This document shows, one piece after another, positions 1 through 64,000 of a stretch of DNA of 64,000 nt (position 1 is the first letter of the stretch; each line of letters starts with the position of its first letter). The translations under genes and the position numbers were made by a program. Origin of the DNA: Porphyra umbilicalis (taxonomy: Eukaryota > Rhodophyta > Bangiophyceae > Bangiales > Bangiaceae); NCBI GenBank assembly GCA_002049455.2, contig KV918820.1:62001-126000 (forward strand). Direction: 5' to 3'. The notes beneath the pieces were generated by a model. It was not told the DNA's origin, did not search any database, and saw nothing but the letters and a program-made list of their open reading frames with translations.

Positions 1-3000
1 CACCAGCAAGATCAAGCTACATGGGCTCGAAGAAAAAATCGGCCCTGGTGACCACACACAGGCCGATTTCAGATTCCAATGTGGGTCCCCATTGCCAGCA
101 ATGACATTTGCGTCCCACCCCCAGTGAAGCGCCACTGCACCGGGGAAAGGGCAGGGTCAGCCCGAGGTCTCTGTGAGAAGCTTGTAGCCCGCCTCTCGTA
201 TGTAGTGCTCGTGTGGTGTGTCCGCATCGGCCGCACGGGGTTGCTCCCGTAATCATTTGGACGGCACAGGGCGAAGCGAATCACGGCTGACAAGGGTGTC
301 TCACCCGTGCGCGCCCGCACGCCACCGTCGGTACATGGTACCCCTCGTACATGCTAAAACCAGTTCCCGTTCGAGTCTGTTTCTGCCAATGAATCGCCGT
401 TCGAGTCTCCGCTCCGGGCGAGGCCTGCGTCCCCGAAATCGGCGTTTCCTGTGTCTGGGGGCACATCCGTTCGAGTCTGTTTCAAGCATATGGGGAGGGG
501 TGTCAGCGCACGAGCGTGCTGGGGGTCTTTTTCGATACGTAGCCGCGTCCTGTTGGAGTAGTTGACTGCATCTCAATACTCCAGCTCTAACGCTCAACTG
601 CTTGCATGTAAGGTCAAGAAAGTCGCATCGCTATAGGTAAACCTGTCGAAGCCGATGCCGGCTGTGACGGCCCTGGGCTGCTCGTGGGCGGCGACGACCG
701 GGTCGCCGTCCGCATTGGTGCCCGCTAGTAGACTGAGCAGAACGAAAGGGAAAGTGCTGGTTTATAAACAAGGACGGGTGAGCAACCAGAGCATGTAATA
801 TCGGCCAAGCGGTGGTGCGGTGAGGGTGCGGTGAGGGTCGAAGTGCGGGGACACATCAACTGTGCGGTGGTCAGGTCTGCGCTGGAGCCATCGGATGCAT
901 ACAGCAACAGAAACAAAGGAAAATAACAGCTGAACATGACCGGGAGGGGGGAGGGGTGGGGGAGGATGGGGAAAGACATCAGAGGAGAAGGGAAGGTGCG
1001 GCTCGTCAAAGAATGGAGAGGGGGGCGTCGAGGAAAACACAACGAAACAGAGGGCAGAGTTACACAAATGTAGGAGAGGGGAGGGGGGGGCTGGCAGTCG
1101 GGGGGTGGTGGCAGAGGCAGGGGCAAGGGCCATGGTGGCCCCTGACAGACACTGGCGAATGCAGCGGACGTCCTCACAACGGCAGGACGAGGGCGCCACG
1201 GCGTGCCGTTTGGACCAGCTCAGAGCTCCTGCTTGGGCCTTCCTCAGGGTTCGGAGCAGTTTGGGCGGGCATCTCAAGCGAACCAACGTCTGCTCAATCC
1301 GAGCTGTGATTGGCTTAAACGCTTGATCTGTCCCTTTGTACGATGATCCAGGACATGATTGGCCAACGATCTGCCATGATGATTGACCCGAAGCGCGCCA
1401 CTTCGACTTCGAGCGCGCAAATTGTTGTCCAACGAAGCCGTCTGCGGCGTCCTGCGTGGCACTCGCCGCGTCAGTGACCTATCCCCTCCCCGACTTTGTC
1501 CCTCGCCTACAGCCGTCACCCCCCCCTTCCTTTGCATGCGATATCCTCGAGCGTCCCGCTGTTCCCCCCCCCGAGCCGCTGTCCGACCCCGCCGTCTTCG
1601 TCTTGCCTCATTCTGCCCAAGCACCGCCGTTCTGGTCTTCGAGCTACCGCACCTTGCCCCCTTCCTCTCCCCCCCCCCCCTCTTCATTACCCCCCTCCCC
1701 CTTCCTTCCTCACCCCCTCATGCCCCCCCTTCATTGCTTTTGCTCACTGTTTCTCTTGTGTTCCACTCAGATGGCCAGGGGAGCCAACAACCATCAGTCA
1801 CCCGGCGGCTCCCGCCTGTCGCAGCCGGCCCCCGCGGCACCCGCCGCCATCACCCTTATCACCGTTGGGGCTCTTTACCAATTCACATGCCTTTTCAGAT
1901 ACGTTCTGCGCCCTCTTCTAGTGCTATCGCCCGCTAGGCGGGCACCAGCCTGGGGGCGGACGACAGCCGCCTCCAGGCCCGACGGCTGTCATTGCCACCG
2001 TGTCATCTGGACTGGCTACCTATAGAGATGATGAGTATGGGTAGTCATCTAATGGAAGAAATTGATATTGTAGCACAAACTCCCTCCAGACTGCACCAGT
2101 ACATTACGTGCTCCTGAACCGTGGCTGCAGAGTGTTTGCCAGTGCTTGACAAGTGACATAGACTCGAACACTTCGCGGTCTGGAGGCCGGAAACCGTGGT
2201 TGGAGAATCGTCGAGTGCGGGGTCTGTGAGAGACTCGAACGCGAACTGGTTTTCTCACCCTCTACCCCTCAGACGAATGCCGGATTCGTAAGGTCTTCAT
2301 CTGTCAAACGATGGTCAGACGAATGCCCATTCGTCTGCCCGTTCGTAAGGGTGCGTTTTCGTTTGTGTCGCGTCTGTCATTCGTCAGGGAAACGTTTGGG
2401 CTCGGTGACCCACTGACAAAGCCTTCTGGACAAGATGCTGGCAGTGAGGGGCGTACTTCGAACATCGGAAGTAAGAATGTTTTTAATTACCCAGTACGTT
2501 CCCACTAACGGTCAAAAGCTACTAGTGCGCTGTACTAAGCTTAATGGGACCCTCCTGCCCCTGTTCGGCGTCGCTTTCCCCCACCCCCACATGACGCCAC
2601 CTGCCTCCTACCCTCTCCATACCCCCAGTGCCCACCCCCACAGGGAACGGGCGACGAAGCTCCGCCACCTCGTCCCCCACGTATCTACCCCCGTGCCAAG
2701 CCGGGTCAACATGGCACTGCGCTCCACCCCCAACCTCACGGGTCAAACGCACACACTCTCCCCCATATCCCTCCTGCTCCTCCCCACGTCAAAAAGCCTT
2801 TAACTCAACGGTCGTGACCGGCACCGAACACAACCACGTCGGTCTCGACAAAAGAGATGGGGGGGGCAAGGTCGGTGCGCAAGAGGTTGGGGAGGTGCGG
2901 CAGGTCAGAGGTGCGGGAGGCAGTGGGGTGAGAACCACTTGCAGCAGTACGAATGGTGAGGTACGGGGTAAACCGTACAATGGTGTGAAGAGAGAGGAGG

Positions 3001-3540
3001 TGGCCACGGCGGCGGTAAGACGAGAGAGGGACAAGCGGGAGCGTTGCAGCGGGGTGGGGACATAAGAGACGATGACAGAACGGAGAGCGGTACACTACAC
3101 CTGCGCGTCGAAAGACGAGGAGAGGCAAGGCCTCACTTCGAGAGAAAGGGGAGTCGTCTCCCAGGTTCCACTCCCGCCTGGCGGGCCTCTCCGATTGGCT
3201 ACACCGCTGGTGTCTTCAAATGTTTGAACAGGAGCAGCCCCGAGGCCTACCTCAACAGCCTCAAGAAAGGGTCCCGACAGAAGCATCAGTGTTCTTAATT
3301 ATTGAGATGTTTAGGTGGTCACGGGGGCCGCGAGAGCAGCCATGAGCGCGGTATGGTAAATGAAGCGCTGGTGATCGACAATTTTTTTTTTGGGTCGCTG
3401 CAATGGACAACGGGAAGGCGTCAGCAGCGCACAGTATGAGCCAATCAAGGGCTCTGTTGGAGACTCCACGAGCGGTCGACGTCTCACAGGCCTTGATTTG
3501 CTTGTCACGTGCTCCTGTAGCTGCGTGACGACAAGCTTAC
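1..3540. other. No recognisable gene
   Basis: All open frames here are short, overlap on both strands, and show no family motif. The stretch contains a purine-rich segment (about 935-1100), a pyrimidine-rich segment with long C runs (about 1640-1745), and a second pyrimidine/purine pair near 2570-2790 and 2850-3060. The recurring word CGTTCGAGTCT occurs three times between 369 and 480, with reverse-orientation versions near 2160 and 2230. I see no promoter linked to a gene. Confidence 0.5.
2316..2337. repeat. Perfect palindrome, 10 bp arms
   Basis: The arm CAGACGAATG is followed by CC and then its exact reverse complement CATTCGTCTG. Partial copies of the same word (CAGACGAATGCC, GATTCGTAAGG) lie within 60 bases on the left. 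It could be a protein-binding site or the stem of a small hairpin; no linked gene is visible. Confidence 0.7.
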
Positions 3541-3564
3541 GAAAGTGGTATTCGTAACGCCTAC

Positions 3565-3660
3565 GTTTGACAAACGAAAGACAAACGAACGACAGACGAA
3601 CATCGTACGAAAGCGCGCGTTTGGTCTTCGTACTTTTCGTTTGTCTTCCGTCTGGGTGGT
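3565..3660. repeat. Imperfect inverted repeat rich in ACGAA/TTCGT
   Basis: GACAAACGAAAGACAAACGA on the left pairs imperfectly with CTTTTCGTTTGTCTTC on the right, about 45 bases apart. The same short words occur in the 2270-2390 cluster, so both may be remnants of one element. Confidence 0.45.
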
Positions 3661-4223
3661 ACCAACTACCGACGACGCACGTGCGGATGGGCGCGTTGGC
3701 GCGGCAGCCGACGCGATGGAGCGGCGACGCCTGTGCACACCCCCTGGCGCGGGCCCAGACGCGTGCAGCCAAGCGGGACAGACCACGCGACCGTTGGCAG
3801 CGGCGTGTGTCGCCACACTGGGCGAGGCGTTGCCGGATTGTCGACATCTCGTTTGACAGTTGTTGCAAAAGAGGGATTACAAACACCCAAGACGTGGAAA
3901 ATCTCCCTTCACAGACGGTATACAGTGGTGTAAACATACGCGGGGATCCGTACAGTACCGGCAAACTGTCACGTGACGACCTCGGCCAATCGCATCCACG
4001 CTACGTCGGCACGCCGTGCCACGCGCACGGACCACCCCACTCGCAGGAACAATGGACGGTCGACGCACGCCGCTCGGCTGCGGCGGTTTGTGGCTGCCAC
4101 ACCCCCCCCCCACCCTACAGCATGATGTGGCAGCGGCAAACGGGACGGGTGTTGCGCTGGCCCCGCTCCGCTCGGGGTGGCGGCGCGGTCGACGCCTCGT
4201 CCGACGGTGGGACAGGCGTCGCG
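3661..4223. other. No gene supported
   Basis: Downstream flank of the minus-strand AAA+ gene. Long plus-strand frames through here are antisense shadows kept open by high GC. No terminator or polyadenylation signal was convincing. Confidence 0.4.
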
Positions 4224-6374
4224 TCAGTCGCTTGTGCCGCGGCTACCGGCGCGGTGCCCCACAGATGCGGCAGCAGCCACACCGTCCGGTGCGTGCGAGG
4301 CCGACCGAGCGGCACGTGCGCCACCGAGGGACGTGCGGCCGCCGCTGTCAGACAGCTGGTCGATGGCCGCCAACACCGTCACCACCCACGTGTCGATCCC
4401 GTGCGGCACAGGTGCTGCTGCCTCGTGTACGCTCGCGAGGGCGTCGAGGAGCTGCTGAAAAACGCGCTCCATCTCGTCCACGGGTGCGTGCGTGAGGTGC
4501 ACGCCGTCCAACGCAACGTGCAACTCGGTGACGCTGGCACGCGCGACGCCGGTCTTACGCTTGCGCACGACCGCTTTGAGCGCGTCGACGACCGGGCACC
4601 AGTACTGCCGCCGCTGCTGCTCCGACGCCCCGTCCATGCGCACGACCGTCGACCACGTCGGCGCCCACGCGTTTGTCACGTCCTCGGCCGCGTTGGCAAC
4701 GCCGAGCACCAACACGGGCGTGTCGACGGGGATGCGGGCCAGCACGCTGCGCAGCAGCGCGGTGGGCGACCCGTCGGCGGCGGCGGCAGACTCGGCCATC
4801 CACATTTCGGCGTCGGGCATGTACAGGACCGACGGCGCGACGCGGACGGCCGCCGCCACCGTGGACAGCAGCAGCGGCAGCTGCCCGTCGGTGCCACTCG
4901 CAGTGAGGGAGAGGAAGCCGACGTCAAACACGGGCAGGGACTGCAGGTGGCACAGCACCGCAGCCCCAACCAGCGACTGCCCATGCCCGCACGCCCCGCA
5001 ATGCAGAGGCGGTGCGGGAGGACCGGCCACGCGGCGAGCATGGCGGCGGCAGACGCACTTGACGTCGGCCCGCCCACGGCCTGGGTGGCCCACTCGGCGC
5101 CGGGGGTGGTCAGCTTGTCCAACGGAAAGCGCGTGTTGAGGACCCCCACCACCCCCGACACGGTCGGCTCGAGGAGCGCGCTCAGGCGCAACGGCAGCGG
5201 CCGGTGCAGCGCCGGGGATACCCCCGCCCGGGCGGTCTGCGCTCGGGAGGCCAGCGCCACGTCCCAGTCCGCGTGCGTCACGTCTGGGAGCGGCGGCGGC
5301 GGCGCGCCCCCCCCCCCCCCCCCCCCCCCCCCCCCGCACCACCCCCGACTGTCGCCGGGTCTGTGGCGGCGGTCGCCACCGCCTCGAGCCACTGCGGGTC
5401 GGTCCGGCGCCACGCGCAGCACACGGCTTCGGTGGCGAGGCCCCGGATTTCCGCTCCCGACCAGCCGTCTGTGCGTCGGACGACGTACGAGACCGCCGTC
5501 TCGTCTGCCGACGTGCCTGCGTGCAACGCCATCAGCCGCCGGCGGTCGGACGCGTCGGGCAGCTGAAAGTCGAGCTCCAAGTCAAACCGGCCCGGACGCC
5601 GAAACGCCGAGTCCAACAGGTCCGCCCGGTTGGTCGCGGCGAGGACCAACACGCGACCGCGCGAGCGAAAGCCGTCGAGCAAGGCGAGAAAGGTGTTGAC
5701 GACCCGCGAGTGGTCGCGGTTGTCGTCCCGCGTCGCCGCGAGGGCGTCGACTTCGTCGAAAAACAAGATGGACGGGGCCGCCGCGGTCGCAGTGTCAAAC
5801 AGGCGGCGCAGGCGGCGCTCGCCCTCGCCGACGTACTTGGAGAGGATTTCGCCGCCGCGGATGAGGTACAGAGGCACGGGGACGCCACCATTGGCCGCCC
5901 GCGCGTGCGAGGCGAGCACCCGCACGCTCAGCGTCTTGCCCGTCCCGGGCGGACCGGTCAGCAGCACACCCCGGGGAAAGGGCAGGGGCCGCCCGACACC
6001 TCCCCCGCGCGGCGTGGTGGTGAGCAGCGCCAGCACCTCGCGCAGCCGCGACACGTGCGCGTCGTGGCCCGCCACCGTTTCCCACGGGAGCGAGGCGGGG
6101 GGCTCGGGCTCGGGCACAATGTCGCCGGTCTCGCCCCGCCGGCGGCGCTTGGTCGCCCCGCCCGACACTGACCGTCGGTGCGGGCGCGCTTGGCCCCGAC
6201 GGGGCGCACCGGCGAGCCGCCTGCGTCGACGGGCGGGGGGGGGGGCACGCGGTTGGCGGCGCTCGCGGCACTCGCCGGCGGCAGGGTGTGGAGGCGCCCG
6301 TCCAAGCGCGACGCCACGTCTCGCACGGCGGCACGCGCCGCGCGGTCCCGTGCGGAACGACCACCCCGAGGCAT
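4224..6374 (-). CDS. ATAD2/Yta7-like tandem AAA+ ATPase, copy 1 (frame-broken)
   Basis: Probable nuclear AAA+ ATPase that remodels chromatin. From the chosen ATG at 6374 the order is: low-complexity N-terminus with a KRRRR basic patch; first AAA domain with Walker A GPPGTGKT (about residue 141), pore-loop motif SKYVGEGE, Walker B FFDEVDAL (about 205) and arginine-finger segment RRPGRFD (about 260); then a second, degenerate AAA-like domain with PHRLCIAGRAG, VLYMPDAEMW and PVLVLGVAN. A degenerate second AAA domain of this form is typical of ATAD2/Yta7; no bromodomain is visible. Total about 716 codons. The frame changes three times: near 6200-6240 (G run), in the 29-base C tract at 5307-5335, and near 4990. 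The ATG lies about 187 bases from a minus-strand TATA box. Either consensus indels or a decaying gene; the family call is firm for the first AAA domain. Confidence 0.82.
5307..5335. repeat. 29-base poly-C tract inside AAA+ gene
   Basis: An uninterrupted C run (poly-G, so glycine codons, on the coding strand) sits between the first and second AAA domains, exactly where the reading frame changes. Such runs are prone to indels in sequencing and in replication. Confidence 0.95.
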
Positions 6375-6554
6375 GCCGCGCGGCGAGGGCGACGGCGGGC
6401 ACATGGTGCTGCAGACGGGGGGAAACGACAGGGCGGCGGCACCGCGCGCACCCCGCGCGCCGCCGAGCGAGCCGCGCGGTCTCGCACGAGGGCGCCTCGG
6501 TGTGACGTCGACGCCCGTCGGCGGCGGTCGCAGTAGTCACATCGACCGGACCGT

Positions 6555-6561
6555 ATTTATA
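6555..6561 (-). promoter_or_regulatory. TATA box for AAA+ copy 1
   Basis: Reads GGGTATAAATACGG on the minus strand, 180-190 bases upstream of the ATG at 6374. Spacing and sequence match boxes upstream of several other genes in the window. Confidence 0.6.
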
Positions 6562-6999
6562 CCCGCTGTCGACAGGGGGGGCAGCGGCTAATTTTTAATC
6601 ACGGAGGTTTGTATTCATACGGTAGCCTGCGAATCTGGCAGTGGCACGTGTGGTGGCAGATGCTGGTTGCAGACGGTCCCGTCCCAACATCCGCTTTGGC
6701 ATCATGACCCGCCCCCTGAGCCCCGAGCCAATGAAACAGTGAGTTTGCTGACGCACCTAGGTCCGAGTTTTGTGAGAAGCACAGTAACACACCCGCCCCC
6801 TGCCCGTCCGCCCGCCCCCCCCTGCCTCCCCCACCCGTGCGCCCCCGTCCCCACGTCTCTGTCCTTTGCTGCAGCCTTCCCCACGTCTCTGTCCTTGGCT
6901 GCAGCCTTCCCCGCCCGCCTCCCCCCCTCCCTCCCCCCTGCTCCACCCTCGACGCCCGCCCAATGTCTTTTGTTTAGCAACCCCCCGTGTCTCATATCC
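6562..6999. other. Intergenic, C-rich low complexity with a 30 bp tandem duplication
   Basis: No gene seen. A 30-base unit beginning TCCCCACGTCTCTGTCCTT is repeated twice in tandem at 6848-6907 with one mismatch. The rest is C-rich. Confidence 0.5.
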
Positions 7000-7306
7000 C
7001 TAGTGTCTATTCTACCGCAATCGGGCAGCATCAAATGATGCCCGTTTGGGCATCAAATGATGCACCCTCTCCCAGGGCCAGAAAACGACGGTTCTACCCC
7101 CCCTGATGAGGCAACTGGAGCACCCCCCGTTTGTATCTACAGCATATTGGCTGGGATCTCCCCCAAGAATAACAAGGCATCGCTGAGTCCGTTTCTGCAG
7201 TCGAAAAGAGCGTCAGAGGTCGGGAAGTACGAAAACGAGCGCTCCGAAAATGGGCATCATTTGATGCCATTCGCATCAAATGATGCTGCGGTAGAATAGA
7301 CACTAG
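7000..7306. mobile_element. MITE-like element with 20 bp terminal inverted repeats
   Basis: The left end CTAGTGTCTATTCTACCGCA (7000-7019) is repeated as an exact reverse complement at 7287-7306. Just inside both ends are palindromes of the form GCATCA-AA/TT-TGATGC, four in total (near 7030, 7047, 7254 and 7272). The element is about 307 bp and encodes nothing convincing. No clear target-site duplication was identified. This structure fits a non-autonomous DNA transposon. Confidence 0.7.
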
Positions 7307-7382
7307 AGGTTCCTCATCACCGCCGTGTCATAGGCCTCCTCTGCGAAGCGTCCACAGCTCACGCGCTCCCTTGGCTGTGTAC

Positions 7383-8200
7383 CCCACAGGCGTCGTGGGG
7401 GGTGGGCTTGGGTGCCCAGCGACGCGCCGGGGTCCCCCCGAGCCGCACCCCGGTAGGTGGTTGATTTTGCAAAATATGTTTTTTGTAGCCCACCAGGCTA
7501 CCATAAAACCAACGGTATTGCTAGAGTCAACTCTCGTAGGTTTTCCATTGGATTGTGGTACATCACCCCATCTGGGGGGGGGTGTCCTGGGGGTGCCCTG
7601 GGGTACCCCGCAGGCGTCGTGGGGTGGGCTTGGGTGCCCAGCGACGCGCGGGGTCCCCCGAGCCGCACCCCGGTAGGTGGTTGATTTTGCAAAATATGTT
7701 TTTTGTAGCCCACCAGGCTACCATAAAACCAACGGTATTGCTAGAGTCAACTCTCGTAGGTTTTCCATTGGATTGTGGTACATCACCCCATCTGGGGGGG
7801 GTGTCCTGGGGGTGCCCTGGGGTACCCGCAGGCGTCGTGGGGTGGGCTTGGGTGCCCAGCGACGCGCGGGGTCCCGCCGGGCCGCACCCCGGTAGGTGGT
7901 TGATTTTGCAAAATATGTTTTTTGTAGCCCACCAGGCTACCATAAAACCAACGGTATTGCTAGAGTCAACTCTCGTAGGTTTTCCATTGGATTGTGGTAC
8001 ATCACCCCATCTGGGGGGGGTGTCCTGGGGGTGCCCTGGGGGTACCCGCAGGCGTCGTGGTGGTGGGCTGGGTGCCCAGCGACGCGCAGGGGTCCCGCCG
8101 GGCCGAACCGCGGTAGCCGCGACGGGGTGGTTGTTTTTGCAAAATATTTTTTTGTAGCCCACCAGGCTACCATAAAACCAACGGTACATCACCCCATCCG
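7383..8200 (+). repeat. Satellite array 1 (about 220 bp unit, 3 full copies plus 1 truncated)
   Basis: Each unit has the core GTAGCCCACCAGGCTACC, then TAAAACC, the palindrome AGAGT-CA-ACTCT, then AGGTTTTCCATTGGATTGTGG. The fourth copy (about 8150-8200) lacks about 42 bases containing the palindrome; the deletion joins two GGTA tetranucleotides. The core is shared with three other arrays in the window while the spacers are array-specific. Confidence 0.95.
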
Positions 8201-10616
8201 GGGTGGGGTGCCCTGGGGGTGCCCACTCGCGTCCACCTGCGCAAAGCCCCCCCCGCCGGTCGGTGCTTGCGTCTAGACACATCGCGTGCGCTTTGCCGCC
8301 CGTCCACAAGAGCCGTCAGCGGCGCGTCACCGCCGCCACCATCGTACGTGTCGTCATTGGCGACACCGTCTGCTGTGTTTGCGCCGACACTCGGCATTTC
8401 GCCGTCGAGCGCGACGGTGGCCCCCAAAAAGCTCCCCCACAGGTCCACCCCCGTCCGGACCTCCATGGACAGGAGGGCGCGGAGGCCCTCAAACACCTGC
8501 TCCATCGCGTCGACGCTCCAATCCGCCGACTGTGTCTGCAACGCCTCCAGCCGTGCGCGTACGGCCGTCATGGCGACTGGTAGGCGTACACCTTGCTCGA
8601 GCTGCACGGCAAACTTGTCCTGCCACGCCCCGACGATGTGGGCCCAGTAGTCGGTGCGCTGCGCATCTGTGGCGCATTCGACAGAAAAGGTGGAGGGGAA
8701 ACTGGCCAGCAACGCAGGGCGGGCGCGCCCATCCGTTGTGGCCAAAACCAGGAGCGGCGTGCCGACGGGTACGTCCCGGAGCGCCGCCTCAAAAAAGCGC
8801 AGGCCCGTCGAGTCCCCCGCCGACGGGTCGTCCACCCACAAGTGTGCGTGGGGGATGAAGAGGACGGCCGGCGCGGCGCGCGTGGCGGCGGAAATCGTCT
8901 CTGCCAGCCGCTGCTGGGGGGTGCGCGCACCAGCCCCGCGTGTCAGCGACACAAAGCCCGCGTCATAGATCGGCATTGGTGTCAGCGCATGCAGAACCGC
9001 AGCTGCGACGGTGCCTTGTTGCATCCCCTCGTCCCCGTCAATGAGCAGTCGCTGGGGCAAAATGGGGAGGCCCGCGGCCACGCCTCTGAACCCAGTGTCC
9101 GCGCCGCACCCAACCGCCGCTGCGGCGGCGCACCGCCCAGGCACCGACCCGAGCCGTTGGACGGGAAAGTGGCGAGTGAGAAACCCCCGCACGTCGGCCA
9201 GCGTCGGTGCCAGCAGCGGCGCCACGCGTTCGGGGAGCGGCCGCCGCAGGGGCGGCGGCGTCCCGAGCCGCGTGAACTGTTCGCGCCGGTAGAGGGTACC
9301 CTGCCAGTCGACACGCACGTCGGCAGGATCGTCGGCAACCTCCTTAATCGAGTCGGGCCACCCGGAAACCGCCGCGCGAAGACGGTCGTGGCGGCGTCGT
9401 CACAGAGGCCCGCAAGCTCGGCCCCCGACCAGTCGTCGGTGTGGGCGGCGATCCAGGCCGCGTCCGCCGCGTCCACGGGCACGCCGACCGCGGCGGCCGA
9501 CACGCGCATGATGGCCGCGCGGCCGGCCGCGTCGGGGAGCCCAAAGCGCAGCTCCGTACCAAACCGGCCGGGCCGACGAAACGCGGGATCGATCAGGTCG
9601 ACACGGGACGTCGCCGCAACAACCAACACCCGGTCCCGCCGCCCCAACCCGTCCAAGAACGCCAACAGCGTGGCGATCACGGGCATCGACTCTTGGCGCC
9701 CGCCGGTGCGCGTGGCCGCGAGCGCCTCAAACGCGTCGAAAAAAATGATGGACGGCTGCGCGGCGGTGGCGGCGTCCATCACACGCCGGACGCACTGTTT
9801 GCCGTGGCCGACGCACTTGGAGAGGAGCTCGCCGCCATTGAGGACCCACAGGGGCACCACGGTGCCCCCATTGAGCGCCTTGGCACGGCCCGCCAGCAGG
9901 CGGACGGCCAGCGTCTTGCCCGTCCCGGGGGGGCCCGTCAACAAAACCCCACTCTTGGTCGCGGCCCCCGCCGCCCGTCGCGCGTCGGGCATCAGGAGGA
10001 CGGCGAGGGCGACTTTCAGGGCGTCCACGTTGGCCGCTTGGCCGGCAAGCGCGTCCCATCCCGGCGTGTCGTCGGGCAGTTGCAGCGGCTCGGGCGGTGG
10101 CGTCGACGACCGCGGTGAGTCGGCCGTGCGGGTGCGGTGGCGCTGCCGTCGCTGCGGCGGTGGCTGCTCCTCCTCCTGGTGCTGTGGACGCGGAGGGGGC
10201 GGGCCAGCCAACAATGAACAAAAGGAACCATAATACATCGCCGAGAGGTTCTGGGCGCCGCCCGTGGCAGGTGATCGGGGGGGGGGGGGGTGGTGGGCGG
10301 GGCCTCGGGCGGGGCCTCGGGGGGGGCCTCGGGGGGGCCTCGGGGGGGCCTCGGGCGGGGCCTTGGTGCGCCTGCCACCCCGAGCGCCGGCACCTCGGCC
10401 GGCAGCGTTGGGGGGTGCACGCGGACGCGCCCCGGCAGACGACAGCGGGGGGCGCCCAAGGCCGGCGGGGGCGGCCCGCCGGCCCCGCCTGCCCCGAGCG
10501 GGCGCGGCCGCGCCACCCACGCCGCGCCGACCAGCGTCGGGGGGGGAGGGCACCCCATCGCCCGCGCGGTCGCCACCGGCACCGTCACCTCGCGTGGCAC
10601 GCGGCTTGCCGTCCAT
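8167..10616 (-). CDS. ATAD2/Yta7-like tandem AAA+ ATPase, copy 2, divergent active site (frame-broken)
   Basis: Paralogue of the 4224-6374 gene, about 816 codons from ATG 10616. The N-terminus is long, proline/glycine/arginine-rich and disordered. The first AAA domain keeps Walker A GPPGTGKT (about residue 227) and RRPGRFG, but Walker B reads FFDAFEAL instead of FFDEVDAL and the pore-loop region reads SKCVGHGK instead of SKYVGEGE. The second AAA-like domain (PQRLLIDGDEG, VLFIPHAHLW, PLLVLATTDG) is well preserved. The frame changes near 9320-9350; the downstream frame has no ATG there (GTG), which supports one gene with an indel rather than two genes. The C-terminal codons run into the last unit of satellite array 1. 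A missing catalytic Glu suggests a regulatory or inactive partner of copy 1 (inference). Confidence 0.82.
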
Positions 10617-10796
10617 GTTGACAAGCAAGGGAGCCGCCGCCACACACAAAGGGGGGGGGGGGCGGGGGGGGGGGGCGCCCGACCGACGCGGCCACGGGGG
10701 CAGTTGGTGTGTGTGGGGTGGGAGAGGAGGGTGTCACTATCTGGACCACCGCGCTGGCCGTCCCGTCTCTGCCCCGAGCCGCGGCGCCCACCAACG

Positions 10797-10803
10797 TTTT
10801 ATA
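10797..10803 (-). promoter_or_regulatory. TATA box for AAA+ copy 2
   Basis: Minus strand reads GCCCCTATAAAAC, about 187 bases upstream of ATG 10616. An ATTGG (inverted CCAAT) lies about 25 bases further upstream. Confidence 0.6.
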
Positions 10804-11709
10804 GGGGCTGGCGCCGGCGGGACGACCAATCACGATGGGCTGACAGCCACCTCTCAGCAACAGCAATGCAGCCGTCCCCACCGCGGAAACCACAACCGCC
10901 CATCTCGTGGGCCCTGTGGCAGACCCGTCCAGTGCACTGTCGCAGTCGGTGTTGTACCCCCCATACCGTACGCGCTGGGCGTCACGTGACCACCGGTGCC
11001 GCGACGGTGGGGGATGGACGATCTGCCACTGTATTTATTGCTAGTCCGTAAAAAATAGAATCGGGTTGGGTGGCGTCAGTGCATCCACCAATCAGCGTTT
11101 TTCTCACGCTTGTGGGCTGTTGACTCGGGCTTGGACACGACCTCAAGGAACAGACCGGTGCTTTGTCGTGAGATTGGCCCACTTTTGCAGACTCCTTGAC
11201 ACCCAGGCGTGCGGTTCCAGGATGTATGTAGAGTTGCATCGGGCGAATGTGTAAGCATGTCAGACGCTGTCCACCCATTCCACTGGTCCACATCGGCTGT
11301 TCAGGGCGACCTTGGAAGGTTTTTGGAGGTTGTCGAGAGGACAAATTCGCAATTGCGCGCACACGTTTCCAGGTCAGCGCATCGCGAGCCCCCAAGCGCC
11401 GCACGCTCGCCGTTGCAACAGGCGCGTCAGTGTTGTGGTCCCTCGCGCAGCACAGTGGCGCACCCACACCGGTGACGGCGTCTGTCAATGGGCGACGCGC
11501 TCCGAGTCGCACCGTGGCGCGCTGGCGTGTCGCCTGTGGTCGACGCATTGGGATTGGGCACACATCGTATTGATACAATGTACCAAACCTCTACTGACTG
11601 TCCTACAAAAAAGAAGATGCATCTCGCGTGTCGATCGTTCCTACCCCCGCCCACCCAAAACGCACGACCGGTCGACCGAGGTGGGGCCGCGCCGGGACCG
11701 CCCGACCTA
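10804..11709. other. Intergenic, no gene supported
   Basis: Lies between the promoter of AAA+ copy 2 and the 3' end of the methyltransferase-SET gene, both on the minus strand. Frames are short and without motifs. A TATTTATTG stretch at about 11033 could be an AT-rich 3'-end signal but nothing ties it to a transcript. Confidence 0.4.
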
Positions 11710-14550
11710 TCATCGGTCAAACGCCTGCGGGGAGCTCCGTCCCGTGCCGGCGCGCGCCTTTTGCACAAACTTCCACTCAAAGTCGGCCCCATAGTCGACC
11801 AGCAGCTCCTCCCCAAACGCAACCGCCCGCGTCGTCACGAGGGTGAGGGTGTCGTCCCGGGACAGGTCCTCCACCGCACGGATGTCCGTGTACCACTTCA
11901 ACACCGCGTTGGGCCCCTCGGCCGCGGGCGATGGGGACCGCGTGGGACCCGGCGCGGGCGCGACCGGTGCCAGAGCACCCGCAGCACTCGCATCACGCGC
12001 ATCATGCGCTGGCGCGGCCGCCCCGCCGCCCCCCCCCCCCCCCCCTCCCCCCCCCCCCCCCCCACACGCGCCGGTCGCCGCGTCGGCGGCGACACGCGCC
12101 GCGCCGATGACCGGTCCCCAGTGGTTGACAAACCCGAGCGCCGACCCGCCGAGGGGCACAACCCAAAACGGCTTGGCCCAGTGAGACATCTTGTGCCCGT
12201 TCAAGCGGCAGAGCTGGGGCGTCACACGCGCGTTTCCGCGCATCGGCCCGTAGAAGCTGTTCTTGACTTGCTCGTACTGCGCCATCTGACAGTTGTGCCA
12301 CACGACCGGACCCCACAAGGACCCGACCGTGTGTTGGGCGCCAAAGCCATCCGGCCGGCTGACAAAGCAGCCGAGGCCCGCATCCGGCACGGTCGAGACG
12401 CCAAGGCGGACGCCACAGGCAGACGCGTCGGCGGCGCGGAGAGACGCGAGCGGAAAATCCTCAAAAAGAAACCGAAGGGCACGCCGCCACTTTCGCGGAT
12501 GCGTGGCGTACATCGCCCCAATCTCCACGGGTGTCACCACGTCCGCGGCAGCAAGCGGGACGTACGCGGCCACGACGTGGTCCACAATGTGCCTCGGCAG
12601 CACCGTGTGTGGCACCATCTCCGTCGCGGGCGGCTGCAAAATGCTGCGCCGCGCAGGCCGCATCGCCGGCGGGCGATCGTCAGAGAGCACGTTGCGGTCG
12701 AGCGCACCGACGGTGGTCGTGACAGCCGATGCCAGCTCCGCATCTCGCTCGCAAATGGCTCGACCGTCGTGCGTCGAGGACAAAAAGCGGACAAAAGACG
12801 AAAAGACGCGTCGCTTGCCAAACCGCACCGCCACGGGGTCCTTGTCACAGCTCCAACTGTGGCGCCGCGTCTGGATGCACGCGTCCGCCGTTGAAAAGGA
12901 GCCCGCAAACAGGTCCAACACGACGTCGCTCGGTTTGGTGAAGCGTCGAATGAGCTCGCGCAAGAGGCTGACCGGCTTCTGCTCGGGGCGCAGGATGCCG
13001 TCGCCCGCATAGACGACCTCGCGACCCGTCGGCTGCGTCACATGGTTGTACACGTTGCTGTTGCCGGGCATACTCGACACGTCACTGTCAAACACGCGGT
13101 AGTTGACCATGCGGTGGCCGGCCAACCCCGCGCCGCGCCGCGTCGCGTGTACGGCCACAAACATGTGGTTGGCGAGGGTGGTGGTGCTTCGCGGCGCGCC
13201 CGTCGGCGTCGAACAAATAAAGGCCATGGGGCCCGCGTCCACCGCCCACAGCGACTCGTTCGTCGTCGGGGCCTTGTACGATTCGAGGGTCTTGGACAGG
13301 TCCGAAAACTGGGAGAAGGAACACATGATGATGGCGTGGCCCCCCTGCCGAACGCTGGACGTCGCAAAGTCACACAGCACCCCCCGGTCCGAGTCGGTAA
13401 AGACGTCGTGGTCAGAGTTGTCATTGCCAGCGACACGCCGCGTATTCCACGGAATGTCCGTCAGCAGCAGCTGGACGCGCAGCTGGAGGCGGGATACGGG
13501 GAACTTCCAAAAGTCGAGCTCGTACGTGCGGCACTCCTCTGCCAGAGCGCGGTCGACCACCTGGAAGGCGTCACGCTCCGCGTCGGTCAAGCCGGCCACC
13601 AGCCCGACAGAGGTGTCTGTCGGTAGGGCCCCTTCCGGCGCGACGGGGGCACGCACAGCGTCGGCGGGGTCCGCCTCGACCGGCAAACGCAGCTGCTTCA
13701 GGTAGCTCGACAAGACGGGCGCCAGCCCATCCACCAGCGTGCGCCGGGGTCGAAGGAAGGACGCGCCGCTCAAACTCCCAATGTCGGCGCGCATGGACAG
13801 CGGGTTGTAGGTGTTTGACCAAACGTCCTTGCCGTTGGAAACGGCAACGACGTGCTCGACAAAGCGAACGGCCGCTGTCCGCAACGCCCGATCCGCCCGC
13901 GGCAAAGCGTCCAGCCGCCGCAACGCAGCGGCGTCGACCACGGCTGGGTCCACCGAGGGCCGTTGCCCATGCCACAGGCGATGGCGACTCGCCAGGGGGG
14001 CGAACCCCAACCGGGCGTCGGTGATCGGCTCAAAACACACATTCGTGGCGGACCACAACAGGTAGGGCGACAGCATGGTTTCACTGTCGGGGAAGCCACA
14101 CAAGATGGCAAGCACGTCCCACGATCGCACGCACGCCATGATCTGCGCCTTGACGCGAAAGCCCCGCAGCTCGCGGTCGACGGTGCCGACCGGGTCGGGC
14201 GTCCGTCGCGGACGCGGTGTCGCACCGGCGACGATCGCCTTGGCCGCCCTGGTCTTTAGGGTGCCCCCCTGTCGAGCGACGCGGGAAGCACGACCGGGGG
14301 TGTTGCGCGCCGCCGGCGCCCCGTCCGCCGCACCCGCGCGCTTGGACGGGGCCTTGCCCGCACGCTTGGGCGTCGGCTTTGAGGGCCTCGTGTCGTTGAC
14401 GTCTTCGAGAAACGGGTGCGCCGCCGTCACGTCGCGCGCGAGTTGGGTAAACCACCAGAGCCGCTCCCACGGGGTCGCGTAGGGACCAGACGGTGCCACA
14501 CGGCGCTCGTGGTGGTCTTGTCGATCACACAATACGCAGCAGTCTCGCAC
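11710..14550 (-). CDS. Beta-class DNA methyltransferase fused to a SET domain
   Basis: Predicted to methylate DNA (N6-adenine or N4-cytosine) and, through SET, protein lysines, in the nucleus. Residues are counted from the open-frame start. A basic linker lies near 50-80. Methyltransferase catalytic motif LLLTDIPWN is at about 364 and the AdoMet-binding motif VLDLFAGSFST at about 546, preceded by KPVSLLRELI. Catalytic motif before AdoMet motif is the beta-class order of bacterial modification enzymes, not the MT-A70 order. The SET domain runs from about 715 to 930, with PDAGLGCF, FVNHWG and GEELLVDYG; a poly-glycine run (C tract at 12021-12063) splits it. The frame has no ATG near its start (GTG at 14550; first ATG about 135 codons in) and overlaps the ParB-like frame by 124 bases, so it is probably the C-terminal part of that gene. 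Alternative: a SET domain inactivated by the glycine insert. Confidence 0.8.
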   Translation of the reverse strand: MRDCCVLCDRQDHHERRVAPSGPYATPWERLWWFTQLARDVTAAHPFLEDVNDTRPSKPTPKRAGKAPSKRAGAADGAPAARNTPGRASRVARQGGTLKTRAAKAIVAGATPRPRRTPDPVGTVDRELRGFRVKAQIMACVRSWDVLAILCGFPDSETMLSPYLLWSATNVCFEPITDARLGFAPLASRHRLWHGQRPSVDPAVVDAAALRRLDALPRADRALRTAAVRFVEHVVAVSNGKDVWSNTYNPLSMRADIGSLSGASFLRPRRTLVDGLAPVLSSYLKQLRLPVEADPADAVRAPVAPEGALPTDTSVGLVAGLTDAERDAFQVVDRALAEECRTYELDFWKFPVSRLQLRVQLLLTDIPWNTRRVAGNDNSDHDVFTDSDRGVLCDFATSSVRQGGHAIIMCSFSQFSDLSKTLESYKAPTTNESLWAVDAGPMAFICSTPTGAPRSTTTLANHMFVAVHATRRGAGLAGHRMVNYRVFDSDVSSMPGNSNVYNHVTQPTGREVVYAGDGILRPEQKPVSLLRELIRRFTKPSDVVLDLFAGSFSTADACIQTRRHSWSCDKDPVAVRFGKRRVFSSFVRFLSSTHDGRAICERDAELASAVTTTVGALDRNVLSDDRPPAMRPARRSILQPPATEMVPHTVLPRHIVDHVVAAYVPLAAADVVTPVEIGAMYATHPRKWRRALRFLFEDFPLASLRAADASACGVRLGVSTVPDAGLGCFVSRPDGFGAQHTVGSLWGPVVWHNCQMAQYEQVKNSFYGPMRGNARVTPQLCRLNGHKMSHWAKPFWVVPLGGSALGFVNHWGPVIGAARVAADAATGACGGGGGGGGGGGGGGAAAPAHDARDASAAGALAPVAPAPGPTRSPSPAAEGPNAVLKWYTDIRAVEDLSRDDTLTLVTTRAVAFGEELLVDYGADFEWKFVQKARAGTGRSSPQAFDR

Positions 14551-16094
14551 AGCGCCTGGGAGCGATCCACCGCCGCAGCGACAACAGCAGCGGAGAGCTT
14601 TGACGGGGCACCCGCAGCTGGAGCGGTCATCGCCGCGGCGCCGGCCGATGCAGCACGTCCCTCGTCTGCAACGTCTCGGGGCGCACTCGATGCCGCGCCG
14701 GCGGCCGCCTTGTCCGTACCCGTGGCAACGCTGTCGACACCGCGCGCGGCCGCGGCACCGCGACTGACGCGGCGCACCTTTGTTGGCGGCGCGCCGTCGC
14801 CACCGTCGGGCGCACCGTCCACGGCGACCGACGCCACCCCGTCTCGGTCGACGTCCATGGGCGCGTCAGAGCTGCCCTCGGCGGCGTCTGCGTCCTCCTC
14901 CTCGTCGGACGGGGATTGGGATGGCCCCGCACCCGAGCGCCGCCCTCGTTTGGTGCGCTTGGGTGGTCCTTTCGCGAGCTTTGGGAGAGAGGGGCCCCCA
15001 AAGTTGCGCCACTGATGGGACACCAGCACAGGGCAGCGGAGCATGCTCCATGCAACCCGGGGCAGGCGGTCCGCCGGGCGGTCCGTAAACCCGACCCGGG
15101 AGCGCCCCCCTGCACTGGCGCCACCGCCACTACTGGCACGTGTGCCAGCCGTGGCCGGTGCCCCATCCGTTTCGGCGGGCCCGTCTGCGTCGACGAGCAC
15201 GTCGGCCAGATCATCGACGCGGCGGCCCAGGAACAGGAACAGCTCCCAGCACCGCGTGTCGACAGGCGCAGCGCGCGCTTGCCGCGCCGCAGTCAGGTGG
15301 TCAGAAGTCCACGGCTTGATCGCCTGCAGGAGGCGGTACCACGTGTACGTGCGGTTCTCCGATATCCACTTGACGAGCCCCTCCTCCGTCGAGGCCCCGT
15401 CAGCTCTGCCCGCGCTGCGCAGAACCTCCGCGAGAGTCACTTTGCGGACGGGGATGTCGTCTTCCCTAACCAGGTCGTCCCGCACAAAGGTCATTGACAT
15501 GAAGAAGTCGACAGACGCCATACGCAGGGTCCGCGCCGTGGTCGTGTTCTTGTTTGACGCCATGACCACGCGCGTCGCGTCGGTCGGGTTGGCCGCCTTT
15601 GCCTCGGTCGTGGGGGACCCGAGGACCAACCAGGGTACCCGCGTCCAGCCATCGGGGTAGCCCTCTCCCGCCAGCTGCCGCTCAGCCGCAAGCAGACGGT
15701 GGTGGCCCTCGACGACGACGCCGTGGCGCTCGCCGCGAATGGCGAGACCTTGGATCGGGTGGGCGGCCAAGTCCTTGAGCGAGTCCGGCTCGATCTCGTC
15801 GACGTGATCCAGCACCACGGACCGACAGCGCGTCCCGTACCTGAAGAAGCCGACTTCAACCCACACTGTTGTGCCCACTGGGAGGGAGTCTGGTTCAACG
15901 TCAAGGGGGCTGCCCGTCACGTCGGTCATCAACGGCTGGGAGGTTGCCGCGGCAGGTGGCAGCGGCTGGACCACCCCCACCGGCAGCGGTTGGACCGCCG
16001 CCACGCCGTCACCACGTCGATGTGCTTGCGCACCCCCGCGTCCCGCCTCTGGCGCGTTGGTGGTCGCACCCCCGGCTGCTGGCGTTGTCCCCAT
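14427..16094 (-). CDS. ParB-like N-terminal-domain protein, probably fused to the methyltransferase-SET frame
   Basis: From ATG 16094, residues about 75-170 resemble the ParB/sulfiredoxin-like fold: IEPDSLKDLAAHP followed by VVVEGHHRLLAAERQL (about 127), then an NKNTTTARTL stretch in the position of the ParB asparagine motif. An acidic Ser/Asp-rich segment and basic patch (PPKRTKRGRR) follow. The frame overlaps the methyltransferase frame, and sense-like sequence passes from one to the other near 14490-14500. In bacteria and phages, ParB-like domains are often fused to the N-terminus of this class of DNA methylase (COG1475 with COG0863), so a single ParB-methylase-SET protein of about 1,460 residues broken by one indel is the best explanation. 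A GTG-started extension to 16154 is possible but not preferred. Confidence 0.68.
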   Translation of the reverse strand: MGTTPAAGGATTNAPEAGRGGAQAHRRGDGVAAVQPLPVGVVQPLPPAAATSQPLMTDVTGSPLDVEPDSLPVGTTVWVEVGFFRYGTRCRSVVLDHVDEIEPDSLKDLAAHPIQGLAIRGERHGVVVEGHHRLLAAERQLAGEGYPDGWTRVPWLVLGSPTTEAKAANPTDATRVVMASNKNTTTARTLRMASVDFFMSMTFVRDDLVREDDIPVRKVTLAEVLRSAGRADGASTEEGLVKWISENRTYTWYRLLQAIKPWTSDHLTAARQARAAPVDTRCWELFLFLGRRVDDLADVLVDADGPAETDGAPATAGTRASSGGGASAGGRSRVGFTDRPADRLPRVAWSMLRCPVLVSHQWRNFGGPSLPKLAKGPPKRTKRGRRSGAGPSQSPSDEEEDADAAEGSSDAPMDVDRDGVASVAVDGAPDGGDGAPPTKVRRVSRGAAAARGVDSVATGTDKAAAGAASSAPRDVADEGRAASAGAAAMTAPAAGAPSKLSAAVVAAAVDRSQALCETAAYCVIDKTTTSAVWHRLVPTRPRGSGSGGLPNSRAT

Positions 16095-16195
16095 CGTCAC
16101 TGCCGCGACGCACACACACACCGCGTCCGGTCCGAGCCCGGCGCACGTCGGCACCCGTCAACGGGCACACCCCACGCAGCCAGACATACACCTCG

Positions 16196-16203
16196 TATTT
16201 ATA
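16196..16203 (-). promoter_or_regulatory. TATA box for ParB-methylase-SET gene
   Basis: Minus strand reads CGCCTATAAATACG, about 109 bases upstream of ATG 16094. The same GCC-TATAAA form precedes other genes here. Confidence 0.58.
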
Positions 16204-16319
16204 GGCGTATCGCAGGGTGCACTGCGTGCGCAATGACGAGCAGTGCTGGTGCGCCAGGCGTCCCAGTTGCGCACCGCAGCGAGCACGCCCACAGAGGGTT
16301 TGACGCCGGCGGTATGTGG

Positions 16320-17755
16320 GTGTGGGCGGCTGACCGCCCCTCCCGGGAGCGCCAGGCGCCGTCTGGACGACCCCCCCTGAAGGTGCTTGTGCACCACAAT
16401 CCAATGGAAAACCTACAAGAGTTGACTCTGGCAATATGGACGGTTTTGGGGTGGCCCGGGGGGCCACAAAGAAATATTTTGAAACGCGTCCCACACCACG
16501 CACACACGCGGGGGGCCCCCCGGCACCCAGGAAGATGGTGTGGGCGGCTGACCGCCCCTCCCGGGAGCGCCAGGCGCCGTCTGGACGACCCCCCCCTGAA
16601 GGTGCTTGTGCACCACAATCCAATGGAAAACCTACAAGAGTTGACTCTGGCAATATGGACGGTTTTGGGGTGGCCCGGGGGGCCACAAAGAAATATTTTG
16701 AAACGCGTCCCACACACGCACACACGCGGGGGGCCCCCCGGCACCCAGGAAGATGGTGTGGGCGGCTGACCGCCCCCCGGAGCGCCAGGCCCGTCTGGAC
16801 GACCCCCCCTGAAGGTGCTTGTGCACCACATCCAATGGAAAACCTACAAGAGTTGACTCTGGCAAATGGACGGTTTGGGGTGGCCGGGGGCCACAAAGAT
16901 ATTTTGAAACGCGTCCCACACACGCACACACGCGGGGGGCCCCCCGGCACCCAGGAAGATGGTGTGGGCGGCTGACCGCCCCTCCCGGGAGCGCCAGGCG
17001 CCGTCTGGACGACCCCCCCTGAAGGTGCTTGTGCACCACAATCCAATGGAAAACCTACAAGAGTTGACTCTGGCAATATGGACGGTTTTGGGGTGGCCCG
17101 GGGGGCCACAAAGAAATTTTTGAAACGCGTCCCACACACGCACACACGCGGGGGGCCCCCCGGCACCCAGGAAGATGGTGTGGGCGGCTGACCGCCCCTC
17201 CCGGGAGCGCCAGGCGCCGTCTGGACGACCCCCCCCTGAAGGTGCTTGTGCACCACAATCCAATGGAAAACCTACAAGAGTTGACTCTGGCAATATGGAC
17301 GGTTTTGGGGTGGCCCGGGGGGCCACAAAGAAATATTTTGAAACGCGTCCCACACACGCACACACGCGGGGGGCCCCCCGCACCCAGGAAGATGGTGGGC
17401 GGCTGACCGCCCCTCCCGGGAGCGCCAGGCGCCGTCTGGACGACCCCCCTGAAGGTGCTTGTGCACCACATCCAATGGAAACTACAAGAGTTGACTCTGG
17501 CAATATGGACGGTTTGGGTGGCCCACAAAAATTGAAACGCGTCCCACACACGCACACACGCGGGGGGCCCCCCGGCACCCAGGAAGATGGTGTGGGCGGC
17601 TGACCGCCCCTCCCGGGAGCGCCAGGCGCCGTCTGGACGACCCCCCCCTGAAGGTGCTTGTGCACCACAATCCAATGGAAAACCTACAAGAGTTGACTCT
17701 GGCAATATGGACGGTTTTGGGGTGGCCCGGGGGGCCACAAAGAAATATTTTGGAC
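16320..17755 (-). repeat. Satellite array 2 (about 210-219 bp unit, 7 copies, reverse orientation)
   Basis: Seven units each contain CCACAATCCAATGGAAAACCT and GAGTTGACTCTGG, the reverse complement of the core in arrays 1, 3 and 4. Spacers differ from the other arrays (GTGGGCGGCTGACCGCCC, CGCACACACGCGGGGG). Copies 3 (about 16755-16975) and 6 (about 17390-17545) have many 1-6 base deletions relative to the others. Confidence 0.95.
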
Positions 17756-17949
17756 CATAATGCCACACATTGTCGACACAGTGGGGGGCTTCCTCGGCCC
17801 CTACCTGTTGAACTGATGGGCAGTTGTTGTTCAGTGTCTTTGCTGTCATATGACAAACCCCTCACAACAACCCCCATGTTCTCATGTCTCAAGACCCTCT
17901 GTGGAAAGCCTGAAAGCGGAGCATGGCACAAGTGACGGACAGTTCTATT
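17756..17949. other. Short unique spacer
   Basis: Lower-GC sequence between array 2 and the second MITE; nothing recognised. Confidence 0.4.
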
Positions 17950-18279
17950 TGTGGCGGCTGATTTTAGAATCCGCGATCTAGGTGAGGTTCATCGAGGGCA
18001 GATACGGCGAGTTATGGATTGTTCGATCTCAACTCACACGGGTCAATCCCGAGTCGCGATTCCCTCTTCATCGGTGATCTGGCCAGTCCTTTCCTGGTTC
18101 TGGGCTGTGTCAGCAGAACGTCATGGATCAAGAAAATTACATCCCTGCTCTGGGATTTGATTCCGTGAGGATGGCGAAGGCGGCGTTCGACAGTTCGTGA
18201 CGAGACGATTCTTGAGGTCTGAATAGGTCAGAAATGTTGACAGCTTCATAAATCGCGGACTGTAAAATCAGCCGCCACA
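17950..18279. mobile_element. MITE-like element with 28 bp terminal inverted repeats
   Basis: The left end begins TGTGGCGGCTGATTTTA (17950) and continues AGAATCCGCGAT or similar; the right end (18252-18279) is its reverse complement with two mismatches. The element is about 330 bp, about 50% GC against a GC-rich background, and has no coding capacity. Target-site duplication is uncertain (AT-rich flanks). Confidence 0.68.
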
Positions 18280-18659
18280 TTTAGTCTTATCAAGGACGCA
18301 TTCTTCTTGCCAGGTGGTCACTGCCTGGTGTCCATTCTGCCCACGCCAAAATCAGGCTCTGATGAAGCTCAAATAAGGCTCTCTCTCATATGGCCTGGAA
18401 ACGCAATTTTACTGGGTGTGTGGGGCACCCCCTGCAAGGATTCATCTCACAGCGTCGCCCAGTTCGTGCATTGGTAAGTGGACTGCGCTGAGACTACATC
18501 ACTCCTTGAGCAGCCGAGGAAGGCAATATGGTTTCATAGTGGCAGCCTATCTCTTGGAGGGTGCTTTGGGCGTGCCCAGGGCACGCCCAAGACACACATG
18601 CAGGGCATTCCAAGACACGCCGACACACAGGGGTCCCCCCAGGACGCACGCCCTTTAGC
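18280..18659. other. Unique sequence, no gene supported
   Basis: Moderate-GC sequence leading into array 3. The last 100 bases (about 18560-18650) contain GCCCAGGGCACGCCC-type direct repeats. No frame shows a recognisable motif. Confidence 0.4.
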
Positions 18660-21600
18660 CACGTCGGGGTGGTTGATTCTGCAGGTTATCATTTTGGTAG
18701 CCCACCAGGCTACCATAAAACCAACGGTATTGGTAGAGTCAACTCTGGCAGGTTTTCCATAGGATTGTGGTACTGCGACCCATCTGGGGGGGGTGCTCTG
18801 AGGGGGCCCCACCGGCCTCCTGGGGGGGGCTGGGGCAGGCCGCCCCCCGGTAGCCACGTCGGGGTGGTTGATTCTGCAGGTTATCATTTGGTAGCCCACC
18901 AGGCTACCATAAAACCAACGGTATTGGTAGAGTCAACTCTGGCAGGTTTTCCATAGGATTGTGGTACTGCGACCCATCTGGGGGGGGGTGCTCTGAGGGG
19001 GCCCCACCGGCGTCCTTGAGGGGGCTGGGGAGGCCGCCCCCCGGTAGCCACGTCGGGGTGGTTGATTCTGCAGGTTATCATGTTGGTAGCCCACCAGGCT
19101 ACCATAAAACCAACGGTATTGGTAGAGTCAACTCTGGCAGGTTTTCCATAGGATTGTGGTACTGCGACCCATCTGGGGGGGGGTGCTCTGAGGGGGCCCC
19201 ACCGGCGTCCTTGAGGGGGCTGGGGAGGCCGCCCCCCGGTAGCCACGTCGGGGTGGTTGATTCTGCAGGTTATCATTTTGGTAGCCCACCAGGCTACCAT
19301 AAAACCAACGGTATTGGTAGAGTCAACTCTGGCAGGTTTTCCATAGGATTGTGGTACTGCGACCCATCTGGGGGGGGTGCTCTGAGGGGGCCCCACCGGC
19401 CTCCTGGGGGGCCCCACCGGCGTCCTTGAGGGGGCTGGGGAGGCCGCCCCCCGGTAGCCACGTCGGGGTGGTTGATTCTGCAGGTTATCATGTTGGTAGC
19501 CCACCAGGCTACCATAAAACCAACGGTATTGGTAGAGTCAACTCTGGCAGGTTTTCCATAGGATTGTGGTACTGCGACCCATCTGGGGGGGGTGCTCTGA
19601 GGGGGCCCCACCGGCGTCCTTGAGGGGGCTGGGGAGGCCGCCCCCCGGTAGCCACGTCGGGGTGGTTGATTCTGCAGTTATCATTTGGTAGCCCACCAGG
19701 CTACCATAAAACCAACGGTATTGGTAGAGTCAACTCTGGCAGGTTTTCCATAGGATTGTGGTACTGCGACCCATCTGGGGGGGGTGCTCTGAGGGGCCCC
19801 ACCGCCTCCTGGGGGGCCCCACCGGCGTCCTTGAGGGGGCTGGGGAGGCCGCCCCCCGGTAGCCACGTCGGGTGGTTGATTCTGCAGGTTATCATGTTGG
19901 TAGCCCACCAGGCTACCATAAAACCAACGGTATTGGTAGAGTCAACTCTGGCAGGTTTCCATAGGATTGTGGTACTGCGACCCATCTGGGGGGGGGTGCT
20001 CTGAATGGGGCCCCACCGGCCTCCTGGGGGGGCTGGGGAGGCCGCCCCCCGGTAGCCACGTCGGGGTGTTGATTCTGCAAGTTATCATGTTGGTAGCCCA
20101 CAGGCTACCATAAAACCAACGGTATTGGTAGAGTCAACTCTGGCAGGTTTTCCATAGGATTGTGGTACTGCGACCCATCTGGGGGGGGGTGCTCTGAGGG
20201 GGCACCACCGGCGTCCTTGAGGGGGCTGGGGAGGCCGCCCCCCGGTAGCCACGTCGGGGTCGTTGATCCTACAGGTTATCATGTTGGTAGCCCACCAGGC
20301 TACCATAAAACCAACGGTATTGGTAGAGTCAACTCTGGCAGGTTTTCCATAGGATTGTGGTACTGCGACCCATCTGGGGGGGGTGCTCTGAGGGGGCACC
20401 ACCGGCGTCCTTGAGGGGGCTGGGGAGGCCGCCCCCCGGTAGCCACGTCGGGGTGGTTGTTCTGCAAGTTATCGTTTTGGTGGCCCACCAGGCTACCATA
20501 AAACCAACGGTATTGGTAGAGTCAACTCTGGCAGGTTTTCCATAGGATTGTGGTACTGCGACCCATCTGGGGGGGGGTGCTCTGAGGGGGCACCACCGGC
20601 GTCCTTGAGGGGGCTGGGGAGGCCGCCCCCCGGTAGCCACGTCGGGGTGGTTGATTCTGCAGGTTATCATGTTGGTAGCCCACCAGGCTACCATAAAACC
20701 AACGGTATTGGTAGAGTCAACTCTGGCAGGTTTTCCATAGGATTGTGGTACTGCGACCCATCTGGGGGGGGGTGCTCTGAGGGGGCACCACCGGCGTCCT
20801 TGAGGGGGCTGGGGAGGCCGCCCCCCGGTAGCCACGTCGGGGTGGTTGATTCTGCAAGTTATCGTTTGGTAGCCCACCAGGCTACCATAAAACCAACGGT
20901 ATTGGTAGAGTCAACTCTGGCAGGTTCTCCATAGGATTGTGGTACTGCGACCCATCTGGGGGGGGGTGCTCTGAGGGGGCACCACCGGCGTCCTTGAGGG
21001 GGCTGGGGAGGCCGCCCCCCGGTAGCCACGTCGGGGTGGTTGATTCTGCAAGTTATCGTTTTGGTAGCCCACCAGTCTACCATAAAACCAACGGTATTGG
21101 TAGAGTCAACTCTGGCAGGTTTTCCATTGGATTGTGGTACTGCGACCCATCTGGGGGGGGGTGCTCTGAATGGGGCCCCACCGGCGTCCTTGAGGGGGCT
21201 GGGGAGGCCGCCCCCCGGTAGCCACGTCGGGGTGGTTGATTCTGCAAGTTATCGTTTTGGTAGCCCACCAGGCTCCCATAAAACCAACGGTATTGGTAGA
21301 GTCAACTCTGGCAGGTTTTCCATAGGATTGTGGTACTGCGACCCATCTGGGGGGGGGTGCTCTGAGGGGCCCACCGGCCTCCTGGGGGGCCCCACCGGCG
21401 TCCTTGAGGGGGCTGGGGAGGCCGCCCCCCGGTAGCCACGTCGTGGTCGTTGATTCTGCAGGTTATCATGTTGGTAGCCCACCAGTCTACCATAAAACCA
21501 ACGGTATTGGTAGAGTCAACTCTGGCAGGTTATCCATAGGATTGTGGTACTGCGACCCATCTAGGGGGGGGTGCTCTGAATGGGGCCCCACTGGCCTCCT

Positions 21601-24600
21601 GGGGGGGCTGGGGAGGCCGCCCCCCGGTAGCCACGTCGGGGTTGTTGATTCTGCAAGTTATCATGTTGGTAGCCCACTAGGCTACCATAAAACCAACGGT
21701 ATTGGTAGAGTCAACTCTGGCAGGTTTTCCATAGGATTGTGGTACTGCGACCCATCTGGGGGGGGGTGCTCTGAGGGGGCACCACCGGCGTCCTTGAGGG
21801 GGCTGGGGAGGCCGCCCCCCGGTAGCCACGTCGGGGTCGTTGATCCTACAGGTTATCATGTTGGTAGCCCACCAGGCTACCATAAAACCAACGGTATTGG
21901 TAGAGTCAACTCTGGCAGGTTTTCCATAGGATTGTGGTACTGCGACCCATCTGGGGGGGGGTGCTCTGAGGGGGCACCACCGGCGTCCTTGAGGGGGCTG
22001 GGGAGGCCGCCCCCCGGTAGCCACGTCGGGGTGGTTGATTCTGCAAGTTATCGTTTTGGTGGCCCACCAGGCTACCATAAAACCAACGGTATTGGTAGAG
22101 TCAACTCTGGCAGGTTTTCCATAGGATTGTGGTACTGCGACCCATCTGGGGGGGGTGCTCTGAGGGGGCACCACCGGCGTCCTTGAGGGGGCTGGGGAGG
22201 CCGCCCCCCGGTAGCCACGTCGGGGTGGTTGATTCTGCAAGTTATCATGTTGGTAGCCCACCAGGCTACCATAAAACCAACGGTATTGGTAGAGTCAACT
22301 CTGGCAGGTTTTCCATAGGATTGTGGTACTGCGACCCATCTGGGGGGGGTGCTCTGAGGGGGCACCACCGGCGTCCTTGAGGGGGCTGGGGAGGCCGCCC
22401 CCCGGTAGCCACGTCGGGATGGTTGATTCTGCAAGTTATCATTTTGGTAGCCCACCAGGCTACCATAAAACCAACGGTATTGGTAGAGTCAACTCTGGCA
22501 GGTTTTCCATAGGATTGTGGTACTGCGACCCATCTGGGGGGGGGTGCTCTGAGGGGGCACCACCGGCGTCCTTGAGGGGGCTGGGGAGGCCGCCCCCCGG
22601 TAGCCACGTCGGGGTGGTTGATTCTGCAGGTTATCATGTTGGTAGCCCACCAGGCTACCATAAAACCAACGGTATTGGTAGAGTCAACTCTGGCAGGTTT
22701 TCCATAGGATTGTGGTACTGCGACCCATCTGGGGGGGGTGCTCTGAGGGGGCACCACCGGCGTCCTTGAGGGGGCTGGGGAGGCCGCCCCCCGGTAGCCA
22801 CGTCGGGGTGGTTGATTCTGCAAGTTATCGTTTTGGTAGCCCACCAGGCTACCATAAAACCAACGGTATTGGTAGAGTCAACTCTGGCAGGTTCTCCATA
22901 GGATTGTGGTACTGCGACCCATCTGGGGGGGGGTGCTCTGAGGGGGCACCACCGGCGTCCTTGAGGGGGCTGGGGAGGCCGCCCCCCGGTAGCCACGTCG
23001 GGGTGGTTGATTCTGCAAGTTATCGTTTTGGTAGCCCCCAGTCTACCATAAAACCAACGGTATTGGTAGAGTCAACTCTGGCAGGTTTTCCATAGGATTG
23101 TGGTACTGCGACCCATCTGGGGGGGGGTGCTCTGAGGGGGCACCACCGGCGTCCTTGAGGGGGCTGGGGAGGCCGCCCCCCGGTAGCCACGTCGGGGTGG
23201 TTGATTCTGCAGGTTATCATGTTGGTAGCCCACCAGGCTACCATAAAACCAACGGTATTGGTAGAGTCAACTCTGGCAGGTTTTCCATAGGATTGTGGTA
23301 CTGCGACCCATCTGGGGGGGGGTGCTCTGAGGGGGCACCACCGGCGTCCTTGAGGGGGCTGGGGAGGCCGCCCCCCGGTAGCCACGTCGGGGTGGTTGAT
23401 TCTGCAAGTTATCGTTTGGTAGCCCACCAGGCTACCATAAAACCAACGGTATTGGTAGAGTCAACTCTGGCAGGTTTCCATAGGATTGTGGTACTGCGAC
23501 CCATCTGGGGGGGGTGCTCTGAGGGGCCCACCGGCTCCTGGGGGGCTGGGGAGGCCGCCCCCCGGTAGCCACGTCGGGGTGGTTGATTCTGCAAGTTATC
23601 ATGTTGGTAGCCCACCAGGCTACCATAAAACCAACGGTATTGGTAGAGTCAACTCTGGCAGGTTTTCCATAGGATTGTGGTACTGCGACCCATCTGGGGG
23701 GGGGTGCTCTGAGGGGGCACCACCGGCGTCCTTGAGGGGGCTGGGGAGGCCGCCCCCCGGTAGCCACGTCGGGGTGGTTGATCTACAGGTTATCATGTTG
23801 GTAGCCCACCAGGCTACCATAAAACCAACGGTATTGGTAGAGTCAACTCTGGCAGGTTTTCCATAGGATTGTGGTACTGCGACCCATCTGGGGGGGGTGC
23901 TCTGAGGGGGCACCACCGGCGTCCTTGAGGGGGCTGGGGAGGCCGCCCCCCGGTAGCCACGTCGGGGTGGTTGATTCTGCAAGTTATCGTTTTGGTAGCC
24001 CACCAGGCTACCATAAAACCAACGGTATTGGTAGAGTCAACTCTGGCAGGTTTTCCATAGGATTGTGGTACTGCGACCCATCTGGGGGGGGTGCTCTGAG
24101 GGGGCACCACCGGCGTCCTTGAGGGGGCTGGGGAGGCCGCCCCCCGGTAGCCACGTCGGGGTGGTTGATTCTGCAAGTTATCATGTTGGTAGCCCACCAG
24201 GCTACCATAAAACCAACGGTATTGGTAGAGTCAACTCTGGCAGGTTTTCCATAGGATTGTGGTACTGCGACCCATCTGGGGGGGGGTGCTCTGAGGGGGC
24301 ACCACCGGCGTCCTTGAGGGGGCTGGGGAGGCCGCCCCCCGGTAGCCACGTCGGGGTGGTTGATTCTGCAAGTTATCATGTTGGTAGCCCACCAGGCTAC
24401 CATAAAACCAACGGTATTGGTAGAGTCAACTCTGGCAGGTTTTCCATAGGATTGTGGTACTGCGACCCATCTGGGGGGGGGTGCTCTGAGGGGGCACCAC
24501 CGGCGTCCTTGAGGGGGCTGGGGAGGCCGCCCCCCGGTAGCCACGTCGGGGTGGTTGATTCTGCAGTTATCATGTTGGTAGCCCACCAGGCTACCATAAA

Positions 24601-27600
24601 ACCAACGGTATTGGTAGAGTCAACTCTGGCAGGTTTTCCATAGGATTGTGGTACTGCGACCCATCTGGGGGGGGTGCTCTGAGGGGGCACCACCGGCGTC
24701 CTTGAGGGGGCTGGGGAGGCCGCCCCCCGGTAGCCACGTCGGGGTGGTTGATTCTGCAAGTTATCGTTTTGGTAGCCCACCAGGCTACCATAAAACCAAC
24801 GGTATTGGTAGAGTCAACTCTGGCAGGTTTCCATAGGATTGTGGTACTGCGACCCATCTGGGGGGGGTGCTCTGAGGGGGCACCACCGGCGTCCTTGAGG
24901 GGGCTGGGGAGGCCGCCCCCCGGTAGCCACGTCGGGGTGGTTGATTCTGCAAGTTATCGTTTGGTAGCCCACCAGGCTACCATAAAACCAACGGTATTGG
25001 TAGAGTCAACTCTGGCAGGTTTTCCATAGGATTGTGGTACTGCGACCCATCTGGGGGGGGGTGCTCTGAGGGGGCACCACCGGCGTCCTTGAGGGGGCTG
25101 GGGAGGCCGCCCCCCGGTAGCCACGTCGGGGTGTTGATTCTGCAAGTTATCATGTTGGTAGCCCACCAGGCTACCATAAAACCAACGGTATTGGTAGAGT
25201 CAACTCTGGCAGGTTTTCCATAGGATTGTGGTACTGCGACCCATCTGGGGGGGGTGCTCTGAGGGGGCACCACCGGCGTCCTTGAGGGGGCTGGGGAGGC
25301 CGCCCCCCGGTAGCCACGTCGGGGTGGTTGATTCTGCAGTTATCATGTTGGTAGCCCACCAGGCTACCATAAAACCAACGGTATTGGTAGAGTCAACTCT
25401 GGCAGGTTTTCCATAGGATTGTGGTACTGCGACCCATCTGGGGGGGTGCTCTGAGGGGGCACCACCGGCGTCCTTGAGGGGGCTGGGGAGGCCGCCCCCC
25501 GGTAGCCACGTCGGGGTGGTTGATTCTGCAAGTTATCATGTTGGTAGCCCACCAGGCTACCATAAAACCAACGGTATTGGTAGAGTCAACTCTGGCAGGT
25601 TTTCCATAGGATTGTGGTACTGCGACCCATCTGGGGGGGGTGCTCTGAGGGGGCACCACCGGCGTCCTTGAGGGGGCTGGGGAGGCCGCCCCCCGGTAGC
25701 CACGTCGGGGTGGTTGATTCTGCAGGTTATCATGTTGGTAGCCCACCAGGCTACCATAAAACCAACGGTATTGGTAGAGTCAACTCTGGCAGGTTTCCAT
25801 AGGATTGTGGTACTGCGACCCATCTGGGGGGGGTGCTCTGAGGGGGCACCACCGGCGTCCTTGAGGGGGCTGGGGAGGCCGCCCCCCGGTAGCCACGTCG
25901 GGGTGGTTGATTCTGCAGTTATCATGTTGGTAGCCCACCAGGCTACCATAAAACCAACGGTATTGGTAGAGTCAACTCTGGCAGGTTTTCCATAGGATTG
26001 TGGTACTGCGACCCATCTGGGGGGGGGTGCTCTGAGGGGGCACCACCGGCGTCCTTGAGGGGGCTGGGGAGGCCGCCCCCCGGTAGCCACGTCGGGGTGG
26101 TTGATTCTGCAAGTTATCATGTTGGTAGCCCACCAGGCTACCATAAAACCAACGGTATTGGTAGAGTCAACTCTGGCAGGTTTTCCATAGGATTGTGGTA
26201 CTGCGACCCATCTGGGGGGGGTGCTCTGAGGGGGCACCACCGGCGTCCTTGAGGGGGCTGGGGAGGCCGCCCCCCGGTAGCCACGTCGGGGTGGTTGATT
26301 CTGCAAGTTATCATTTGGTAGCCCACCAGGCTACCATAAAACCAACGGTATTGGTAGAGTCAACTCTGGCAGGTTTTCCATAGGATTGTGGTACTGCGAC
26401 CCATCTGGGGGGGGGTGCTCTGAGGGGGCACCACCGGCGTCCTTGAGGGGGCTGGGGAGGCCGCCCCCCGGTAGCCACGTCGGGGTGGTTGATTCTGCAA
26501 GTTATCATGTTGGTAGCCCACCAGGCTACCATAAAACCAACGGTATTGGTAGAGTCAACTCTGGCAGGTTTTCCATAGGATTTGGTACTGCGACCCATCT
26601 GGGGGGGGTGCTCTGAGGGGGCCCACCGGCGTCCTTGAGGGGGCTGGGGAGGCCGCCCCCCGGTAGCCACGTCGGGGTGGTTGATTCTGCAAGTTATCGT
26701 TTTGGTAGCCCACCAGGCTACCATAAAACCAACGGTATTGGTAGAGTCAACTCTGGCAGGTTTTCCATAGGATTGTGGTACTGCGACCCATCTGGGGGGG
26801 GGTGCTCTGAGGGGGCACCACCGGCGTCCTTGAGGGGGCTGGGGAGGCCGCCCCCCGGTAGCCACGTCGGGGTGGTTGATTCTGCAAGTTATCATGTTGG
26901 TAGCCCACCAGGCTACCATAAAACCAACGGTATTGGTAGAGTCAACTCTGGCAGGTTTTCCATAGGATTGTGGTACTGCGACCCATCTGGGGGGGGGTGC
27001 TCTGAGGGGGCACCACCGGCGTCCTTGAGGGGGCTGGGGAGGCCGCCCCCCGGTAGCCACGTCGGGGTGTTGATCTACAGGTTATCATGTTGGTAGCCCA
27101 CCAGGCTACCATAAAACCAACGGTATTGGTAGAGTCAACTCTGGCAGGTTTTCCATGGATTGTGGTACTGCGACCCATCTGGGGGGGGGTGCTCTGAGGG
27201 GGCACCACCGGCGTCCTTGAGGGGGCTGGGGAGGCCGCCCCCCGGCAGCCACGTCGGGGTGGTTGATTCTGCAAGTTATCTTTGGTAGCCCACCAGGCTA
27301 CCATAAAACCAAGGTATTGGTAGAGTCAACTCTGGCAGGTTTTCCATAGGATTGTGGTACTGCGACCCATCTGGGGGGGGGTGCTCTGAGGGGGCACCAC
27401 CGGCGTCCTTGAGGGGGCTGGGGAGGCCGCCCCCCGGTAGCCACGTCGGGGTGGTTGATTCTGCAAGTTATCTTTTGGTAGCCCACCAGGCTACCATAAA
27501 ACCAACGGTATTGGTAGAGTCAACTCTGGCAGGTTTTCCATAGGATTGTGGTACTGCGACCCATCTGGGGGGGGGTGCTCTGAGGGGGCACCACCGGCGT

Positions 27601-28230
27601 CCTTGAGGGGGCTGGGGAGGCCGCCCCCGGTAGCCACGTCGGGGTGGTTGATTCTGCAGTTATCATGTTGGTAGCCCACCAGGCTACCATAAAACCAACG
27701 GTATTGGTAGAGTCAACTCTGGCAGGTTTTCCATAGGATTGTGGTACTGCGACCCATCTGGGGGGGGTGCTCTGAGGGGGCCCACCGGCTCCTGGGGGGC
27801 CCACCGGCCTCCTGGGGGGCCCCACCGGCGTCCTTAGGGGGCTGGGGAGGCCGCCCCCCGGTAGCCACGTCGGGGTCGTTGATTCTGCAGGTTATCATGT
27901 TGGTAGCCCACCAGGCTACCATAAAACCAACGGTATTGGTAGAGTCAACTCTGGCAGGTTTTCCATAGGATTGTGGTACTGCGACCCATCTGGGGGGGGT
28001 GCTCTGAATGGGGCCCCACCGGCCTCCTGGGGGGCTGGGGAGGCCGCCCCCGGTGCCACGTCGGGGTGGTTGATTCTGCAGTTATCATGTTGGTAGCCCA
28101 CCAGGCTACCATAAAACCAACGGTATTGGTAGAGTCAACTCTGGCAGGTTTTCCATAGGATTGTGGTACTGCGACCCATCTGGGGGGGGTGCTCTGAGGG
28201 GGCACCACCGGCGTCCTTGAGGGGGCTGGG
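18660..28230 (+). repeat. Satellite array 3 (about 194 bp unit, about 49 copies)
   Basis: Continuous head-to-tail array covering about 9.5 kb. Each unit has GGTAGCCCACCAGGCTACC, TAAAACC, the palindromic AGAGT-CA-ACTCTGG, AGGTTTTCCATAGGATTGTGG, a G run, and a spacer with GGCCGCCCCCCGGTAGCCACGT. Variants include an extra CCTCCTGGGGGG insert of 16-24 bases (for example near 19400, 19805, 21380 and 27800) and alternate words at the TTGATTCTGCA site. The long frames on both strands are by-products of the repeat. Confidence 0.97.
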
Positions 28231-28279
28231 GTCACCACCGACGCGCGGGGGTGCTCCGAGGCCGCCCCCTGGGGGAAAG

Positions 28280-28600
28280 TCGCGTCGTGGGGGGGTTGCG
28301 GACACTGCCTGAGCGTGGTGTGCCGACCGACCACTGGTGTGCCACAGGCCTATATAAGACCTGGACCCTGTGCGTGCCCGCGCAGTCGGGTTACGGACCG
28401 GACCCGCTGGTGACGCGCAGGGGTGTCCCCAGGCCGCACCCGCGGTGGTCGCGTGGGGGAGGGTCGGGACGTGGGGGGGTTGCGGACACTGCTTGAGCGT
28501 GGTGTGCCGACCGACCACTGGTGTGCCACCGGCCTATATAAAACCTGGACCCTGTGCGTGCCCGCGCAGTCGGGTTACGGACCGGACCCCGTGGTGCCGC
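28280..28600 (+). promoter_or_regulatory. Tandemly duplicated TATA promoter (184 bp unit)
   Basis: A segment beginning TTGCGGACACTGC is present twice (28296 and 28480). Each copy has GACCACTGGTGTGCCAC upstream of a TATATAA box (28351 and 28535) and CCTGGACCCTGTGCGTGCCC downstream. The second box is 140 bases upstream of the ATG of the ParB-like gene at 28675. Confidence 0.65.
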
Positions 28601-28674
28601 ACCTGTCACACCCCGAGACGGCGTCGTGCTTCTCAACCCCCCCACCCCCTCAACCGGGCGACGCTGAGAGTGTC

Positions 28675-31600
28675 ATGGCGGCGTCTCTGGCTGGCGCGGC
28701 CGACGGGTCGGTGCCCCTGCCCCCCACTGTCTTGCGCGATGTGAAGGTCGGAAGCCTGCGCATTCCGGATCTGATGCCCCGCCGTCAGTCCAGCTCATTG
28801 GTTCGTGACATCCTGGCAACCATTCGGCGATGTCGCACATTGCCAGTGGCGCATGCACCGATCTTGTGCCTCGACCGTGAGGACCCGTCCTTCTTCATTC
28901 CATGCGACGGCGGTCATCGTGTGAGCGCGATCCTTCAAGCGCTGCGGGAGGGTATCTTGGGTGCGGAGGACATCATTCGCGCCCTCGTCATTGTCGACCA
29001 AGATGAGCAGAGCGTTTCGCTCTGTGACTCCATGCGCGCCCTTCTGGCGATGGAGTACAACGATCAAGGCCACAACATCGCACGCACGACGGCGTACGAC
29101 AGCATCACCACCAACCTCATGTTCTTCCGAGCCTGGTCGGCGGAGACTGCCATTGCGCTCAGCATCAGCAGTGCAGCCGAGTATGCCGCTGGGTACACCA
29201 CCAAGCAGCTGTACGTCTCTTGCAGGGAGGTGCCGAGGACATTTGTTGATCGACGTAAGGCCGTTGAGACGCTGGTCAAGGCTGTCTTTACCTTTCTGGA
29301 GAGCCCCAGGGCGCTACAGTTTCTGGGGAAGACTCTGGAGGAGGGCCGCTTTGAGCCACCCACCTACCCTCACTACCGCTACAGTCTGACGGTGTTGGGC
29401 GCCCCAAGCCTGCGCAAGCCTCTCGCCCCTGACTCGTCGGCCGACGAGCGGGACCAAGTTCGCTGCGTGCTGCTGCGCGTGTTTGAGGCGTGGTACGACG
29501 TGCACATGGGTATTGATGGCGACATGCCTCGACCTTGGCAGGGGGTCGATCACCCCACCCTGACGGTCGCCCTTGCCAAGCGTATTGGCGACTCCTTTGT
29601 TCCCTTTGTGCGAGGCATGACGGCAGCTGCGGTGATCGCCGGGAGATCGCTGGAGGAGGTGTTGGCGCTGCATCCGGGGCCTGCTGCCGATGTGCTGTAC
29701 CCGTCGGTTGAGGACCGTTTGGTGTCCACGTTTCGCCACCTCGCTCCCCCGCCGTCATCTGTTGAGGAGGACAGTGACGGGCTGTTTCAGGCCCAAGGGA
29801 ATGCCTTGCGCGCCGACCTTGTGGACGCGCTCCGGCAGGATTCCGAGCACCCGCCCATTGTGCCGTGGGTCGTCCCTGGTCTGCCATGCGCCTCCGACGC
29901 AGACGCGGCCGACGAAGAGGATGCCAATGCGCGCGCACTCGGCCCGGACGTTGACGAGGCTCTTGCGCACCTTGACGGCGAGGACTCGCCGAGCTTTATG
30001 GACCTTTTTCAAAAGACGTCGTCAGGGCCACTACCTGTGGTTCGTGTACCAACCGGGGACGAGCTTGCGTGTCGTGCTCTCGAGGGTGCCGGCCAGTGGG
30101 GTTTGGCGGATGCCGCTGGTGGCGACGGCCCGCCCGGTACCCCCCACCTGTCTGACGGTGCCACCTCTGGCGACGGTGATGGGGACGGGCCCGCCGGCAC
30201 CGGACCCCGTGCGGCTGACGGTGCGGCCTCTGGCGACGGTGGTGGGGACGGGGGGGCTCTGGTGGCGACGGCCCGCCCGGTACCCCCCACCTGTCTGACG
30301 GTGCCACCTCTGGCGACGGTGATGGGGACGGGCCCGCCGGCACCGGACCCCGTGCGGCTGACGGTGCGGCCTCTGGCGACGGTGGTGGGGACGGTGGGGG
30401 CTCTGGTGGCGACGGCCCGCCCGGTACCCCCCACCTGTCTGACGGTGCCACCTCTGGCGACGGTGATGGGGACGGGCCCGCCGGCACCGGACCCCGTGCG
30501 GCTGACGGTGCGGCCTCTGGCGACGGTGGTGGGGACGGTGGGGGCTCTGGTGGCGACGGCCCGCCCGGTACCCCCACCTGTCTGACGGTGCCACCTCTGG
30601 CGACGGTGATGGGGACGGGCCCGCCGGCACCGGACCCCGTGCGGCTGACGGTGCGGCCTCTGGCGACGGTGGTGGGGACGGTGGGGGCTCTGGTGGCGAC
30701 GGCCCGCCCGGTACCCCCCACCTGTCTGACGGTGGCGCCTCTGGCGACGGTGATGGGGACGGGCCCGCTGGCCGGATGGACGCACACGGCCTGGACCCCA
30801 CCGGGAACTCTCACGTGGGCGATCGAGGCGGACGTGCCCGGGCAGGTGACGGTGCGAATGGTGGCGAGCCTCCCACGACACCCGCGACGGCGCTTGCCAC
30901 GTCGGCCGCGGGTCGCGCGACTGTGTCGCCGGATGGCGCGTCGCCGCCGTCACGCGGTTCTCGACGTGCCTCTGCTCGCACCACGCCTGGTGCTGCTCAG
31001 CGAAAGAGGCGTCCACCAGTGTCTGACAAAGGTATGACGCGGCGCGGGCGGTCTCCCGAGGTTGTCGAAGTCACACCCGGTCGGGCGCGTTCCCCTCTTC
31101 GAAACGAACAAGCGGCGCGTGTGACCCGCTCGACCCGTGGCAGGCGAGCGACGGATGCCACTCTCCCGACGACACGCACGGGGGGTGTGCGGCACCGTCG
31201 CCCTCGAGGTGCGAGCGGTGTCCCTGTGCACGTGTACGCGCACCCCACGGCGAGCGCAGAGGACGCCAACTGGTTTCGCCGCGAGTGGGCCTGTGGTGCC
31301 AGCGCGGTTGCGTCCGCTGCCGAGCGCGATGGTCCGTCGCTCATGGGTGTGCTGACAACTCCCGCTTTCAGTGTGCTCGTGCCGACGAACCACCGTGCGA
31401 GGCTGGCGGTCCGCCGCCCGTTTTGGTTGGCCGTCGACGGGCGCGTCCGGACGTGGGGCCTGCTGCAGCGGATGCGACCGCTGACTGCCGTTGGCGAGCG
31501 CCCGGCGGAGCTCACACACGAACGCGTTGAGGGCGGGGTCGCGGCGGCCGCTTTTTTCAGTGCGACGGCGACCCTGCTGTTCAGTCGAGGGTGGGTCACG

Positions 31601-32764
31601 CTGGACCACCTCGCAGACATGACGACCATGGGGGCCGTCGGTCACGACGTCGCGGCTGCTCTGTGGACGTTGCTGGCTGGCGCGACGACCAAGTCGGAGG
31701 GGGACGTCAAGGTGTTGACCGCCGCTTCTCGATCGGCGTCGGACGCCTTTGTCACCATACACTACAGCCGCCGTGTGGCAGACAAGGACCGGCCTGCCGC
31801 CGCCAAGGTGGACCTCCTGATTGCGTGCATCTTTCACCACTTGACGGCGGCGTTCCGTGCCGCACACGAGCAGGAGGACGCCCGACACGTGGTCGAAGAA
31901 CGCCGCGTCGAGGCCGGGGGTGGTCACGTGCGAGTGACGGCCTCTGACGCGGTTCGCAGTCCGTTCTTCCACTATGGGGAGCCGGACCCAATCGTGGCGC
32001 AAGAGTTTTCGACCGTACGAGCAGACGGCAACTTTGTGGCGCTCGTCACGGCGACCAACGCGCATGTCATTGAGTGGGGGGCGTCGTCTACACTTGCGGT
32101 CCTGCCCCCCTTCTCCGTCACGTTCATCCGCCAGGACCTCCACTACGCGTACGCCAGTCGGGAGGTCGTGGCGCGCGTCGCGGTCATGTACTCGGGGGTC
32201 GAAGCCGACGACGTGGTCACCATGGTCTTGCGGCGCACGCATCCCAACCTACCAGACGCGCCTCCGCTGCGAGGCGGAGCCTGCGCTGTGTACGAGCTGC
32301 ACCTGGCACAGGGAGGCGTTCGTGGCCATCGGGTTGTGGACGGGCGCAGCGGCTCGGAGCGTGCCCCGGGCATGACGATTGCCATGGAGGCGCTGACAGC
32401 GGCGGCCCAGGCGCACGTCAGCCTGCGGGCGTTTGACCCTGGGGAGTTGGAAGCGACCACCGCCCGCGTCGTGCCCTCCCCCAAGCCGGCGAGGCCGACG
32501 CTGCGTGCCCACACGGCGTTGGCTGGGATGACCGCACCGCCCCGCGACGCGACATTGTCGAGGATGGTCCGGCTACTCCCATCCGAAGCGCAGCCGTCGT
32601 CCGACTCGGACGGGCAACGTGCGGCGAGCGCCAAGGATGTGGAGTGCGAGGCCGGTGGCTCCCCCTCGGGATCCTCCTCCAGCACCTCCTCATCATCCGA
32701 CTCGGAGGGCTTCTCATCTGGGTCGAGCTCAGAGGGCAGTTTCACCTCCACGTCGACGGACTGA
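28675..32764 (+). CDS. ParB-like domain protein with internal 144 bp repeats and acidic Ser-rich tail (frame-broken)
   Basis: From ATG 28675, the N-terminal ~200 residues resemble a ParB-like fold: IPCDGGHRVSAILQAL at about residue 76 is followed by a conserved-looking DNIART-type stretch (GHNIARTTAYDS). A helical region follows, then a Gly/Asp-rich segment encoded by the 144 bp minisatellite, then about 600 residues of unknown fold (rich in Ala/Val, with RREWACGAS and HYAYASREVVARVAV), ending in a Ser/Asp/Glu-rich tail (about 32590-32761). The first frame and the frame starting at ATG 30776 differ by two positions; two repeat copies each lack one base, and these two losses exactly bring the frames into line. 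So this is probably one ~1,360-codon gene with two one-base deletions, or two real fragments. No helix-turn-helix was recognised. Function unknown; DNA binding is an inference from the domain. Confidence 0.6.
30121..30770 (+). repeat. Coding minisatellite, 144 bp unit, about 4.5 copies
   Basis: Units start GGCGACGGCCCGCCCGGTAC at 30121, 30264, 30408, 30552 and 30695. Unit lengths are 143, 144, 144 and 143. The first short unit lacks one base in GACGGTGGGGG; the fourth lacks one C in GGTACCCCCC. In the intact frame a unit encodes 48 residues rich in Gly and Asp (GGDGPPGTPHLSDGA...). Confidence 0.9.
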
Positions 32765-33025
32765 CGCATACAATATCGGCAGTGTGCGCTTGTGTGTTCG
32801 TGGGCTGCTGTTTTTTTGTGACCCCACCCCACCGTTGCTGCGCGAATGTCAGTGGTGCTCACCTGTTTGCGCTTTGCGTGTGGTGCCAAAAGACTGTCGA
32901 TTTTAGGGTGGGTAGAACACCGGCCACCGTTGGCCCTGCCAATATGCTTTTCACAATTGCAGCCCCCGTCCCTTCCGTCCTGCCTGTGAATCCGGCACGT
33001 GGCGCGGTCGGTCGCCGGCGGTGCC
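32765..33025. other. Intergenic region upstream of protease gene
   Basis: Holds a T-rich stretch (GTTTTTTTG at about 32810) that could serve transcript ending for the upstream gene, and a CCAAT (about 32938) about 88 bases upstream of the next TATA box. Confidence 0.4.
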
Positions 33026-33031
33026 TATAAG
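33026..33031 (+). promoter_or_regulatory. TATA box for C48-like protease
   Basis: GGTGCCTATAAGAAAGG, 176 bases upstream of ATG 33202. Same GCC-TATAA form as the other boxes. Confidence 0.58.
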
Positions 33032-33201
33032 AAAGGCTCGACAAAGCACGGCGGTGGTGGCCGTGCACGTTCCGTTGTCGCCGGCAGCCCGCGGGCGGTG
33101 CACTCCCGCGACGCGTGGTGCAGAGGAGACGCCCGCCGCAGCACGTTGGTGCCCGAGCGTCGAGTGCACGTGCCGGCCCGTCGTTGCCGTTGGTTGCCGC
33201 C

Positions 33202-34119
33202 ATGCCGCGCGCTCCTGATAAGATCGTTCTTTGGCCACGTCACTCCGTGCCGCGCTCTATCATCAACGGGGTCCTCCTCGGCCGCGACTTTACCGACGAC
33301 ATTGTCAATGCACTACTCACCGCGCTCCTGACCCTCTCCGCCGACAAGGCCACCTCGTCCGCGACGTGGATTGTGGACAGCGCCGTCGTCGGGCGCATGC
33401 TCGGCGGAGAGAGCGGCGAGCGACAGACGGGCTCGCGTGCCCCGTCCGTGGGCCAGTGGGCCGCAGATCCGTGGCACCCGTTTTGCACCAACTTCCACCA
33501 GTTCCTGCGCCGCGACATTTTCGACCAATCACACATTCTACTGCCAGTCGTCATGGAGGATCACTGGTTCCTTTTGGTCGTCGTCAACCCACCTGCGCTG
33601 CTCCCTGTGCTTCACACGGCGGTGGCGGAGAGCACCCACGACAGTGGCCGCGAGGCAGCGTGGGCGCCGCCACCGACGTCCCCGCCCGTTCCCGACGCAC
33701 CGTGTCACTTCCTCGTCTTCAACTCGTTTCGCTCGCTGTGGGACCACGAGCGCTACGTCGTTGCCGTTGTGCGCTCCTGGATTCTCGACATGTTTCGCGT
33801 GCACAAGGCGGTCGCCGCTGGCGATCGACAGCACCTGGTCGAGACGCTTGTCAGTGCCACGCCCGTGCACCGCATCACCGTCGGGCCGCAAACCCACGGC
33901 AACTTGTGCGGTGCCTTTCTACTGGCCGCTGCGGACGCGTACCTCCGAGAGTCGGACGTCGGCCGGTCTCGGTTGTGGCTCGAACGTTGGGGCCCGGACC
34001 AAGAGGAGCAGTATTGGGTCGGTCCCACTTCCGGTGACTCGTGGCAACAGTTCCTCCGCTCGTGGCGCAATGGCATTCTCGACTGGGATGAGTCTATGGC
34101 CAAGTCCCAAGTTGGGTGA
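33202..34119 (+). CDS. Ulp1/C48-like cysteine protease
   Basis: A 305-residue protein from ATG 33202. It shows the order of catalytic motifs of the Ulp1/SENP (C48) family: His121 in EDHWFLLVVVNP, Asn174 in HFLVFNSF where the family usually has Asp, Gln230 and Cys236 in GPQTHGNLCGAFLL. The Gln-(x5)-Cys-Gly spacing fits the oxyanion Gln and nucleophile Cys of the family. Such enzymes remove SUMO or related modifiers in the nucleus, and many eukaryotic DNA transposons and large viruses carry one. It has its own TATA box and stands alone between the ParB-like gene and the small basic protein. Asn in place of Asp still occurs in active papain-like enzymes, so activity is plausible. A frame extension to 33115 starts without ATG and was not chosen. 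Confidence 0.7.
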   Translation: MPRAPDKIVLWPRHSVPRSIINGVLLGRDFTDDIVNALLTALLTLSADKATSSATWIVDSAVVGRMLGGESGERQTGSRAPSVGQWAADPWHPFCTNFHQFLRRDIFDQSHILLPVVMEDHWFLLVVVNPPALLPVLHTAVAESTHDSGREAAWAPPPTSPPVPDAPCHFLVFNSFRSLWDHERYVVAVVRSWILDMFRVHKAVAAGDRQHLVETLVSATPVHRITVGPQTHGNLCGAFLLAAADAYLRESDVGRSRLWLERWGPDQEEQYWVGPTSGDSWQQFLRSWRNGILDWDESMAKSQVG

Positions 34120-34324
34120 CCCGTGCGTGACGCGCGTGCGTGCCGTCCAGGCAGGGGGCCCCGAGTGCAACCGACAGACAGGGCGTGTGGTGGCACGTGG
34201 CGCGAGTGTTTGTTGGCCAATTGCGACGGGTTTTGTAGATTTGATCACCGCCGCGCACGACCGGACGGCGGCCGTGCGCGGCGGCCCCCTTTTTTTTCTT
34301 GTCTCGACGCCTCCTGGCGGTGTT

Positions 34325-34330
34325 TATAAG
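34325..34330 (+). promoter_or_regulatory. TATA box for small basic protein
   Basis: GGTGTTTATAAGAGGG, 163 bases upstream of ATG 34488; a CCAAT (about 34216) lies about 108 bases upstream of it. Confidence 0.5.
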
Positions 34331-34487
34331 AGGGTCCGCTGCCCAGTCTGCAGACCACCCCCGCCGGCGACGTGTGCGCGTTTCGTCTGCTCAGCGCTCG
34401 TCGGTGGCCCGACCGGCCTGCGGGACCGCGTGCACCCACCAACAACACCCCGGGGCGACGCGCGCGTGCGTCGTTCCCACCCCACCA

Positions 34488-34958
34488 ATGACCCGCGAGG
34501 CGGTGGAGGCGCAAGCGCTGGTGATGCTCTCCCTCCTGGCCGTGACCCCGCGTGAACTCGGTGGCACCCTGGACGACGACCCGGGTGTGGATGACGGTGC
34601 GGAACGCCCGGCGTCTGCCGGTGCCCCTGCACACGCACTGCGATCCGACGCATCCGCGACTGGTGTCGGCCGCAAGCGCCCACGTGCACCCGACGGTGCT
34701 GGCGCATCAGACGGTGCTGCCGACTCTGCGACCAAGCGCCACCGCCGCGCATCCGTTGCCGGCGCCGGCAACAAGCGCACACGTGCTGCCTTTGCGGCTG
34801 GCGCGCCGCCCGCGGCATCAGTCGGTGCTGCGGGCTCTGCGACCGAGCGCAATCGCCGCGCACCCGTTGCCGACGCCGAGGAGGCGACCAAGACCGCCTC
34901 CCTCAAGACGGTCGGTCGGAATCGTCCATCGCCGCCTGCGTCTCCGGGGACTCGATAG
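34488..34958 (+). CDS. Small basic repetitive protein, unknown
   Basis: A 156-residue protein rich in Ala, Arg, Pro and Thr. The N-terminal ~40 residues (MTREAVEAQALVMLSLLAVT) could form a helix. After that come three degenerate repeats with basic patches GRKRPRAPDG, TKRHRRAS and NKRTRAA, separated by GAADSATK/GAAGSATE-type linkers. The patches look like nuclear-localisation or DNA-contact segments. I do not recognise a family. The gene has its own TATA box at the spacing shared by its neighbours, which supports it being real. The coding frame could also be a high-GC artefact. Confidence 0.45.
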   Translation: MTREAVEAQALVMLSLLAVTPRELGGTLDDDPGVDDGAERPASAGAPAHALRSDASATGVGRKRPRAPDGAGASDGAADSATKRHRRASVAGAGNKRTRAAFAAGAPPAASVGAAGSATERNRRAPVADAEEATKTASLKTVGRNRPSPPASPGTR

Positions 34959-35243
34959 GTGCGACCGTGTTGGCCGCGACCTTGCAAGCACGCCGGTGTG
35001 GACCACACGATCACTTGCCGAGGTGTCTTTTTCGGTGGGGGAGTCGCGCCTCACCAGCGCCTCGGCGGGTTGTGTCGCGTGGGGGAAGCAACACCGTGGG
35101 GACAGCGTCTGTCTCTGACCGTCGAGTGGGCCTGGTTCTCTGACGGGCTTTTCAATGTTTTTCGTCACCCGACTCTGTCCTTTCCGCTGCGTCTGCACAG
35201 CCCTGCGGCGCGTAGCTGTGCCCATGGTGCGCAGGTTTGGTTG
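34959..35243. other. Intergenic, nothing recognised
   Basis: Separates the small basic protein gene from array 4. T-rich pieces at about 35025 and 35155 only. Confidence 0.4.
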
Positions 35244-36233
35244 AGTTTTGAAAACGTCGCCCCCCAGGCTACTGTAAAACCTCAGAGATTGCCAGAGTCA
35301 ACTCTGGCAGGTTTTCCATTGGATTGTGGTGCAGGGCCCCACTGTCCTGGGTGCGCGACAGACGCCCCAGAGTGGCCGTCCGAGGTGGGGGGGGTCGTTT
35401 TTCTTGAGGAAACCCTGCTCTGGGGAATGGGGTCGCCTTTTGAAAACGTCGCCCCCCAGGCTACTGTAAAACCTCAGAGATTGCCAGAGTCAACTCTGGC
35501 AGGTTTTCCATTGGACTGTGGTGCAGGGCCCCACCGTCCGTGGGTGCGCGGCAGACGCCCCAGAGTGGCCGTCCGAGGTGGGGGGGGTCGTTTTTCTTGT
35601 GGAAACCCTGCTCTGGGGAATGGGGTCGCCTTTTGAAAAGGTCGCCCCCCAGGCTACCGTGAAACCTCAGAGATTGCCAGAGTCAACTCTGGCAGGTTTT
35701 CCATTGGATTGTGGTGCAGGGCCCCACTGTCCGCGGGTGCGCGGCAGACGCCCCAGAGTGGCCGTCCGAGGTGGGGGGGGTCGTTTTTCTTGTGGAAACC
35801 CTGCTCTGGGGAATGGGGTCGCCTTTTGAAAAGGTCGCCCCCCAGGCTACCGTGAAACCTCAGAGATTGCCAGAGTCAACTCTGGCAGGTTTTCCATTGG
35901 ATTGTGGTGCAGGGCCCCACTGTCCGCGGGTGCGCGGCAGACGCCCCAGAGTGGCCGTCCGAGGTGGGGGGGGTCGTTTTTCTTGTGGAAACCCTGCTCT
36001 GGGGAATGGGGTCGCCTTTTGAAAAGGTCGCCCCCCAGGCTACCGTGAAACCTCAGAGATTGCCAGAGTCAACTCTGGCAGGTTTTCCATTGGATTGTGG
36101 TGCAGGGCCCCACTGTCCGTGGGTGCGCGACAGACGCCCCAGAGTGGCCGTCCGAGGTGGGGGGGGTCGTTTTTCTTGTGGAAACCCTGCTCTGGGGAAT
36201 GGGGTCGCCTTTTGAAAAGGTCGCCCCCCAGGC
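35244..36233 (+). repeat. Satellite array 4 (193 bp unit, 5 copies plus partial)
   Basis: Units recur every 193 bases (35250, 35443, 35636, 35829, 36022, partial at 36215). The core is GCCCCCCAGGCTAC, TAAAACCT (or TGAAACCT), then the perfect palindrome GCCAGAGT-CA-ACTCTGGC, then AGGTTTTCCATTGGATTGTGG. This is the cleanest form of the palindrome among the four arrays. The copies are almost identical. Confidence 0.96.
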
Positions 36234-36339
36234 GACGTCTCCAAAAGTCGACCCCAGCACCCGCGCTGTTGGATGCACGACGGTGTCGCACTTGGGACGG
36301 CCCACGTTTGCTCTGGTGGGAGCGGTGCCGCCGGCGGCC

Positions 36340-36460
36340 GCCCACCTGCACGGCTACTTGAGCGACACGCACGCGTCTGGACGGGCGCGTGTGCGCGCGC
36401 GCTGCCACTGCGTCTGACCGGTGGCGGCCTGTGCGCCCCCGCGCGGCTACTTAAACGGCG
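36340..36460 (+). promoter_or_regulatory. Possible duplicated TATA-like promoter for LRR gene
   Basis: GCACGGCTACTTGAGCG (about 36350) and GCGCGGCTACTTAAACGG (about 36441) look like duplicated copies; the second contains TTAAA about 170 bases upstream of ATG 36619, the spacing seen for neighbouring genes. Confidence 0.4.
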
Positions 36461-36618
36461 TCGGCACGTCCCGTCGGGGGTCGCCCGCCACCCGTTGCGC
36501 GTGTGGTCGCGCGTCGGCCGCACGCGGCGTGTGTGTGCTGCTCGCGGCCGACCCGTCTGGCGTCGCGCGCCCCCCAGATCGTGCGGACGCGGTCACGGCC
36601 GACGCCTCTGCCCGTGCG

Positions 36619-37422
36619 ATGGATACCGACGATGCCGCCGGCGCGGTGGTCCAACAGATTCGTGAGCACAAGGGCAAGTGGATCATCTCCCACATGGGGA
36701 TTAAGGAGGCGGTTGACGTGCGGGCCGAGGTCGTGGAGGCCATCAAGCAGCTGTTGCAGTCGACGGGCGCGCCCGTGTGGGGCGTCTTTGCGCACCACAA
36801 CAGCATCCGAGATGTCGGCTGGCTGGCAATGGAAGCGCGGTGGCGTGTGCGCGTCTTGGACGTTTCCCACAACCCATTGGACGACTTCCCCACGGCCGTG
36901 CTGGCTGCGCTCGCGCCCACGCTCGAGCACGCGCGGCTGAGCCACTGTGGGCTGACGGTCGCGACTATGCCGACAGCGCCCATGAAGCAACTGGCTGTCC
37001 TCAACCTGTCCAACAACCGGCTGCAAGGGTGGCCCGCGGCTCTGACACGCAGGGGCGTGCCGAGCCTGGTAGTGTTGGATCTGTCCAACAACGTGCTCAC
37101 CGCCGTTGCCACCGTTTCGGCTGTGCCGTCGACCGTTCAGGCCGTCGACGTGCGCCACAACCCGGCTTGCGAGGACCCCGCCTGGGCGGCTGCGGCCACT
37201 GCACGCCGTTGGCACACTGGTCCGACGCGTCGACCGACACCGCCACCGCCACCCCTGCAGTCGCTCCAGGACCTGCCGCCGGTGCGTCGTCGGATAGATG
37301 CGGACCAGGCGTCGCCCGCTGACGACGCGACGGTAGCGGCAGCCGACGCGGGCGGTGCAAAGAACGCGACGCGCGCGCGCGACGCCGCGAGCGCAAACGG
37401 TGCGGCGCCCGACGCGCACTAG
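36619..37422 (+). CDS. Leucine-rich-repeat protein
   Basis: A 267-residue protein from ATG 36619. Residues about 65-185 contain at least four leucine-rich repeats of the LDLSNN type: VRVLDVSHNPLDDFP, LEHARLSHCGLTVA, LAVLNLSNNRLQGWP and LVVLDLSNNVLTAVA, ending in a VQAVDVRHNPACEDP cap. The N-terminus (EHKGKWIISHMGIKEAVD) is helical; the C-terminal ~80 residues are low-complexity Pro/Ala/Asp/Arg. LRR domains bind proteins; no catalytic domain is attached, so an adaptor role is likely. An upstream GTG extension to 36421 reads through the promoter and was not chosen. Confidence 0.75.
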   Translation: MDTDDAAGAVVQQIREHKGKWIISHMGIKEAVDVRAEVVEAIKQLLQSTGAPVWGVFAHHNSIRDVGWLAMEARWRVRVLDVSHNPLDDFPTAVLAALAPTLEHARLSHCGLTVATMPTAPMKQLAVLNLSNNRLQGWPAALTRRGVPSLVVLDLSNNVLTAVATVSAVPSTVQAVDVRHNPACEDPAWAAAATARRWHTGPTRRPTPPPPPLQSLQDLPPVRRRIDADQASPADDATVAAADAGGAKNATRARDAASANGAAPDAH

Positions 37423-37823
37423 GCGGCGGACGGCAAGTCGGCCCGCTCCACCATTGTGCGTAGCAGTCCCTTGAAGTACACTTGGGACCAAGTACCATTA
37501 GAGTAGTTTGGCGGTTTGCGTTGCACTGGGATGTACTCGAAAAGGTCGCTCGGCTTTTGCCTCCATGACAACGTGTGCTTGCCCTTGAACCCCGTCAGAG
37601 TGAGGGGCGGTTGGTTGGAGAGACAAAATTCATTACACGCTGACCCGCCAAAGGCGGCAGTTGTAGAGTGGTGGCAATAACCATGTAGCAAACGTGGACC
37701 AATGGAATCACGGAATGCGAAAAGATTTCCGATCGACATGACTGTTCCGTCTGGAACCGCGGTGCCACCCGGTATGTGGCCTTTTGCGGGGGGGTACGAC
37801 AGAGCGCCGGGCAGGTGTGACAC
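37419..37823 (-). CDS. Possible small protein, unknown
   Basis: A 134-residue minus-strand frame whose composition is more protein-like than nearby shadows: mixed hydrophobic and polar residues, low bias, and segments such as TWSQVYFKGLLRTMVER. It lies in a stretch of clearly lower GC than the neighbouring genes. It overlaps the LRR stop codon by a few bases on the opposite strand. No family recognised; it may be an exon or fragment of a transposon protein. Confidence 0.25.
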   Translation of the reverse strand: MSHLPGALSYPPAKGHIPGGTAVPDGTVMSIGNLFAFRDSIGPRLLHGYCHHSTTAAFGGSACNEFCLSNQPPLTLTGFKGKHTLSWRQKPSDLFEYIPVQRKPPNYSNGTWSQVYFKGLLRTMVERADLPSAA

Positions 37824-38398
37824 AGTCCTCGTTGGGCACCGAAGAGAGAGCAGCAGCGGACACCCACTCGCGTCAATGCCAGTCGTACGCGTACGCCGCG
37901 GTCACGGTTCGTCGCGCCGCGATACCGTACACAGATCCAACCGTTTCTTGATGTATCGAAATCTCGACCGCACACTCTGTTTCATAGCCTGTCACCGATT
38001 TCCGAAGGTCGGAATACGCAAATATTTCGATGAGCGCTACAGTGGACAGTCAATATCCGGTTCGATACGCTCCAGTTTTATAGCAGGGTGATATATAACT
38101 GGGAGATACCCCCAACGAGGGTGCACCATGTCAATCACGAATGTCGTCGCTGTGACGCACGACCCTGGCAGACACTTGCGTGTACGAGCAAGTCAGGGGG
38201 GTGCCACCCAGAATGTGAAAAACGAAATCCGATAACAACGGTACTTTAGAAAAAACATCAGGCCACGCACCGGTCGCCCCGCCGCCAACCGCCGCACCAC
38301 GGGCGCAGGGACAGGGACGATCCGGCCCCAGACACGGGTCCAGGAGCTGGTGCGCCGCAGGGGCAGCAGGAGCCGGTGCGCCGCAGGTGCAGCCACCC
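37824..38398. other. Lower-GC intergenic stretch
   Basis: No gene supported. Contains GTGATATATAACTGGG at about 38087, a TATA-like string without a clear downstream frame. Confidence 0.4.
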
Positions 38399-38644
38399 GG
38401 CGACGCGACTGCCTGGCACCCACGCGACGCAGCTGCGGGCCGCGACGCACCCCTTTTATAGGCGCGCGCGGGCGCACGTCGGGCCCCCGCCCGCGGGGTG
38501 CGCGGCGCGGTGCAGCCAGCCGGCAACGCGACTGCCTGGCACCCACTCGACGCAGCTGCGGGCCGCGACGCACCCCTTTTATAGGCGCGCGCGGGCACAC
38601 GTCGGGCCCGTGCGCGCGGGGCGCGCGGCCCCATGGGGCCTCAC
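38399..38644 (-). promoter_or_regulatory. Tandemly duplicated TATA-containing segment (123 bp unit)
   Basis: Two near-identical 123 bp units (CGACGCGACTGCCTGGCACC and CAACGCGACTGCCTGGCACC) each end with CCCCTTTTATAGGCGCGCGC, which reads GCGCCTATAAAAGGGG on the minus strand (boxes at 38453-38460 and 38576-38583). The form matches the other TATA boxes, so it probably drives a leftward transcript, but no convincing gene starts within 200 bases. Confidence 0.5.
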
Positions 38645-39869
38645 GTGGCGGACACCCCGTCTGCCCCGGACGACGCGACGGCGCTGTTTGGGCCCTTGCC
38701 GGTGGGGGCGCGCTTTGTGCAGTGCACGCACCCCCCACCCCCCTTCTTCGGTGCACCACAGTAGCCAGTACCCGCCGCGTGCCTCGTCGCCGACAGACAC
38801 ATACCACTCAAGCGAGGCGGCCGACGGAGGCCCACAGACTGGCGATCGAGGCACTTTCTCGCTCCATGCCAGGCGGTCTGGCGACTGCTGCACACCCCAA
38901 CCGCCATTGGTTGTACCAGGCAGGGCTCTTCCGGCGACGACCTGGGAAAAAGTAGCCGTCTCAAACGGGTGTGGCAGCAACCCCGCAGGGGTGTCTGATC
39001 AACGGGCAATGACGGTACCACCACAGCACGGGCACGACGACGGGCGCAGCCGTCGATCCTACCACACGGTGCGAACGGCCCCACCACACGCGCACGAGCA
39101 TCCCAGAGTCTCCCGGCGCCAGCCCATACTTCCTACCACCCCCCCCCCCCACCTAACCAGCATGCCATGTCCTGCTCACCAACCCCCCGCGGGCGCGCCT
39201 ACCCAGGGCCAAGTGCCGTGCAGTACCAGTCACTGAACACAGCGGTGGGAGGTGGTGGCTGCAGCGCCACCCTGCAACAGCGGGCGTGGTGGGTGTTGTC
39301 TGGCACGGCCGATGCATCCGGCTGATGGAACGGCCGCACTGTCCTGCCATGTGAGTTGGAGGCCTGTGAGGGTCAAGTTTTGCGAGGGGTAATAGACGAT
39401 ATATATGGCGATATGACGATCTCTGGTGGCGCACCGATAGACGCGCGCTTACAGACATACAAGGCGCTTTCCACAACTGCCGACCATTCGCGAGCGCCGT
39501 GACCGCGGAATGTCGGTCCCATGTGTGACACAATGTACTCGTTTGTAGCCACACCCAACGCGCCCGTGGCGTCCCTGTCGCGTGCACGCTGTCACGCACG
39601 CCGGTCGGCCGCCGCTGCCTCTGTTTGGGCGACGCGCCGCATCGGGCACCCCGCATAGGCGTGCCGTGTGGGGCCTGCAGCCGCCCCAGCGCCGCGCAAA
39701 GACCACGTGCGTGCGCGCGGCTGGTGGCGCACCGCGCCGATCTCGGCATACCGCTGCGCAGCAGCGCAATGGGTGCCGCGCCCCCGTCGGTCACACCGTG
39801 ACGGTCCGTACCGTGTCGTGTCGCAGCGTCTACCATGTCGCTCGTGCCGCCGGCACCCGTACGCGTGCC
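38645..39869. other. Intergenic, no gene supported
   Basis: Overlapping frames on both strands without motifs. A short AT-rich string (GATATATATGGCG at about 39396) and several C runs are the only notable features. Confidence 0.4.
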
Positions 39870-39877
39870 TATAAAAG
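39870..39877 (+). promoter_or_regulatory. TATA box upstream of Fanzor gene
   Basis: GCGTGCCTATAAAAGCGCC. It is 243 bases upstream of an ATG at 40113 that opens a 34-codon frame, and 394 bases upstream of the ATG chosen for the Fanzor frame. The short frame could be a small upstream ORF or the true N-terminus before another indel. Confidence 0.55.
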
Positions 39878-40263
39878 CGCCACTGACCGGCACCGATGGG
39901 CGGCACCAGCAGGCGCAACAGCGCACACTGGGCGGACGCCCCCCGCCGCCGCGCGTGCCGGCGGCGCGGGGCGTCTCGTGCGCGCCGCCCCCCCCTTGTT
40001 GAGCGCGGCTGCAGCCGCACGCCCCCGCCTGCCCCCCTTCCCCACCCCAGCCGGTAGACGGTGTCACCCGCCGTGGTGCCCCCCGCCTGTACGGCGCGCG
40101 GTACGTTGGGGTATGGCCGACCCGGGTGACACTGCCCGTACGCCTGCCTCTGAGGCAGGCAACACACCCTTATGTGCGGGGGTTTGTTCGACAGGGCCCC
40201 ACTCCCCGCGTCCCTGACGCGGCGGGTGTCGGCGGGCACGCCCGTGCTCGCCGGAACGACGCC

Positions 40264-43200
40264 ATGCGCGTGGACGCACCCCCGTCCGTCGCAAGCAGCG
40301 AACACTCGCGTCGCGCGGCTGGTACCGGCGCCGGTGCGTGCGGCACCGTCCCGCTGGGGGGCATTGGGGCGACACCCGGCACCGACGCAGACGACGTGTC
40401 GTCCACAGACGAGGAGGAGGCGCCCGGCACGTCGGCGGCGCTGCGAGCGCGTCGCGGCCGCACCGGGGGGCGGCGGTCAGCCATGATGGCGGGCGGTGGT
40501 GCGGGTGTGGCAGACGGCAACGGGCCCGCGGGTGGGGGCACCGCTGGCGGTGGCGCACGGGCCGTGGCCGCGACCACCAGAGTCGGTACCGCGGGCGGTC
40601 CCGGCGACGACACTCGCGCCTCGGCGATTGGCGGCGACCACGGCGGTCTGCTCCCTCGGGTGGGCGGGGGTGCCCCCGACAGTCGCCCACCAGCAACGGG
40701 GGGCGTCCCCGCGCGCCCCGCGCCGTCGGCGAGTGTCCCCAACGACCCCCGTGTGGCAGGCGGGGTGCCCTTCCCGTCAGCACCAGTGACCGACCCCGCC
40801 CCACAGACAGCTGGTGGGAGCGGCGGTGGGGACGGCAAGGGCGGGGACGGCCCCGTCGACGGACCCGTCGACAAGGACCTCGACCGTGACGACGCCGTCA
40901 CGCGTCTGGGTGCGACCGGCGGGGACGCGGCCATCAAGGCCGGCGGCCACGTAGACGCCGCGCGACAATGTGCCGCGTCTGCCGTGCGGTCCGCGACGGT
41001 CGAAGTCGCCGCCGCCGCCGCCGCGTGCGAGGCGGCCGGCGACGTGGGGCCCGTGGGCCCCTTGCGAGACGCGAGCACCCTGCTGGCTAAGCTGCTCGCA
41101 GCAAACCCCGTGCACGCGCGGGGCACCACGTCGTACGCGTCGGCAGCGCTGGGCGACGCCGAGGCGGCCTCGACCGCAGTGCTGCGAGCCGTTGACGCGG
41201 TGACCGTGCCGCCGCACCAACCACCCGCTGCCGTCCCTGGGGACGGCAGCGCGGCAGACGCTGCCGCCGGCGCTGCGACAGCCGCCGACAATGCCGCGGT
41301 GGTCGTCTGTCGGCGCCTGCGCGCGCGCGCCCGGCACGCCGCAAGCAGCGTCTTGTCCGCGGCCAAGGGCTTGATCCCCATGGCAACCCCCGACGCGGGG
41401 GACCACCCGGGCGACGACGCGGGTGCCGGCGCATGGGGCGCGCCGGCGAGCGGCGGCGGCGGCACGCGTGGCCGCCTGTGCCGATGCGGCGGCTGCGGGG
41501 CGACGGGGCACAATGTGAAAACGTGTGCAGCCGACGCGGCCACCAAGGCGGCGCACGCGGCGCGTGTGGCGGCCGCCGGGGCGGCCAAGGGCGCCGCGGC
41601 CGGCAGCGGCCGGACAAGGTGCGGTGCCTGCCATGCGCGCGGCCACACGCGCGCCAGCGCAGCGTGTCCGCTGCGTGCCGTCACCCACGGCTGGTCAGAC
41701 CACAATGAGGACCGCGGCCGCGACTTGGCGTGCGCCGACCAGTACCGCATGACCGGGGAGGTGACGACGACGGTGGCCGTGTCGGTCGACCGGTTTTTTG
41801 GCGTCTGGCGGCGAAGGCTCCCGGCGCCGTCCACAAACTGCCGGCCGCCAGCCGGACGCCCGCCGACCACCTCAGCTCGTCGCAAGACCGAGGCGTCTGC
41901 CGAGGCCGACACCAATGCGGTGGCGGGTGCGGCTGCGCTGACAGAGTTGGCAACGGCGCAGACGCAGCATCTGCGCCTCATCTCCATTGTTATGGACGGC
42001 ACGATGCGGTACCTGCTCGAGCGCGTCGACGGTGGTGGCGGCGGGTTGGGTGCGGGTGGTGATGGCGGCGGCCGACGCACGCTCGATGAGTTCATGGCGG
42101 TCGTGCCGGCGTCGCTGACGGGCAGCTTCGGGCTTGCGTGGAAGCAGGTTGCCTCGACCGTCTCGTGTCGCGGTGTCCACGCGTTTGACGGCGCCCCCCG
42201 GCGGGCGTGTGTCTCTTGCTCGGGGCGGCGCGCGCAAGCCAAGCCACGTGCGGACGTCAAGGCGGCAACCGGCGACGGCGATTACACTGCCTTTGTTGCC
42301 GCGTCTGCGGCAGTGGCGGCGGCCGTAACCGAGCCAGAGCAGCTGCCGAGCAGCACGCTGCTGCCGAGTCCGCCCGACACGGGCGGCTGGGCGACCGTCG
42401 CAACGTCGTTTGAAAACCACTATGTGACGCACGTCACGTCGGCGGTCAAGGCCATTGCAAAGTGCATCGTCCTCGCGGTCTACCCGCAGACCCCGGGCGG
42501 GTCAGACGGGCACCCCCGCGCGGCACTGATTGCGGTCCTCGTTGCCGGCCTGCAAGCCGCCGACGGCACGCGCCCGCCGTCGTTCAAGTGGCCGGCGGGC
42601 AAAGTGTCTGCGGCACATGGGGCTGCCAAGGCGGCCGCCGCGGCGCTGGCCTACGACACCGTCCTCGTGTACACGGATGGCGGCGGTCGGCGGCGCTCGC
42701 TGCTGCACCTAGACACATTGGCCCTGCGACAGCGACCGCTGCACGTCTACCCGTTGCTGCACTATGCCCAGGCCCTGTGCGTCGGCGCCGGCATCGAGGC
42801 GGCCGACACGTCACCTGGCCGAGTTGCTACGTGCACCGGGTACGCGCGCGTCAGCGGCGCGCTGCTCCGCAAGCGCCTGGCGGTCCACGGGGGTTCAATC
42901 CCACCACAGACGCCCGACGGTTTGGTCGTGCAGGCGCTGCTCCGCCGCGCGGGCATCATCCACGCCTCGACGGTCGTTGGCCCCTCCATTGTGTCGGACG
43001 GCGTCGGCGTGCACTTAAAGATACGACGTTCCGCCACTGCCGCGTCGACGGCGGCCGCACGGCGGGCGCGCCGCAGGGCGGCCAGTGACGGCCGCGGGGG
43101 GGGGGGTCCGACCGAGACGGCGAGCGTGCGGACGCAGCTCGACCGCATGGCGTTTGCGCCCGACGCTGTCAAGGCGCTCGTCTTTGTCGGGTGGGACCCG

Positions 43201-45566
43201 GGCGTCGCGTCCATCGTCGCTGCCTACTGCCCCGGCGCTGTGCCGTTTGCGCACTCACCGGCCCCGCACCTGCACGCGTACCGGGCGTATCGGGCGCTGC
43301 GGGTTGCGGCCGACGCGCTCGCGCGGGCGGCCATGGCCGCGACCGCAGCTGCAGAGTGCCACGTGCGGCGCAGCGGTCGGTTACTGCCGACCGTCGACAC
43401 GCTGCGTGCAACGGTGGCCCAGATTGTTGTTGCGGCCAAGACCACCGCGGCGGGCCTACCCGTCGGCGGCGGTGACGCGGTGTCCGGGACGACCAAAAAG
43501 CGCGGCCGTGGCGCGCTCGGCGCGTCGACCGGGGCGGAGGGATCTCCCCCAAAGCAGAGTCGTACAGCTCTGGTGGGGGGCCCGCCGGCGGCCACATTTG
43601 CGGCACAGGCGTCTGTGCCGCCCTTGGAGGACGCACCGACGCAGCCGGCTGCTGCGCTGCCCCCCCCCCCCCCCCCGACCCGCCCAAGCGGCCGCGGTAC
43701 ACGCAGCCGGCATACGGCGATGAGTGGCTGACGCACGCGCAGCGGAAAGAGGTCGCCCGCCAGCGGGGGACGAGCGGCCCCGACGGCCGGCGGCCGCTGC
43801 TGACGCGCCTGCGCGCGCTCGCACACGCCGCGGTCAACGACGGCGGCGTCCAACCGTGGCGCCTCCCCAACCACGTGTGTGTGTGGATGGGCGAGGCGGC
43901 CCTGTTCAAAGCGTCGACCGACGCGGCCGCCAACGCAGGCGCCAAGGCTGAGGCGGCAGCGAACGCAGAGACGGCGTGGCACGCCCTGTCGGTCGGGGGC
44001 CACCGACACGCTGCGCGCGTCTGGCACATCGCGGCGCGCACCGCGAAACGGGCGGCGGCGGCGACGCGCAAGGCAAAGCGCGCGGCGGCTGCGGCCGCCG
44101 CCGGTGCGCCGACAGAGCCCCCGCAGCCTGGTGTGCCTGGCACGCCGCTGCCGTCGACAGACCGCTTGCGGGTGTTGTGCGCCGCCCTCCGGCGCGCGGC
44201 CACGACCACGAGACCGCGCGCGCGCGCTCCGCCGGCGGGGGCGACGCTGGTCGTCTCCAAAGGCGCGTACCGCGAGGCGACGGGCGCCGGTATGACGAGG
44301 CGCGCCGAGGCGGCAGCGGTGGCGGCGTGGGCGGCGACCAATCCCGACGTGTCGCGCGGGTCACTGACGGCCGGGTGCTCCCTGAAAGTCGCTTCGTGGG
44401 GCGCGTGGCTGGTGGTGGCCACTGCGCGCATCGCCCGCACCTACACAGACGCCTATCAGGCGGCGTACGGGGCGGCCGCGACGTCGGGCCGGCGAAAGGC
44501 GCGCCTGCACGCCCTCATCCAGCGCAACCGGTACGCGGCAAAGTTGGCCCGCCGCATGACGGGTGGGCTCCTGCGGCGCACGGTGGACGGCACCAAGGCG
44601 GTGCTGGCCATTGGGCGGTGTCGGCCGCGCGCCGGCAGCGTCGACCTCGTGCGGCGCATGGCCAAACACGTGCACCTTGTGTACGTGGACGAGCACAATA
44701 CGAGCCAGACGTGCGCCGAGTGCGGTCACGGCTTGTGCAACACGTACGTGTCGCCCGACTCGCCGGTCGACCTGACGCCCCTCAAGGCGGCAAGCAGCTG
44801 CGCGCATCGCGCGTCGGCGTCAGCGGCCAAGCGCGCCTCGCCCCTCCGCGGCGGCCGGCGCGCGCGACGGGGTGTGACGACCGGCAGTCGGTCGGGTCCA
44901 CGCGACGGTGCGGCTGCCCAGCGCGCCAAGGAGCACGCAGAGGCGGTGCGGACAAAGGTGCTGCAGGCGATTGCGGCTCACGGCAAGTGGGCGTTTGGGA
45001 CCGACCCGCTGGCGCTGTGGGGGGTCAAGCTGTGCACCAACGTCGCGTGTCCCGCGACGTACGTCGGGCGAGACACCAACGCGGCGCGCAACATGTCCAA
45101 GATTGCCATCAAGAGCATGCGGGGTCGGAGCATCTACCCCCACATCCGGGGGTACACCGTGTCACGCGCGCCACCCCAGGAAGACCCAGTCCAGGCGACG
45201 CGACACGCGGCTGCGATCGACGCGGGTACCTACGAGGCCGGCTACGGGTGGACGCGGTGTTCACCCACGTCGTGGGAGCGTTGGCGCCGACCTGTCGTCG
45301 CCGACGCGCCGGTCGCGGAGGCGGGGACGGCCCCCACGGCCGTGCCAGTGGCGGCGCCAGCGGTGCGGGTAGAGGCGCTGGGTGTGGTGGCAGACGGGGC
45401 GCACGACGCAGCTGCTGCGTCGGCAAGCGGTGACCTGGCGACGAGTAACGTCGGCCAGATGGCTGCTGCCAGCCCCGCGCCAGCCGTGGGACGCAGCCAC
45501 TCGTCTTCGAGCCGCCTCGAGCGGGTAATCGTAGACTGTTCACCAGGTTCATCTCGTGGGGTGTGA
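40264..45566 (+). CDS. Fanzor (eukaryotic TnpB-like RNA-guided nuclease), very large, frame-broken
   Basis: Predicted RNA-guided DNA endonuclease. From ATG 40264 the N-terminal ~400 residues are Gly/Ala-rich; residues about 405-465 hold two zinc-knuckle-like motifs (CGGCGATGHNVKTC and CGACHARGHTRASAAC). The RuvC core follows: first Asp in FVGWDPGVAS (about residue 978), Glu in VYVDEHNTSQTCAEC (about 1476) with the zinc ribbon started by TCAECG and completed by KLCTNVACP, and last Asp in YVGRDTNAARNM (about 1603). LVVSKGAYREATGAG and the helical NRYAAKLARR region are also typical. Total about 1,760 codons, larger than most described Fanzors. The frame changes in a C run near 43661-43677; the downstream frame is coding directly after it (PKRPRYTQPAYGDEW) and has no ATG there, so this is one gene with an indel or a frameshift site. 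The N-terminus is uncertain. Family call from the RuvC motifs is firm. Confidence 0.87.
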
Positions 45567-45570
45567 ATAG

Positions 45571-45601
45571 GGAGCTTCGCTCCTCACCTCTTCCAGAGGT
45601 G
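45571..45601 (+). ncRNA. Candidate Fanzor guide-RNA (omega RNA) scaffold: two adjacent hairpins
   Basis: Four bases after the Fanzor stop codon lie GGAGC-TTC-GCTCC (45571-45583) and CACCTCT-TCC-AGAGGTG (45585-45601). Fanzor and TnpB guide RNAs are known to come from the 3' end of the nuclease gene and the adjacent transposon end, so position and structure fit. The guide segment would follow the hairpins, after about 45602. Alternative: an ordinary 3'-UTR or terminator hairpin. Confidence 0.4.
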
Positions 45602-46906
45602 ACTACTGGTTTTCGAGTCAGGAGGAAGCATTGCTAGGAAAAGAACCCAGGCGGCTGCGATGCGAGCTGTCGGCGTACTGCACTGTTTCGGCGCACCGGC
45701 TTGCCGGCGGTGTGCGATGGGCTGAATTTATGCTGTCAGCAACGTTTCATTGGTCAATGCGTTGACCGCCACTGCGCCGCGCTCAATCCCTTCTGTAGAC
45801 AGCGGCGACAGGTCCGGCGCGGACAAAATTGATCGTCTCCGCGACTGAGCAGGTATAAAACCTAGGCGCTCAACCACTTAATCGAACCTGACGAGTTAGT
45901 GAGCCCAAAAGTGCACGCGCATTCTGAGTCCATTTGGATATTCGAGTCGATGTGGATCGAAAACCGCATGCGATGGGGGGGATCGTGCGTAAGATACGCA
46001 TCGGGCGTTTTCGACCGTGTTTCGAGTGGGATTTCCCAAATAGGGACGATGATGCATGATGCACGTGCCCAACCCTCGCGTCTGTACCCGACGTGAGTCA
46101 GGGAGGGTTAGCTCTACATCCGACGAGGCCGGAAGGGTTGACTGCACGGCCCTTCAAGCATCTGCATCCGACGAGGCTGGGAGGGTTGGCTGCATGGCCG
46201 TCCAGAATTGATGGGGGTGGTGTATCGGATGTAGTCCATGCTCATCGTCAGACAAATTGACACGCCCAACGGGAGTTTTTACCGTGCGGTCGGCTGTTGT
46301 TCGACGCCGGCCTAGAGAGGAAACTCCCGTCGCGGACATTGTGCATGTGCAGGGGCCTACTCGCGTGGGTCTCGCAATGGGAAACCCCGCCAGGCTTAGT
46401 TTTGTTCAACAGAGCGAAGAGGAAGGACAGTTGATTGCTAGGTCAGTACATTATCGACATCCTGTATTTTTTTGGGATTGCACTGCGCCGCCGTACTGCT
46501 GTCCAGCGACTCGGTTTTTCGTAATTTTTTGCCCGGGTCTGGTGCCAGCACGGTCCAGGCTCAGGTGCCACGCCCCGTGCCGGGGCGGCGCTGGCTCTCA
46601 GCTGTGTATCTGTCGGACGAACAAGGCGCATTGATGTGATAACACGCAAAGCGGAGCAGCCAGAACACTGCACAGATGTGGAGAAGAGAAAACAAAGACA
46701 GAGAAGTCGGTCTCTCCTGTCCCACGCCGTGCGACCAGACCGTAGGATGATTCACGTGACTACCGACGTCAAGCCAGAAAAAAAAAACAGTGCGTGAGCG
46801 TGGTACCATGCAGTGAGCGACACATCACGCAAGTCAACACGCAGCAAAACGACAGAGAAAAAAAATGAGACAGACGCCGGTGAGACTGTCCAGTCCCCTC
46901 GTCAGT
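45602..46906. other. Intergenic, with a 49 bp tandem duplication
   Basis: No gene supported. CTACATCCGACGAGGCC (46113) and CTGCATCCGACGAGGCT (46162) begin two 49-base copies, with a third partial copy just upstream (GAGGGTTAGCT, about 46100). Sequence is of lower GC than the Fanzor gene. A right transposon end for the Fanzor element may lie here but no terminal repeat was found. Confidence 0.45.
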
Positions 46907-47368
46907 TCACCTCAGTCTGAGGACGCGCGCAGCGCGGTGGCGTGCCGCCGCTTCGCGTGTCTCCGCGGCCGTGCGCCTCCGTCGACGCGGCGGCTCCTCC
47001 TCATCCTTGTCTGAGCACGTCACCCAACAATTAGAAAATCTCGCACCGCCGTACGCGACCGGGGCGCCCTCCGGCACACCCTCTCTATCACGCTGTTTGC
47101 GCAGCGGCGCACCCTCGCCCTCGCCTTGGTCCCGCCACGCGGCTAATGCCGCCTCAATGTCGCTGCCCGATGACGGTCGAGCAATGTTGACAAGTGCCTG
47201 CCAAGTGCGGGTCGTTCCACCAGTGCTGCCTGTTGGTTCAGCACCAACCGTGGGAGGGCAGGGGCGTGGCCGAGTGGGGTCGGTCTGCCGCGGGTCGTCG
47301 CCGTCCGTGACGCGACAGCCATTGTGCGCCCTCGCACCCTGGCCAGCGAGAACGACGCTCATGGTCAC
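46907..47368 (-). CDS. Hypothetical protein fragment, basic C-terminus
   Basis: A 153-residue minus-strand frame with a plausible ordered stretch (RTWQALVNIARPSSGSDIEAALAAW, written here in two halves by the reader) and a strongly basic end (PPRRRRRTAAETREAAARHR). No family recognised. It directly follows the 47377-48618 frame on the same strand and could be its downstream exon. Confidence 0.3.
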   Translation of the reverse strand: MTMSVVLAGQGARAHNGCRVTDGDDPRQTDPTRPRPCPPTVGAEPTGSTGGTTRTWQALVNIARPSSGSDIEAALAAWRDQGEGEGAPLRKQRDREGVPEGAPVAYGGARFSNCWVTCSDKDEEEPPRRRRRTAAETREAAARHRAARVLRLR

Positions 47369-47376
47369 CAGATCTG

Positions 47377-48618
47377 CTACCCACTCCGGGCAGTGGCCGC
47401 CGTTGAGGCAGCTGACCTTATCGGCGCGACGCCCCAGCGACCCTTCGCCATCGTCGTACCCGTCGCCTTCGCCCTCCCCGCCGCCGCCTCCTCCCTCCTC
47501 GTCTTACTCCTGGGTCGCCGAACCGTCCAAGTTCTTGGGAGAGGAGCGCATCTTGAGATGGGCCCGGACCTTCGTGGCCGCAACCGCAGAGTAGGCGAGG
47601 CGGCAGGCCAGCGCGCGCGGCCCTCCCTCCGTCGGTCCGCTCTCGGAGAATTGATGAAGAACTTTGAAGTGGGAAAACACAGCCGCGACGCCGCGAACAA
47701 GATAGTCGCGTCACACACTGCTGTTGAGGAAGCGGTCACCGTCAAGGAGCCACTTGGCATCTTCGCGTGTAAAGTAATCTCAAACTTTGACGTCGTCCTG
47801 CGTAGACGACGCAAGGTGCCCTTGCTTAGCTCCTCGTTGACGTGGGAGGCAAAAGCCGACAATTCCTTAGCGCCCACCTTCTGGTAGAAATGCGTGACGA
47901 CGCGATGCAGGTACTGGTACGCGATCGTGAAGCGGTTGGGTGGCACGTCACGTGGAGCGACTTGGTCAGGGCGGGGTGCCGCGCGCCGCCGTGGCCGCTT
48001 CGGCAAGCGCCATGGGCTCTCGAGCAGGCGCACCGCGTCCTTGTCACTCACCCTCAAGCGTTGCATAGTCCAGTCCCTCAGGAATACGTGAACGTCCTTC
48101 GTAGTGACCCACACGTCAGTCGCGCACGTGCTGCTGAGAAACGTGCTGGGCAGCCACTTGTTAAGTTCGTCCTTGAGCGCCAGGACCCACTTTGCGTCCT
48201 GCGTCTCCATCTTCCCCTGCGTCCGGGGATTTGGCAGTTCTGCCGGAGAGCCGCCGTGTGGGTCGGTTGCTGCTCCCTCCGCCCCCGGTCCAGCGACGCC
48301 CGTAGGTGCCTGAGACGCCAGGACGGCCGTCAAATTGGATGCAGCGTCTTCCGCAACCTTAGCGAGCATCCGACGTTGTACACTCAAACCGACAGACAGT
48401 TGGTATGCCACCTTGGCTACCTCGTCCGTCTTGAGCGTTCGCATGTTCCTGTTCGTTTCGGCCAGCTCCTTCCGTGTTGCGGTCACCTCTCGACGTACGC
48501 CCGCGATGGCCTCCTTGCACACGCGATTCATCTCGAGCCCCTGTCCTGCGACGCCCGAGGACGACCCTGATGGTCCCACAGAAGGACGCGTGGGTGGCCC
48601 CGCACGTACAGGCGGCAC
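47377..48618 (-). CDS. Hypothetical protein with predicted coiled coil
   Basis: A 413-residue minus-strand frame; first ATG about 31 codons in, near 48525. Residues about 35-95 form a likely coiled coil (REVTATRKELAETNRNMRTL). The middle contains a well-mixed, protein-like region (KWVLALKDELNKWLPSTFL, DVWVTTKDVHVFLRDW, RFTIAYQYLHRVVTHFYQ) with many aromatic residues. The last ~80 residues are Arg/Ala-rich and may be out of frame or intronic. I do not recognise the family. Sense-like sequence continues into other frames on both sides, so introns or indels are likely. Confidence 0.42.
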   Translation of the reverse strand: MPPVRAGPPTRPSVGPSGSSSGVAGQGLEMNRVCKEAIAGVRREVTATRKELAETNRNMRTLKTDEVAKVAYQLSVGLSVQRRMLAKVAEDAASNLTAVLASQAPTGVAGPGAEGAATDPHGGSPAELPNPRTQGKMETQDAKWVLALKDELNKWLPSTFLSSTCATDVWVTTKDVHVFLRDWTMQRLRVSDKDAVRLLESPWRLPKRPRRRAAPRPDQVAPRDVPPNRFTIAYQYLHRVVTHFYQKVGAKELSAFASHVNEELSKGTLRRLRRTTSKFEITLHAKMPSGSLTVTASSTAVCDATILFAASRLCFPTSKFFINSPRADRRREGRARWPAASPTLRLRPRRSGPISRCAPLPRTWTVRRPRSKTRREEAAAGRAKATGTTMAKGRWGVAPIRSAASTAATARSG

Positions 48619-48649
48619 GCCACGCCCGAGTACGTGTGGCAGCCGGACT

Positions 48650-49435
48650 CGGTGAGCGACTGGCGGCAGGTGGCTGGCGTCGGCGAGATCCGACAGGGGG
48701 CGCGGACGGGGATTCCTTCATTGGCCGCCGCAGTGGAGTGTGCAGCGGTGAGGACAGGTGGCTGGTGCCGCAGAAAGTGAGCTGGTTGATATCTTCGCAC
48801 CTGTCTTGGATCATCTCTCCAGCGTCCATGTCGCTTCCGTCACTGCTGTCGGACGGCGGCAGGCCGACAGGAGGCAGGGGCGCCCAACCAGGCAGATTTT
48901 TTGCATGCGCAAAAACCCCAACGCCAGCCGGTGACGCAACGAAAGACGACAGCATGATTGCACGAGCCGGCGTGTGCGTCGGCGCCGTCATGCGTGGAGC
49001 ACGCCGTGCTATCCGCCATCTCATTCCGGCGGCAGCGGCCGCAACAGTCTCCTCAGACGGCTGCCCTTGGCGCGGTTGCTCCGGCGGCCAGTCGGCAACA
49101 CCAGCGTCAAGAGCAGACGAAACACGGTTTGTCATCGCGACGCCGTTGTGAGCGAAGGGGGAATGACGCTGCGGCAAGCCATCCGCACCGCCTGTGTTGC
49201 CGACAAAACCAGGAAGAACACCTCGGAGGAGTGGGCGGGAGCCGGGGCGGGCTGCACTGACCAGCGGCGCTGTTGAATGCTGACCCGCGAGGAAGACAAA
49301 CTCGTCGTTGGACGCGTGGCGGCCGTGCCCGCGCGGCGGCGGGATAGCCGGGCCATGACCAGTGCGCCAGGCGTTGGCTTGGGGAGGGGAAACCTTGTAC
49401 GTGGGGCGACGCATACGGCGAGCCGGCTGCAGCAC
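48650..49435 (-). CDS. Hypothetical 5' part of the same minus-strand gene
   Basis: A frame starting with GTG at 49435 has an acidic segment SDSSDGSDMDAGEMIQDRCE and a short hydrophobic stretch; beyond about 48650 it becomes a shadow of the 47377-48618 frame. It may be an upstream exon or the N-terminus of that gene. A minus-strand TATATGA lies at about 49681. No family recognised. Confidence 0.25.
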
Positions 49436-49689
49436 CCCCGTGAGCGGAGGCGGGTCCTAGACGAGGCAGTGAAGGCGGCACCACTGCCAAGGATTGACGG
49501 GAAATTAACCACCCCTCACAAAGCCGCATCGTGGACCATGGCGCGAACAGTAGTTGGAGGAGGGGCAACGGAAAGAGATGGGGTCGGGTGTGGGAAGGGG
49601 AGGGGGCGATGCGGTCGAGCAGTGCGGGCTTTCCGAGTCCTTTGGCGTGCGATGATAGCCAAATACACAACCCCCGTCATATATGAGCC

Positions 49690-51090
49690 AAATCACCTCC
49701 GCAGCGCCGCTCGAGGGGCATCGGAAAAATCGAAAGAGGCAGCACAATGGCGGGCAGCGTTGGAGACAATTTCTCAAGCGCCGCCCCCACATACCTGTAG
49801 CTCGGGTGTTGGCGGCAGAGACTTGTAGTTCAGCGGGTGAGGGCGCAAGGGGAGGCAGCGCCTCACACGATAGTAGCGGGTTGCGCAAGGGAGGGGTCGG
49901 TGACGAAAGCTTTGCAGCCGCAGTGACTGGGAACGCTCGTTTTGGCGGGCGGCGGCGATGGTCCGAGCCCTGCGTGCAAGAGAGGGTCAAGGCTATTCGG
50001 CAGTGCACGTTCACCAACGCGAAATGCGCAACAAGCTCCCAATTAATATATTCGCACGTGCGAGGACGAACCCTCGGGCGCGGCGGTGGTGGCGGTTTGT
50101 CGAGCCCGGCGGTCCTCACTACTACCCGTATCCTCGCCCTCCGCGTGCTGTGCCCCAGACGCGTGTGCATCTTATCGCCAAGCCGCGTACGACCATCGCC
50201 TGTAACCGTTCACGTGTGCCATAAAACGTCTGCTTGCAGGGCAGGGCGAGGCGTTCGCCGCGCCTCGTGCTTTTGTGGCGTGCTGCCCAGGACCACATTT
50301 TGTGTCCGACGCATACGCATCATGCGCCACTTAGCCGCGCCTTTGGTCGCAGTGTGCCTCCGCTTGCTCCACACGATCGTCGTCTCTGAATCTCCCGCCA
50401 CGCTATTGCGGCGCTGTGTCGCACGACCCGCGCGATGGCGCATGAGTAAGGGAAAGCGCCTTGCGGCGGCGAGACGGCGCCTCGTAGTGCTGCGCACGTG
50501 CGTGTGGGGGCGGCCCGACGGCGCCTTGCGGCGTGACGCACGTGCTTTGCCTGCCATGGACCTGTCTCGTGCCGCTCGGTGCAGCGTCCAAGGACGTTCA
50601 CTTGGACGACATAGCAGCACGCATGCTTCCGTTTGCATTCCACCACATTGCTTCTACGTGTCCGGTGGCATGGCAGTGCCTTGTTGTCGATGCGTGCTGG
50701 GCCGCAGCTGTGTACGTGCTGCCCCAGCATATCTTCGGCCACTGCTGGCCGTCGGTGCTGGCCGCTGCGCCCCCCATTCCGGTCTGCGCGCCGCGGCTCG
50801 CAGACGCTAGGGCCGCGTCTCTCTGCAGACGCGATCGTGTGCAACTCGGAGGCTCTGCGTATCTCTGATGGCACGTTCTTTTTCTCTCCGAGAGATTACC
50901 GTACCGTACCGGGCATCGTCAGCAGTCGTGGGTGGGCCCCCCCTCCTGTCGTAGCAGGGGGCCTGTGTGGCGCGGATTCGGTACGTCTTTGACCTGTCAG
51001 CAAGTTTTTCTGTTCAACAAACCGGTGAGGCGGGCACGACGGCATGCCGTCGTTTGCCCGACTCGAGCTTGACACGAACAACGGAGCGTC
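49690..51090. other. No gene supported
   Basis: Frames on both strands overlap and none shows a family motif. The plus-strand stretch 50550-50800 in one frame (DIAARMLPFAFHHIAS, WQCLVVDACW) is faintly like an F-box leader but too weak to call. Confidence 0.35.
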
Positions 51091-51094
51091 CGAA

Positions 51095-53160
51095 GGATCC
51101 GCGTGGGACAGTCACAGGATGTCACAGGGTCAGTCACAGGCAGTCACATGGACTGTCACAGGCAGTCACATGGACTGTCACAGGGACAGTCATAGGCTGC
51201 CAAAAAGACAGTCACAGGCTGTCACATGGACTGTCACAGGCTGTCACAGGGACTGTCACAGGGACAGTCACAGGCTGTCACAAGGATATTCACAGGCAGT
51301 CACAGGGACGGTCAAAGGCTGTCAAAGGGACTGTCACAGGGCGTGTCACAGGGCGTATCACAGGGACTGTCACACAGACTGACACAGGCTCTCAGAGATA
51401 CTGTCACAGGGACTGTCACTAGGACTTTCACAGGGACTGGCACAGACTGTCGCAGGGCTTTTAACAGGAACAGGCACACGCTGTCTCAGGAACAGTCACA
51501 AGGAATGTCACAGGCTGGCTCAGCGACTGTCACAGGGACCGTCACAGGTACCGTCACAAGGACTGTCACAGGGACTGTCGCAGGGACTGTCACAGTGACT
51601 GTCAGAGGCTGTCAGAGGGACTGTCACAGGGACTGTCACAGGAAATTTCTCAGAGACTGTCACTGGTTGTCAGAGGGACTGTCACAGGGACTGTCCCAGG
51701 AAATTTCACAGGGACTGTCAAAAGGATTGTCATAGGCTGACAGAGAGTCTGTCAAAGGGACAGGGACAGGCTGCCGCAGGGACAGGCACAGGCTGGTACT
51801 GCGACTGTCACAGGCTGTCACAGGGACTGTCACAGGGCCGTCACAAGGACGGTCACAGGTTGTCACAGGTACTATCATGGGCTGTCTCAGGGACTGTCAC
51901 AGGCTGTCACTGTGACTGTCATAGGCTGTCACAGGGACTGTCACAGGCTGTCACAGGGTTTTTCACGGGCTGACACAGGGAATGTCACAGGCTGTCACTT
52001 TCACTGTCATAGGATGTCACAGGGACTGTCGCAGGCTATTACTGTGACTGTCAGAGGCATTCACAAGGACTGTCACATGCTGTCACAGGGACTGTCACGG
52101 GGATTGTCCCGAGCTGTCAGAGGAACAGTCACAGACTGTCACAGGGACTGGCACAGGCTGTCACAGGGACTGCCACAGAGCATCGCAGGGACTGGCACAG
52201 GGACAGTCTTAGGATGTCACAGGGACAGCCATAGGCACTGTCACAGGCTGTCGCAGGGACTCTCATAGGCTGTAATTGAATCTGTCAGAGGCTAGGCCTG
52301 TGACTGTCACAGGCTGGCGCAGGGACTGTCACAGGGACAGTCACAGGCTGTCAGAAGGATATTCACAGGCAGTCACAGGGACGGTCAAAGGCTGTCAGAG
52401 GGACTCTCACAGGCCGTGTCACGAGGCATATCACAGGGACTGTCACACAGACTGACACAGGCTGTCAGAGGGACTGTCACAGGGAATGTCACAGGGACTT
52501 TCACAGGTACTGGCACAGACTGTCGCAGGGACTTTCACAGGGACAGGCACACGCTGTTTCAGGGAGAGTCACAGGGAATGTCACAAGCTGGCACAGAGTC
52601 TGTCACAGGGACCGTGACAGGCTGCCGCGGGGCCTGGCACAAGCTTGTAACGTGACTGTCACATGCTGTCACAGGAAATGTCACAGAAGCAGTCGCAAGC
52701 AGTTACAGGAACAGTCACAACGTCTCACAGGGCCTGTCACAGGCTGCCACAGGGACTTTCACAGACTGCCACAGGGACTGTCACAGGCTGTCACAGGGAC
52801 TGTGACAGGGCTTGTGAAAAAGACTGTCACATTGTCTGTCATAGGGTCTCACAGGGACAATCACAGGCTGTCACAGGGACTGTCACAGACTGTCAAGGGT
52901 AGTTTTACAGAGACATTCACAGGCTGTCACAGAGACAGTCACAGGGACTGTCACAGGGTGTCACAGAGACTGTCCTAGGGTGTCACCGAAACTGTCACTG
53001 GCTGTCACTGTGACCGTCACAGGCTGTCAGAGGGACTGTCACAGGGACTGACACAGGCTGTCACAGGGACTGTCACAGGCTGGTACTGTCACTGTCACAG
53101 GCTGTCACAGGGATTGTCACAGTAACAATCGCTGGCTGTCACAGGGAGTGTCACAGGCAC
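51095..53160 (+). repeat. Degenerate minisatellite of CTGTCACAGG words
   Basis: About 2 kb composed of 10-12 base words CTGTCACAGG, GGACTGTCACA and variants (GTCATAGG, GTCAAAGG). CTGT-C-ACAG is itself a small inverted repeat, so single strands could fold. Open frames in all directions (GTVTGCHRDCHRLSQGL and similar) are produced by the repeat and are not genes. Confidence 0.93.
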
Positions 53161-53463
53161 CAACATTTGGGGCTTCCACGTTGGTCGGAATTGCAAAGCC
53201 ACTTTCGCACCTCCTGGGTACTTTTCTCTCCGGCTCTGACTCATCAGTTTTGTTCGTCTGCTGGAGACAGGTGCGTACAACATGAGATGTTGGTGAGCGT
53301 GTCGTGGTATTATGTGGCACTTGCGGGAGAATACTGCTTGCTTGTACGGGCTGTCCCTGACTGTCGTTTGTAAACTGTGCTTCTTAGTGAAACTTTTTCT
53401 GTTCCTTGTGGTTATTGGCCCCTCCGCAGGTGCTTTTTGTCTACGAAGGACACGCAGGCGACC

Positions 53464-54828
53464 ATGACTGGGCGGAACTGGCGCCACTTCAGCTCATTCT
53501 GGCCATTCATGGTGGCAGGTGCCCTGGGTCCTGCAGACGCGGACTCTTCCTCTGAGTTGGACATGGAATCTGACGACATGGCATCCGCCAGCAGCGCCCT
53601 CGCACGGCGTGCCCCACGGTCCGAGAGCGGAACCGACGGCGACGGCAGCGACGCTTCGGAGGCGGCTGGTTCCGCCGACGTGCCCATTGAGCTGCGTGAC
53701 ATGGGCGGCGCCCCGCCTGGCCCGGAAGCCATCCACAGCGATCGGTACGAGGACGTTTTTGGAGAAATTCCCCTGCACGATGCAATGCTCGAGATGCTTT
53801 GCCAGGCGGCGCAGTTGGGTGGCGACTTTTTTGGCGACAATATGGCGGACACTACTATTATGCCGGAGGCGCTGATTGTCACCATGGACGCGCGTGCCAA
53901 GGCGCTTGCTGTTGACAGCCTGCAAACGTTGTACGGCCATATGAACACCTCCAAGGTGCATCAAGTGGTGCAGCACGCGGCCGAGAAGCTGCGCGGGCTG
54001 GGCAACTTGTGAGAGAAAGACACCTCGGAGAACGAGAAGCTGCACTCCAGCTACAAGCGAATGTTCCGCCGCAGCAACAAGCGCGGCTCGACTGTTGCCC
54101 TCCAAATGATGCGCTGTAACGAGCCGCAGTCTGCGGTGCTACGCAAGGTCGCCGGGGCCGACGCCGTCTCCAACGCGCCCGCGCTTTCCGTTGCCACGTG
54201 CACCAGCGACTACGACGGCGCCACAACGTGACCAAGCACCTGTCTTTCACCGGGCGAGGCGAGCAGGTGCGCGTCGCACAAGGTGGGGAACCTGCTGGGC
54301 TTGAGGGAGGACGACTGGGTGACTGTACACCGGACCGCGCGAATCGTGGCGCGCTTTGAGTGCGGGGCCGCGCCCGTCGTCGAGCACGTGCGGGCTGCCC
54401 CCAGCTTCGTGGGCAAGCCGTGGTTTTCCTTCTTGCGCTACGAGACGTCAGACTGCGACGTTTCTTGGGGCCGTGCGTGTCTTGTGCTGCGCTCGTTGGG
54501 CAGAACTCGACGAAGCTGTGTTGTTGTACAACTCATGCGCCGCATAGACCCCTGGCCTGGGTGTGTGCTGACCCGTTTCGGCTGCACCCGTCTTGGATGG
54601 GACTTTGAAGTGGAGACGGATGAGTACCCTGCGCTGGAGCTGGTTGACGCGAGCCGCATCCTCCGCGAGGAGGACGTGCAAGTCGATTGGTTTGGCTTGT
54701 CGGACCGGCAGGGGCTGTTTGCTAAGCCAGCCAGCAAGCGCCTCACGCCGGAGGAGCGGCGGGCCTCCCGCTACTTTACCAACGTGTTCTATCCGTGGAC
54801 AAGCCGCTCAATGCGTCCTGGATTTTGA
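53464..54828 (+). pseudogene. Transposon-type protein remnant with two in-frame TGA codons
   Basis: One reading frame stays open from ATG 53464 to the stop at 54826-54828 except for TGA at 54010-54012 and TGA at 54229-54231. Sequence after each stop remains coding-like (GAGAAAGACACCTCGGAGAA; then SHKVGNLLGLREDDWV). The N-terminal third is acidic and Ser-rich (DADSSSELDMESDD). The C-terminal region (WVTVHRTARIV, VVVQLMRRIDPWPG, YPALELVDASRILREEDV, ASRYFTNVFYPW) resembles the beta-rich tail found at the end of many eukaryotic transposase proteins; the match is from memory and modest. Each TGA could come from CGA by CpG decay. It could also be a fragment of a larger gene missing its catalytic part. 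Confidence 0.5.
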
Positions 54829-57800
54829 TTGCCTTCGCAACTGCCGCGTGATGAGGCATATACGCATTTGTGGTGGGTTCACATAGTCTTTCTGTTGTCC
54901 TCCGTCTCCTCTGGTCTCCTCTGTCCTTGATGCTGCCAAAATAGCACCAAAGCCACCCGGCCACTACGGTGTCGTCACCATGCGACCACTTCCGGCGGGG
55001 CAGCGCACGATGGTCTCGCGCGTGCACGCCGCAGGACATTCATCTCAGCTTCAGCAACATCGTCACCACCCCAGAATTGACGCCAGAGTCGGTTACTCTC
55101 CTCTTTAGCTCCGCTTGGCCTCGTCACTTTCAGGGCCCGGCTGCCAGTGGCTCGACTTTAGGAGCAACGCGTCATCGTAGGCCATCGACCCTGCGCCAGG
55201 AAGGTACAAGTCATGTCGCCCGCCGGTGCGAGTCGCAGTGTTGATTTTTCTCCAGACAGTTCGTCTTACGCGAAACCTCAACACCGCACCGTGTGCGCCA
55301 GTTGGTACTTCTCGATGATCAGTCGGTACTCCGAACCCGCGAGTCGTCTTTTGTTACCGGAAGTCCTCGCGTCTGATTCTCCACAACGCGAGGGACTGTA
55401 ATTAGATCTGTTCGACAAGGTGGCCAACATCTGAGGGTTCTCATTGGTCGGTATTAGCAATGAGTGGAGCACCTCTTTCGAGAACAGGTCACGATCCGCC
55501 GCACGTCGCGAGAGTTTTTCGGGGAGGCTTGCATTCCCCAGCTGAACGACAAATTCTCCCGTCGAGCAATCTGTCCGTGAAAAGCTTCCTGACAGGTTTT
55601 TTCCCGTGCAGATAGCACCTCGACGGCACAGCAGGGTCAAAACCACGTTTCCCCCCGCACAGCAGGATCAAAACCACGTTACCCCCTCAGCCGCACGACC
55701 GTTGATTCCAGCCTCTTGCACGGATCCGTTGGCCGTTCGCACGCCCAACAGAGAGCCTGCAGAGAGCCTTGTTTCCGCATTGGAACGTCCATTTCTTGTC
55801 TACATTGACAATTATGGCATGGTACCAGAGCTCCCCTCACAATCAAAAATGGACATGAAGTTTCCGTCCGTGGGTCATTCCTGGTACGCGGCGCGAGGGA
55901 ACCCGCATGGGTTTCTGTAATATGAACAATATTCTTGCGGCATCTTTCTGCAGGGACCGTCAGACCTGATAAACTTGAGTTGGCTTCCGACACAAAATCT
56001 GGTGCGAGGTGCAATGTCCAACACGAATCGGTGCCCGTCTGCACGCCACCTGCACAGGAATCACTCGTGCCTGTGTTAGACTACTGCGAATATGTGCCAA
56101 ACGCGTGTCGAGGCATGCAGAAAAGCGCATGAAGTCTTGCAACCTCAGGACACTCACTGGCGCAGATTTCCATCTGGAACCTGCATTTCACGCTGCCATT
56201 GGGAGGAGTACCGGTCATCCTCCCAAGAGAGACAGGTGTCCCATGGTCGTGAGGCCTGGAATCGCCAAAAAGCGCCTGGGTGTGGACAAAACCTGGTTAC
56301 TGCTGATCCCCGAGTTTTGTCCTTGGGGACAGAGACAGAGACTGACTGTGAATAAACGCACTCTATTGGTCTAAAACGACAGTAAGAAGGCACCGAAGCC
56401 AATAGAAAGCCTGTATTTGGTGCGAGGACCTTTCATCCATCAGAACTCACTGTTTGTTGCCGCTTGATCCGCTTTTCTTGGCACGGAGCAAGCTGCCCAC
56501 GCGAGATCTTGAGATTTTCTACTGTCTCCTGCCGAGAAGTGCAGAAACAAAGAGGAGCTGATGTTGATTTCCAGGCTGGATGGGCACATGTCAGCAATCA
56601 GGAGCACGAAGTCAGTCCCAGGGGCGCATGTGATTGGTGGAGAGAGTCCACCAGGACAAAATTCGGGGATCAGCAATAGAACGTGAGAGCTCCTCATGGT
56701 GCTGTGCGGGACGATGAGCGGGGACTGCGTGAGGTGGTGAGAAGCGATCCAGATCGAGCCGATCAACATTGCTGGCCGTGCAGGTCTGCAGCTCGAATCT
56801 GCTGAGCTTTGGCTGCTTGATGTACAGTTCCCAGCAAAACAAGCAAACTAAGATGCTGGAGTAAGCTAATCACGACACCAGGGTATGCCAGAAAATGCGA
56901 GGTACGACCTGGTTGTGCACAAAGTCTGTCCAAATCACCGCAGGTCGTGCAACATATTAGCATAGTGCAGAGAGTAACATGCACCAGATCTATCCATTCC
57001 ACGGAGAATGTGCGTAAGTTTCATTCATCGTTTGTGTTGCCGACAGCAAAACTTCTGTTTTTTTTCGCATTCTCAATGAAATCGTGCACAGGAAACCCTT
57101 GGTGACAAAACGCAAGGCGATGTGGGGCCCCAAAGCCATGGGTGCCAAAGTTCTGGTCTCCACGTTCAAGAATGCAGGTACACAAGCTTCCTATGGCACC
57201 TCATCGATGCCAGGGCCGCCATAGCCTCTTCGGAAAGCACGGCAGTAGCGACAGTTTGCATGCTTCTGGGTGATAAAAACAGTCCGTACGGGGCCATTGA
57301 GGCCACCTTGCAGAGCGACCTGCAGTGATCCGCACGCGATTTCTCCCGGAACGCGCGATTTGGAGTAACGTGGTTTAGACCTTGCTGTGCGGAACTCCCG
57401 TCTGGACTCCCGTCGCGATGTTCAGTCTTCTGACGATCAGCAACCGGTCCATCGGCCGATGAGGTGGGCGTCCCGAGACAGGTGCTTCAAACGGCAAAGC
57501 ACATACTGTAGCGATGTCCAATCGGTTCATCTGAGAAAATTGGCAGGGACTTTAGAACCGGGCTGTCGTTCGCAATAGGATGTACAGCTGTTCTCTCAAG
57601 ATCGTGGCCGTCATACTCCAACTGTTGCAAAACTGTCATAAGTCGGCCTCTACCACCATGCGGAGGCCATTTTGCAAGAGTTTTTTCAACAGTTACAGAT
57701 GAGATGTTTGGAGAGAGCGGCTGTGTCCGAAGCAGGTTGGAGTTCTCTACCAATGAGCGCCCTTTACACGTTGCTTCCGAGCGCTGGTCGTCAGGCCCAG

Positions 57801-57926
57801 CTACTCTGGCGCTCGTTGGTTGGCCAGGTGCATTCCCTGACAAAATCTGGGAACCGAGTCATCCACCGATCGCTGCCGGGATGTTCCAACGGAAGGTGTC
57901 TCCAGGGTGAGGGAAATTCCAGGCAC
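54829..57926. other. Lower-GC stretch without recognisable genes
   Basis: GC is clearly lower than in the left half. Holds a 31-base tandem duplication (GCACAGCAGGGTCAAAACCA, at 55626 and 55657) and an inverted repeat listed separately. No frame longer than about 120 codons and none with a motif. Confidence 0.45.
56299..56677. repeat. Inverted repeat with 32 bp arms (possible MITE)
   Basis: ACTGCTGATCCCCGAGTTTT (56299, continuing to 56330) is matched by its reverse complement at 56646-56677 with about four mismatches. The span is about 380 bp and non-coding. It may be a decayed small transposon. Confidence 0.5.
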
Positions 57927-58032
57927 GTGCGTCCAATACCCTGGCCTTCAGAGCGGTGGCGCACTCGGCGACGCATCAACGCCGGGCACGGCGGCCGGCT
58001 CCATGGCCGCAAGCGCGCACAAGGGCACGTAC
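57927..58032 (+). repeat. Dispersed repeat, copy A
   Basis: About 105 bases from GTGCGTCCAATACCCTGGCC to GGGCACGTAC, repeated with roughly 85% identity at 62661-62766. The sequence that follows it here (GTACAGCCACGCTGTCGTGG) reappears at the window end (63971). Confidence 0.75.
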
Positions 58033-59900
58033 AGCCACGCTGTCGTGGTGGGGGGGGCGTCGGGCGGGGACAGGGGTGCCGCCTCCGCCACCGCAGCGGC
58101 GGCGGCCCGACGGCGTCGCGCGACGCCCACGGGCCAGGCCGTCTCTCCGCCGCGCAGCGCACCTGCGCACGGCGGGCGGGGTGGCCGAATCGGCGCACGG
58201 GCGGGCGGGTGGGACCGACCGCCGCGCGACGGGGCGCCTCTAACCGGGCCGCTAGATGGCGTCAGCAACCGCTGACGTGCCGCCGCAGCAGAAGCAGGCG
58301 CGCAGGCACGATCACCCGCGGGTCATCGCCGGCGTGTCGAACCCCGGAAGTCGCTGCGCGCGGTCGCCGCGCGCAACTCGGGGCGGTGGGGGGGGCAGGG
58401 GGGCAGGCGCCGTCCAGGCCCTGTGACCCCTGTGGCAGGACAGTCCTTCTCAGCCACGTAACTCCATTCGCTTTTATTAATAGCGTCATCGCGACCCTTC
58501 CAGCACTGACACGCCCTCAGATCCCTGAGGACACGGAAGCAGACTGCCACCTCTGAAACGGAGAGCAAGTCCCTTCATTTAAGTATATGTGTGCATCACT
58601 ACACTTTGAGAGCACCCTGTCCTGAAGGCCAGGGAAATCGTCATTTCGGATTGTATCTGCTTCTTTGTCGGGCCCGCCGTCTTTGGCAGAGTTGCCATTC
58701 TTATTGCAGTCTTCCCGATTCTGACCGATCCGGACCAGAACAACGTACAGTCCATACAACTTCTGATTGGTCGAGAGGTCGTATCCGGCCGGATAGATGG
58801 CTGTCGTGCATCTGTTCTGCACAGTTGTTCATGTCGGGATCGGCCAAAATTGGGGAGACTGCAATAGCCTGCGCACAGACGGAGACACTGCACAGTCGAA
58901 GCAGCGTGCGCGATCCAATGGTGCGGCGCGGCGGCTTCAGAGTGTGGATGAGGGGGGGTTGCCAGAGGGCGGAAGGCAAACCGTCTTGACGGCGTTGTAT
59001 ACGAGGAGATGGTGCGGCTCGCGCGCATCGCCCCGGATCCGGCACCTTGGCATGCAGGCCTGTCCGTATGCGCAGGTGGCCAAAGATGCAGCAGCCCGCC
59101 AACGACGCCCGCTGCGCCAAGAACTTTGCCTCTGCCGCTGGCCGTGGCCGCCTCTGTGGCGGACAGTTGGACACTCCGTGCAAAGTTTGCTCTCCACGGC
59201 GCCATCTGCCCGATCCGGGCAGTGCTGGTGCCTCTGACCTCGTCAGCGCTGGCGCCCACCGCGGTTCGTTGCGCATTGAGCAGCTCCTGGCCACCGACCC
59301 TTTTGTCGGCGACATGAGTTGGTGTGTGGTGGAGCACTGCGCTCTGTTCCCCCTCCCCGTGTGTGTTCCTCCATCGTCCTGCCGTACTGAATATTGGGGT
59401 GCCTCCCGCCCTCAGGCTACTGCCCACGTGGTCCCTGTTGGCAGTACCTTTTGCGGTTTAACTCACACCGCACCCGCGGCCGATCCGCACACTCTGTCGC
59501 CGACGCTGGTGCGGGGGGTTTGTCTCTGCGGCAGCGCCCTCTATCCTCCCGCCACGAGACGGGCTGGCGGGGCGGCCCCGCGTGGGCGGCGCGAGCGCTG
59601 GTGACCTGCTACGCGCAGCAGTGCCAGATTGGCCCACAGCCGCGGCGTAGCTGGGGAGGTTTGAGCGCGTGGGCGGTCGGGGTGTGCAACACGCCCCAAA
59701 ACGCTCCAGGCGCGTCGGCGGGGCACGCGGAAACACGCGCCTGAAACACTGCCACACGCCAAAGAAGTAGGGCGCAGGGCGCACCGAACAGCCTCGGCGC
59801 GGGCCACACCCCGAAAAAACAGGGACAGAGAAAAGGCCACGGAACGACGAAAAAGAAAAAAAAAAGGTAACAACACACCCTCCCGCTCGACTCGCCGAGA
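58033..59900. other. No gene supported
   Basis: GC-rich then moderate-GC sequence. Plus-strand 59047-59350 in one frame has a Cys-rich patch (CGGQLDTPCKVCS) that could be a zinc-binding piece of a transposon protein, but the frame is short and unsupported. Confidence 0.35.
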
Positions 59901-62290
59901 CCCCCCCCCCCCCCCCCCCCCCCCCCTGCCAGATCCGCCAGAACCCCCTCCCCCCCCCGTCGCACCGCCACCGCCGCGTGCCTCCGGCGGGGTCCGCCAC
60001 GCGCGGCGGCGGCTCCCCGCTCCGCGGCCGAGCGCCTGCGCAGTGACAAGCGCGCAACACACCCAGGCCGCCAAACGCCAGCGGCTGCGCCACGGGCGCG
60101 CCGCGGCGCGGTGGTCGGTCCACCGCCGCCGCCGCCGCCGCCGCCTCCGCCGCCGCGCGGGGGTGGGGCCCCCCGCGGTCGGCGGCGGCGGCGCCGTCCG
60201 ACGGCCGCCCGCGCGGCGGCCGACGCGGCGACCGGCGCGGCCGCCGGCCGCGCGCCGCCCGCGGGCGGCAGGCGCGCGGGCGCGGTGGCGGCGGCGACGG
60301 CCGCCGCATTCCCCCATGGTGGTGGGGCCACCGCCCCCCCACCACCACCCCCCCCCCCCCCACCCCCCCCTCCCCATCGGCGCAACAGCCTCTCCCACGC
60401 ACAGCGTCGCGGGCAGCGTGGCGGTTTGGGTGTGCAAGCCGCGCCGCGGCCGCCGCCTGCGGCCGCCGCGCCCCCTGTGCGAGACGACACCGTGCCGCCG
60501 CCGTGCGGGGACGCCCCCGCCGCGGGGGGGGGGGACCGCCGCCGCCGAGGGGGGACCCCCACCCCCGCGCGGCGCCGCCACGCCCCCCCACCAGGCGGCG
60601 GCGGCGGCGGCGCCCGCCGCGGCAGCCGCACCGCGCGCGTCGCTCCCCCGCCCGCCGACGCGCCGCGCCGCGGCAGCCGCGCGGCGCGCCGCCCGTTACG
60701 CCGCGCCGAGCCGACCGCCCGCGCGGCCGCGCGCGCCGCGCGCACGGGCGCCGCCGCCAATGGCGGCTGCTGCCCCCACCCCCGCCGCCGCCGCCGCGCG
60801 TCGTGCCGCGCCCGGCCGCCGCCGCCGCCGCCGCGCGACAGCGGCGGCGGCGGCGGCGGCGCTGCGACGCCCTCGACGGCGGCAGCGGCGGCGGCGCCGT
60901 CCCACCGCGGCCGCCCGCCACCGCGGGCGCGCCCCCGCTCACGGGCAGGGGGGGGGGATGGGGTGCACCGCCGCCGCCGGCCGCCGCCGCGCCGCGCCGC
61001 AGCGGCTGCGTGTCGGGTGGCGGTGGCGGCGCCGTCGCGGCCGGTGCGGCGGGCCGCCCACGTCCGCCGCCGCCGGGCCGAGGCGGCGCGCCCGACGGCG
61101 GCCGCGTCGCCGCGCCCCACCGCCGCGCGCCCGCCGCCGCCGCCGCAGCGGCGGCACCTGTACCCGTGACGGGGGTGAGGGCCTGCTGGCACGGGGGCGG
61201 TGTGGCCGCCGCTCATGTAGCGGGGGGGTGGGGCGGCACAGAGGGGGAGCGGGGGGGACGCGCGGGCGCCCCGCCACCGACTGGCCATGCGGCGCCCGGG
61301 GGCGGTCGAGCGCACGGGCCGGGTCCCCCCCCGCCGCCGCCGCCCGTGGCGCTGCCGCCGCCGCGTGGAGGAGGCGGGCGCCTTTCCCCCCCGCCTCGCC
61401 AAGCCCCATTGTCGTCACGACCCCCCGCCACGCGGGGCGGGGGCCGTGCGCCGTGGCGTCTCCGCGCCGAGCCGCAGCCGCCCACGGCAACGGCGGTGGT
61501 GGCGGTGCCCGTTGGGCGCCGCGCGGGCGCCAGCCGACACCAACGGCGGCAGCGTCCACCCGCAGCCGGCGGCAGCCGTGGCGGCGGCCGCCCGCGCCCA
61601 CGCCGCGCCCCCGCCGCGGCGGTCGGCGCGCACGCCGGTGCGTCGCCGCCACGGGCGTCGGGTGGGGCGACCGGCGGTCGCGCGGCCGAGCGCGGCGGGC
61701 GCCCACCCCCCCGCTGCGGCCCCTCCCCGCCACCCGCGGCCGGCCGGGCGCCCGCCCGCCCGCCCGCCCGCCCGTCGACGCACCCTGCCGACGGCAGGCG
61801 GCTGACCGCCCGCACCGCCGCCGCCGCCAGCCGCCGACGGCCAGTGTCGGCGTGACGCTGCCGTTGCGGCCTCGGCGGCGGCCGAGGCCCACGGACCGTC
61901 TGATGGCGGGATGGCAGACGAGGGGGGGGCGGCGCCGGCGGGCCGCCGCCGGCCCCGTGCCGCTGCCGCCGGGGGCGTCCCCCCCGCCACCGCGTCGGCG
62001 GCGGCGGCGGCGGCGGGACGGGCGGTCACCGGCCGGTCCGCCGTGCCGCGGCGGGCCCGCCGCCCCGAGTGGTCGGCCGACGGCGCCGACGCCGGGCGCC
62101 GCCCGGGTCGGCGGGCGCCACGAGGGAGGCGCCGCCGCCGGTCGCCTGCCCACCGTCCACGGGGTGGGGGGGCGGCGGGACCGCACGCCCGACGCGAGGC
62201 GCCGCGGCCGCCACCGCCGCCGCCGCCGCCGCGACAGCCGCCGCCGCCGCGACCGCGATCGGTACGGCGGTGGCGGAGCTAAAAGGGGCG
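59901..62290. repeat. G/C low-complexity block
   Basis: About 2.4 kb of nearly pure G and C, dominated by GCC/GGC triplets, starting with a 26-base C run (59901-59926). Long frames exist on both strands in all phases because stop codons are almost impossible to form, so none is taken as a gene. Confidence 0.85.
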
Positions 62291-62660
62291 GGGTGGCGGC
62301 ACGGCGCGCTGTTGCGCAGGGCCTCGCGTGTGGCAGGGGGAGGAGGGCGGTGACGGACGCGGCCGCGGGCGCGGCCGACACGGTGGTCACCCACAGAGCG
62401 GGGTTGGTCGACGTGCGGGGCAACGCGAAACTTTGAGAAGAATCAGAAGCTCCGGGTCGACCCTTGACAGAGCGTACAGTAACACACAGGTGAGTTTTGA
62501 CAAAGTGTGCCAGTGCAGTGGAGTGCCTGGGCTGGACAGGCATTTCGTAGGAGGGCTGCAGAAGTACGTGATAACTCTCTACTTGCGGCGCCTACCTGGA
62601 AACCTCGGTCCATCTGCTCGAAAGATGAAAGGACACGCACAGAAGTGACACAGACATGGT

Positions 62661-62766
62661 GTGCGTGCAATACCCTGGCCTTCAGGGCGGTGGCGCGCTC
62701 GGCGACGCATCGACACGGGGCGCGCCGGCCCGCCGCATGGCCGCGAGCGCGCACGGGGGCACGTAC
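62661..62766 (+). repeat. Dispersed repeat, copy B
   Basis: Second copy of the 57927-58032 repeat, running directly into the left arm of the 28 bp inverted repeat at 62763. Confidence 0.75.
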
Positions 62767-63973
62767 TGTCCCTGACGCAATTCTGGATCAGCGACGCAAA
62801 GCTGGATCACCGGAATCGTCGATTCCAGCTCATTTGCCCGTCTTTTTACTGCTTTTTCTCTCTTCTTCGGCGCTGCTACAAAAATAAAACAGCGGTGGGG
62901 GAGAAAACATACCAACAGAAAGCCCAGAGGAAGGCACATCTTTTGCTGTCAAGGGTGCTCGTATGCTCGAAAAAAAACGGAGACGGTCGGGGTGGCGCGG
63001 AAGGAGGCCGTCCTTTCGGCGCTAAGTGCTCGTAACATTGCAGATCCGGCCGATCGATCGCGGTCGGGATCACAAACCGGTGATCCGGAGCAGTGATCGG
63101 GGGCCCTCCGCACGGATGGCACTCATCCGCGAGCGCGCACTTTCTCGCCGACGCGTGCACTCGTTGCTGCCAAGTGCCAGCCCGCGCGCCCTTTCCGTCA
63201 ACACCCCCTGTCTGTGCCCGGGACAGCGGCCTGCGAGGTGGTGAGGTGCGGTGGTGCGGCCGCCGCGACGGCGCGCGCCGGCGTGGTGGCAGGGTGGGGC
63301 GGCGCGGCTACCGCGACGGCACCGACGACGCGCGCAGGTGTTGTCGCACGGTGGGGCGGGGCGACCGCCACGACAATACCGAGCGCCGTGCTGTGGTATG
63401 GTAGTGCGGCGCGTCCGCCCCCACGGCACCGACGAGGCGTGCCAGCGTGGTAGCAGTGTGGGGTGGCGCGGCCGCCGCGACGGCGACGACGAGGAGCGCC
63501 GGCGTGGTGGCAGGCTGGGGCGGCGCGGACGCCGCGAAGGAGCCACCGAGGCGCGCCAACCTGGCCGCAGGGAGGGGTGGGGCGGCTCGGGTGATGGCGT
63601 AGTCCTGACGCGGGGGCAACGCGTCCTGTGTGCACAGGCATGGGGAGGCGAGCACGACCGACCAACGCATCGAACACGATCGCCTGCTCCAATTGACGAT
63701 CGTCCACAGTTGCCAAGTAGCCTACGAAATCAATCCGATTCGCCGTGATCCACAGTTGCGTCGCCCGTGTCACGGAAGGTCATCAATGAAACACAACTTC
63801 AAGCTACCAAAAGGACAAGAAGAACGAGACAAAAGGCAGCACATGCCGTAGACGAAAGAAAGCTCTCCTCAGCGCCTTCTCAGATCTGTCTTCAGATGTT
63901 TCCTCCGATGAGATCCAACAACGCTATCCTCCAGAGCAGTATTCTTGATCCAGAATTGCGTCAGGGACAGTAC
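62763..63973. mobile_element. 1.2 kb segment bounded by perfect 28 bp inverted repeats
   Basis: GTACTGTCCCTGACGCAATT at 62763 (continuing to TCTGGATCA at 62790) is repeated exactly as its reverse complement at 63946-63973. The interior holds no recognisable gene but contains a degenerate tandem repeat. It could be a non-autonomous transposon or a recombination product; the window ends shortly after the right arm. Confidence 0.5.
63255..63590. repeat. Degenerate GC-rich tandem repeat, 48-58 bp units
   Basis: About six units, each starting like GCCGCCGCGACGGC and containing GGTGGTGGCAGGGTGGGGCG (63259, 63307, 63363, 63413, 63471, 63528). Units diverge strongly. No gene implied. Confidence 0.65.
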
Positions 63974-64000
63974 AGCCACGTTGCCGTGTCGGGGGGCGCG

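Follow-up and report, generated by a model that had tools for sequence, protein, structure and literature searches.

The window analysed here is a 64,000-nucleotide stretch of the Porphyra umbilicalis genome (assembly GCA_002049455.2, contig KV918820.1, positions 62,001 to 126,000). It carries on its minus strand a gene for a ParB-like domain, a DNA methylase domain and a SET domain, in this order, which we call the PMS gene. A second gene, for an AAA ATPase, lies downstream of it, and satellite arrays are found on both sides of the pair. The features, in window coordinates, are as follows.

11710–16094, minus strand: PMS gene, window copy, in two frames (16094–14427 and 14550–11710) with the frame change near 14507
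15537–15932, minus strand: probable ParB-like domain (profile–profile match to phage ParB)
15675–15707, minus strand: G-H-H-R-L-L-A, of the GxxRxxA pattern, which we take to be the ParB box
14916–15404, minus strand: conserved segment after the ParB-like domain (family alignment), with a candidate helix-turn-helix at 15309–15365
12796–13593, minus strand: beta-class N4/N6 DNA aminomethyltransferase domain (PF01555, E = 1.1e-12), motif IV before motif I
13438–13470, minus strand: methylase catalytic motif IV, D-I-P-W in the window copy (motif pattern search)
12886–12921, minus strand: methylase AdoMet motif I, F-A-G-S-F in the window copy and M-G-T-G in subfamily B (motif pattern search)
11713–12414, minus strand: likely SET domain, with GLGCFV at 12381–12352, GFVNHWG at 12135–12115, GEELLVDYG at 11814–11788 and a poly-glycine insert at 12069–12022
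8982–10649, minus strand: AAA ATPase gene of the unit (PF00004, 5.1e-29), Walker A at 9950–9912, Walker B F-F-D-A
16195–16204, minus strand: TATA-like CTATAAATAC, about 100 bp upstream of the ATG at 16094
16319–17752, plus strand: 218-bp satellite array on the 5' side of the gene (tandem-repeat analysis)
7383–8186, plus strand: 219-bp satellite array on the 3' side, about 70–80% like the 5' array and in inverted orientation (matches under 100 bases were dropped from this comparison)

The window copy of the PMS gene is read in two overlapping frames, as the original prediction had described them. The ParB frame occupies 14427–16154 of the minus strand (575 amino acids, with an ATG at 16094), and the methylase–SET frame occupies 11710–14550 of the same strand (946 amino acids, with GTG as its first codon); the two share 124 bases. 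The claim that the downstream frame has no usable ATG was too strong, because in-frame ATGs are found at 14139, 14076 and 13794, downstream of the frame start and upstream of the methylase motifs. The passage from one frame to the other, placed earlier at 14490–14500, lies near 14,507, where the window copy differs by one base in length from two closely related copies, L029 and L034, neither of which has this break. The G+C content of the PMS region is 67–69%, and as many as 52 open reading frames of at least 80 amino acids overlap positions 10000–18500. In a G+C-rich region so full of chance reading frames, the length of a frame is no argument for coding, and it is homology that decides.

The evidence for a methylase domain in the PMS gene is strong. 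The window copy scores 48.9 bits against PF01555, above the curated cut-off of 26.7, the family profile matches methylases in the PDB at 5.2e-10, and the methylase of another copy, L030, matches Pfam at 5.8e-14 and phage DNA methylases at 9.3e-18. In the reading direction, motif IV (13470–13438) precedes motif I (12921–12886), which is the permuted order. The consensus of such methylases is D/N/S-P-P-Y/F/W for motif IV and F-x-G-x-G for motif I, and the window copy departs from it in both. A pattern search of all six frames at each of 21 copies detected one or the other form of motif I in 19. In subfamily A, which includes the window copy, motif IV is D-I-P-W in eight of 12 copies, with D-P-P-Y matched in none of the 12, and motif I is F-A-G-S-F in 11 of 12. 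The consensus is retained in subfamily B, which has D-P-P-Y in seven of nine copies and M-G-T-G in eight of nine. Because motifs IV and I diverge from the consensus, the subfamily A methylase, that of the window copy included, is probably impaired or altered, while the SET motifs persist. The window copy may not methylate DNA, and the suggestion that one protein marks both DNA and chromatin becomes doubtful for this copy, given its D-I-P-W and F-A-G-S-F motifs.

A SET domain is likely to follow the methylase. The window and L030 segments fall below the curated PF00856 cut-off of 22.4 bits (E = 0.27 and 12.1 bits; E = 0.072 and 14.0 bits, respectively), and the window SET is not among the 85 matches of PF00856 in the genome. 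Profile–profile comparison does support SET homology, with the GLGxFV, NH and GEELxxDYG motifs co-linear. A two-sequence SET family profile scored 38.2 (probability 79%) against a reference of seven SET sequences from the same genome, from which the best SET match, L001, was left out; none of 120 column shuffles scored as high (mean 12.4, maximum 21.6), and the reversed profile scored 20.4. By our own reading, the matched reference is of the E(z) type, a histone class. Against this reference the L030 SET alone scored 42.4 (probability 89%) and the window SET alone 26.5 (probability 14%, over an alignment that covers the last motif only), in each case with none of 60 shuffles as high. GEEL..DYG is present in 18 of the 21 copies and G-F/Y-V/I-N-H in 16. 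A PDB search with the SET profile returned mainly antibody linkers, together with SETD8 (E = 0.23) and EZH2 (E = 0.081), whose alignments lay away from the key motifs or spanned no more than 23 positions, and a search with the L030 SET alone gave nothing useful. Among the other PDB searches, query P0001 returned methylases plus antibody linkers matching poly-glycine, and query P0002 returned nothing useful.

A ParB-like domain at the start of the protein is probable. Compared with 11 phage ParB sequences, the ParB family alignment scored 29.8 (probability 22%; none of 120 shuffles as high, the highest 23.9), the window segment alone 36.9 (probability 67%; none of 60 shuffles as high, the highest 18.4) and the L030 segment alone 28.2 (probability 17%; highest shuffle 21.2). 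The reversed control gave 15.1 and the crossed controls 9.1 and 11.6, so that the ParB and SET profiles both score above their shuffled, reversed and crossed controls. The alignment to phage ParB covers the ParB box and little else, and profile comparison places the GxxRxxA box in a ParB context with moderate strength. Other searches with this segment were negative: no Pfam match at E ≤ 1 for the window or L030, no PF02195 match at E ≤ 10 in the whole genome (vs 11 of 14 control genomes positive), nothing in the PDB for the ParB profile, and no tblastn match to phages at E ≤ 1. A match to the ParB-like phage family phrog_620 (E = 0.19) was disregarded as too weak. In the conserved segment that follows, the stretch at 15309–15365, picked out by eye, may be a helix-turn-helix. 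A second candidate ParB protein, at 28423–30585, has a GGHRxxA sequence resembling the box, but 25 of 100 shuffles scored as high and it gained no support. The predicted order of ParB, methylase and SET is thus borne out by Pfam for the methylase and by profile–profile comparison for the other two domains; in the profile searches proposed as a check, SET and ParB rose above all shuffles, but both stayed below Pfam thresholds.

The PMS gene is a member of a family. In the 83.8-Mb genome, marked as that of a red alga by its phycobilisome genes, with 10 of 11 matches on contig C665, there are at least 21 PF01555 matches, the window copy among them, on 19 contigs; this number is a lower bound, and the 20 copies outside the window are loci L029–L048. 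By tblastn they fall into two subfamilies, A with 12 copies (the window copy and 11 others) and B with nine. Pieces of at least 100 residues are 88–100% identical to the window copy in subfamily A, except for one piece of L038 (85%) and four of L044 (35–75%), and 24–48% identical, mostly 31–43%, in subfamily B. L030, a B copy about 38–40% identical to the window copy, encodes ParB, methylase and SET within a single frame of 1,495 codons, or 1,382 codons from the ATG taken as the start. L029, of subfamily A, has a single open frame of 1,419 codons that runs from ParB through the methylase and half of SET, as far as the NH motif, and L031, of subfamily B, likewise reads through ParB and methylase to the NH motif of SET in one frame. 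Methylase and the whole of SET share a frame in L032, L035, L038 and the window. L030 is the only one of the 21 copies, and no copy of subfamily A, with all three domains in one frame. The proposal that the two frames of the window make up one protein is supported by these copies: all of it is encoded in a single frame in L030, and most of it in L029 and in L031.

The breaks themselves differ between near-identical copies. Pairwise over 8.1 kb, the window, L029 and L034 differ by 9–20 substitutions and 9–14 indels. L034 has its own frame break about 115 bases upstream of the site of the window break, and the frame of L029 breaks within the poly-glycine tract. The number of small indels suggests that the broken frames come partly from errors of assembly in G+C-rich runs and partly from decay. 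The pooled pN/pS among subfamily A copies is 0.715, with values for single segments between 0.59 and 1.18; it covers 55 pairs, not independent of each other, drawn from 11 sequences, with L038 left out and L035, L039 and L044 entered in part. Such a value is close to that of decaying copies.

DNA comparison, in which matches under 100 bases were dropped in one run and under 400 in another, establishes that the AAA gene belongs to a unit common to the copies. AAA gene DNA has 44 matches in the genome, and the 30 strongest of them place one within 15 kb of 19 of the 21 PMS copies; at 30 kb, every one of the 21 has such a match. In subfamily A such a match lies within 11 kb of every copy (12 of 12), and the Walker B sequence F-F-D-A was found in the AAA gene of seven of these 12, the pattern giving no match in the others. 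A second common element is the TATA-like CTATAAATAC, which occurs once in the window (0.00 expected) and, on the gene strand, at seven of the 11 other A loci, at seven of the nine B loci and at none of the other 48 loci; its distance to the ATG was computed for the window, L029, L030 and L031.

The two genes of the unit differ in their divergence. Between the window and subfamily B, pS is 0.57–0.63 for the methylase–SET frame (all nine copies) and 0.62–0.66 for the ParB frame (the seven of nine with a match, L046 and L047 being without a value). For the AAA gene it is 0.05–0.18 in the six of nine copies with AAA in the stretch compared (L030 on 53 codons only), AAA lying outside that stretch in L036, L043 and L045. 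Because two genes of one unit differ in this way, it is as if PMS modules had been exchanged beside a common AAA gene, or as if the AAA gene had been homogenised; a little-diverged AAA gene beside deeply diverged PMS genes suggests module exchange. A boundary of the AAA module at window position 10928, suggested by L033, was discarded, since L033 is a run of N from that point.

Satellite arrays surround the unit in subfamily A. The 218-bp array is present on the 5' side of nine of the 11 non-window copies and the related inverted array on the 3' side of five; for some A copies the sequence compared stops short of the 3' array, for L033 it consists of N at that place, and some copies may have no such array. 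Both inverted arrays occur together in the window and in four of the 11 other A copies. An array of the 3'-type orientation is found on the 5' side too in L033, L035 and L037, and further arrays occur in the window from 18656, so that the inverted arrays do not mark off the element cleanly. No array with a period above 60 was detected in the six of nine B copies tested, and no B copy has a DNA match of at least 60 bases to the A arrays. In L048 and L043 the B gene sits between direct repeats, of about 420 bp (91%) and about 210 bp (87%) respectively, in a comparison from which matches under 150 bases were dropped. No target-site duplication was established and no transposase was found in the unit. 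The genome-wide transposase search covered Plavaka and Transposase_21, and neither has a match within 15 kb of any of the 21 copies, about one being expected for each. The idea of PMS as cargo of Plavaka or EnSpm elements gained no support, as no enrichment was seen.

From these comparisons, PMS is in our view a real triple-domain protein of a multi-copy, probably mobile, algal element. Our preferred explanation, which we regard as probable, is that the window gene is one copy of a repeated, transposon-like red-algal element that encodes a ParB-like/methylase/SET fusion together with an AAA ATPase and that would mark itself. We infer the function of the PMS protein from its parts and from precedent. 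The ParB-like domain would hold the protein on the element's own sequences, and the element would then receive DNA methylation from the methylase, in copies where this is intact, and lysine methylation from the SET domain. Such marking could control the timing of the element's expression or movement, or shield it from silencing by the host. As the unit has yielded no transposase, the element would probably depend for its movement on one provided from outside. For the window copy, with its probably impaired methylase, DNA binding and SET would be what remains, if the gene works at all.

A reading of the window as two independent genes that overlap by chance, with no fusion, fits the two frames of this copy and the 20 of 21 copies without a frame holding all three domains, but L029, L030 and L031, from two diverged subfamilies, are open from ParB through the methylase to the NH motif of SET; it was rejected on these single frames and we consider it extremely improbable. 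More weight goes to the alternative that PMS is a host chromatin gene family, spread by segmental duplication in satellite-rich regions and not by a mobile element. The lack of any transposase or target-site duplication found agrees with it, arrays in the vicinity of A copies might promote unequal exchange, and the window, L029 and L034 are almost identical over 8.1 kb. It accounts poorly for 21 copies scattered over 19 contigs, most of them broken, and for the deep divergence of two subfamilies that both lie near related AAA genes, and we judge it unlikely, if still the most serious competitor for the origin of the family. ParB, methylase, SET and AAA domains all occur in viruses, and the PMS methylase has phage relatives, so the unit might also be the remnant of an integrated large DNA virus bearing these genes. 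In three scans of IMG/VR, which detect close relatives only, the methylase had a single weak match and the ParB and SET profiles had no match, and no virus hallmark gene appeared in the 16 distinct stretches scanned with Pfam, a partial sample of the 140 window reading frames of at least 150 amino acids; a viral origin is accordingly given little credence.

Two further proposals concern what the protein does. SET domains act on non-histone proteins too, and the PMS SET might methylate a partner such as the AAA ATPase, or the PMS protein itself. Its insertions, its failure to be assigned to a histone-specific class and the AAA gene near every PMS copy favour this; against it, the SET reference that it matched is, by our reading, of the E(z) type, a histone class. 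This mechanism, which is compatible with the self-marking element, is a possibility that we hold tentatively. More elaborate is a self-recognising system in which the ParB-like domain would read the element's arrays as bacterial ParB reads parS, and SET, with the methylase in subfamily B, would write chromatin, so that the element would have heterochromatin or a centromere-like domain of its own; PMS modules that differ in specificity would be swapped beside the common AAA gene. This is weakened because B copies show no such arrays and the A arrays are not clean borders, and we think it improbable.

If the parts of the self-marking element work as suggested, one selfish gene would combine a reader of a DNA address, a writer of DNA methylation and a writer of the histone type. 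Whether mobile elements can determine their own chromatin state would then be open to direct study, and two diverged subfamilies in one genome, with the methylase motifs kept in one and altered in the other, are available for this.

The closest known counterpart is in another alga. The Ectocarpus transposon Sola1-1_Ec32 encodes a 1,104-amino-acid accessory protein with a ParB-like domain and an N4/N6 DNA methylase, which its authors suggest binds and modifies the transposon's own sequence (PMC12477816, available in part). In both cases two prokaryote-like domains are joined in one protein of a repeated algal element, with the same suggested role; in PMS the two domains share a frame in L029, L030 and L031. 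The likeness is one of described domains. Sola1-1 has a transposase gene, whereas none was found in the PMS unit, which has an AAA gene beside PMS instead, and SET marks a further difference, the term 'SET domain' occurring zero times in the available part of the Sola1-1 text. The same source describes giant families in Ectocarpus without a transposase homologue, which are presumed to be non-autonomous (PMC12477816).

Other systems share parts of the design. N4CMT of bdelloid rotifers is a bacterial N4C methylase with a chromodomain (PMC8885841, available in part) and, like PMS, joins a bacterial-type PF01555 methylase in a eukaryote to a chromatin-related domain. It is a host gene with a reader (chromodomain) and no ParB in the part available, whereas PMS lies in a multi-copy unit and has a writer (SET). 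The DNA modification methylase of Streptococcus phage Javan316 has, like PMS, an N-terminal ParB-like domain followed by a methylase in one chain, but at 420 amino acids it has no room for SET after the methylase. Mobile elements have acquired DNA-marking enzymes elsewhere: cytosine methylases in LINE and DIRS retrotransposons of Symbiodinium and Dam-like adenine enzymes in DIRS elements (PMC5890265), and methylases in virus-borne Mariner elements (PMC3627910), both sources being available in part. The retrotransposon enzymes resemble PMS in this respect but are of other classes, accompany a reverse transcriptase and, in the part available, have no ParB or SET named with them (PMC5890265). The titles and abstract openings listed by our literature search, which left most subscription papers outside its range, contained no ParB–methylase–SET protein. 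The original prediction knew of no described protein with such an order; the pairing of ParB with an N4/N6 methylase proves to be known already in algal transposons (PMC12477816, as far as available), but the addition of SET is unmatched in the literature searched. Within that literature, what appears to be new here is the SET extension of an already published ParB–methylase kind of protein.

Besides the ParB-methylase-SET gene and the AAA ATPase gene that adjoins it in the probable transposon-like element, the window carries the following features:

5278-6540, minus strand: second AAA ATPase, with 48% identity to the element's AAA ATPase across 266 residues
33115-34119, plus strand: Ulp1-type peptidase match (PF02902, E=1.3e-4, barely above the cut-off)
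40126-43731, plus strand: 1,201-aa ORF with a weak zinc-knuckle match, under its cut-off
43875-45566, plus strand: ORF with a Cas12f1-like/TnpB TNB match (PF07282, 7e-6)
51105-53122: degenerate GTCACAGG-type tandem repeat, about 2 kb

The Walker B motif of the second AAA ATPase is F-F-D-E, and weak AAA DNA matches (67-69%) are located a few kb from copies of subfamily A, the gene's subfamily that includes the window copy, on three other contigs (C25, C31 and C445). The G+C content of the right part of the window (60001-64000) reaches 0.868 at 60001-62000. Because 62762-63226 matches the stretch between the ParB-methylase-SET gene and the element's AAA ATPase gene in five copies of the diverged subfamily B, a B-type unit may start at the window's right edge.

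SET matches in the same genome number 85 or more, and the longest of their frames reaches 1,420 aa. The genome also contains at least 123 Plavaka matches and at least 136 Transposase_21 matches; the SET matches showed no enrichment near either of these. Of the eight fetched SET loci, seven (L002-L008) have E(z)-like SET sequences, several of which are nearly identical and thus indicate a repeated family.

The peptidase match is enclosed by satellite arrays at 18656-28231 and 35246-36233, with which it perhaps constitutes another element with accessory genes. The ORF at 43875-45566, downstream of the 1,201-aa ORF, includes a C-terminal RDTNAA stretch and, judged by eye, appears Fanzor-like.
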